Source: Arthrobacter sp. H5 | GTDB lineage: Bacteria > Actinomycetota > Actinomycetes > Actinomycetales > Micrococcaceae | Reading direction: 5' to 3' | DNA: 35,928 nucleotides | Assembly (NCBI RefSeq): GCF_000520595.1 | Contig: NZ_KI914991.1 | Coordinates: 34,010 to 69,937, forward strand | Program-made: the position numbers and the translations under genes | Notes under the pieces: model-generated | Told to the model about the DNA's origin: nothing | The model's input: the letters and a program-made list of their open reading frames with translations, nothing else | Database searches by the model: none | In this document: in pieces, positions 1 through 35,928 of the stretch | Layout: every line of letters begins with the position of its first letter | Position numbering within the stretch: the first letter of the stretch is position 1

Positions 1-319
1 CGCCCGCCGCGGCATCGAGCCGTTTCTCTGCCTGGTCGATCAGGGTGGCGACTTGGTGAAGTTCGTCGGCGGCTGCCAGGGCATCCTTGGATCCGATGGC
101 GTGGTCGCCTTGGTCGTCGAACGCGCGAGGACTGTTCTCGATGTGGGCGGCAGCTATTTGATCGAGAACCTGCTTGAGCGATCGCACGCCTGAAAGCAGG
201 TCACCGAGAACGCCGTACAGATCCTGCGGATTCTCGAACGCTCGTGTCGCGTGGGTGAGACCGCGCAACGCTTCGGATACTTCCGCGGCGTCAGCGCCGG
301 GATCGTAGAACGTGGGCAT
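1..319 (-). CDS. Hypothetical protein of conjugative element, 3' end cut by window
   Basis: An open frame starts at ATG 319 and runs off the left edge without a stop (106 codons visible). A GGGAGG ribosome binding site lies 5 nt upstream of the ATG, which fixes the start. The product begins MPTFYDPGADAAEVSEALRG and is rich in Ala, Asp, Glu, Leu and Gln with helix-forming heptads; no signal peptide or membrane segment is visible. It reads like a soluble alpha-helical or coiled-coil protein. It lies on the same strand as the transfer cluster, 266 nt downstream of the 586-1008 gene, so it may be a further transfer or accessory gene. I do not recognise a named family and assign no function. Confidence 0.72.
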   Translation of the reverse strand, partial: MPTFYDPGADAAEVSEALRGLTHATRAFENPQDLYGVLGDLLSGVRSLKQVLDQIAAAHIENSPRAFDDQGDHAIGSKDALAAADELHQVATLIDQAEKRLDAAAG

Positions 320-585
320 GTTGACCTCCCAAGTCAGTGGAGTGATACCCAGGAGGTGCACGCAGCGACCCTCTACTTCGGAGGCCCTAGCGCGGTTGGT
401 CTATCGAGCGCTACGTGAACAACCAACATCAGGTTGAGTGCCTGTATCCGTGCGCTTGCGCCGACGTGCCACGATGATCGTGCTTGCTCACCGGCTCAGT
501 TCTCACTGCGGCGCGGTAGGCGCAAGGCCCCTCAGAACGCCACGATCAAACACGCTGTCTGGAGATCATCGCCTACGGGCAACGT
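320..585. other. Intergenic stretch with weak inverted repeats
   Basis: No convincing gene is present. GTTGGT at 395-400 and ACCAAC at 422-427 form a 6-bp inverted repeat with a 21-nt gap. CACGA/TCGTG around 471-483 forms a short 5-bp hairpin. Neither has a T-run, so a terminator cannot be claimed. The stretch presumably holds the end of the 586-2003 transcript and the leader or promoter of the 1-319 gene, but I could not pick out clear -35/-10 boxes. Confidence 0.35.
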
Positions 586-1008
586 CTAGAGTTCTATGAC
601 TTTCCCACTCTTTAGAAACTCCTGGACGACCAGACCCGGGCTCTTCAGATCCTTGAACGGGCTTGTCTGAGCCAGCTCCGTGATCGCGCCAAGTAGCTCA
701 GATACCTGCGCACCTGCGTCTTCCTGATCCGATACGAGAGCAGAGTCCAGGTTGTCGAACAAACGACGGAAGTTCTCACGCCGTTCGTCGAAGGTCCGGT
801 CTAGCGCTGTGAGTAAAAAATCTCGCTGCACGTGGATGATTTCCAGTTGGCTCTGCTCCCAAGCGCGAATTTCCTCGCGACGAGTCTTCTCCTGGGCGAT
901 TACCTGGACCCACTCGGTTGCCGAGGAGATAACAAGGTTGAAGGTGTCCACCACCATCGCTGGACCAGGCTTGGGCAACATTGCGGCCACAGCTTTTGAT
1001 GCGCTCAT
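586..1008 (-). CDS. Small hypothetical protein, partner of 1005-2003
   Basis: 140 aa, soluble and mostly helical, with a charged central stretch (residues about 40-80, including EEIRAWEQSQLE and FDERRENFRRLFDNL) that looks like a coiled coil. The start at ATG 1008 follows GAGGAAG with 5-nt spacing. The ATG overlaps the TGA of the upstream gene (ATGA, 1005-1008), so the two are translationally coupled and probably act together. The neighbour is a Gly/Ala-rich membrane protein, which makes this a candidate partner, regulator or immunity protein for it. No family is recognised. By eye the base composition is less G/C-rich than in the flanking transfer genes, which suggests separately acquired cargo. 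Confidence 0.75.
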   Translation of the reverse strand: MSASKAVAAMLPKPGPAMVVDTFNLVISSATEWVQVIAQEKTRREEIRAWEQSQLEIIHVQRDFLLTALDRTFDERRENFRRLFDNLDSALVSDQEDAGAQVSELLGAITELAQTSPFKDLKSPGLVVQEFLKSGKVIEL

Positions 1009-2003
1009 GCGTACTTCCTCAGTATTTTGATCGATGCCTCAGTTAGTTCCCCGGAGCTGGGGTCGAGGACGGGCGTGTTCAGGATCTCCTTGACCGCAGT
1101 CACTAACTGGAAGGCACGCAAGAATTCACTTGCGTGCTGATCCGGGTCAAAATCGACTGATTCCAACGCGACGAGCGCAGAGCTGGCGCGATCGGCCAAC
1201 CTTCCTAGAAGGTCACGCAGTTCCTCAATGCGTTCCTGGACCGCCCGGAGCAGTTCTTGCGCAAGAGCGACCCGCTCAACCTCAAGAGCAACCGAGGCAG
1301 CGAAGTTTCTGGACTTTGTCTTAGCCTTGGCTCCAACAATGCCCATGGTGAATCCGCCGATAAGGAGTACTGGAACGGCCGCGGTGAGACTGAGAACGGC
1401 GGCTCCGGCTGCCATTCCACCTCCACCAGCGGCAAGCGTGCCGCCTCCGATCGCGGCCAAGGTGGCGTTTTGAGCAGCAACACCGCTTAGCGATGCGATG
1501 GCAGTGCCCGTGCCCGCCGATGCGAATGTCGAGACACCCCAGATGGCGGCAGCTGGTGCAGCAGCCCCAGCCCCAACCGCACTCACCACTCCAGTGACGC
1601 CTGTGGTAACGCTCTGAGCGCCCGACACGTACTTCGGGATATTTGGAACCCGAATGCGCACGCCGTCAACCTTCTTGAAGTTGAGTCGCTTTACCCTTGC
1701 TTCGTTTCGCTCTAGCCAGTCAGCGAATCGGCCAACATTTTCTCGATGGACCATGATCTGGAATTCACCGTAGCTACGCGCAGCAGCTTCAGTGTCCAGA
1801 CGAACAACTTCGCAATCAGCCAGGGCAGACTCTAGCGTTTTAGCAGCTTCCTTCCGCATGCCCCGACCCTGGGACAGATCGACAGCTCCCTTGGCTGCCG
1901 CAGCGATCGCCGCCGCAGCACCGACGCCGAGTGGTACCAGAACCTTCGGCCCCGCCTTGAGGAGTTTGGGGGCGCCTTTCAGCGCTAGCTCGACGAATCC
2001 CAT
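1005..2003 (-). CDS. Glycine-zipper-like membrane protein of unknown function
   Basis: About 332 aa. A hydrophobic segment lies near the N-terminus (VLVPLGVGAAAAIAAAAKG). A charged cytosolic-looking region follows, then a long Gly/Ala-rich hydrophobic block (about residues 140-230, with repeated GxxxG spacing such as AIGGGTLAAGGGGMAAGAA). The C-terminal third is an amphipathic coiled coil (ALEVERVALAQELLRAVQER). This is the pattern of an oligomerising membrane protein with glycine-zipper helices. The ATG at 2003 follows AGGAG with 4-nt spacing; an ATG at 2015 (4 codons longer) is possible but has a weaker site. It lies downstream of the SCO6880-type gene on the same strand and is coupled to 586-1008. 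Pore-forming effector, entry-exclusion protein or transfer accessory protein are all possible; the function is unknown. Confidence 0.72.
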   Translation of the reverse strand: MGFVELALKGAPKLLKAGPKVLVPLGVGAAAAIAAAAKGAVDLSQGRGMRKEAAKTLESALADCEVVRLDTEAAARSYGEFQIMVHRENVGRFADWLERNEARVKRLNFKKVDGVRIRVPNIPKYVSGAQSVTTGVTGVVSAVGAGAAAPAAAIWGVSTFASAGTGTAIASLSGVAAQNATLAAIGGGTLAAGGGGMAAGAAVLSLTAAVPVLLIGGFTMGIVGAKAKTKSRNFAASVALEVERVALAQELLRAVQERIEELRDLLGRLADRASSALVALESVDFDPDQHASEFLRAFQLVTAVKEILNTPVLDPSSGELTEASIKILRKYA

Positions 2004-2154
2004 CACACTCCTCATTACTTTTGAGTCTGCTCAATGCTACCGGGCACGTTGGTTCTCCCAGAGTTGCCAGGGAATTGCGTCGCCGGGCGCAGCAGATCGA
2101 ACTATGGCCAAACAACTGATTCGTCATTACCAGGCGCGGGCGTAGACCGACTAT

Positions 2155-2171
2155 TTGCATGCTCTGTGCAA
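2155..2171. repeat. Inverted repeat TTGCA-N7-TGCAA upstream of the two-gene module
   Basis: TTGCA at 2155-2159 and TGCAA at 2167-2171 form a 17-bp interrupted palindrome just past the SCO6880-type stop codon. It lies in the 170-nt gap before the 1005-2003 gene, where a promoter for that module would sit. It contains the GCATGC core also seen in the operators at 12846-12948, but its arms differ, so common binding is only a possibility. Chance occurrence is not excluded. Confidence 0.3.
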
Positions 2172-2174
2172 GGT

Positions 2175-3641
2175 TCACACCACGCGGCAGAGTGGCAGCG
2201 CCGCGGCGGTGAACGCCTGAGCCTGCTGTCCGACGAGGAGTCGCGTCTCGCAGGACGCTTGAATGGCGGCCTGCTCAATCGCGGCGACTGCAGCGTCGAG
2301 GTCATCAGCGGTTCGCGCGGACACCGAGATGAGCCCGGTGTAGCGCAAGACGCCGTGCCCAGCGGTGAGGTCGGCCTCCTGCTGGAGAACGTCGTGGAAC
2401 TCCGCTGTCTGCGAGGCATCCTCGATCTGGCCAATGCGCTGGCGCTGAGCTGCGTCTGAGATGTACTCGGTCTTCTTCCTCCGGATGTCACGTGCCGCCT
2501 GGTCAGAACGCAGCGGTGTGCAGAGCAACGAAAAGGAACGCTGTATCCCGGTCGAAAGCAGCACCGGTGCCAAGAAGCCCGGGTACACCATCGACCGCGG
2601 CCACTCTGAGATCCACAGCACCGCATGGAATGCCGAATCTGTGCGAAGCCGCGACCAGGATTCGTTCACTGCTACCGGCCCCGCGGTGGCAAGCGACTGT
2701 CCAAGTTCGCCGTGCCGTTCAAGTGTCGCGGCGACCGCAGGGTCATACGCGGAACGCAGGATGACAGCGATCTCGCCGCACGACAACCAATTCGACGGTG
2801 CGAGGTCGGCTGATCGCAGCGCGGCGATCAGCGTGGACATTTCTTGCCGGAGGACGGCCGCGGCACCGCGAATCCCACCACCGGCAGTGCGGATCTGTCG
2901 TGCCGCTGTCTGCATATCGAGCGAGAGGGAGAGCGTCGTGGCGTGGCGTTCTCCTGCAGGTCCGGCGCGGTCAATCAGTTCGGCGTACGTCGTTGATGCC
3001 CAGGAGTCGTCTGCGCTGCCGTGCGACGCCCACCATTCGGCGAGTCCGGTCCCGAAATCCGGCAGGGTGCGCTCAAGCACTTGCAGCATTGAGAGGCGCC
3101 CGGATCTGCACACGGTCGCGAGCACACGCCCCCAAGAGGAGACACGCCGTTCCTGCTCACCGGGATCGAGGAGCGCGAATGCTGGGTGCGAGACCGCAAC
3201 GATGGCCGTGAGGGTGCTGGCGGTCGGGTCATGAACCATTCCAGCGCCGGTGATCGGGTCGTCGTACTCACGCAGTCGTGCCATGTCGCCGGGTAGCGCG
3301 AGCGAGCCCGCAGGTCGCGGCTTCACAACACGCCGCCGGTAGAGCAACTGTCCACCGGTGGTTTTCCACATCCACCAGAAGGCAACGGGAATCCATTCGA
3401 CGATCGGACGTCCAGCGATCCGGATCCACACCACGGCCGCGGCACAGAGCCATACGGGTGCCGACAACGCGATGAGCATGCCGCCTCCGGCATAAAAAGC
3501 CCACACAAGCGTGGTCACACCAATTCCGAGCGCGACCAGCCGTGAGAGGGATAGTCCGAGCAGGATGCCCCTTCGTGTCAGTCGGGAGAATTTCACCGGA
3601 ATGAGGTCCCCGGCCCGTTGATTGTCGTAGTCATTTGGCAT
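2175..3641 (-). CDS. SCO6880-family (PrgI-like) conjugal transfer protein
   Basis: 488 aa. A short basic N-terminus (including PVKFSRLTRRGILLG) is followed by two adjacent membrane helices (about residues 29-72) and then a large soluble domain. This is the layout of the actinobacterial SCO6880 family, whose N-terminus resembles the small T4SS membrane protein PrgI/VirB3. Such proteins form part of the inner-membrane mating pore and normally precede the VirB4-like ATPase. Here the next genes are instead the unrelated module at 586-2003. ATG 3641 has AAGGA about 10 nt upstream and follows the TrbL-like gene by 6 nt, so the two are one operon. Family assignment rests on architecture, sequence feel and context. 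Confidence 0.82.
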   Translation of the reverse strand: MPNDYDNQRAGDLIPVKFSRLTRRGILLGLSLSRLVALGIGVTTLVWAFYAGGGMLIALSAPVWLCAAAVVWIRIAGRPIVEWIPVAFWWMWKTTGGQLLYRRRVVKPRPAGSLALPGDMARLREYDDPITGAGMVHDPTASTLTAIVAVSHPAFALLDPGEQERRVSSWGRVLATVCRSGRLSMLQVLERTLPDFGTGLAEWWASHGSADDSWASTTYAELIDRAGPAGERHATTLSLSLDMQTAARQIRTAGGGIRGAAAVLRQEMSTLIAALRSADLAPSNWLSCGEIAVILRSAYDPAVAATLERHGELGQSLATAGPVAVNESWSRLRTDSAFHAVLWISEWPRSMVYPGFLAPVLLSTGIQRSFSLLCTPLRSDQAARDIRRKKTEYISDAAQRQRIGQIEDASQTAEFHDVLQQEADLTAGHGVLRYTGLISVSARTADDLDAAVAAIEQAAIQASCETRLLVGQQAQAFTAAALPLCRVV

Positions 3642-3647
3642 CGTCAG

Positions 3648-4997
3648 CTATTCCTTCCCAGATCGTGGCTGCTGGGTTCTGGGTGGTGCTGGATCTGATC
3701 GCGGTGCAGGAGGCTGAGGCGTGGAATGAGGAGCGGGTGCAGCCGCACCCGAACCACCTGCACCGGCAGCCGCAGTTTCGGCCGTGCCACCAACAGCGCC
3801 TCCGAGCTGGGGTCCGGCAGTAGCGGCAGCTTTGATCACCTTCGCGCCAATGACCGCTGCCGCTGCGGGGCCAGCAGCTGCGGCAGCGCCACCGGCACCT
3901 GCACTGGCGCCCGCGCCCGCGCCCGCTCCGGCAGCTGATCCGCCGGACGTCGCTCCACCTGAAGCAGACGCGCTGGGTGAAGCGGTTGCTGCTGGAGCGG
4001 CTTTGGATGTCCCACCGCCACCGGAGCCACCGTCGAGAACTTTCTTCACTCCGTCGCTCTGAGGCTTCGACGGCACAGGCACCGGTCGGTTCACGGCGCT
4101 CTTCGCTTCCTGCTCGCTTCCCATCGCGTGGTAAAGATCGAAGCCGAGGAACGAAATGAATCGGTAGACCATGTACGGCGCAAAGGCCGCGATGAACAGC
4201 AGCACGATGCCTGAGATCGGTTCAGTGACGGCCGACAGATCAGCCTCGATCGGGGTTGAGACCTGCGTGATCGCAATGAGGAACACGACGACGAGTACGA
4301 GCTTGGAGATGATGAGCGCGACCACGAATGCGGCCCATTTGCCGATCCATCCGCGGGTGACGTCCCACGCCGCTCCAGCGAGTGCGATGGGCGCGAGCAC
4401 GATTGCGACGAGCAGCAACGCCTTGCGAATCAGGAGCGAGAACCACACGATAGCGACCGCACAAATCATGAGTCCGGCGAGGAAGATCGTGACGATCGCA
4501 CCGACCCCGGGAGCAGCGATATTGATTGTTGTGAGTCCCGCGGTGAGGAGCGCGATCTTGTCGCCCATGGTGGCGGTGGTTTCCCCTGCGGCCTGAACAA
4601 CCCCGATGCACAGCTGATCGACGATCTCCAAGGCCGTCGCCGTCAACGTGATGACGACGAACGATCCCAGGACCGCCTTGGCCGCGCCGAGAGCTGCGCG
4701 GGCAAGAGCCGCGGGTTCGCGGCGGATGAGGCCGAGGATGAGCTGGAAGCAGAAGAACAGGAGAACGATGAAGACGCCGATACCGAAGAGCAGGTTGTAG
4801 ACGTTCAGATAGCCGGGGGATTGGACGTCCACCATGGTTGTGCTGTCGAAGACCGTCCACATGGCTTCGATGAGCCATCCGGCAGCTTGCCCCATCGTGG
4901 AGGCGAGCCAGTCGAATGGCGCGGACACGAGAGTCGCGGCACCCTCACCGACGGCATCACACACATTGGAGATGACAGGAATATCGCAGACACTCAT
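3648..4997 (-). CDS. TrbL/VirB6-like conjugal transfer membrane protein
   Basis: 449 aa. After a short N-terminal region there are six to seven hydrophobic segments (for example LLFGIGVFIVLLFFCFQLIL, AIVTIFLAGLMICAVAIVWF and SGIVLLFIAAFAPYMVYRF). A long low-complexity tail follows, rich in Ala, Gly, Ser and Pro. This is the shape of TrbL/VirB6-type T4SS channel proteins in actinobacterial elements. The start is taken at ATG 4997, with GGGAGG 6 nt upstream; a longer frame from 5048 adds 17 residues (start MGSRSEDHP) that lack a good ribosome site and run back toward the preceding gene. The tail probably faces the cytoplasm or wall and may be a flexible protein-interaction arm. It is followed after 6 nt by the SCO6880-type gene. 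Confidence 0.85.
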   Translation of the reverse strand: MSVCDIPVISNVCDAVGEGAATLVSAPFDWLASTMGQAAGWLIEAMWTVFDSTTMVDVQSPGYLNVYNLLFGIGVFIVLLFFCFQLILGLIRREPAALARAALGAAKAVLGSFVVITLTATALEIVDQLCIGVVQAAGETTATMGDKIALLTAGLTTINIAAPGVGAIVTIFLAGLMICAVAIVWFSLLIRKALLLVAIVLAPIALAGAAWDVTRGWIGKWAAFVVALIISKLVLVVVFLIAITQVSTPIEADLSAVTEPISGIVLLFIAAFAPYMVYRFISFLGFDLYHAMGSEQEAKSAVNRPVPVPSKPQSDGVKKVLDGGSGGGGTSKAAPAATASPSASASGGATSGGSAAGAGAGAGASAGAGGAAAAAGPAAAAVIGAKVIKAAATAGPQLGGAVGGTAETAAAGAGGSGAAAPAPHSTPQPPAPRSDPAPPRTQQPRSGKE

Positions 4998-5031
4998 CGC
5001 AGGCCTCCCGGAAGTAGTGGATGGGTGATCC

Positions 5032-5352
5032 TCAGACCTGCTGCCCAACGTTCCAGAAGAAGTTGATGAGTGTCACTGATGCGCCGCAGATGACGGCGGC
5101 GCCGCAGGAGACGAGCACGCCGAGCTTGCCGCGAGACGCGAGGTGCGGGTTGGACGAGTTCGACCCGAATCCCCAGACGATCGCCGAGATGATCAGCGCT
5201 AGCACCGACAGGATGAGGCCGATCGTCATGATCGCACCGACAATGATGCGCAGCTGGGCGATCCCCGGCAGGCCCGAGTCGTTCGGCGTGATGTCGATGT
5301 CCATCGGCAGCGATGCGGGGATCGCGGCGATAGTCGTGATGAGTTCGAACAC
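5032..5352 (-). CDS. DUF6112-family small membrane protein (copy 2)
   Basis: 106 aa from GTG 5352, which has AAGGAG 5 nt upstream; the longer frame from 5433 has no such site and crosses the intergenic hairpin. Two membrane helices are visible (IIVGAIMTIGLILSVLALII and LGVLVSCGAAVICGASVTLI) joined by a short polar loop. The N-terminal 20 or so residues are hydrophobic. The protein aligns along its length with the 5492-5758 product (IVGA, SNP, GAA and a final GQQV versus GEQL), so the two are tandem paralogues. DUF6112 proteins are found in actinobacterial T4SS clusters and have the size and topology of VirB2/TrbC-type pilins, but a pilin role is inference. 34 nt separate it from the TrbL-like gene. 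Confidence 0.85.
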   Translation of the reverse strand: MFELITTIAAIPASLPMDIDITPNDSGLPGIAQLRIIVGAIMTIGLILSVLALIISAIVWGFGSNSSNPHLASRGKLGVLVSCGAAVICGASVTLINFFWNVGQQV

Positions 5353-5440
5353 GGTGGCTCCTTGGTGTGAACACCGCCGTCGGCGGTAGGCGAAACAGGG
5401 TCGAGAGCCAGGTACGCAGGGCGCTCCCTTCAACAGAGAT

Positions 5441-5470
5441 GCGTCCCGACAGGTTCACCTGCCGGGACGC
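5441..5470 (-). promoter_or_regulatory. Strong hairpin between the two DUF6112 genes
   Basis: GCGTCCCG (5441-5448) pairs perfectly with CGGGACGC (5463-5470). Inside, CAGG (5450-5453) pairs with CCTG (5458-5461) around a TTCA loop, with one A/C mismatch between the stems. That gives 12 pairs in a 30-nt structure. In the direction of transcription it lies about 20 nt past the stop codon of the 5492-5758 gene. No U-run follows, so it is more likely an attenuator, leaky terminator or mRNA-stability element than a full terminator. It may raise the level of the upstream pilin-like gene. Confidence 0.65.
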
Positions 5471-5491
5471 GCTCGATGACGACCAAGTGAG

Positions 5492-5758
5492 TTACAGCTG
5501 CTCGCCCAGATGAATGAGCCAGTTCATCCACGTCACGCCTCCGCCAGCGAGGATCGCGGCACCCAGTGCTACGAACACCCCGGCGCGTGCCTTTGCTGCA
5601 ACTGCCGGGTTGCCGGTAGACGTGGCAATAGCCCAGATGATTGCGCTGACGATGATCATCAGGACAGCGACAATGAGGATGATCGTTAGCATCGCCCCGA
5701 TGACAATTTTGAGATCACCGATGCCACTCAGGCTTTCGAAGTCTGGAAACACGTTCAT
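5492..5758 (-). CDS. DUF6112-family small membrane protein (copy 1)
   Basis: 88 aa, beginning MNVFPDFESLSGIGDLKIVI. Two hydrophobic helices (IGAMLTIILIVAVLMIIVSA and AGVFVALGAAILAGGGVTWM) flank a small polar loop (TSTGNPAVAAKA), as in DUF6112 members of actinobacterial conjugation clusters. ATG 5758 shares one base with the TGA of the peptidoglycan hydrolase gene (TGATG), so translation is coupled; a frame extended to 5785 would lie inside the upstream gene and is not needed. Size and topology fit a T4SS pilin or channel subunit, though this is inferred. A strong hairpin follows the gene, and a diverged paralogue lies beyond it. Confidence 0.88.
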   Translation of the reverse strand: MNVFPDFESLSGIGDLKIVIGAMLTIILIVAVLMIIVSAIIWAIATSTGNPAVAAKARAGVFVALGAAILAGGGVTWMNWLIHLGEQL

Positions 5759-6936
5759 CAGTGGCCACCTGTCATCGCGGAGCATCCAGCCCCTGCGGTG
5801 GCTTCCGGGAGGTCAGCGGCGTCGTGATCGTTGAGCCACTTCGCCGCATCGACCGCCTCGGCATTCGTACCACCCGGTCGCGCTTCGAAATGCAGGTGCG
5901 GGCCGGTCGAGCGTCCCGACGAACCGACATCACCGATGTGCTGCCCGGCGATGACGTGCTCTCCTACAGTGACGTGGATGCCGTTCTCCCACATGTGCGC
6001 GTAAGCGGTCGCGATGGTCTCGCCATCGATGCGGTGCTCGATCACGACGAGTCCGCCGTAGCCACCGGAGAACTCAGCTAGTGTCACGACACCATCCGCT
6101 GCCGCGAGTATGGGTGTCCCGTCGGCGGCAGCAAGGTCGGTGCCCGAGTGGAACGCCCTCTCTCCGGTAAGGGGGTCGATTCGCGGGCCAAAGTCACCAG
6201 TGAGCACCCATGTACCTTCAGGCAGCGGGAACACGACACGTGATGATTCCGTGACGGCAGTGGCCGACTGAGCACCACTTGAGGTGCTCGATGCGCTGCT
6301 CGTGAGCGACGTGAGGATCGTCTCGGCGACGGGCTCGTAGTCGTTGTACCGGTCAGGGTAGGCAGACACCTCGACCGCCTGCGCGGCTTCGCCCTTGCCC
6401 ATGCTCTGCCATCCAGGGATATCGAGGAGGCCGCGGGGCGAGGGATAGTTGGGACCGGACGGTCCGCCGAAGAACGCGGCGGCTTGATATTCGGGATCCA
6501 TCAGCTCAGCGACGGATCCCCAGCCCGATTGCGGGCGCATTTGGAACAGGCCGAGCGAGTCGTGGTCGGAACCGTTGCCATCGTTCGGATACACTCCGGA
6601 CTCCGGGTAGGTGCCCGTATTCGCGAGCTGCCGCAGTGTCGACTCGGTGAGCGCGGCCATGAGCGCGATCTGGATGCCGTCCCGTGTGACGCCCTCGACC
6701 TGTGATCCCACTGTAATGATCGTTGCTGCATGAGTTAGCTGCTGCTTGTTGAGCGTGAAAGTCTCATTATTCGCTGTCGTCACAACAAGAGAATTTGGAA
6801 CATTGCCAACGGTGAGCCCAGACGCCGTGAGGCACGCGATGACGGCAGGATTCATCACGAGACCGACGCTGACGAGGCCGAGAGTCGGGGCCAAGAGCAT
6901 CAGGGCGACGACTGCGATCGCGAGCTTCTTCATCAT
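5758..6936 (-). CDS. Conjugation peptidoglycan hydrolase with C-terminal M23 peptidase
   Basis: 392 aa. An N-terminal membrane helix or signal anchor (residues 4-28, AIAVVALMLLAPTLGLVSVG) is followed by a muralytic-type domain (about 70-210, with ALTEST and DSLGLFQMRPQSGWG). A Ser/Thr/Ala linker leads to an M23/LytM peptidase domain (about 240-360). The M23 zinc ligands are visible: HSGTD (H263, D267) and HLHFE (H347, H349), plus YAH at 312-314. It should cut the wall locally so that the mating pore can assemble, like VirB1-type proteins in Gram-positive T4SS. The start is the ATGATG near 6936, with GGAAGA 7 nt upstream. It overlaps the downstream DUF6112 gene by one base. Confidence 0.92.
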   Translation of the reverse strand: MMKKLAIAVVALMLLAPTLGLVSVGLVMNPAVIACLTASGLTVGNVPNSLVVTTANNETFTLNKQQLTHAATIITVGSQVEGVTRDGIQIALMAALTESTLRQLANTGTYPESGVYPNDGNGSDHDSLGLFQMRPQSGWGSVAELMDPEYQAAAFFGGPSGPNYPSPRGLLDIPGWQSMGKGEAAQAVEVSAYPDRYNDYEPVAETILTSLTSSASSTSSGAQSATAVTESSRVVFPLPEGTWVLTGDFGPRIDPLTGERAFHSGTDLAAADGTPILAAADGVVTLAEFSGGYGGLVVIEHRIDGETIATAYAHMWENGIHVTVGEHVIAGQHIGDVGSSGRSTGPHLHFEARPGGTNAEAVDAAKWLNDHDAADLPEATAGAGCSAMTGGH

Positions 6937-6948
6937 GAGTTGGTCTTC

Positions 6949-7632
6949 CTAACGCAGCGGATTGTTCAGCTGTGAGAGCCGCAAGACGTAGCAACTGTCA
7001 TCGGGCGGGCAGGCGATGAAAACCGTGAACGCGACCTTTTGCTCGGCGCTGACTTGGTCGCCGTTCCAGTTACCGGAGCGATGGCGGATTCCCTCGATCG
7101 TGAACGCGGTGGCGCCTTCGGGGAGTTGGCCAGGGCGAGCCTGTGCGAGAGCATCGGTCCAGGCATCCGGCACGAATGCGGACGTGATCTCCAAGCGTTG
7201 GCTCGTCGCGTAGTGCCGCAGCTGTGCCCACGCGCCCTGGGTGGGCAAGTATGTTGCAATGTCGGCTGCGAGCCCCGGCTGCTCGGTGCCGGTGGGGTCG
7301 GCGACATCGAGGATGACTTCGGTGTAGTCCAGCGGCAGGAACCCGCTGCCGGTGTCCCAGGTGAACAGCGCCGTCGCGACGCTGCGCGCGAAGGTCTCCG
7401 CATCGGTGCTGTGGGGGATGGCCGAAATCCGAGATGGCCGGACCTGTGACTCACGCGACGGTTGCGCTGCTGGTTCAGTGCTCGACGGCGAAGGCCCGAC
7501 TGAAACCGTGCTTTCTCGGGAACCGATGATGATCCCGTAGACGCCAACACCTGTGACGAGGATCACCGCTATCGAAGCGGCGATGAGAGCGACGAGCGTG
7601 CGTCGTGAGCGGTGCGCGGTGGGGAGCTTCAT
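6949..7632 (-). CDS. VirB8/TcpC-like conjugal transfer protein
   Basis: 227 aa with a basic N-terminus and one membrane helix (residues about 12-36, LVALIAASIAVILVTGVGVY). A Ser/Pro/Glu-rich linker follows, and then an extracytoplasmic domain of about 150 residues. The domain contains AETFARSVATALFTWDTGSG, a pattern common to the NTF2-like VirB8/TcpC proteins that scaffold Gram-positive mating pores. It ends 12 nt before the wall hydrolase gene, so the two are cotranscribed. The ribosome site before ATG 7632 is weak. The assignment rests on topology, the FARxVA-type helix and position in the cluster. Confidence 0.72.
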   Translation of the reverse strand: MKLPTAHRSRRTLVALIAASIAVILVTGVGVYGIIIGSRESTVSVGPSPSSTEPAAQPSRESQVRPSRISAIPHSTDAETFARSVATALFTWDTGSGFLPLDYTEVILDVADPTGTEQPGLAADIATYLPTQGAWAQLRHYATSQRLEITSAFVPDAWTDALAQARPGQLPEGATAFTIEGIRHRSGNWNGDQVSAEQKVAFTVFIACPPDDSCYVLRLSQLNNPLR

Positions 7633-7665
7633 ATCGGGCAGGTGCGCAGCACCAGCCCGTCATCA

Positions 7666-8682
7666 TCAGATCGCGCGAAGGTTGCCTCTTGATGCTGATG
7701 AGTCGGAACCTGCATCGTCGGCATCGAGGCCACTTCGGAGTTGTTCGGCAAAGAGTGAAGTCGCGTCAACGACACGGAGGAACATCTCGACTTCTGTATC
7801 GCTTAGCTGGTGGACGAGGTCGTCGGCGTCAAAGTGCCGCCACCATCCATCGAGTTCATTCCACGTCACCACGAATGCCCGAACTGGCCACGGCTCGTCA
7901 CCGTCGATGTGCGCTGTTTTGGGGCTCGGCGAGGAACGACGCTTTTGAAACGGTTTGCTCTTGATACGTGCTAGTGCGGCCTCCGCCAACTGTGCCACGT
8001 CCTCTACCGGTGCGTCTGGCTGAGCCCCCGACACAAGCTGCCGTGCACGTTCGTAACTGGGATGCACGGGTGCGCCAGACCCAATGAGTTCAAGCTCAGC
8101 TGCGACACCCTCTCGTACCGACTCTGTCTGGTTCTCATCGTCAGCGAGTTGCTGCAGGTAGTTGATCTTCTCCAGCGTGGTGTGTGACGCGCCATCCGGG
8201 ATCATCGCGGCGGCCTGCGCACGGGAATCTCCGAGCGACTCTGACGGTGCCGCAAAATTTGCGTTACCGTCAGTTCCCGGTTGATTTTCGCGGCTGAACC
8301 GTGACGCTTCCTGACGGCGAGCGGCATCCTCAGCCATCAGCGTCTTGATCTCTCGATAGAGCGCGGCGCTCTCCAACTGGGTGAGCGGCTTGTGCAGCAC
8401 GTTGTCGTCCTGCTCGGCAAGGAGGTGCGCGAGATCCCCCGAGATGCCGGACCGCACCCAGACCTTGACGTGCTGCCATCCGAGCTGCTTTATCGCAGCC
8501 AATCGTCGCGCACCGCAGACCAGGATCCCGTCAGGGGTGACCGTGATCGGTTGCAGCAGGCCATCGCGCTCGATCGACGCGGAGAGCGATCCGAGGTCGC
8601 CGAGCCCAGTGCGGTGACGGCGTCCGACCTGGATCGAGCCGACTGCCCGGTCCAGCTCGATATGGCCGTCACGTGTACTCAT
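7666..8682 (-). CDS. ParB/Srx-domain protein
   Basis: 338 aa. The N-terminal ParB-type domain is clear: SLSASIERDGLLQPITVTPD followed by CGARRLAAIKQLGW (residues about 32-69), with GARR at 57-60 matching the GERR box of ParB proteins. A helical middle part (including LTQLESAALYREIKTLMAED) resembles the ParB helix-turn-helix region, and the C-terminal third is acidic. ATG 8682 overlaps the TGA of the upstream gene (ATGA). No ParA partner is visible in this window, so it may be a transfer or replication regulator rather than part of a partition pair. Its position before the T4SS genes is common in actinobacterial elements. Confidence 0.88.
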   Translation of the reverse strand: MSTRDGHIELDRAVGSIQVGRRHRTGLGDLGSLSASIERDGLLQPITVTPDGILVCGARRLAAIKQLGWQHVKVWVRSGISGDLAHLLAEQDDNVLHKPLTQLESAALYREIKTLMAEDAARRQEASRFSRENQPGTDGNANFAAPSESLGDSRAQAAAMIPDGASHTTLEKINYLQQLADDENQTESVREGVAAELELIGSGAPVHPSYERARQLVSGAQPDAPVEDVAQLAEAALARIKSKPFQKRRSSPSPKTAHIDGDEPWPVRAFVVTWNELDGWWRHFDADDLVHQLSDTEVEMFLRVVDATSLFAEQLRSGLDADDAGSDSSASRGNLRAI

Positions 8683-9536
8683 CGTGTGTTCCCATGACTG
8701 GGCGCCGACATCGCAACAACCATTACAAGGTCGTCGTCACCGAGGAGCGTCGGGAGTGTCTCGCCGACGAGTAGGCGGAGCAGGATGCCGCGACCGGTGC
8801 TTGTCGCCCGGTATGCAGGGTGCGGATGCCCAAGCAGCACGTGCAGAAGCGGCGACCAGGAGTCGGCGGGTAAGTCGAGAAGCGCGCGTGCGTGCTTGTC
8901 CCGGCGCAGCAGCTCGTAAGCGCTTTGCCGAGACCCGATTCGTGCCACCGCGCTGCACACATGTTCGATCGCTTCGCGGGCGGTGCTTTCGGGCCACCCT
9001 AAGGTCGTGAATAGGGTGATCGCGCGGTCGATCGCGCGTCGGGCTGTATCGGTGTCGAGCGTAGTGTTGGGGTCGTCGTCTTCAATGATGGGATACCGAT
9101 CGACGACGTGGAATGCCGGGTGATAGTCGGCCAGCGGATTTTCCCGGTCGGCAAAACGCTCAGGGTCGTGGAACGCAGATATGTGCGGGCGACGTGCTTG
9201 ATGCGTCGCACAGAGCAACCCCTGCCCGCGTTCCTCGGCGATGCAGGTCACCTGAACGCCACGGGTGACCACAGCCCAAGGATCAATGGCCTCGCGAGCG
9301 GATCGAGTCCTCATGACGTCGAATGCTGCCGACGCTGCCTCCCATGGATCGAGGCCATGCTTGCGAGCCAACGCCGCATATTTCTCCGCGGCGAAAGCTG
9401 CGAGTTCGGCAGCGACGCGGTCGTGCTCCCACGCGCGAGCACCTGCGTGGTGCAATCGATGAAGCAAGGCGCGAAGCCCCTCGCTCGTCGTGTAATCCTC
9501 ACGTGGTTGCCGGGTCGAGCTGTTGGTATCGATCAT
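8679..9536 (-). CDS. Conserved hypothetical protein upstream of parB-like gene
   Basis: 285 aa from ATG 9536, with GGAGG about 10 nt upstream; a TTG seven codons earlier (9557) overlaps that ribosome site and is less likely. The protein is soluble, Ala/Arg/Asp-rich and largely helical. It includes FAAEKYAALARKHGLDPWEA and a middle segment (AIDPWAVVTRGVQVTCIAEE) that looks like part of a DNA-binding or replication protein, but no diagnostic motif is present. The stop overlaps the ParB-like start (ATGA), so the two are coupled and probably work in the same process. Function is unknown; a replication or partition accessory role is only suggested by context. Confidence 0.8.
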   Translation of the reverse strand: MIDTNSSTRQPREDYTTSEGLRALLHRLHHAGARAWEHDRVAAELAAFAAEKYAALARKHGLDPWEAASAAFDVMRTRSAREAIDPWAVVTRGVQVTCIAEERGQGLLCATHQARRPHISAFHDPERFADRENPLADYHPAFHVVDRYPIIEDDDPNTTLDTDTARRAIDRAITLFTTLGWPESTAREAIEHVCSAVARIGSRQSAYELLRRDKHARALLDLPADSWSPLLHVLLGHPHPAYRATSTGRGILLRLLVGETLPTLLGDDDLVMVVAMSAPSHGNTR

Positions 9537-9629
9537 GGTGTCGGCACCTCCTGACAAGCAGGTGCGCGCCCGCTCCCTAGCGGGGTCCTGGATGTCAGCG
9601 AAGTGCCCATGAGATGCCGTGCCCGACGA

Positions 9630-10001
9630 TCAGGGTGTCCCGATCGCGCCTCGCTCGGCCCCTCGTCTGGAGCTGCCATGTCCGAACGCGGACAACGGGG
9701 GGAGGCGCCGGGCTCTCTCTGCAATGCCTCGGGCGCTGGTCGCGGTCGCCTGGTACGTGCGACGTCGAAGCTCGGCCTGGAAATTGATCCCTGCCCCGGC
9801 GACGCGCGAACCGCCGCGCGCCATCAGGTCAGTTGGCCGCACCCATTCAACTCCTCGGCCACGGTAGAACGCGGGATTGAATCCAGCGCTACTGCGTCCC
9901 CCTTGAACGCTCGCGGCCTCAACCGCTTCCGGAGTGCTCGCCATCTTCACGGAACTGTCACCGGCGACGACAGCCGCGTCATCCTTTTCCACTTCGCTCA
10001 T
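9630..10001 (-). CDS. Small hypothetical protein coupled to DUF2637 gene
   Basis: 123 aa. The N-terminal 35 residues are acidic and likely disordered; the rest is Arg/Gly-rich (RPTDLMARGGSRVAGAGINF, ELRRRTYQATATSA), with a very basic tail. No membrane segment or catalytic motif is visible. The ATG at 10001 overlaps the TGA of the DUF2637 gene (9998-10001), the same coupling used through this cluster, and this is the main support for the gene being real. A plus-strand frame overlaps it but has no such context. Possibly a nucleic-acid-binding accessory protein; unknown. Confidence 0.65.
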   Translation of the reverse strand: MSEVEKDDAAVVAGDSSVKMASTPEAVEAASVQGGRSSAGFNPAFYRGRGVEWVRPTDLMARGGSRVAGAGINFQAELRRRTYQATATSARGIAERARRLPPLSAFGHGSSRRGAERGAIGTP

Positions 10002-10612
10002 TTCGTTTCCTCCTCGTCTGGTGTTGCGGATGCGGGCTCAACGCCCGCCTGATCGAGCGGCTTGTTCGCGAACCAACGACCCACGGTTGAAGGGTGCACG
10101 CTCAGCTCACGCGCGATCCTCTTGTTCGACCAACCCTTCTCGCGCAAAGCCGGCGCGGCGTCTTGGGGCGAGGCCTGCGGCGTGGTCTTGCGAACGGCTT
10201 CGGGCAGCTCGGGAATGCGAATGAGGAGCACGGTGAGGTGAGTGATCGCCAGCAAGACCACCGGTGGAACCGCGGCAACTGCAGCCGCGAGAAAGCTCGG
10301 CACATCAGCATCCGCGGCGACCACGGCATGAATCGAATTGGCTGTTACTGACACGGCGGCAGCGCCAGCGAGCAGAGTCCAGGGGTACCAGGCTGCTCGG
10401 GCTCCAGCCAGCGCGACGACGGCGACCGTCGATACGACGATGACGCCGTCGACAATGAGCGGCCACGCCCATGCTTGCCCAGCACCAATCCCTGAACGGG
10501 CGGCAAGGTCTGCAAGCGAGGTGAATGATAGCCAGAAGGCTCCCGCGGCGATGAAGACGGTGCCCGCCACGGCCGTCATGACCGCCCATCGCCGCCCGTT
10601 GAAATCACTCAT
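9998..10612 (-). CDS. DUF2637 membrane protein with C-terminal HTH (SpdB-like)
   Basis: 204 aa. Four hydrophobic helices are visible in residues about 10-135 (for example AVMTAVAGTVFIAAGAFWLS, WPLIVDGVIVVSTVAVVALA and FLAAAVAAVPPVVLLAITHL). This is the DUF2637 pattern found in SpdB-type proteins of actinomycete conjugative elements. A C-terminal helix-turn-helix follows (ALREKGWSNKRIARELSVHP, then STVGRWF). Proteins of this type are linked to plasmid spreading in Streptomyces; here the HTH could tie DNA to the membrane. Both ends are coupled by ATGA overlaps, to the primase-polymerase upstream and the small protein downstream. Confidence 0.87.
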   Translation of the reverse strand: MSDFNGRRWAVMTAVAGTVFIAAGAFWLSFTSLADLAARSGIGAGQAWAWPLIVDGVIVVSTVAVVALAGARAAWYPWTLLAGAAAVSVTANSIHAVVAADADVPSFLAAAVAAVPPVVLLAITHLTVLLIRIPELPEAVRKTTPQASPQDAAPALREKGWSNKRIARELSVHPSTVGRWFANKPLDQAGVEPASATPDEEETK

Positions 10613-11532
10613 GCCAGTGCCCGTGAAGCTGAGGCGGGCGGCGGCCGATCACACGACGTTATGGGATGGGGTTGTGCCGACTGCTGCGGAGGTGCCCCCT
10701 GTACCGCTCGATATGCCGACCGGACGGTCGTAGCAGCTTCGCGCTGGCTGAGACCGGCCCGTTCGGCAGCCGCGCTGAGTGCATCGAGCGCGTCGCTGGT
10801 CGGCACCATCTGCTCGGCCATTTTGCAGGCGGCCCAGAATAGGCCGTGGTTGCGTTCGCCCTCCTGCCGTCGCGCGACCCTATCGGCCAGTCGTTGCACA
10901 TCAACGGGACGATCGCTCGATCGCACGTTCTGACGACACTCGGTGGGTCGCGGCGGATCGAGATGGTTACGCAGCTTCTGCGAATCAAGTGGACGACCGG
11001 GTTCACCAGCCAACTGGAGAATCTCGTATCGGCGCGTCTGCCCGTCGAAGGTGCGCACAGACGGCGGCACGATGACATAGCCGCCGTCACCACGGAAGTC
11101 GATTCCAGTTCGTGCGGATTGCCATGAGCGCTGCTCGCTATTCCTGTCCGCCGGGAAGAAGAGATGGAGCCCTCCGGATGGAGTCCTGACTGCTGCTTCC
11201 CAGCCCTCAAGTAGTCCGGCGCGCCGGGCACCATCGAGTCCGTCGTACCCGTTGACGGAGCCGTGCACATCGACGTCAACCACGACAAGACCCGAGGGAG
11301 TGCCGGTCGGCATTCCGATATTTGCTAAAGGCATCGCTGCCCACCAGCGGCGAACCCATTCGGGATCGTTGCTTGCCGTATGAAACCCTCCCGCAACGGC
11401 GGGGCGCTTCCCGCCCGCGGTACAGGGAAACACCGGGATGCCGGAAACTGCGAAGGCGAGCGCGCTTTGACCGAGAGACATCCCGAGACCAACGCGATCG
11501 AGTGTCGTCACGAACGCTTTCGGCGCGTTCAT
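10609..11532 (-). CDS. Bifunctional DNA primase/polymerase (AEP, PrimPol)
   Basis: 307 aa. The archaeo-eukaryotic primase-type fold is marked by ALAFAVSGIPVFPCTAGGKR near the N-terminus, the metal-binding VVDVDVHG (D86, D88), and VRTPSGGLHLFFPA, which contains the catalytic His region. A helical C-terminal tail (including FWAACKMAEQMVPTSDALDA) resembles the small accessory domain often found after PrimPol in mobile elements. It would prime DNA synthesis in replication of the element or second-strand synthesis after transfer. ATG 11532 has GAGGG 5 nt upstream and overlaps the ArdC-like stop (ATGA). The downstream DUF2637 gene is also coupled. Confidence 0.92.
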   Translation of the reverse strand: MNAPKAFVTTLDRVGLGMSLGQSALAFAVSGIPVFPCTAGGKRPAVAGGFHTASNDPEWVRRWWAAMPLANIGMPTGTPSGLVVVDVDVHGSVNGYDGLDGARRAGLLEGWEAAVRTPSGGLHLFFPADRNSEQRSWQSARTGIDFRGDGGYVIVPPSVRTFDGQTRRYEILQLAGEPGRPLDSQKLRNHLDPPRPTECRQNVRSSDRPVDVQRLADRVARRQEGERNHGLFWAACKMAEQMVPTSDALDALSAAAERAGLSQREAATTVRSAYRAVQGAPPQQSAQPHPITSCDRPPPASASRALA

Positions 11533-12620
11533 CGCAGCCCTCGCACGTCTGCCAACGCCACCTGTGGTGAGGCCGCGGCGGCAATGGGTGCGGGTGAGGC
11601 GCCCGCGCGTTCGACTGCCTGGGAGCTGTGACGAGTCGATCCCCGTTCAAGCCCCGGAGGTGTGCCGTCACCGATCATTTGCGTATCGAGCTGATCGAGA
11701 ATCTTCACCGCAGTCCCGCGGACCCGCTCGCCCGTTGCCCGAACGATCTTCGACGGTTCCTCGCCATCGACTTGTGCCGCCCACGTCGACACGTAGGGGA
11801 TCGTGTACCCGGTGGTATCTATCCCGTGCCCCGCGCCGACCATGAGCGCTACGGACTCGGCCTCGACTTCGCCGATGCCGCGGTGCTGACGTGCGTCTCC
11901 CTGATCAGGGCCGTGCATGAGGACGTGCGCGAGTTCGTGAACCAGCGTCTTCACTTGGGCGGCCGGGTCCATGTTCTCGCGGACGCTGACTGTCTTCTCC
12001 GCATAGTCGGTGACGCCGTTGGCGCCAAAGATCAAGCCCGCGTGAGCCACGCCATGCACCTGGAATCCGGCAGCTTCGATCTGTTGAATAACTCCATCCC
12101 GGAGCCCCGAGGGAGCCTCGCCCTGCAGCAGCTTCGGCGTCGGCGGTGCCGGGATCGGATCTCCCGCGGTCTGCGCGGCATCCCAGACGTACGCGGGGCG
12201 GACGCCGACCATCTTCGATCGAGCTTGCTCGCCGGGGCGAGGCTTCTCTGATTGGTTGAGTCGTCGCCACGATGCCGGATCAGATGGCGTAGGGGAGGCG
12301 AAGCGGCCAGTAACCGGAGCAAGAATTTGATAGCCCGGCTGTCCCTTCTCTACCTGGCGCCCGAGCAGCTGCCACTGCTTGTACCCGGCCACGTACGAAG
12401 GGATCGGATCCGGCACCAGGCCCGCCTCATAGGCTGCGGTGTGCTGCATCCAGATCAGCAGCGTGTTGTTGAATGAACGACTGCGGAACCGGGCGGCGAA
12501 AGCGAGTGCGTTGGCCCAGTCTTCTCCAGACACCAGCTGATCGACAGCCTCGGTCAGCTTCTCGTGCAACTCATCGAGCTTTGCCTCCCGCGCTATGCGG
12601 CGATCGTCTATCGACGCCAT
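11529..12620 (-). CDS. ardC: ArdC-like antirestriction protein with zincin domain
   Basis: 363 aa. The N-terminal ArdC single-strand DNA-binding domain is recognisable (KLTEAVDQLVSGEDWANALA, RSFNNTLLIWMQ, VAGYKQWQLLGRQV, KGQPGYQILAPV). The C-terminal half is a zinc metallopeptidase with VHELAHVLMHG (ligands H228 and H232, catalytic E229) and EVEAESVALM downstream for the third ligand. ArdC-type proteins protect incoming plasmid DNA from host restriction during conjugation. ATG 12620 has GAGGAGG 7 nt upstream and the family-typical N-terminus begins there. A frame from ATG 12797 with a good AGGGGAGG site would add 59 Arg/Ser/Pro-rich residues; it may instead be a leader peptide region. It is the first gene of the minus-strand cluster. 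Confidence 0.88.
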   Translation of the reverse strand: MASIDDRRIAREAKLDELHEKLTEAVDQLVSGEDWANALAFAARFRSRSFNNTLLIWMQHTAAYEAGLVPDPIPSYVAGYKQWQLLGRQVEKGQPGYQILAPVTGRFASPTPSDPASWRRLNQSEKPRPGEQARSKMVGVRPAYVWDAAQTAGDPIPAPPTPKLLQGEAPSGLRDGVIQQIEAAGFQVHGVAHAGLIFGANGVTDYAEKTVSVRENMDPAAQVKTLVHELAHVLMHGPDQGDARQHRGIGEVEAESVALMVGAGHGIDTTGYTIPYVSTWAAQVDGEEPSKIVRATGERVRGTAVKILDQLDTQMIGDGTPPGLERGSTRHSSQAVERAGASPAPIAAAASPQVALADVRGLR

Positions 12621-12845
12621 TGGTTGGCCTCCTCTCTGATGCGCCACGTCGCGGAAGCGTGTGGCGATACACCTTTCAGGTGAGCGAGGATGCCCAAGTC
12701 GGGGTGACAGGGAAGGGCAGACTCGCCGGGATCTCAGGAGCGTGCTGCGATCACGCGCGACTGAGTGCACGAGCATCATCGCCTCGAAGGTGGGCATGCT
12801 CCACCTCCCCTTGAGCAGCAGTGCGTTCGTGCCACATCACGAATG

Positions 12846-12859
12846 TTGAGCATGCTCAA
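12846..12859. promoter_or_regulatory. Operator O1, perfect 14-bp palindrome
   Basis: The sequence TTGAGCATGCTCAA is a perfect palindrome. It is the best match to the consensus TTG-A/T-GCATG-A/C-N-CAA shared by four sites in 12846-12948. It lies about 10-25 bp downstream of the predicted minus-strand start, so a bound repressor could block transcription of the ArdC/transfer operon. Confidence 0.75.
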
Positions 12860-12875
12860 ATGGTCCACGGCTTCC

Positions 12876-12904
12876 GTTCTAACATGGCTGTTGAGCATGC
12901 GCAA
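12876..12904 (-). promoter_or_regulatory. Candidate promoter for the ArdC/transfer operon
   Basis: On the minus strand TTGCGC (12904-12899) is followed by exactly 17 nt and then TAGAAC (12881-12876). The -10 box is weak in its last base. The -35 box lies inside operator O2, as expected for a repressed promoter. The predicted start is near 12869, leaving a long leader before the ArdC start at 12620. Confidence 0.5.
12891..12904. promoter_or_regulatory. Operator O2
   Basis: TTGAGCATGCGCAA differs from the perfect palindrome O1 at one position. It covers the -35 box of the minus-strand promoter. Its centre is 45 bp from that of O1. Confidence 0.72.
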
Positions 12905-12907
12905 CCC

Positions 12908-12936
12908 TTGATTTGTGCATGATCAACGGTTATATT
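12908..12936 (+). promoter_or_regulatory. SigA-type promoter of the XRE/ImmA cassette
   Basis: TTGATT at 12908-12913 is followed by a 17-bp spacer and TATATT at 12931-12936, a good housekeeping-sigma promoter on the plus strand. Operator O3 (12913-12926) fills the spacer and O4 (12935-12948) covers the end of the -10 box and the start site near 12943. The first gene starts at 13008, giving a leader of about 65 nt. The overlap with operators predicts repression, probably by the encoded XRE protein. Confidence 0.75.
12913..12926. promoter_or_regulatory. Operator O3
   Basis: TTGTGCATGATCAA matches the shared 14-bp consensus and sits between the -35 and -10 boxes of the plus-strand promoter. Its centre is 22 bp from O2 and from O4, about two helical turns, which would favour cooperative binding on one face of the DNA. 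Confidence 0.68.
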
Positions 12937-12948
12937 GAGCATGCACAA
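12935..12948. promoter_or_regulatory. Operator O4
   Basis: TTGAGCATGCACAA overlaps the last two bases of the -10 box and the predicted start of the plus-strand transcript. Occupancy here would block the regulator's own promoter. Confidence 0.72.
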
Positions 12949-13007
12949 CGCCCGCCGGGGTGACCGTTGTCGATGCTTACCCGTCGCGAACGGAAGGGAG
13001 CCAGCAC

Positions 13008-13436
13008 GTGACCGAGGACGAGAGCAAAACCGCAGCTGCGGATCTCGCGAAACGCCTGCGGCTGTTGCTTGACGTTGTGATCACCGAGTCCGGTGTTGAA
13101 CCGACGTATTCGCAGATCGCCGCCTACCTGGGCGAACGCGGCACCAATCTGTCGAGATCGCGGTGGACCTACATGGTGAACGGCCACCGGTACGTACAGG
13201 ACACCGAGGTGTTCGAGGGGCTGGCAGCGTTTTTTGACGTTGACGCTGACTTCCTCACGGGTACGGATGGGGCCGCGGTTCCGGCACGAGTGAGCGCACA
13301 GCTTGACCTTGTGCGCTCGATGCGAGCGGCGAAGGTTAAGTCCTACGCAGCTCGTACCCTTGGAGACATTTCACCGAAAGCTCTCCAAGCCATCAGCAAG
13401 TTCCTAGATGAAGAAATGGCGCGCACAACCGAGTAG
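13008..13436 (+). CDS. EspR-like XRE-family transcriptional regulator
   Basis: 142 aa from GTG 13008, which follows GGAAGGGAG by 7 nt; the longer frame from 12960 would put its start beside the promoter and operators and lacks a ribosome site. A helix-turn-helix lies in the first half (TYSQIAAYLGERGTNLSRSR, WTYMVNGHR), followed by a segment like that after XRE domains (VFEGLAAFFDVDADFLTG) and a helical C-terminus probably used for dimerisation. The pattern resembles EspR-type actinobacterial regulators. It most likely binds the 14-bp palindromes in 12846-12948 and controls both divergent operons, including itself. The next gene encodes an ImmA/IrrE-type peptidase, a classic partner that inactivates XRE repressors. 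Confidence 0.85.
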   Translation: MTEDESKTAAADLAKRLRLLLDVVITESGVEPTYSQIAAYLGERGTNLSRSRWTYMVNGHRYVQDTEVFEGLAAFFDVDADFLTGTDGAAVPARVSAQLDLVRSMRAAKVKSYAARTLGDISPKALQAISKFLDEEMARTTE

Positions 13437-13489
13437 TGACGGTGCGGAGCATACGCAGGTAGATGCGCTCGAAGGAGGGTGAGCACAGC

Positions 13490-13954
13490 GTGAATATCGA
13501 ACTGACCGTGACAACGGCCGTCGCGGATCTTGCTCTGGGCGGCATCTTTACCTTCGACGATCTCTTCGACGCTGTGCGGGAGCGCCGACAACGAAGGCTC
13601 CGTGTCGTGGAGCTTGCCGATCTCGGCGACCACGATGGCATCTGCGCTGTCTGGCTGATTACCGATGCTGAGGATTTCATCCTCCATGCCCACAGCGACT
13701 CGGTTCTGCATCGCCAGCAGTTCGTTCTGCATGAGTTCGCTCACATGATTCTCGGGCACTGCGACGGCGACGAGTGCTCAGAGGTGGATGCCCTCCTGCC
13801 TGATATCCCACCGCACACCCGGGGTCGCTTGCTTAGGCGCCAGGATCTCGATTCTGACACCGAGGTCGCTGCGGAATCATTGGCGGACCGACTCGCGGCG
13901 GGAATCCGCGGGTCGGCCTTCGCGGAGTCTCGCTACTCGGAGATATTCGCATGA
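13490..13954 (+). CDS. ImmA/IrrE-type metallopeptidase
   Basis: 154 aa from GTG 13490, with AAGGAGG about 11 nt upstream; ATG 13463 in the same frame (nine codons longer) is an alternative but would place that site inside the gene. The zinc motif is clear: FVLHEFAHMILGH with HEFAH at 81-85, and EVAAESLADRLA downstream to supply the third ligand. Before it, ICAVWLITDAEDFILHAH matches the beta-strand region of ImmA/IrrE proteases. These enzymes cut a cognate XRE repressor in response to a signal and thereby induce mobile elements (ImmA/ImmR of ICEBs1). The gene follows the XRE gene by 53 nt and overlaps the next gene by 4 nt, so the repressor is the likely substrate. Confidence 0.88.
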   Translation: MNIELTVTTAVADLALGGIFTFDDLFDAVRERRQRRLRVVELADLGDHDGICAVWLITDAEDFILHAHSDSVLHRQQFVLHEFAHMILGHCDGDECSEVDALLPDIPPHTRGRLLRRQDLDSDTEVAAESLADRLAAGIRGSAFAESRYSEIFA

Positions 13955-14967
13955 TCCAGACGTTCGTCGCGGCACTCATGTGGGTTCTTGTGGCGGGCCT
14001 GCTCATTCTGCGGCGCGGGCGAACGGATCGCAGCATCACGTACGCTGCGCTGACCATAGCTATCGCCATGACACTTAACGTGGATGCGATCTACGTCATC
14101 GTCGATCGGGTGCTTGGTGCAACAAACCTGGCCACGCTGCTCTCAGATGGCCTCTTGATGATCGGCCTCTTCTTTCTCGGCCGGGCAACAATGAAAGCTG
14201 GGGAGTATCGCCCTCGGTTGGTGCGCGCAGCTGTCGGTCGCTCCGCACTGTTCATCGCGCTCCTCTGCGCCGCAGTGGCCTTCATGCTGACCGACCGAGG
14301 GCCAACGACGGTCAACTTCATGATCGATCTCGGCGACCAACCGTGGGCCGCGGCGTATTCCATCATCGTCTTCACCTACTGCGGGATCATCGTTGCAGCG
14401 ATGCTCACGCTGGCGACACGCCAGCTCAGGCTTGGGAAGGGCATCCAGCGCATTCCGCCAGCGCTGTTGTTGATCGGCTCGGCTTCGGGCGTTGCACTCT
14501 GCGTAGTGGTGATCGTTATGGATGTTGCCCACATCTCGGGCAACCTCGAACTCATGGACGCGTTCGGTGCAGCGTATGGGGCGCTTTCTCTGCTCGCGTT
14601 TGTCTTTCTGTGCGCTGGATTCGCAGGGCAACCGGTGGCCCGATACGTGCGGGATCATGCCCGGCGCGTGCAGACAGATGAGATGGTGAAGGAGCTGGAA
14701 CCGCTCTGGCGTCGGGCAACGCTCTTGCGGCCGGGACTCAGTGGAACGAACTCGCTCGGGTTGAGCATGGATGACCCAGAGGGACGCCTCCACCGCGAGA
14801 TCGTCGAGATCCGTGACGCCATGATCGATCCACGCGTCTCCTTCGAAGTCACTGGCACCGAACGCGCATTGCTGGAGCGAGCCGAGGAGCATCTGCTCGG
14901 GACCGGGGCGCGCGGCACACCTGAACCTGTCCCTGATCACCCTGCACACGGACAAGGGCACCCATGA
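13951..14967 (+). CDS. MAB_1171c-like seven-helix membrane protein
   Basis: 338 aa. Seven hydrophobic helices can be traced in residues 1-235 (for example TFVAALMWVLVAGLLIL, LATLLSDGLLMIGLFFLG, SALFIALLCAAVAFML, AYSIIVFTYCGIIVAAML and GALSLLAFVFLCAGF). A cytoplasmic C-terminal domain includes ELEPLWRRATLLRPG and RLHREIVEIRDAMIDPRVSF. This matches actinobacterial proteins called MAB_1171c family putative transporters, which carry a DUF6545-type tail. Real transport has not been shown as far as I know; a receptor role is equally plausible beside an ImmA-type protease. ATG 13951 overlaps the protease stop (ATGA), and the stop overlaps the hydrolase start. Confident on topology, less on family name, unsure on function. 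Confidence 0.8.
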   Translation: MIQTFVAALMWVLVAGLLILRRGRTDRSITYAALTIAIAMTLNVDAIYVIVDRVLGATNLATLLSDGLLMIGLFFLGRATMKAGEYRPRLVRAAVGRSALFIALLCAAVAFMLTDRGPTTVNFMIDLGDQPWAAAYSIIVFTYCGIIVAAMLTLATRQLRLGKGIQRIPPALLLIGSASGVALCVVVIVMDVAHISGNLELMDAFGAAYGALSLLAFVFLCAGFAGQPVARYVRDHARRVQTDEMVKELEPLWRRATLLRPGLSGTNSLGLSMDDPEGRLHREIVEIRDAMIDPRVSFEVTGTERALLERAEEHLLGTGARGTPEPVPDHPAHGQGHP

Positions 14968-16121
14968 AGCGCATCATCGCCGCAGGCGCGACGCTGCTCA
15001 CCGCGGGAGGCCTGGGTCTCGGATGGACTATTGCCCGGAGGTTGACTGCACCGGTAGGCCCACGGGACTTTGACCTGACCATCCGCGACATGGAGGTTGA
15101 TGGAGATCGGCGGTTACTGATCCTCGACCGCACACGTGAGACTGCCGCGCGTGGTGTTTACAACCTGTGGTTCGAGACGGGCGACTGGGTGCGAGTGTCC
15201 GACGAAGTGCTCGATCGAGGCTCTAGCCAGATCGCTCGGGTTGTGACGGATGCGATGCACGACTTCCTGCCTTCCGCTGGAGACCGCTTTTCGTGGAGCG
15301 GGATCTACTTCGCAAACCCAGCCGATGCAGGCCTCAGCGCCAGGGAGATCTCGATCAACACACCTGCTGGCGCAGCTTCGGCATGGCTCATTCAGGGAGA
15401 TGAAGACCGTTCGACCTGGGCGATCCACATCCACGGACTGGGCAGTAACCGGCGCGGAACCTTGCGCGGTGTGCAGGTTGCCGCTGAGGTGGGCTACACA
15501 TCGCTCGTCATCAGCTACCGCAATGACGGCGAAGGCCCCCGACTTGGCAACGAGCGCTCGACGCTTGGCGTCGCGGAGCGCGAGGATGCCGAAGCCGCAG
15601 TGGACTTCGCGGTCCAGCACGGAGCGCAGCGGATCGTGTTGTTCGGATGGTCGATGGGTGCCGCGATTGCGCTACAAGTAGCCAGCCGCGCACGAGAGCG
15701 CAGTGTGATCGTGGGACTTGTCTTGGACTCTCCGGTTCTCAACTGGATCGACGTGATCAAAGCGAACTGCGCACGCAGCGGTTTGCCTGCAGTAGCAGGT
15801 CATCTCGCGACCCCGTGGCTGACGCTTGACCCGCTCGCTCGCATGGTCGGGCTGACGGGCGCTGTCCCGCTTCGGGAGCTTGATTGGGTGCAGCGCGCCG
15901 CAGAATTTACGGTGCCCACGCTGATCATCCATGGGACCCGAGACGACTCCGCCCCGATATGGGGCTCACAAGCGCTACATGACCTTCGCCCCGACCTGGT
16001 GGAACTCGCGGCCTTCGAAGCTGGCCACACGCTGTCATGGAACTCCGACCCCAAGCGTTGGCGATCCACTGTCGCCACATGGCTCTCGGCACGTGTCGGC
16101 CCTGGTGACAACGGAGGCTAA
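14964..16121 (+). CDS. Membrane-anchored alpha/beta hydrolase
   Basis: 385 aa. An N-terminal hydrophobic helix (residues 3-24, RIIAAGATLLTAGGLGLGWT) should anchor it with the catalytic domain outside. The domain has HIHGLGSN (oxyanion region, 155-162), the nucleophile elbow GWSMGA with Ser230, HGTRDDSAP with Asp327/328, and EAGHTLSW with His355, so the triad is complete. It resembles the serine aminopeptidase S33 group of alpha/beta hydrolases. It overlaps the seven-helix protein gene by 4 nt and ends the cassette. An outward-facing esterase or peptidase next to a membrane receptor-like protein could make or destroy a small signal, but the substrate is unknown. No terminator is obvious in the 124 nt that follow. 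Confidence 0.85.
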   Translation: MKRIIAAGATLLTAGGLGLGWTIARRLTAPVGPRDFDLTIRDMEVDGDRRLLILDRTRETAARGVYNLWFETGDWVRVSDEVLDRGSSQIARVVTDAMHDFLPSAGDRFSWSGIYFANPADAGLSAREISINTPAGAASAWLIQGDEDRSTWAIHIHGLGSNRRGTLRGVQVAAEVGYTSLVISYRNDGEGPRLGNERSTLGVAEREDAEAAVDFAVQHGAQRIVLFGWSMGAAIALQVASRARERSVIVGLVLDSPVLNWIDVIKANCARSGLPAVAGHLATPWLTLDPLARMVGLTGAVPLRELDWVQRAAEFTVPTLIIHGTRDDSAPIWGSQALHDLRPDLVELAAFEAGHTLSWNSDPKRWRSTVATWLSARVGPGDNGG

Positions 16122-16245
16122 CTTCCCACCGCGCGATGGGGTCTCGCGAGTTCGCCTGATCACGCCCGCATAAACCCGGCTCAAAAGGCACAACTCCGGT
16201 ATCATCGGGAACGTTGACCCACCCGGGTTGAGATGGAGAACTCCC

Positions 16246-16443
16246 GTGACTGAGTCGTGGCTGTCAGCTGATGACATCGCAGTCCATCTCGGCGTGACCA
16301 AGGACACCGTCTACACGTGGATCGCCGACAAAGGCATGCCCGCGCACAAGATCGGCCGCCTCTGGAAGTTCCAGGCGAGCGAGGTCGACGACTGGGTTCG
16401 AGGTGGCGGTGCCGCCGCACCAGGCGGTCCCGATACCGACTGA
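16246..16443 (+). CDS. Excisionase-type (MerR-like) HTH protein upstream of BREX
   Basis: 65 aa from GTG 16246, with GGAG 7 nt upstream; a TTG at 16228 would include that site and is less likely. The whole protein is one winged HTH: SWLSADDIAVHLGVTKDTVY, then TWIADKGMPAHKIGRLWKF and SEVDDWVR, the standard pattern of helix_turn_helix_17/excisionase-family proteins. Small proteins of this kind are often the first gene of actinobacterial restriction and BREX-like operons. Here it lies 88 nt before brxA, so it may regulate the BREX operon, perhaps through the palindrome at 16465-16486. An Xis role in excision of the element is the main alternative, but no integrase is visible. Confidence 0.88.
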   Translation: MTESWLSADDIAVHLGVTKDTVYTWIADKGMPAHKIGRLWKFQASEVDDWVRGGGAAAPGGPDTD

Positions 16444-16464
16444 TTGACGTCACTTCGCGCATGG

Positions 16465-16486
16465 TCTCCGACATCGATGTCCGAGG
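16465..16486. promoter_or_regulatory. Imperfect 22-bp palindrome before brxA, candidate operator
   Basis: ACATCGATGT (16471-16480) is a perfect 10-bp palindrome. Extending by six bases on each side gives four of six further matching pairs. It lies between the HTH gene and brxA, about 45 bp before the brxA ribosome site, in the place expected for an operator. A TTGACG at 16444-16449 could be a -35 box, but no good -10 box is correctly spaced. Confidence 0.45.
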
Positions 16487-16531
16487 CTCCAGATATCCTG
16501 ATCGACTGCCTAAAACCGGAAGGAGGGCCTG

Positions 16532-17158
16532 TTGACAATGAGTACCGACGCGCAAGATCGCTACGCGCTGTCTTTCACCAGCGGTGGTCTCCTGGCTCGT
16601 GAGGCCGATGTGGTCGCGTCAGTGTACTTGCGTGAGCGCGACTGGGTGGCAGTTCGGCGTATCGTCACGGAGGGCAACCTACTTCAGGCACGGACCTCCT
16701 CGTCCAGCGTGCGCGTGACGCGCGAGACGGTCCAGCGGATCAGCGTCTTGGATGACGCGGAGCTGGAACTCCTCGTCGAGTCGAGTCTGACCGAGCGGTG
16801 CCACCTGATGTGGGTGGCAGCGTGCCGCCGGTACGAGTTGATCGGAGACTTCGCGGAGGAAGTGCTCCGCGAACGCTTCCTGCTGCTCACCCCGACGCTC
16901 AGCATCGACGACTTTGATCGGTTCCTCACCGGCAAGAGTCTCTGGCATCCCGAACTCGACGAGTTGAAGGCAACCACTCGTATCAGGTTGCGTCAGAACC
17001 TGTTCCGAATGCTCTACGAGGCCGGATTGTGCAGCGAGGACGGTGCCATCGTTCCGGCTGTGCTCTCCGAGCGCATCGTCGAGCGGCTCGCAGCTCGCAC
17101 CCCGAGTGACATTCGATTCCTTCCGACCGATCTGCAGACCGAGGCGAGCGCGCGATGA
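16532..17158 (+). CDS. brxA: BREX-1 protein BrxA (DUF1819)
   Basis: 208 aa, the usual BrxA length. Family-typical stretches include YALSFTSGGLLAREADVVAS near the N-terminus, ESSLTERCHLMWVAACRRYE in the middle, and TTRIRLRQNLFRMLYEAGL near the C-terminus. BrxA is a small DNA-binding protein of type 1 BREX, which blocks phage DNA replication while marking host DNA by methylation. GGAAGGAGG lies 5 nt before TTG 16532 and 11 nt before ATG 16538, so either could be the start; the second removes only two residues. The stop overlaps the brxB start by 4 nt (ATGA). First gene of the core operon. Confidence 0.95.
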   Translation: MTMSTDAQDRYALSFTSGGLLAREADVVASVYLRERDWVAVRRIVTEGNLLQARTSSSSVRVTRETVQRISVLDDAELELLVESSLTERCHLMWVAACRRYELIGDFAEEVLRERFLLLTPTLSIDDFDRFLTGKSLWHPELDELKATTRIRLRQNLFRMLYEAGLCSEDGAIVPAVLSERIVERLAARTPSDIRFLPTDLQTEASAR

Positions 17159-17766
17159 AGATCACAGCTGAGCGAAATCTCCACACAGAAGAGGGCCATG
17201 TCTACGAGGTGCTGCGCAGCCAGCGTTTCCTCAACATGGAGGGTCTTTCCAAGGAAGTGCCGTTCTTCATCTACCACTACCCGCCGAGCTGGGCGGTAGA
17301 CGTGGAGGCCACCCGTGACCGCGTGATCACCAAGCTCCGCAGTGACGATGGTCTCACTGTCGTCGACATCAACCTGTACGACCTTGCCATCAAGCTACTG
17401 ACCGACCGTGGAGTGTGGGATCGGATCCTGGAGTTGGAGCCCACGCAGGATAAGTATGAATTCCGCGAAACCCTCCAAGGGATGCTCGATCCGCACGACC
17501 ACCTCGCGCCCGTGATCCGTGAACAGTTGGCCAAAGACCCGAGCGACATGGTCTTCCTCACCGGCATCGGTGAGGTCTTTCCCTTTGTTCGCACCCACAC
17601 GGTGCTGGAGAACTTGCAAAGCGTCGTGGTCGGAAGGCCGATGCTCGCGTGGTTCCCGGGAACGTACGAGTTCACCCAGGCACGCGGTCACCAGCTCCGC
17701 GCGCTCAACCTCAGTGCCAGCGATAGCTACTACCGCGCCAAAGACATTTTGGAACAGGAAGCATGA
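17155..17766 (+). CDS. brxB: BREX-1 protein BrxB (DUF1788)
   Basis: 203 aa, normal for BrxB. DUF1788 hallmarks are visible: VPFFIYHYPPSWAVDVE near residue 40, then MVFLTGIGEVFPFVRTHTVL and PMLAWFPGTYEF toward the C-terminus. BrxB is an essential core BREX component thought to work with BrxC and the PglX/PglZ pair. ATG 17155 overlaps the brxA stop and its own stop overlaps the brxC start (both ATGA), so brxA, brxB and brxC are translationally coupled. No truncation or odd residue was noticed. Confidence 0.95.
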   Translation: MKITAERNLHTEEGHVYEVLRSQRFLNMEGLSKEVPFFIYHYPPSWAVDVEATRDRVITKLRSDDGLTVVDINLYDLAIKLLTDRGVWDRILELEPTQDKYEFRETLQGMLDPHDHLAPVIREQLAKDPSDMVFLTGIGEVFPFVRTHTVLENLQSVVVGRPMLAWFPGTYEFTQARGHQLRALNLSASDSYYRAKDILEQEA

Positions 17767-20700
17767 CGATGACCCAGATCAACGAGATCTTCGCTAAGAA
17801 CATCCAGCGTCCGATCGAGGGCGTCATCAAGGCGGATGACACGTCCCAGCTCGGCGTCGAGGTCGAAGAATACGTTCTCACCAACGAGGCCGCCAAAGGC
17901 GTCGAGCAGGTCCTTGAGGCGTACACGAACTACACCAACGCCAACGGAGTGTGGATCTCAGGCTTCTTCGGCTCGGGCAAGTCGCACCTCCTCAAGATGC
18001 TCGCCCACCTCCTGGGTGACATCGAGGGGCACGACTACCCGCGCAGCAAAGTTTCGGAGCACTTCCGCGACAAGGCAAACGACGCGTTCCTCCCCGCGTT
18101 GATCGCTCGGTCTGACAGCATTGCGGCCAGAAGCCTGCTGTTCAACATTGATCAGAAGGCGACGCTGATCAGCAAGGATCAGAACGACGCCCTGCTAAAG
18201 GTCTTCGTCAAAATCTTCGACGAATCGCGCGGCTACTACGGCAACCAGGGCCACATCGCTCGTTTTGAGCGCGACCTCGATGGCCGCGGACAGTACGACG
18301 CGTTCAAGGGTGCGTTCGAACGTCTCGCGGGTATTCCCTGGTCGCAAGGCCGTGAACAGAGCGCGCTTGAAGCGGGCAACATTGACAAGGCATTCGCTGA
18401 AGTCAACGGCAGTGCGAGCCCCGGCATCATCCGCCAGTACAGCGCGTCGTACTCGGTCTCGATCGAAGACTTCGCGGACGAGGTGGCCGGGTGGCTCGCC
18501 GATCAGCCTGAGGGGTTCCGGCTCAACTTCTTCGTTGATGAGGCTGGCCAGTTCATCGGCTCGAACACACAGCTGATGCTGAACCTGCAGACCATTGCTG
18601 AGTCTCTGGCCACGAAGTGCAAAGGCCGCTCGTGGATTTTCGTGACCTCCCAGGAGGACATGGAGAAGGTCGGCGGCGACCGCACCAAGGCACAGGCGAA
18701 TGATTTCTCCAAGATCCAGGCACGCTTCGCGAACCGGGTCAAGCTCACCAGCCAAGACGTCGAAGAGGTCATTCGCAAGCGCCTGCTCGCCAAGAATGAA
18801 GCGGGCGCAGCCGAGGTCGCCGAGATCTACGCTGCAGAGCACGCGAACTTCAAGACACTGTTCGACTTCGTCGATGGCGGCCGCTACCCGAACTACCGCG
18901 ACGAAGAACACTTCGTCGGCGCATACCCATTCGTGAGCTACCAGTTCCCGCTTTTTCAATCCGCGATCGAGGGCATCAGCGACCACAACATCTTCGAAGG
19001 CCGCAACAGCTCAGTCGGTGAGCGGTCCATGCTCGGCGTCGTGCAGGAGGTCGCGAGCGCCCTGACCGATAAGCCGCTGGGGCAGCTTGCGTCGTTCGAC
19101 CAGATGTTTGCGGGCATCCGGGCATCGCTGAAGTCGGCGAACCAGCGCGCGATCTTGAACGCCGAAAGCAGCGGCAAGCTCAGCGAACTCGCGATCCGAC
19201 TGCTCAAAGCCCTATTCCTCGTGAAATACGTCGAGGGCTTCAAAGCGACGCCCCGCAACCTCACTGTGCTGGTCTACGACCGCTTCGGAACCGATCTGAC
19301 TACTTTGTCGAAAGACGTGATCGAAGCGCTAGCTGCGCTGGAGGCGCAGACCTACATTCAGCGCAACGGTGACGTGTATGACTATCTCACCAACGAAGAG
19401 CAGAAGATCGAGCAGGAGATCAAGAACGTCGACATCGACTCGTCCGAGGTGTCGAAGAAGCTCTCTGACCTGCTCACTCAGTCCGTCGTGAAGCTCACGA
19501 AGGTGGTGTACGCCAAGAACGGCCAGACCTTCCCGATCGGGTACAAGCTCGATGGCCAGTCGATGAGCAAGCAGTACGAGCTGGCGTTGCACTTCACGAG
19601 CCCCGACACGGAGTTCAGCCTGGAGCAGATCAAGGCACACAGCGCCGGGCTCGACGAGTTGCGGGTCGTCCTCCCGGGCGACAGCGAACGAATCCTCGCA
19701 GACTTGCGCCTCCAGCTGAAGACTGAGAAATACGTCAAACGCGCACACGGCAGCAGTCGCACGGCGATCGAGCAGACGATTTTGCAGGCCAAAGGTACCC
19801 AGAACGCGGAGCGCGAGAAGGAGATCGTCGAACGCCTCCGCGGCGCCGTCGGCCGCGCTACCCTCGTTCACAATGCCGGGGTGATCGACGTGTCGGCAGC
19901 TGATCCGGTGAGCCGGATCAGCATTGGTTTCGAGCGGGTGATCGCTGCGACGTACACGAACCTTGCGCTGCTGGGCGGCAAGACGTTCGGCGAGCAGCAG
20001 CTCTCATCGTTGGTCAATCCACCTGACGGCGGCCTCGTCGACGAAGTGGCGAGCGTGCTCACCGTGCCCGGCGATGATGTGCTCGGCCACCTCGAGATGC
20101 GCGGCAAGCGCCACGAGCAGGTCACGATGAAGCATCTGCTGGAGAAGTACACGATCAAGCCGTACGGCTGGGACCAGTGGTCGGTCGCCGCGGTCGTCGC
20201 CTACCTCGCGGGTGTATCCAAGATTGAGCTCGCCCTAAACGGCAAGCTACTTAAGCGCACCGAGATCACCGGCGCACTGCGCAACACGCAGAGCTACCCG
20301 AATATGGTTATTGCCCCGCAGAGGGTGTTCGACCAGAAGACGATCTCTGCGTTCCGCAAGTTCACTGTCGAGTTCACCGACGAGGGAGCGATCTCGAAGG
20401 ACCCGCTGGAGCTTGCTCGTACCGGCAAGGAACTCCTCGACAAGAAACTCGTCGAACTTAAGGGACTCGCCATGGGGTCGCGCTATCCCTCCATCGACCA
20501 GCTTGACGAACCGGTCAAGTTGCTCACTGAACTATGCAACCACCCGGCCGAATGGTTCATCACCGAGTTCTCGGGACTCGACGAACTGCTTGAGCTCAAG
20601 GACAGTGTGATTGACCCGATCAAGCAATTCCTCAACGGTGCCCAGCGAGGAATCTACGACAACGCCGCGGCGTTTATGCAGGCGAACCAGTCGAACATCA

Positions 20701-21281
20701 GCTACCTGCCCACAGGAGCGACAGATGCTGTCGCGCTACTGCTCGAAGACCCAAACGTCTTCCGCGGCGCCAAGATCAACCAACTCGGCACCGCCGTGTC
20801 CGCGATCGAAGATCAGATCGCCACTGTCATTGATCACCAGCGAGCAGAGGCGGTCGCCGAGATCAACGCCCGCTGGCAGCAAGTTCCCGCCAGCAGGGCG
20901 TTCTTGGACGCGTCCGACGCTGCGCAGCGATCGGTCACAAGCAAGGCGCAGGGCCTGCTCGCCCGTGTGCAAAGCGAGGCTCAAATTCCGGTGATTCGGA
21001 ACATCGCTGCCACATTCGCCGATACGACCTATCCCGAGATTTTCGACGAGCTCGTCGCCGCAGCACCTGCACCGGACCTACCAGCAGATCCTGGCCCGGA
21101 CGCGGAGGGCGAGCTCGCAACCAATGTCCTCCCGGTGAAGCAGGCTGTCGCGTTCAAGCGCCTAGCGCTGCCGGGAGCCGGTGAAGTATTGGAGGACGCC
21201 GACGACGTCGAACGGTATCTTGACCGGCTCCGCGAGACACTTCTCGCCACGATCAACGACAACAAGCGCATCACGCTCTAG
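17763..21281 (+). CDS. brxC: BREX-1 protein BrxC, large P-loop ATPase
   Basis: 1172 aa, about the family's usual 1200. The N-terminal ATPase has Walker A GFFGSGKSH (residues 68-76) and Walker B LNFFVDEAGQF (about 254-264). SWIFVTSQEDMEKVGG near residue 292 fits a sensor region. A long helical C-terminal part follows with several charged coiled-coil stretches (for example around 680-700 and 1010-1060). BrxC belongs to the DUF6079-type ATPases and is required for both methylation and phage restriction in type 1 BREX. ATG 17763 overlaps the brxB stop by 4 nt. pglX begins 9 nt after its stop. The frame is intact throughout. Confidence 0.95.
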   Translation: MTMTQINEIFAKNIQRPIEGVIKADDTSQLGVEVEEYVLTNEAAKGVEQVLEAYTNYTNANGVWISGFFGSGKSHLLKMLAHLLGDIEGHDYPRSKVSEHFRDKANDAFLPALIARSDSIAARSLLFNIDQKATLISKDQNDALLKVFVKIFDESRGYYGNQGHIARFERDLDGRGQYDAFKGAFERLAGIPWSQGREQSALEAGNIDKAFAEVNGSASPGIIRQYSASYSVSIEDFADEVAGWLADQPEGFRLNFFVDEAGQFIGSNTQLMLNLQTIAESLATKCKGRSWIFVTSQEDMEKVGGDRTKAQANDFSKIQARFANRVKLTSQDVEEVIRKRLLAKNEAGAAEVAEIYAAEHANFKTLFDFVDGGRYPNYRDEEHFVGAYPFVSYQFPLFQSAIEGISDHNIFEGRNSSVGERSMLGVVQEVASALTDKPLGQLASFDQMFAGIRASLKSANQRAILNAESSGKLSELAIRLLKALFLVKYVEGFKATPRNLTVLVYDRFGTDLTTLSKDVIEALAALEAQTYIQRNGDVYDYLTNEEQKIEQEIKNVDIDSSEVSKKLSDLLTQSVVKLTKVVYAKNGQTFPIGYKLDGQSMSKQYELALHFTSPDTEFSLEQIKAHSAGLDELRVVLPGDSERILADLRLQLKTEKYVKRAHGSSRTAIEQTILQAKGTQNAEREKEIVERLRGAVGRATLVHNAGVIDVSAADPVSRISIGFERVIAATYTNLALLGGKTFGEQQLSSLVNPPDGGLVDEVASVLTVPGDDVLGHLEMRGKRHEQVTMKHLLEKYTIKPYGWDQWSVAAVVAYLAGVSKIELALNGKLLKRTEITGALRNTQSYPNMVIAPQRVFDQKTISAFRKFTVEFTDEGAISKDPLELARTGKELLDKKLVELKGLAMGSRYPSIDQLDEPVKLLTELCNHPAEWFITEFSGLDELLELKDSVIDPIKQFLNGAQRGIYDNAAAFMQANQSNISYLPTGATDAVALLLEDPNVFRGAKINQLGTAVSAIEDQIATVIDHQRAEAVAEINARWQQVPASRAFLDASDAAQRSVTSKAQGLLARVQSEAQIPVIRNIAATFADTTYPEIFDELVAAAPAPDLPADPGPDAEGELATNVLPVKQAVAFKRLALPGAGEVLEDADDVERYLDRLRETLLATINDNKRITL

Positions 21282-21290
21282 GAGACGCAT

Positions 21291-24200
21291 ATGGATACCA
21301 AACCCTTAGAGCGCTTCGCCACCTCGGCCCGCCGCGAACTCATCAACGCCGTTGACGCTCAAGCCACTGCCGTGCTCGTCGCAGGATCGGTCGCGCGCAG
21401 TGAACGAGCCGAAGTTGTCAAGAAGCTCGAAGCCGAGATCGGGCGCCACGGACGCCAACACGTCATCGAGAAAGTCGCCTACATCTGGTTCAACCGCATC
21501 ATTGCCCTGCGCTTCATGGATGCCCGCGGCTACACCGACGCCGGAGTTGTCTCCCCCGCGCAGGGGCAAGCGCACGGCCAGCCAGAGATCCTCGCTGACG
21601 CCAAACGCGGCAACCTTGACGTCGAGGTCGTAATGAACACCCGCATGGCCGATGCGATTGTCGGCCTCCTCGATGGCACGCGGCGCAGTACCGACGCCGA
21701 GGGCGAGGCCTACGCACTCCTCCTCACCGAGTACTGCCGCTACTGGCACAAGTCGATGCCGTTCATGTTCGAGCGCGAGGGCGATTACACCGAGCTGCTT
21801 GTGCCGACCGGTCTACTCGCCGACGGCTCAATCCTGTCGCGCGCGCGCGCGGCGCTCACTGAAGAGGTCTGCGACGATGTCGAGGTGATTGGTTGGCTTT
21901 ACCAGTTCTATATTTCCGAGCGGAAGAACGAAGTCTTCGAGGGATTCAAGGCAAAGGGCAAGGCCCGCAAACTTGCGGGGCCAGAAGAGATCCCAGCCGC
22001 CACCCAACTTTTCACCCCGCACTGGATCGTCCGCTATCTCGTCGAAAACTCCGTCGGTCGCTTGTGGATGTTGAATCGACCCACCTCACGGCTCGTCGAC
22101 CAGATGGACTACTACATCGCGCCAGTCGACGACGATCCCGACTTCCTCAAGGTCAGCAAGCCCGAAGAGCTAACGGTGATCGACCCGGCCTGTGGCTCGG
22201 GCCACATGCTTACTTATGCCTTCGACCTGCTCTATGCGATTTACGAGGAAGAAGGGTATGCGCCCTCCGAGATTCCCAGCCTGATCCTCACTCATAACCT
22301 TCACGGCACCGAAATAGACCCGCGCGCGGGTTCGCTCGCCGCATTCGCGCTCACGATGAAGGCGCGCACCAAACAGCGGGCTTTCTTCAATAAGCAAGTT
22401 GAGCCGCGCATCTGCGCGATAGAGCCCATGTCGTTCGGCCCCGAGGCGCTGGAGTTCCTCGTAACACGAAGTGGTAACCGTCAAGAGGAGGAAGCCTTCT
22501 GGAATCAGTTCGCTGAGGCCGACACGTTCGGGTCACTCCTCCAGCCTGACCCTGCTCTGACCTCCAGCCTTGCGCAGCACCTGGATTCACTTGACGATCA
22601 CGGTGACATGCTAAAGGCCGATGTCATCGAGTGGGCGAACCGAGTCGTAGCTCAAGCTGAGTACCTCACGGCAAGGTACTCCGTCGCCGTTGCGAACCCT
22701 CCGTACATGGGCTCCAAGAATATGGCTGCGCTGCTCGCAGAGTTCGCCCAGGATCGCTACCCCGATTCGAAGGCTGACCTCTTCGCCATGTTCATCGAGC
22801 GGTGCCAGAACCTAGTTGGCGCCCAAGGTGGGCTGGTAGCGATGATCACCATGCACTCATGGATGTTCCTTGCATCGTTCGAGATGCTCCGAGCCAAACT
22901 TCTCCGGGACGCCCCCCCGACCACGATGGCGCATCTTGGTGAGCGCGCGTTCGACTCAATTGGCGGTTCGGTTGTCTCGACAACAGCCTTCGTACTCCAG
23001 GTGGGGCAAGGGCAGGCGGAGGAAGGTGTGTATCTGCGCCTGATTGACGGCAGGAACGAAGCAGAGAAGGCGACTTCCGCTCGCGTCGCGATCAAAGGCA
23101 TAGCGGACCAGGTTTTATACCGGGTTCAGCCGCGGTCGTTCATATCGTTGCCTGGGGCGCCACTGGCCTACTGGTTCCCGACCACTCTGCTGGAAGCTTT
23201 CAGAACCTCACCATCGTTGGACACGACCGCTCGCGCGGCGAAGGGTCTCGTCACCGCAGACAATGCGACGTTCGTTCGGCAATGGTGGGAGACTTCCCAT
23301 TCAAGGATTGGCTTCGGGTATCTCGACAGAGCAAGCGCCAAGCTATCGGGCGTGCGCTGGTTTCCATACGCGAAGGGTGGAGACTTCCGGAGGTGGGCGG
23401 GCAACCTTGAGGCCGTCGTCAACTGGGAAAAGGACGGGCATCTCATCCAGACCACTTTGACGGACGACGGCTCCCGTGTGCGGGCAACGAACTTCAATCT
23501 CGACCGAATCTTCAAGCCGAGCATCGCCTGGACGGTTGTGACGACGAATGATCCGTCATTCCGCAAGGTCGAGGCTGGATACCTTTTCGATGCTGCGGCA
23601 GGACTGTGTCAGTCGACGGACGACGGTTATACGCTCGCGCTCTTGAACTCGTCGTCTGTGAAGCAGGTTCTTGCGGGCCTCAATCCGACGATGAACCTTC
23701 ACCCTGGTTACCTCGGTGCGGTTCCTGCACCGGCGGACGATGCGCGCAATACGGTGCGTGCTGCAGCTACTCGTGCGGTTGAACTTTCCCGCGAGGACTG
23801 GGCCACTCAAGAACGCTCTTGGGACTTCGAATCGAGTCCGCTTGTCGGACGAGGATCTTCGCTTCCCGCCGCCATCGACGACGCGCAGCTCGCGTGGTCA
23901 TCATGGGTCACGGAGTTGCATTTGATCGAGCAGCAGAATGACCTCCACTTCGCGAAATTGTTTGGTTTCGACGGTGAGGTTGAGGTGGCGCCGATAAACC
24001 GTGTCTCACTAGCCGTGAATCCGAGCTTTACCTACGTTGGACATCCATCTGAGCAGGCGCGCAATGCGCAGCGCGACGACGCAGTCCGTGACCTCGTTTC
24101 TTTTGCAGTTGGCTGCATGTTCGGGCGTTACAGCCTCGATGCGCCGGGGCTGATCCTTGCTGACCAGGGCGCGACGTTGAAGGATTACCTAACTAAGGTC

Positions 24201-24788
24201 CCGACCCCGTCACTTATGCCGGACGCGGACAACGTGATCCCCTTCGTTGACGGTGGGTGGTTCGAGGACGACATCGTGGAGCGGTTCCGCCAGTTCCTTC
24301 GAGCAGCCTTTGGTTCCGAGCGTTTCGAGGAGAATCTGCGGTTCGTTGAGTCGTCGCTGGGAGTGACGACCCTGCGTGAATATTTCATCACGAAGACGGG
24401 CAAATCCAAGTTCTACGACGATCACGTGCAGCGGTACAAGAAGCGTCCGATCTATTGGATGTTCTCCAGCCCGAGGGGTTCTTTCAACGCGCTGATCTAC
24501 ATGCACCGTTACACACCGTCGATGGCCTCGACTGTGCTGAACGAGTACCTGCGCGAGTACCGCGCCAAATTGGAGGTCGCGCTTTCCAACGCTGAGCTGG
24601 CGAAAGAACAGAAGGAGGCCGACCGGCTCCGCAAGGTGCTTGTCGAGCTCACGGAGTACGAGCATGATGTGCTCTACCCTCTGGCGACGCAGCAGATTGC
24701 GATCGACCTCGACGATGGCGTGAGGGCCAACTACCCGAAGTTCTACCCGGCACTGAGGAAGATCACTGGGCTGGAGACTGCCGAGTGA
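21291..24788 (+). CDS. pglX: BREX-1 adenine-specific DNA methyltransferase PglX
   Basis: 1165 aa, full length. Methylase motif I is VIDPACGSGHML (DPACGSG at 298-304, S-adenosylmethionine binding) and motif IV is VAVANPPYMGSKN (NPPY at 469-472, catalytic), which together mark an N6-adenine methyltransferase. The region after about residue 560 is the likely target-recognition part, and a helical C-terminus follows (including LSNAELAKEQKEADRLRKVL). PglX methylates a non-palindromic site to mark self DNA. ATG 21291 has GGAGA 5 nt upstream. The stop overlaps pglZ (GTGA). Two oddities: a run of seven C at 22912-22918 (residues 541-543), and less GC-biased codon choice by eye across about 22450-24000. 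Confidence 0.96.
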   Translation: MDTKPLERFATSARRELINAVDAQATAVLVAGSVARSERAEVVKKLEAEIGRHGRQHVIEKVAYIWFNRIIALRFMDARGYTDAGVVSPAQGQAHGQPEILADAKRGNLDVEVVMNTRMADAIVGLLDGTRRSTDAEGEAYALLLTEYCRYWHKSMPFMFEREGDYTELLVPTGLLADGSILSRARAALTEEVCDDVEVIGWLYQFYISERKNEVFEGFKAKGKARKLAGPEEIPAATQLFTPHWIVRYLVENSVGRLWMLNRPTSRLVDQMDYYIAPVDDDPDFLKVSKPEELTVIDPACGSGHMLTYAFDLLYAIYEEEGYAPSEIPSLILTHNLHGTEIDPRAGSLAAFALTMKARTKQRAFFNKQVEPRICAIEPMSFGPEALEFLVTRSGNRQEEEAFWNQFAEADTFGSLLQPDPALTSSLAQHLDSLDDHGDMLKADVIEWANRVVAQAEYLTARYSVAVANPPYMGSKNMAALLAEFAQDRYPDSKADLFAMFIERCQNLVGAQGGLVAMITMHSWMFLASFEMLRAKLLRDAPPTTMAHLGERAFDSIGGSVVSTTAFVLQVGQGQAEEGVYLRLIDGRNEAEKATSARVAIKGIADQVLYRVQPRSFISLPGAPLAYWFPTTLLEAFRTSPSLDTTARAAKGLVTADNATFVRQWWETSHSRIGFGYLDRASAKLSGVRWFPYAKGGDFRRWAGNLEAVVNWEKDGHLIQTTLTDDGSRVRATNFNLDRIFKPSIAWTVVTTNDPSFRKVEAGYLFDAAAGLCQSTDDGYTLALLNSSSVKQVLAGLNPTMNLHPGYLGAVPAPADDARNTVRAAATRAVELSREDWATQERSWDFESSPLVGRGSSLPAAIDDAQLAWSSWVTELHLIEQQNDLHFAKLFGFDGEVEVAPINRVSLAVNPSFTYVGHPSEQARNAQRDDAVRDLVSFAVGCMFGRYSLDAPGLILADQGATLKDYLTKVPTPSLMPDADNVIPFVDGGWFEDDIVERFRQFLRAAFGSERFEENLRFVESSLGVTTLREYFITKTGKSKFYDDHVQRYKKRPIYWMFSSPRGSFNALIYMHRYTPSMASTVLNEYLREYRAKLEVALSNAELAKEQKEADRLRKVLVELTEYEHDVLYPLATQQIAIDLDDGVRANYPKFYPALRKITGLETAE

Positions 24789-27283
24789 GCAAAGCGCCTT
24801 CGATCCAAGATCACCTCACCGCGCGGTTCAACGAGAACCGGTTGGTGATTTGGCGCGATCCCGACGAAAGTTACTTCGACGGCCTCGATGCGCAGGTTCC
24901 TTCCGGCGTCACAGTGCTGCACATCGCGCACGACGAGTTCGCAATCAAATACCGAGTCCTGCGAGAAGAACCCTCTGCGAAGTTCTTGCTCTATCGTCCT
25001 GGTGTTGTGCTGGAGGGGGCAGACAACTGGTTGCTCGATCTAGAGCTGGCGTATGGCACCTTCAGTGCCGACCGCGGTGCGCTCATCCGTGGAGACCTTG
25101 GGCTCACCGCTCACGGTGCAGACGAATTGGTCGCCAAGCACGAGGCGTTCTTCGGCAATGCCAAGTCGGTAGCCAAGCTCAAAGCACTGCTGCACGATGG
25201 GGATGACCTTGTCATGGTGCAGGCCAAGATGTGTGCTGCCGTGCTTGGGCAGAATGGACTCAGTTTCTCAGAGCTCACCCGCACACTACTGGTCCAGCAC
25301 GCAAGCAACGACCCTTCTGGCTACGATGCACTCGTAAAACAGAACCTTGCCGACTTCTATTGGCGAGGAGCGGCGAATATCTACGGCTACAAGTCTGATT
25401 CGCCGAGCACGGCCGGGTTTGTGCTCTGGACATTCGCGCAAGCCAAGGACGGTTTTGCCGCGTCGACGTCTAACGCGGCACGCAACATCGAGATCGACTT
25501 CCGCAGTTTCCGCGACAACCGCCAGAGCACCAGTGCGCTGAAGTTGCTTGCGAAGCAGGCTGAGAAGGACCTCGACTACGCCGACCAGGCATCCTCGCTG
25601 TCTCTGATTGATCTTGTCGCCGCGGACACCTTCGATGCGGGGGAGAAGGAGATCATCCGTCGACTGATCGACGGCATCTCTACCCAGACGATGTCGACCC
25701 GCGACATCGCCGAGACGATCCGAACTCGACGACGCGACAGCGTGTGGTTCGACGACTACGCGACGCTGTACGCAGCGCTCGACGCAGCGGCCGAGCTGCT
25801 CCCGGCGATCAGGTCAGCTCGGCTCGATGTGTCCAGCTTCGATGAGGGGATCATCCTCTACCGTGATGATCTCTATCGGATTGATCAGCTGTACCGCCAG
25901 TACACGTACGCGGCGCAGACGGCGGAGTTTAAGCATCCGCTGGAGGCGCTGACGGAGCAGGTCGAGAACGCCTACGTCACCGACTTCTTGTTCAAACTCG
26001 GCACGAACTGGCAGGGCCAAGTCGACGTGGTTGAGCGGTGGAAGACGCCCGCGGTTACCTCGCAGTCGTCGTTCTACGACCACTACGTTGCACCAATCGT
26101 GCGCGGTGGTCGGAAGAAGGTGGTCGTCGTGATCTCGGATGCCATGCGGTACGAGGTCGCCGACGAGCTGCACTCCCGAATTCGCGGCGAGAACAAGTTC
26201 GAGGCAAAGCTTGACGCGATGCTCGGTGTGCTGCCGAGCTACACCCAGCTCGGCATGGCCGCGCTGCTACCCCACATGGTACTCGCGCACTCGGCCAACG
26301 GAGACCCCGTGCTGGTGGATGGTCAACGCTCCGATGGCACGGCCAACCGCACCAAGATACTGAGTGCTGTCAGCGGTGCGGCGATCCAGGCCAAAGACTT
26401 CCAGAAGATGAAGCCGACTGAACGGCGTGACCTGTACGCCGCCAACCAGGTGCTGTACGTCTACCACGACACGATCGATGCGACCGGTGATAAAGCGGTC
26501 TCCGAACACCGAACCTTCAAGGCTGCGGCTGACGCGATCGAGGAACTAGTCGGTCTCGTGAAGGCGCTCGCCAGCGCGAACGCGACCAACATCTTCGTCA
26601 CCGCGGACCATGGATTCCTCTATCAAGAGAGCAGGCTCGCGCCGCAGTTCAACCTCACAGTCAAGCCGCAGGGTGACGCAATTCTGGTCGAGAACCGTCG
26701 CTACGTGCTTGGTCGTGGGCTCAAGGATGACACGGCGTTCCGAAAGTTCCGGCCAGAACAGATTGGGCTGACCAGTGATCTTGAGGTGCAGATCCCGAAC
26801 TCGATCTGCCGCATCACCAAGCCTGGTGCTGGCTTCCAGTTCGTGCACGGTGGTGCTGCGCTGCAGGAGATCGTGATCCCAGTGCTCACGATCAACAAGG
26901 GTCGCTCTGACACGGTCGAGTTGGTCAACGTGGACATCCACCCAGAGACCGACAAGATCACCACCGGGCAGGTCGTGCTCAAGCTCTATCAGTCGATGCC
27001 GGTCACCGACCAGCGCATCGGTCGCAGACTGCGCGCGGGACTCTACTTTGGCGACGCGCTGATCTCCGACCAGAAAGAGTTGGTCTTTGACCAGGAGAGC
27101 GCCGAGGGTCGCGACCGGTTCCAGAGCGTGCGACTGCTGTTGAGCAAGGATGCGGACGCGGCCAACAATCGGGCCGTGGAGTTCCGTCTGGAGCAGCCAA
27201 TCCCCGGCACCGACGTGTGGAAGAAGTACAAGAGCGCGCCGTACACGATCAAGCGTTCCTTCTCCTCGGACTTTGACTTCTAA
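24785..27283 (+). CDS. pglZ: BREX-1 protein PglZ, alkaline-phosphatase-superfamily
   Basis: 832 aa, as expected. The C-terminal half carries the PglZ domain of the alkaline phosphatase superfamily. VVVVISDAMRYEVADELH holds the metal-binding D452, and NIFVTADHGFLYQE holds the D608-H609-G610 triad. The N-terminal half is helical and of unclear role. PglZ is essential in BREX and works with PglX; a phosphodiesterase or nuclease role is inferred from the fold. The start is GTG 24785, overlapping the pglX stop in GTGA. brxL begins 9 nt after the stop, behind AAGGA. All key residues are present. Confidence 0.95.
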   Translation: MSKAPSIQDHLTARFNENRLVIWRDPDESYFDGLDAQVPSGVTVLHIAHDEFAIKYRVLREEPSAKFLLYRPGVVLEGADNWLLDLELAYGTFSADRGALIRGDLGLTAHGADELVAKHEAFFGNAKSVAKLKALLHDGDDLVMVQAKMCAAVLGQNGLSFSELTRTLLVQHASNDPSGYDALVKQNLADFYWRGAANIYGYKSDSPSTAGFVLWTFAQAKDGFAASTSNAARNIEIDFRSFRDNRQSTSALKLLAKQAEKDLDYADQASSLSLIDLVAADTFDAGEKEIIRRLIDGISTQTMSTRDIAETIRTRRRDSVWFDDYATLYAALDAAAELLPAIRSARLDVSSFDEGIILYRDDLYRIDQLYRQYTYAAQTAEFKHPLEALTEQVENAYVTDFLFKLGTNWQGQVDVVERWKTPAVTSQSSFYDHYVAPIVRGGRKKVVVVISDAMRYEVADELHSRIRGENKFEAKLDAMLGVLPSYTQLGMAALLPHMVLAHSANGDPVLVDGQRSDGTANRTKILSAVSGAAIQAKDFQKMKPTERRDLYAANQVLYVYHDTIDATGDKAVSEHRTFKAAADAIEELVGLVKALASANATNIFVTADHGFLYQESRLAPQFNLTVKPQGDAILVENRRYVLGRGLKDDTAFRKFRPEQIGLTSDLEVQIPNSICRITKPGAGFQFVHGGAALQEIVIPVLTINKGRSDTVELVNVDIHPETDKITTGQVVLKLYQSMPVTDQRIGRRLRAGLYFGDALISDQKELVFDQESAEGRDRFQSVRLLLSKDADAANNRAVEFRLEQPIPGTDVWKKYKSAPYTIKRSFSSDFDF

Positions 27284-27292
27284 GGACAGCTG

Positions 27293-29455
27293 ATGAGCGA
27301 CGATATCGATCTGACCAAGACGACTTTGGCCGAGGAGCCCGCTGACTCCGGGATGCCCGAAGCCGCGTCGGGCGAGCCGACGGCGCTGGACCGCAAGATC
27401 AATCAGTACTTCGGTGGGGCGGTAGTCCGTAAGGACCTCGTCAAGACGGTCAAGGGCAACGCGATCGTGCCCTCGTACGTGCTGGAGTATCTGCTCGGTC
27501 AGTACGCGGCATCCGATGACGAGGCGACGATCCAAGCGGGCATCGATCGTGTGCGGGACATCCTCGCGCAGCACTATGTCCATCGCAACGAGTCAGAACT
27601 GGTCAAGTCGAAGATCAAGGAGCGCGGGCGCTACCGGATTATCGACAAGGTCAGCGTCACGCTGAACGAGAAGGACGACGTGTACCAGGCGTCATTCGCG
27701 AACCTCGGGATCAGCGGTGTCATCGTCGACTCGGCAACCCTGAACGCACACCAGAAGCTGCTCGTCGGCGGCGTCTGGTGCTTGTGCGACGTCGAGTACT
27801 TCCACACCGAAGATGCCCGCGCCTCGCCCTGGATCCTCGGATCACTCAAGCCGATTCAGATGTCAAACTTCGATTACGACGCCTACCTGTCAGCAAGGGC
27901 GGAGTTCACTTCTGATGAGTGGATCGACCTGCTCGTTCAGTCGATCGGATTCGATCCTGAGATGTTCGGACGTCGGGCGAAGCTGCTGCAGCTGGTGCGC
28001 CTCATCCCGTTCGTAGAGCGCAACTACAACCTCGTCGAGCTTGGGCCCAAGGGCACCGGTAAGTCCCACATCTACTCCGAGTTCTCGCCGCACGGCATGC
28101 TCATTTCTGGTGGTGAAGTGACCGTGCCGAAGTTGTTTGTGAACAACGCGAATGGGCGTCTCGGTCTTGTCGGGTACTGGGACGTTGTTGCATTCGATGA
28201 GTTTGCGGGCAAGAAGAAGCGCACCGACAAGGCGATCGTCGACATTATGAAGAACTACATGGCGAACAAGTCGTTCTCCCGTGGCGTGGAAACTCTTGGC
28301 GCTGAGGCCTCGATGGTATTCATTGGCAACACCTCCCACACCGTTCCGTACATGCTCAAAAATTCTGATCTGTTCGACGAACTGCCTGAGAGCTACCACG
28401 ACCCCGCCTTCCTCGACCGGTTGCATTTCTACATCCCCGGCTGGGAAGTGGACACGATCCGCAGCGAGATGTTCTCGAACGGCTATGGATTCGTCGTCGA
28501 CTACATTGCCGAAGTGCTGAAGTCGATGCGAAATCTCGACTACTCCGACCGCTATCAGCAGCACTTCACCCTCGGTTCAGACATCTCGACCCGAGACCGC
28601 GACGGCATCCACAAGACATTTTCGGGGTTGATGAAACTCATCTACCCCCACGGTGACGCCACCGCCGAGCAGATCGAGGAACTGCTGCGCTTTGCGATCG
28701 AAGGGCGCAAGCGAGTCAAGGATCAGATCCTGCGGATCGACGCCACGATGACAGCCGTGAAGTTCGGCTACAACTCGGTCAGCGGGGGCTGGTCGACGGT
28801 TACGACGCTTGAGGAGGACGAGTACCCCGGGCATTACCATCGAGGCGGCTCGGTCACCCCTACTGGCGAAGCATCGGCCGGGACTGAAGCGCCGATGTCG
28901 TCCACAACGCCGACGTCATCGGTTCCCGTGCTCGTACCCGAATCCGTTCAGGCGGACTTGTACCACGGGCAGCGGGACTTCGTTGAGAACCAGCGAGGCA
29001 TCTCCTACGAGACGTTGCTCATGCCGTATCTGCAGGGCGCAACCGAGATTGAATTGCACGACCCTTACATTCGTCTGGGGCACCAGGGGCGCAATCTTGT
29101 AGAGCTGCTCGCGCTGATCGCCGCGGCGAAGGACCCGGCCGACGAGGTGACTTTCAACCTGTTCACTGTGCTTGACGACGATCCCGAGTATCAGCCGAAG
29201 CAGCTCCGGATGCTCAACGACATCGTGCAAGGCGCGGCCCAACAGGGCATCAAGGTGAACGTGGCTAAGGACCCCGGCGGTCACGACCGCTGGATCCGAA
29301 CCGACACCGGATGGCGAGTCAACCTCGGCCGGGGCCTTGATATCTTCCAGAAGTCCGACGGCGGTTGGTTCGACTTCGGCACCAGTCGCCAGGAGTTCCG
29401 TCAGGTTCGCGCCTTCGGAGTTACGTACATTCGAGACGAGCCCGAGCATGGCTAA
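27293..29455 (+). CDS. brxL: BREX protein BrxL with C-terminal MIT_C-like domain
   Basis: 720 aa. An N-terminal region (1-230) leads to an AAA+ ATPase with Walker A ELGPKGTGKSHIYSE (K257) and Walker B WDVVAFDEFAGKKK (near 301); LEGRKRVKDQ-type residues (FAIEGRKRVKDQILRIDATM) close the core near 490. A Ser/Thr/Pro linker (about 512-552) follows. The last 160 residues do not look like the Lon-type protease domain of longer BrxL proteins. They carry HDPYIRLGHQ (589-598), HDRWIRTDTGW (664-674) and LGRGLDIFQK (678-687), the signature of the MIT C-terminal (MIT_C, MITD1-type PLD-like) domain. BrxL is the DNA-binding ring ATPase of type 1 BREX. ATG 27293 has AAGGA 6 nt upstream. Confidence 0.93.
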   Translation: MSDDIDLTKTTLAEEPADSGMPEAASGEPTALDRKINQYFGGAVVRKDLVKTVKGNAIVPSYVLEYLLGQYAASDDEATIQAGIDRVRDILAQHYVHRNESELVKSKIKERGRYRIIDKVSVTLNEKDDVYQASFANLGISGVIVDSATLNAHQKLLVGGVWCLCDVEYFHTEDARASPWILGSLKPIQMSNFDYDAYLSARAEFTSDEWIDLLVQSIGFDPEMFGRRAKLLQLVRLIPFVERNYNLVELGPKGTGKSHIYSEFSPHGMLISGGEVTVPKLFVNNANGRLGLVGYWDVVAFDEFAGKKKRTDKAIVDIMKNYMANKSFSRGVETLGAEASMVFIGNTSHTVPYMLKNSDLFDELPESYHDPAFLDRLHFYIPGWEVDTIRSEMFSNGYGFVVDYIAEVLKSMRNLDYSDRYQQHFTLGSDISTRDRDGIHKTFSGLMKLIYPHGDATAEQIEELLRFAIEGRKRVKDQILRIDATMTAVKFGYNSVSGGWSTVTTLEEDEYPGHYHRGGSVTPTGEASAGTEAPMSSTTPTSSVPVLVPESVQADLYHGQRDFVENQRGISYETLLMPYLQGATEIELHDPYIRLGHQGRNLVELLALIAAAKDPADEVTFNLFTVLDDDPEYQPKQLRMLNDIVQGAAQQGIKVNVAKDPGGHDRWIRTDTGWRVNLGRGLDIFQKSDGGWFDFGTSRQEFRQVRAFGVTYIRDEPEHG

Positions 29456-29538
29456 GTCTCGTGTACGAGGCAGCAGCGACCGACGAGCCATGAGTATGCG
29501 TCGCTTCGTGAGCGTATGCCAGGTAGGGGCCGACAGCT

Positions 29539-30363
29539 GTGTCTGAATCGTTGCCGGGTTACAGCCAGCGCGATACCCGAGAGGCGCCGGAACAGGCGCG
29601 GTTTGGCGAACACCTCCTCCTGACAGAAGTTGCCAAGCGGCTCGGCGGGGTGAAGAAGCAAGTCGAGTCATTGAGCACACCGCCCGAGAATTCAGTCCTT
29701 GGCCGTATTGACATACTGACGACACCGTTTAATACGTCAGAGATGGTTCAGATGTACTTGGCGGTCGCGATCGACAACCTGTGGACGCTCCATCGCTACG
29801 TCCGCAAAGTGAAAGAGATCCCGATGGTTGCGGCCTATTCTCTGATCCGGTCAGCGGTTGAGTCAACGTCTTACGGAATCTGGATTCTAAACGGACACGG
29901 CAATGATGTAAGGGCGCAGCGATCTCTCCGCGTCACTCTCAACGATTTTCAACAACACGCCACGCTGCAGAAGGTCTTTGGATCATACGAGTTTGACGTG
30001 CCTGATCTTGAGCAGATGATCCGTGACGCGAACACGAGGCTGCGGGGGCTTCAGGCAGAAGCGATCGACGATCGGCTCCAATCGACGGCGATCGTCAACG
30101 CTGTGGACGGATTCGTGGTGAAGCGGCGTTTCTTCAGCGGGCTACAGGTCTGGAGGGCCACGAGTGGCTAGAGTCATGCGAGTCAACCGGCGCTTTCCGT
30201 GCTGCTCGAACGGGCGCCAGACGGGACGCGAACCTCCCGCATGACGTTCGTAGCGGGATTTGCCTTGACCGCCATCGAAAATATCGAGCACCTGCTGTCA
30301 CGTGTTATTGAAATATCAGAGCCGCTTCCGGTAAGAAGGACCCAGCCTGTTCGCTCGGACTAA
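29539..30363 (+). pseudogene. Hypothetical gene behind brxL interrupted by in-frame amber codon
   Basis: A frame opens at GTG 29539 and meets TAG at 30169-30171 after 210 codons. The same frame then continues without a gap for 63 more codons to TAA 30361-30363. The second part reads as protein: it begins SHASQPALSVLLERAPDGTR and ends with a helix-rich stretch (FVAGFALTAIENIEHLLSRV, IEISEPLPVRR). The first part is also helical (MVQMYLAVAIDNLWTLHRYV, SLIRSAVESTSYGIWILNG, FFSGLQVWRATSG). A single base change in a Trp, Leu, Gln, Glu or similar codon would explain the stop. Intact, it would be about 274 aa. No family is recognised; the helical make-up could suit a HEPN-like or accessory defence protein. 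It follows brxL by 83 nt on the same strand. Confidence 0.7.
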
Positions 30364-30633
30364 CTAGTCGAAGCAGTGAGTGATGCAAGTCGAACTCAGA
30401 CCCGCAATTCCACACATGGCAAGCGGCTGCGCAAACTGATCAACATGCGGTTACGCCTCGCGACGAAGGACGCTTGCTCTCGGAGTTCTCTAACGTCGGG
30501 CGTGACCGTATGACTCACGCCTTCCATGCCCCACGCGTCTTGCAGATCGAGGTCGCGACCACTCGCGTGTGACTGCTGAAGTCACCGACCCTGCTTGTTC
30601 ACCTCCTCCTTGATGGAGGGAAGGTGAGTTGCG
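30364..30633. other. Non-coding region with three inverted repeats, candidate oriT/leader
   Basis: No gene is supported in these 270 nt between the broken gene and the relaxase. Three inverted repeats are present: GGCGTGA/TCACGCC at 30499-30521 (perfect 7-bp arms, 9-nt loop), GGTCGCGACC at 30551-30560 (perfect 10-bp palindrome) and the hairpin at 30600-30626. MobF relaxases usually act at an oriT close to their own gene, and such sites contain inverted repeats. No nic sequence can be named by eye, and the repeats could instead serve transcription termination or relaxase autoregulation. Confidence 0.45.
30600..30626 (+). promoter_or_regulatory. Hairpin covering the relaxase ribosome binding site
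   Basis: CCTCC (30605-30609) pairs with GGAGG (30615-30619) around a TTGAT loop. After a two-base bulge, CACCT (30600-30604) pairs with AGGTG (30622-30626). The GGAGG and AAGGTG that could bind the ribosome before GTG 30634 are inside the stem, so relaxase translation may be low unless the structure opens. Confidence 0.5.
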
Positions 30634-33600
30634 GTGACGGTGTCGATGCGGGTGATGTCGGCTGGCGACGGCTACAAGTACCTGCTGCGCACAGTGGCGG
30701 CTGGTGACGGCGACCGGGACCTTTCGACCCCGTTGACGAGGTATTACAACGCGGACGGCACGCCGCCGGGACGCTGGATGGGCAGCGGCCTCCCAACGCT
30801 CGGAAGCGGGCAACTCCGCGACAGTGATGAAGTTACCGAGGCGCAGCTCCAACTGCTGATCGGAATGGGGCGTGACCCTCTCACAGGTGCCCCGCTGGGG
30901 CGTGCGTACCCGGCTTACAAGTCCGTGACTCAACGCGTTGAGGAGCGAGTCGGAACGCTCGATCCCGAGCTGGGGCCGACCGCTCGGGGCCGAGCAGTCG
31001 CGGCGATCGAGGCCGCGGAATCCGAGCGTGGCACACGACGAGCAGTGGCCGGATACGACTTCACCTTCTCCATCCCGAAATCCGCCTCCGTGCTGTGGGC
31101 TGTCGCTGACGCAGGAACGCAATCACTCATCGTCAACGCACATCACGCGGCGATTGCAGAAGTGGTTGCGTTCATGGAGCGCGAGGTTGCAGCCACTCGC
31201 GCCGGTGCAACCCCTGGGGATGGTGCGGTTGCGCAGGTCGAGGTGCGTGGGCTGATCGCGACAGCCTATGACCACTACGACTCGCGCGCGGGTGACCCCC
31301 ACCTGCATACGCACGTCGTGATCAGTAACAAGGTGCAGACCGTGCTCGACAACAAGTGGCGAAGCCTGGACGGGCGCCCCCTCCACGCTGCAACGGTGGC
31401 GCTCTCCGAGTTCCACGAAGCGGTGTTCGCGGATCACCTCACGCGGCTCTTCGGGGTGGAGTGGGAAACACGTGATCGCGGACGAGACCGCAACGCGGCA
31501 TGGGCCATAGCGAAGGTCCCAGAACAACTCGTGTCCGAGTTCTCGTCGCGCTCGCGGCATATCAACGAGGAGAAGGATCGGCTCATCGCCGCGTACGTGG
31601 AGAAGCACGGCAGACAACCCTCCCGCACGACGATCATCAAGCTGCGTGCCCAGGCGACACTCGCCACACGACCGGAGAAAGAGATCCACTCCCTCGCCGA
31701 ACTCACCACTGAATGGAGGCATCGGGCGGGCAAGATCCTTGGTGTCGATGCAACTCGCTGGGCACGCGAGGTCATGGCGAATGAGGCGCCGTTGCTCCTG
31801 CGCGCTGATGATGTGCCGCTTGACGTAGTTCGTGGGCTGGGACAGAGCGTCGTGGCCACAGTCGGGGAAAAGCGTTCCACCTGGCGCCGCTGGAACCTCA
31901 CCGCCGAAGCTGCCCGGCAAACGATGAAGTACCGTTTCGCCAGCACACGCGATCGCGAAGCGATCATCGGCATGGTTGTCGACGCTGCCGAGGCCGTGTC
32001 GATTCGGCTCACGCCGCCCGAACTGGCATCCAGCCCCGCCATCTTTCGCAGGAGCGATAAATCGTCGGTGTTCCGGCCGAAAAACTCCACGGTGTTCTCG
32101 TCGGGTGAGCTGCTTGACGCCGAGGAGCGCCTGCTTCAACTCGCTCACACAACGACGGGACCGACCGTCTCGCTGGAGACGGTCGAACGCATCGTGCGGA
32201 AGCCTGACCGTGAAGGGTTGGTTCTGGGCGAGGACCAAGCATCCGCGCTGATGGAGATCGCAGTGTCCGGTCGCATCGTCGATCTGCTTGTCGGCCCCGC
32301 TGGTGCCGGGAAAACGACCGCGATGAACGCGCTGCGCCGAGCGTGGGAGAAGGAACACGGCCAAGGATCTGTCGTTGGACTTGCGCCATCTTCGAGTGCG
32401 GCGCATGTACTCGCTGAGGATCTCGGGATCACAACCGAGAACACAGCGAAGTGGTGGCAGAACCACCTCCAATCCGGAGCGAGCTTCCAACCGGGTCAGC
32501 TCGTCATCGTCGATGAAGCGTCCCTCGCGGGAACGCTCTCGCTGGACCGAGTCACCCAGCTCGCTGCTGAGGCCAGGGCAAAGGTGCTCCTTGTCGGTGA
32601 CTACGCACAGCTCCAGGCGGTCGACGCGGGGGGCGCATTCGGGCTGCTCACACATGACCGCGATGACGTTCCCGAACTCGTTGACGTTCACCGCCTCACG
32701 CACGACTGGGAAAAGCGCGCATCTCTCGAGCTCAGACACGGTCACACCGAAGCCATCGACACCTACGATGCGCACAATCGAATCGTTGACGGTGACACCG
32801 AAAGCGTGATTGATGCCGCCTACGCCGCATGGCGCACCGATCTCGTCGCGGGGCGCGCGACGGTTCTCGTCTCGGACTCCAACGAATCCGTGACAGCGCT
32901 CAACAACCGCGCACGGACCGATCTGATCCTCGACGGCACCGTCCGGGGGGCGCGCGAATCGGAGCTGCACGATGGGACACATGCGGCGTGCGGTGACATC
33001 GTGATCACGCGCCGCAATGACCGCCGTCTGCTGGCCGGACGCGGCGGGGTGCGTAACGGGGACCGCTGGAGCGTCGTCGATGCCCGACGCGATGGATCGA
33101 TGCTCGTTCGACGCGCGGGAGGTTCGTGGGGGTCCAGCGTCCTTCTACCAGCTGACTACGTCGCGGAGCACGTCGAACTCGGCTACGCGGTCACCTCCTT
33201 CCGCGCGCAAGGCCTCACTACCGGAACGGCACACGTGCTCGTCGACTCGACGATGTCCCGGGAGAACTTCTACGTGGCGATGACACGGGGTCGTGATGCC
33301 AACGTCGCCTACGTCGCCGTCGACCAGCCCGACCCATCCCACGATGGTCCACATCCTGGTGAGAACGATGAAGTTACCGGCCGCAGCGTTCTCACCGGGG
33401 TGCTCCAGCACGTCGGCGCCGAACTTTCCGCGCATGAAACGATCGCCGTTGAACAAGAGTCCTGGGGAACGATCGCGCAGATTGCCGCCGAGTACGAGAC
33501 GATCGCCGCGGCCGCGCAGCGCGACCGGTGGGCATCCCTAGTGCGAGCGTCCGGCCTCAGTGCTGAAGAAGCTGAAGAGGTTGTTGGCTCGGATGCGTTT

Positions 33601-34191
33601 GGTCCGTTGACTGCGGAACTGCGCCGAGCTGAAGCCAACCACCATGACTTGGTCGCGTTGCTCCCACGCCTCGGGCGAGCACGCGGTTTTGGGGATGCAG
33701 ACGATATCGCTGCCGTGATCCGCCACCGACTGATCGCGGCCACTGCTCGGCCTGCCGGGTCGGGGCGCACACGAAAGCCAGCCCGGCTTATCGCGGGGCT
33801 CGTGCCCGAAGCGATGGGGTCGGTCGCTGATGACATGCGTCAGGCACTCGATGAACGTCATGGCCTCATCACGCAGCGAGCCGACGCAGTGATCGACAAA
33901 GCTATTGCCGACGGCGCGCAATGGATTGCGCAGCTCGGTGAACCGCCCGCTGCCGCGTCGCGGCGTGAGGGTTGGCGGCTGGCAACGCGCACGATCGCCG
34001 CGTATCGCGACCGGTACTCCGTCGCGACGCCGAGCCCGCTTGGGCTTCGACCCGAAGCTACGGCACAGCGAATCGATCACTCCAGGGCCGAAGCAGCGCT
34101 CACCGAGATTCGTCGGATGAACGCCGCGGCCAAGGGTGTTCAGTCCCATCGTGAGCCGTCTGAGCGGACTTCGGAGGGGCGGGTGCTCTGA
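30634..34191 (+). CDS. MobF-family conjugative relaxase-helicase (TraA-like)
   Basis: 1185 aa. The N-terminal TrwC/MobF relaxase domain begins SAGDGYKYLLRTVAAGDGDR with the probable catalytic Tyr14. It carries the metal-binding three-His motif DPHLHTHVVISN (H223, H225, H227). After a helical linker, a RecD-like superfamily 1 helicase follows with Walker A GPAGAGKTT (554-562), Walker B QLVIVDEASL (about 622-631) and GYAVTSFRAQGLTTGTAHVL near 850. The last 250 residues are helical and Arg/Ala-rich. The enzyme nicks oriT, stays bound to the 5' end and unwinds the strand for transfer. The start is GTG 30634; other in-frame starts lie within a few codons. It runs on the opposite strand to the T4SS genes and convergently with dprA. 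Confidence 0.94.
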   Translation: MTVSMRVMSAGDGYKYLLRTVAAGDGDRDLSTPLTRYYNADGTPPGRWMGSGLPTLGSGQLRDSDEVTEAQLQLLIGMGRDPLTGAPLGRAYPAYKSVTQRVEERVGTLDPELGPTARGRAVAAIEAAESERGTRRAVAGYDFTFSIPKSASVLWAVADAGTQSLIVNAHHAAIAEVVAFMEREVAATRAGATPGDGAVAQVEVRGLIATAYDHYDSRAGDPHLHTHVVISNKVQTVLDNKWRSLDGRPLHAATVALSEFHEAVFADHLTRLFGVEWETRDRGRDRNAAWAIAKVPEQLVSEFSSRSRHINEEKDRLIAAYVEKHGRQPSRTTIIKLRAQATLATRPEKEIHSLAELTTEWRHRAGKILGVDATRWAREVMANEAPLLLRADDVPLDVVRGLGQSVVATVGEKRSTWRRWNLTAEAARQTMKYRFASTRDREAIIGMVVDAAEAVSIRLTPPELASSPAIFRRSDKSSVFRPKNSTVFSSGELLDAEERLLQLAHTTTGPTVSLETVERIVRKPDREGLVLGEDQASALMEIAVSGRIVDLLVGPAGAGKTTAMNALRRAWEKEHGQGSVVGLAPSSSAAHVLAEDLGITTENTAKWWQNHLQSGASFQPGQLVIVDEASLAGTLSLDRVTQLAAEARAKVLLVGDYAQLQAVDAGGAFGLLTHDRDDVPELVDVHRLTHDWEKRASLELRHGHTEAIDTYDAHNRIVDGDTESVIDAAYAAWRTDLVAGRATVLVSDSNESVTALNNRARTDLILDGTVRGARESELHDGTHAACGDIVITRRNDRRLLAGRGGVRNGDRWSVVDARRDGSMLVRRAGGSWGSSVLLPADYVAEHVELGYAVTSFRAQGLTTGTAHVLVDSTMSRENFYVAMTRGRDANVAYVAVDQPDPSHDGPHPGENDEVTGRSVLTGVLQHVGAELSAHETIAVEQESWGTIAQIAAEYETIAAAAQRDRWASLVRASGLSAEEAEEVVGSDAFGPLTAELRRAEANHHDLVALLPRLGRARGFGDADDIAAVIRHRLIAATARPAGSGRTRKPARLIAGLVPEAMGSVADDMRQALDERHGLITQRADAVIDKAIADGAQWIAQLGEPPAAASRREGWRLATRTIAAYRDRYSVATPSPLGLRPEATAQRIDHSRAEAALTEIRRMNAAAKGVQSHREPSERTSEGRVL

Positions 34192-34208
34192 CCGCTGCCC
34201 AGTCGCGC

Positions 34209-34226
34209 CGGTACACGCTCGTACCG
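34209..34226. terminator. Inverted repeat between convergent relaxase and dprA genes
   Basis: CGGTAC (34209-34214) and GTACCG (34221-34226) form a perfect 6-bp stem with a 6-nt loop in the 65-nt gap between two convergent stop codons. The position fits a bidirectional terminator. There is no T-run on either side, so the call is tentative. Confidence 0.4.
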
Positions 34227-34256
34227 TCAACAAGCCGCGCTGAGGAAGATGAGCGA

Positions 34257-35264
34257 TTACAGGCCGCGTGAATCGGGTGAGCGACGATCACACGCTGCAG
34301 CGATGCGAAATGCTCGTGACAGCTCCGCGTTGTGGTCGTTGCTCTTGTCCTTGTCGGCTAGTCGAAGAACGTCTTCGGAACCTGTGAGCAAACGGGCGCG
34401 TCTGTCTTGAATAAGGATATTGGAGCCATAGCTGGCGGTACTCGTCACGGGGCCAGGAACCGCACCCACAGCGCGTCCAAGTTTGGCGGCTTCGTCGGCG
34501 ACACGCATCGATCCTGACCGCGCTCCCGCCTCAACGATCACCGTCGTCGAGGAAAGCGCGGCCATAATCCGGCCACGATCGAGAAACCGTTGCCGTGTTG
34601 GTGCAACACCCGGTGCAACCTCAGAAACGAGGAGACCTTGTTGCTCAATACGCGCAAACAGATCCGCGTGTCCAGCAGGGTATGCGCGATCGACCCCACC
34701 CGCGAGGACTGCAATCGTTCTTCCACCGGTCGCCAACGCCGACTGGTGTGCGACTGCTTCGATACCGTAGGCACCGCCAGCGACAACGACACGGCCACTG
34801 AGCGCGAGGTCACTGGCGAGTTCAATCGCCATATGGTCCCCATACGCGGTGGAGGCGTGCGCACCGGTCAGCGTGATGCGGTCGGCGAGAGGCTTGGCCA
34901 GCAGCGCAGTCTCGCCACGCGTCCAAAGTGCATATGGTGTGCGTGCTCCGAGATCGTTGAGGGCGACTGGCCAATCCTTCTCACCCGGAATCAGGACCAG
35001 GAGGCCTTGTCGCTCGAAGGTCGCCATCTGTGTGGCCAAGGTGTCGGCGCTGCTCACAGTGTGCAAGCGTTCGCGCCATACTGCCGCTGCGATTTGGTCG
35101 AGGCCGGGCACCGCGCCGTCAGCATCAGCGAGGCGGAGCAGTTCTACGGCGCCGACTCGGCCAACGAGACGACCTGTCGACGGATCATTCGGTGCAGCCA
35201 CGAGCGAGAGAACGGTACGCGCGCTCCGCTCGTCGTGTCCGAGGGAAGAGAGGGAAGTCATCAT
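34257..35264 (-). CDS. dprA: DprA-like single-strand DNA-binding protein
   Basis: 335 aa. The Rossmann-like DprA core is well conserved: TLTGAHASTAYGDHMA (132-146), VVAGGAYGIEAVAHQSALAT (160-179), AVLAGGVDRAYPAGHADLF (185-203), then DRGRIMAALSSTTVIVEAG and SGSMRVADEAAKLGRAVGAV. Usual residues are replaced in places (GAH for GSR, GRIMAAL for NRIIAGL), so it is a diverged copy. DprA loads RecA on single-stranded DNA in transformation; on a conjugative element it may protect or process incoming single strands. AAGGAG lies 4 nt before ATG 35264 and 7 nt before the adjacent ATG 35261. The ribosome site is within an inverted repeat at 35271-35298. Confidence 0.9.
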   Translation of the reverse strand: MMTSLSSLGHDERSARTVLSLVAAPNDPSTGRLVGRVGAVELLRLADADGAVPGLDQIAAAVWRERLHTVSSADTLATQMATFERQGLLVLIPGEKDWPVALNDLGARTPYALWTRGETALLAKPLADRITLTGAHASTAYGDHMAIELASDLALSGRVVVAGGAYGIEAVAHQSALATGGRTIAVLAGGVDRAYPAGHADLFARIEQQGLLVSEVAPGVAPTRQRFLDRGRIMAALSSTTVIVEAGARSGSMRVADEAAKLGRAVGAVPGPVTSTASYGSNILIQDRRARLLTGSEDVLRLADKDKSNDHNAELSRAFRIAAACDRRSPDSRGL

Positions 35265-35450
35265 CGGGCTCCTTCACAGCCAGTTGTCACCGTGAAGGTG
35301 CACAGCGCCGCCCTTTCGTATGTCGTTGGTCCGGCGTACCCTTGCAACCAGGCGACACACTCAATGTTCGCCATCGCCCACGCGATGGCATGACGGCCCT
35401 AGGCAGTCCTCCAAGGTTCAACGTTGCCGAGCCATGAGAGGACCGTTGTC
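35265..35450. promoter_or_regulatory. Divergent leader region with two inverted repeats
   Basis: CCTTCAC (35271-35277) and GTGAAGG (35292-35298) form 7-bp arms that overlap the dprA ribosome binding site. CCATCGC (35371-35377) and GCGATGG (35382-35388) form a perfect 7-bp stem with a 4-nt CCAC loop. The region lies between divergent genes and should hold their promoters, but no clear -35/-10 pair stands out. Confidence 0.5.
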
Positions 35451-35639
35451 ATGTTTCGAATCATCTGGGTCGTCAGCATCCACCTCCGTAACTTCATGCG
35501 CAGGTTCATGCCCACCAACATCCTGCTCGACGCGATACGTACCCGACGTGGGCTCAAGTGGGGTGTGCCCGCGATGCTCCTCGCCATCCCGTATCTCTTC
35601 GCCGCGAGCATCTGCACGGCTCTGATCGACGGGGGAGCG
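35451..35639 (+). pseudogene. Small membrane-protein ORF truncated by IS insertion
   Basis: The frame starts at ATG 35451 (GAGAGG about 9 nt upstream) and encodes a basic N-terminus (HLRNFMRRFMPTNILLDAIR) followed by one hydrophobic helix (VPAMLLAIPYLFAASICTAL). Shortly after the helix, near 35636-35640, the sequence changes to what looks like the end of an IS element, and the frame ends by chance at 35657. This suggests a small two-helix membrane protein whose C-terminal part was removed by insertion. The family is unnamed to me, though such short proteins are common on actinobacterial elements. Truncation is inferred from the adjacent transposase and the abrupt polar end. Confidence 0.55.
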
Positions 35640-35928
35640 CGGAATTTGTCAAGGTGAATGAGGCCAGTGGGAATTAGGCTGCTGCTTTTGTGTCGTTTTT
35701 CTCGGCTGGTTTGTTGATCCAGGCGGTGTTGGGGATGGCGAGGATTTTGGGGTCGTTGTTGGTGGTGAATCGTTCGGGTGTTTTTGCCCGTGCGGCGGCC
35801 AAGATTTTGGCTCGTTCGAGGGCTTTGCTGGCGGCCAGTCCGTAGTGGACATCCGCCGGTGTGTTGAGGCCGATTCCGGTGTGGCAATGGGTGTGGTTGT
35901 ACCCGTCGACAAAGAAGTCCATGAACGC
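35634..35928 (-). mobile_element. End of an IS3-type insertion sequence, continues past window
   Basis: The transposase 3' end (35674-35928) is followed by about 35 nt to a probable IS end near 35634-35640, where the truncated ORF departs. The exact terminal inverted repeat cannot be confirmed because the other end is outside the window. By eye the codon usage here (frequent TTT, GGT, GTT read on the plus strand) differs from that of the neighbouring genes, consistent with separate origin. Confidence 0.6.
35674..35928 (-). CDS. IS3-family transposase, C-terminal part (partial)
   Basis: The frame enters from the right edge with no start in the window and ends at 35674. The visible 84 or so residues include FVDGYNHTHCHTGIGLNTPA followed by DVHYGLAASKALERAKILAA. 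This is the C-terminal end of an rve/DDE integrase core as in IS3-family OrfB transposases (the W/GYNxxHxHxGIGxxTPAxVH pattern). The catalytic residues lie beyond the window. The methionine seen at 35922 is internal, since the frame is open to the edge. Whether the full transposase is intact cannot be judged. Confidence 0.85.
   Translation of the reverse strand, partial: AFMDFFVDGYNHTHCHTGIGLNTPADVHYGLAASKALERAKILAAARAKTPERFTTNNDPKILAIPNTAWINKPAEKNDTKAAA

What the first reader, a model, noticed from the sequence alone, without database searches (positions are those of the whole stretch)
13008..16121. Repressor / ImmA protease / seven-helix protein / anchored hydrolase cassette: possible signal-sensing system
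An EspR-like XRE regulator is followed by an ImmA/IrrE-type protease, a MAB_1171c-like membrane protein and an outward-facing alpha/beta hydrolase with an intact triad. The last three genes overlap by 4 nt. In ICEBs1, ImmR/ImmA respond to signals to induce transfer. Here a membrane receptor-like protein and an enzyme are added, which suggests extracellular signal making or removal coupled to repressor cleavage. I know of no described system with this exact set.
Basis: partly seen in the sequence, partly recalled or inferred. Interest (0 to 1): 0.62.

Follow-up and report, generated by a model that had tools for sequence, protein, structure and literature searches.

The report
Conserved four-gene switch on mobile DNA
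Next to a phage-defence island on mobile DNA of an actinobacterium sits a four-gene control unit (repressor, protease, receptor-like membrane protein, enzyme) that is kept together on many mobile elements of related bacteria and probably lets the element decide, from a chemical cue, when to move.

Summary
The four genes are real and lie where stated. They are not a local accident: of 80 related loci, 78 carry the membrane protein and the protease and 77 the repressor too, in one order, between a conjugation backbone and variable, often defence, cargo (here type I BREX). The element looks like an ICE in tRNA-Pro. Upstream of the repressor lies a conserved array of palindromes (TTGAGCATGCTCAA, about 45/22/22 nt apart) interleaved with its promoter: four sites in 59 of 76 loci, three in 15. 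In some groups of close elements protease, 7-TM protein and hydrolase are far more diverged than repressor and flanks. Class-wide, 'MAB_1171c transporter' genes have an HExxH protease nearby in 39 of 40 loci examined and an EspR-like repressor in 36, with differing enzymes following (PAP2-like, P450, amidase, amidohydrolase). Best reading: an ImmR/ImmA-like repressor-protease switch gated by a 7-TM sensor, with a linked enzyme acting on its ligand. Cleavage, ligand and enzyme activity are inferred. 'Outward-facing' is not established. The hydrolase also has a stand-alone chromosomal relative, which forms a separate group.

The parts
12846..12859 (.). operator 1, TTGAGCATGCTCAA (perfect palindrome), on the side of the divergent transfer operon
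   Evidence: conserved array in relatives
12891..12904 (.). operator 2, TTGAGCATGCGCAA
12913..12926 (.). operator 3, TTGTGCATGATCAA (one mismatch to TTGNGCATGCNCAA), within the promoter
12935..12948 (.). operator 4, TTGAGCATGCACAA, touching the -10
12908..12936 (+). promoter-like site TTGATT-17-TATATT of the cassette, overlapped by operators 3 and 4
   Evidence: 1 found, 0.1 expected in shuffles; TTGatT and TA..tT in the consensus of 71 loci
13008..13436 (+). EspR-like XRE repressor
13463..13954 (+). ImmA/IrrE (M78)-type metalloprotease, HEFAH; probable start GTG 13490
13951..14967 (+). seven-helix DUF6545/MAB_1171c-like membrane protein, N-out/C-in by the positive-inside rule, long cytoplasmic helix after TM7
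14964..16121 (+). alpha/beta hydrolase with N-terminal hydrophobic anchor, HxHG 155-158, S230, D327, H355
11529..12797 (-). divergent first gene of the left-hand (transfer/replication) operon: ArdC-N + M78 domain
   Evidence: found in 60 of 80 loci
5032..11532 (-). conserved ICE backbone: Prim-Pol 10609-11532, ParB-like 7666-8682, M23 peptidase 5758-6936, DUF6112 5032-5433
16228..16443 (+). MAD1/excisionase-type HTH between cassette and cargo
   Evidence: in 39 of 80 loci
16532..29455 (+). cargo: type I BREX brxA, brxB, brxC, pglX, pglZ, brxL
30634..34191 (+). TrwC (MOBF) relaxase of the element

Best explanation
The cassette is the master switch of an integrative and conjugative element. The EspR-like XRE protein binds four palindromic operators in the divergent promoter region, repressing its own operon and the leftward transfer/replication operon (supported by sequence). 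The M78 protease, made in translational coupling with the 7-TM protein, inactivates the repressor by cleavage, as ImmA does to ImmR (inferred from family). The 7-TM DUF6545 protein is a sensor whose cytoplasmic part activates or restrains the protease (inferred from topology, class-wide linkage and shared allelic variation). The hydrolase makes, matures or destroys the small ligand that the sensor reads, so the element can tell whether like elements or recipients are near (inferred from the enzyme slot being filled by different small-molecule enzymes elsewhere and from allelic variation). Rough confidence per step: operator binding 0.9, cleavage 0.75, gating by the 7-TM protein 0.65, ligand-linked enzyme 0.45.
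For: Four genes in one order in 77 of 80 loci and together on plasmids. Operator array: four sites in 59, three in 15, one in 1, none in 1 of 76 loci; only 7 further sites, all at two mismatches, in 1.2 Mb of the same loci; three exact sites in the host genome, all here. Distant cassettes have their own CATG-centred palindrome near the protease start in 10 of 12, against 91 of 2120 random windows, these taken from other loci. Class-wide: protease within 3 kb in 39 of 40, within 120 nt on the same strand in 35, XRE in 36. Enzyme slot elsewhere: of 25 genes following a DUF6545 gene that I scanned, 8 are PAP2-like, 2 amidohydrolases, 2 amidases, 2 P450s. Allelic block: L109/L104 dS 0.06-0.26 in backbone genes and 0.11 in XRE against 0.91/0.78/0.97 in protease/7-TM/hydrolase; three pairs with cargo 94-97%, MAD1 97%, XRE 93-97% yet 7-TM 78% and hydrolase 81-83%. 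In a 21-element clade XRE is one allele cluster, protease 6, 7-TM 5, hydrolase 11. 7-TM positive-inside pattern and model. M78 fold.
Against: No step after DNA binding is shown, and binding itself rests on sequence. Block divergence is not general: among 11 hand-made clusters it is plain in some and absent in others, the window's own nearest relatives included (median dS 0.29/0.23/0.38 against 0.11-0.35 in the other genes); in the 28 pairs with cargo and backbone both at 85% or more the block averages 97-98%. In the L152 group the XRE is equally diverged, and given the backbone, XRE and protease co-vary most (0.71), protease and 7-TM 0.65, 7-TM and hydrolase 0.48, a graded pattern that linkage alone could give. 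The hydrolase has a widespread stand-alone chromosomal relative beside zapE, msrB and sulfurtransferase genes, so it may do a household reaction. Of the 25 scanned following genes 6 have no family and 5 are DUF4192, and 16 of the 40 class-wide loci have no following gene by my criterion. PAP2 matches are over Pfam's cut-off in 2 of 8. The 7-TM model resembles GPCRs/rhodopsins only in common topology (Foldseek E at best 0.07; Z 12.6, within the range the tool gives for helical models). Hydrolase orientation is unresolved.
Confidence: 0.5

Rival explanations
1. The pair XRE/protease is an intracellular DNA-damage switch like PprI-DdrO or CapP-CapH, in which ssDNA activates the protease. The 7-TM protein only anchors the protease and the hydrolase is an accessory household-type enzyme.
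For: Closest folds of the protease are CapP and IrrE/PprI; for both, ssDNA-triggered cleavage is reported (passages of PMC10904395); ICEBs1 is also induced through RecA (passages of PMC6540685).
Against: A 7-TM gene overlaps the protease gene by 4 nt in 74 of 78 loci and accompanies it class-wide, and it varies allelically in some groups, which an internal DNA-damage trigger does not explain.
Confidence: 0.2
2. The cassette is the regulator of the defence cargo (here BREX), as CapH/CapP is of CBASS operons.
For: It lies directly upstream of MAD1 and BREX on the same strand; 8 of 9 cargo representatives scanned match defence models; CapP is the nearest fold.
Against: The operators sit in the divergent ArdC/XRE promoter region, with none at up to 1 mismatch elsewhere in 1.2 Mb. 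In some loci the largest downstream gene is not a defence gene (EAL protein in L101, heavy-metal ATPase in L144). MAD1, present in 39 of 80 loci, is a nearer candidate regulator of the cargo.
Confidence: 0.12
3. The 7-TM protein and hydrolase act on the cell envelope as an exclusion or mating-competition function of the element and are merely co-regulated with the repressor/protease pair.
For: Membrane location and allelic variation resemble exclusion genes (recalled); the family's chromosomal relative is a stand-alone, probably household hydrolase.
Against: The same 7-TM family is linked to protease and XRE class-wide, with other enzymes in the fourth place; whether those loci are mobile was not tested.
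Confidence: 0.12

Closest known systems
ImmR/ImmA (with RapI-PhrI) of ICEBs1
   Same: XRE repressor next to a COG2856/M78 protease, controlling an ICE's transfer promoter; there ImmA cleaves ImmR and RapI-PhrI sets ImmA activity (passages of PMC6540685)
   Different: EspR-like repressor; a 7-TM membrane protein and an enzyme instead of RapI and a peptide signal. The cassette leaves little room for a peptide gene (26-nt gap and 4-nt overlaps), but no search for very small ORFs was made
CapH/CapP and DdrO/PprI (IrrE)
   Same: repressor plus M78 protease; CapP is the closest fold to our protease
   Different: those answer to ssDNA (passages of PMC10904395); no membrane sensor or enzyme (recalled)
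MAB_1171c family 'putative transporter' (NF042915) / DUF6545 (PF20182)
   Same: the third gene; E 3.2e-27 to the profile
   Different: named a transporter; one paper in the library mentions it (knock-out with about half the biofilm; passages of PMC8707978). The linkage to XRE and protease found here speaks for a sensor
BlaR1-BlaI (recalled)
   Same: membrane sensor, metalloprotease and repressor in one chain of control
   Different: sensor and protease are one M56 protein there; separate and of other families here
COG2856-Xre pairs described as mobile stress or toxin-antitoxin modules
   Same: the first two genes (passages of PMC2701414)
   Different: that survey set aside three pairs of a membrane protein with Xre as not toxin-antitoxin; here the membrane protein is part of a fixed set

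Membership tests
ImmR/ImmA-type repressor-protease switch | XRE repressor gene next to an M78/ImmA protease gene | tested here: met
   in 77 of 80 loci
ImmR/ImmA-type repressor-protease switch | repressor operators in the divergent promoter of the transfer genes | tested here: met
   sequence level only: operator array
ImmR/ImmA-type repressor-protease switch | protease cleaves the repressor | not testable with these tools
   needs biochemistry
ImmR/ImmA-type repressor-protease switch | RapI-PhrI-like cytoplasmic receptor and peptide | not tested
   no systematic search for Rap/RRNPP genes in the element was made; none turned up among the ORFs scanned
M78 (ImmA/IrrE) peptidases | HExxH helix followed by a glutamate ligand, IrrE-like fold | tested here: met
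   Foldseek alone gave nothing significant (best is PprI, E 0.19) and Pfam PF06114 did not hit
DUF6545 (PF20182) | curated Pfam score | tested here: met
   27.3 against 24.4 bits
MAB_1171c family (NF042915) | curated NCBIfam score | tested here: not met
   95.5 against 100 bits; a near relative, not filed as a member
EspR | sequence similarity over most of the length | tested here: met
   3r1f, profile positions 15-141, E 1.6e-13; EspR's own cellular role is not implied
T4SS-type ICE | integrase at a tRNA gene, coupling protein, relaxase | tested here: met
   tRNA-Pro, tyrosine integrase and TraG/VirD4 in L060, TrwC at 30634-34191
T4SS-type ICE | VirB4 ATPase | tested here: inconclusive
   not identified among the ORFs scanned; not all ORFs of the element were scanned
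T4SS-type ICE | excision and transfer | not testable with these tools
   the window ends at the contig end; att repeats were not searched
type I BREX | brxA, brxB, brxC, pglX, pglZ, brxL | tested here: met

The most novel reading that the evidence does not exclude
MAB_1171c/DUF6545 proteins are a class-wide actinobacterial receptor family that reports a small molecule by switching an M78 protease, and modules carry their own enzyme (hydrolase, PAP2-like, P450, amidase, amidohydrolase) to make or clear the ligand. In these ICEs the protease-receptor-enzyme block exists in exchangeable alleles over a constant repressor and operator, that is, as 'pherotypes' by which mobile elements tell self from non-self.
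Probability: 0.3. Interest if true: 0.85.

Novelty: new variant of a known kind. Interest (0 to 1): 0.63.

Why it matters
If right, it gives a function to a large family now called transporters, adds a receptor-to-protease route to the ways bacteria sense chemicals, and names the switch that moves defence islands between actinobacterial genera. The ordered operator array and the natural allele pairs make it directly testable by reporter and conditioned-medium experiments.

Tried and rejected
Chance association: rejected. Hitch-hiking of the variable block with cargo swaps: considered because divergence rises towards the cargo; three pairs with conserved flanks on both sides speak against it as the sole cause, but it is not excluded in general. 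Shared operator class-wide: CATG palindromes at the trio in other families are at background (4 of 99 test windows, 91 of 2120 control windows), so that operator type goes with the hydrolase-type cassettes. Foldseek for the 7-TM protein and for the protease gave no significant match; a fold absent from such lists is not excluded. PDB sequence search for the protease and the 7-TM protein gave nothing usable. Literature: nine searches of an open-licence library; I saw their listings (at most 20 titles each) and passages of six of the papers, and found no description of the set there. Subscription papers and bioRxiv preprints are not held. Phage collection: one hydrolase match (35%) in a 4 kb unannotated record, not followed.

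Rows dropped and limits: one search found 177 hydrolase relatives and kept the best 80; the other 97 were not seen. Pairwise analyses used the 50 of 81 elements with all ten genes. The clusters are seven (the largest cut from 21 to 10 members) and four that I added by eye. Class-wide, 40 places were picked by hand from the matches for diversity; five following genes there were not scanned. Of 53 plasmid records with the hydrolase 12 were examined, picked by hand, two of them found through DUF6545. Profiles were iterated on the ORFs they then scored, so their E-values are optimistic. Cargo was judged from the largest downstream ORF of 75 loci, of which nine representatives were scanned for defence models. 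Gene calls in scripts come from a home-made GC3 caller. Backbone genes were not put through the allele clustering; site entropies of the three that were measured were lower (0.09-0.18 against 0.29-0.36 for the block, same call).
Full report
What is there. The four ORFs of the finding are intact and close-packed (details in the observation check). They stand between two parts of what looks like one mobile element. To the left, on the minus strand, runs a backbone of ArdC-M78, Prim-Pol, a ParB-like protein, an M23 peptidase and DUF6112. Further left, in the same contig, are a TraG/VirD4 coupling protein and a tyrosine integrase beside tRNA-Pro. To the right come a MAD1-type HTH gene, the six genes of type I BREX and a TrwC relaxase. 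The host genome has 4.33 Mb in 104 contigs.

Conservation of the set. A scan of named records with the hydrolase alignment gave 177 relatives, of which the best 80 were kept. In these, DUF6545 is found in 78, the protease in 78 and the XRE gene in 77. L102 and L155 begin inside the hydrolase gene; L129 lacks the XRE gene. In the 77 the order is XRE, protease, 7-TM, hydrolase. The Prim-Pol of the backbone is present in 72 and MAD1 in 39 of 80. Titles name Micrococcales, Propionibacteriaceae and Actinomyces hosts. Of nine cargo representatives scanned, eight match defence models: an HKD+SNF2 protein, DISARM drmA, Druantia druE, type I and type IIG restriction enzymes and an HmaC-like protein; BREX proteins recur in several loci. 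In other loci the largest downstream gene is something else, such as an EAL protein or a heavy-metal ATPase. The cassette therefore goes with the element rather than with one cargo.

Farther relatives. Ten loci of the same family of bacteria at about 30-40% identity (L042-L051) carry protease, 7-TM, hydrolase and XRE in permuted orders; the XRE of L044 is shortened. Some lie by conjugation genes (TrwC relaxase in L042, M23 peptidase in L045 and L047). Plasmids carry the set too. Of 53 plasmid records with the hydrolase I examined 12. All 11 actinobacterial ones, pAO1 and pTC1 among them, have XRE and an HExxH protease, 10 have a detectable DUF6545-like protein and the eleventh an unassigned ORF in its place; the Deinococcus plasmid has the hydrolase alone.

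The hydrolase outside the set. In the order, 110 of 198 genomes have a match at E 1e-20 or better. Of the 30 loci fetched, 27 have neither protease, 7-TM nor XRE within the 1.5 kb or less held on each side, and 9 of 10 wider stretches (11 kb) likewise. Shared neighbours in those wider stretches are zapE, msrB and a sulfurtransferase. A tree of 66 rows puts the 32 chromosomal proteins on one side of a branch (100/99) and the 34 cassette proteins on the other; it is unrooted, and two plasmid rows have long branches. The cassette hydrolases are thus separate from the stand-alone ones sampled.

Operators. Palindromes TTGAGCATGCTCAA and near copies lie at 12846, 12891, 12913 and 12935. The host genome has three exact TTGAGCATGCNCAAC sites, all here. 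Of 76 loci with enough upstream sequence, 59 have four sites, 15 three, one one and one none; L143 has only variants such as TTGGACATGTTCAA. Usual spacing is 43-47, 22 and 22-23 nt. In 1.2 Mb outside the region there are 7 further sites at two mismatches and none closer. The promoter TTGATT-17-TATATT is overlapped by operators 3 and 4, which fits autorepression together with control of the divergent operon; no leftward promoter was recognised by the scan. Ten of 12 distant cassettes have another palindrome with a CATG centre near the protease start: CTGGACATGTCCAG, CGGAACATGTTCCG or TGAAACATGTTTCA; L045 and L048 have none. In random windows of other loci such palindromes occur in 91 of 2120.

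The proteins. XRE is related to EspR. The protease keeps HExxH in 78 of 78 aligned sequences, and its model (mean pLDDT 80) is nearest to CapP and IrrE/PprI. The third protein shows seven hydrophobic segments and alternating positive loops that place the N-terminus out and the C-terminus in; its model (pLDDT 82) has one helix, residues 199-259, running from TM7 far into the cytoplasm. Structural hits are mostly GPCRs and rhodopsins, without significance. The hydrolase keeps its triad. Its anchor could lie either way.

Class-wide linkage. MAB_1171c-family proteins occur in 86 of 394 genomes of the class, over the cut-off in 55. Around 40 places picked for diversity, an HExxH protease lies within 3 kb in 39, within 120 nt on the same strand in 35, and an EspR-like XRE in 36. 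Of 25 following genes that I scanned, 8 are PAP2-like (L190, L191, L200, L201, L202, L210, L057, L065; two over Pfam's cut-off), 2 amidohydrolases (L181, L182), 2 amidases (L192, L194), 2 P450s (L195, L196), 5 DUF4192 and 6 without a family. L207 has two 7-TM genes in a row, then an FAD oxidoreductase. Sixteen of the 40 loci have no following gene by my criterion.

Allelic variation. In a clade of 21 elements with similar backbones the XRE falls into one cluster at 92% identity, the protease into 6, the 7-TM protein into 5 and the hydrolase into 11. For L109/L104 synonymous distance jumps from 0.11 in XRE to 0.91, 0.78 and 0.97, with a sharp edge just after XRE. In L115/L113, L133/L140 and L135/L140 both flanks are conserved (cargo 94-97%, MAD1 97%) while 7-TM and hydrolase stand at 78 and 81-83%. 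Against this, in the 28 pairs with cargo and backbone both at 85% or more the block averages 97-98%. One of the three proteins has the highest dN of the 8-10 genes compared in 10 of 11 clusters, but the jump in dS is confined to some clusters and absent around the window's own element. I read this as exchange of a specificity block over a constant repressor and operator. It is suggestive, not proof.

How it most likely works. By analogy with ImmR/ImmA (passages), the repressor holds the element silent and the protease removes it. The 7-TM protein is the natural input to the protease: overlapping genes, class-wide linkage and shared variation. The enzyme, differing in kind between families, is most simply the maker or remover of the ligand. 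Nothing here shows cleavage, a ligand or its direction of action.

Novelty. The parts of the switch are of known kinds. The combination with a 7-TM sensor and an enzyme, its class-wide spread and the constant-operator/variable-sensor pattern did not appear in the listings of nine searches of an open-licence library, which lacks most subscription papers.

Noticed in passing
window 11529-12797 (-): The divergent gene joins an ArdC N-domain to a second M78-like peptidase domain (PF06114 21.6 bits, just under cut-off 22), so the element carries two different M78-like proteins facing each other across the operators.
   Followed up: no
window 16228-16443 and 39 of 80 related loci: A MAD1-type HTH gene, highly conserved (median 90% pairwise), sits just after the cassette and before differing defence systems; it may be a common regulator of swapped-in cargo.
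   Followed up: partly
L052:6770-7610: A decayed remnant of the cassette: pieces of protease, 7-TM and hydrolase at about 37-92% identity in several frames.
   Followed up: no
L261 (pTC1), about 4565-6740: The 7-TM gene region of the pTC1 cassette appears to be interrupted by an ISAau1 insertion.
   Followed up: no
L043:10300-10884: A second EspR-like XRE gene lies just downstream of this cassette, closer to the window's XRE than the cassette's own copy (46% against 40%).
   Followed up: no
MT839701.1 (phage collection), 1438-2478: A 4 kb unannotated 'bacteriophage' record from human faeces encodes a 35% relative of the hydrolase; perhaps a misfiled mobile element.
   Followed up: no
L053, L054, L056, L061, L064: In five loci of the host's bacterial family a DUF4192 gene follows the DUF6545 gene; meaning unknown.
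   Followed up: no
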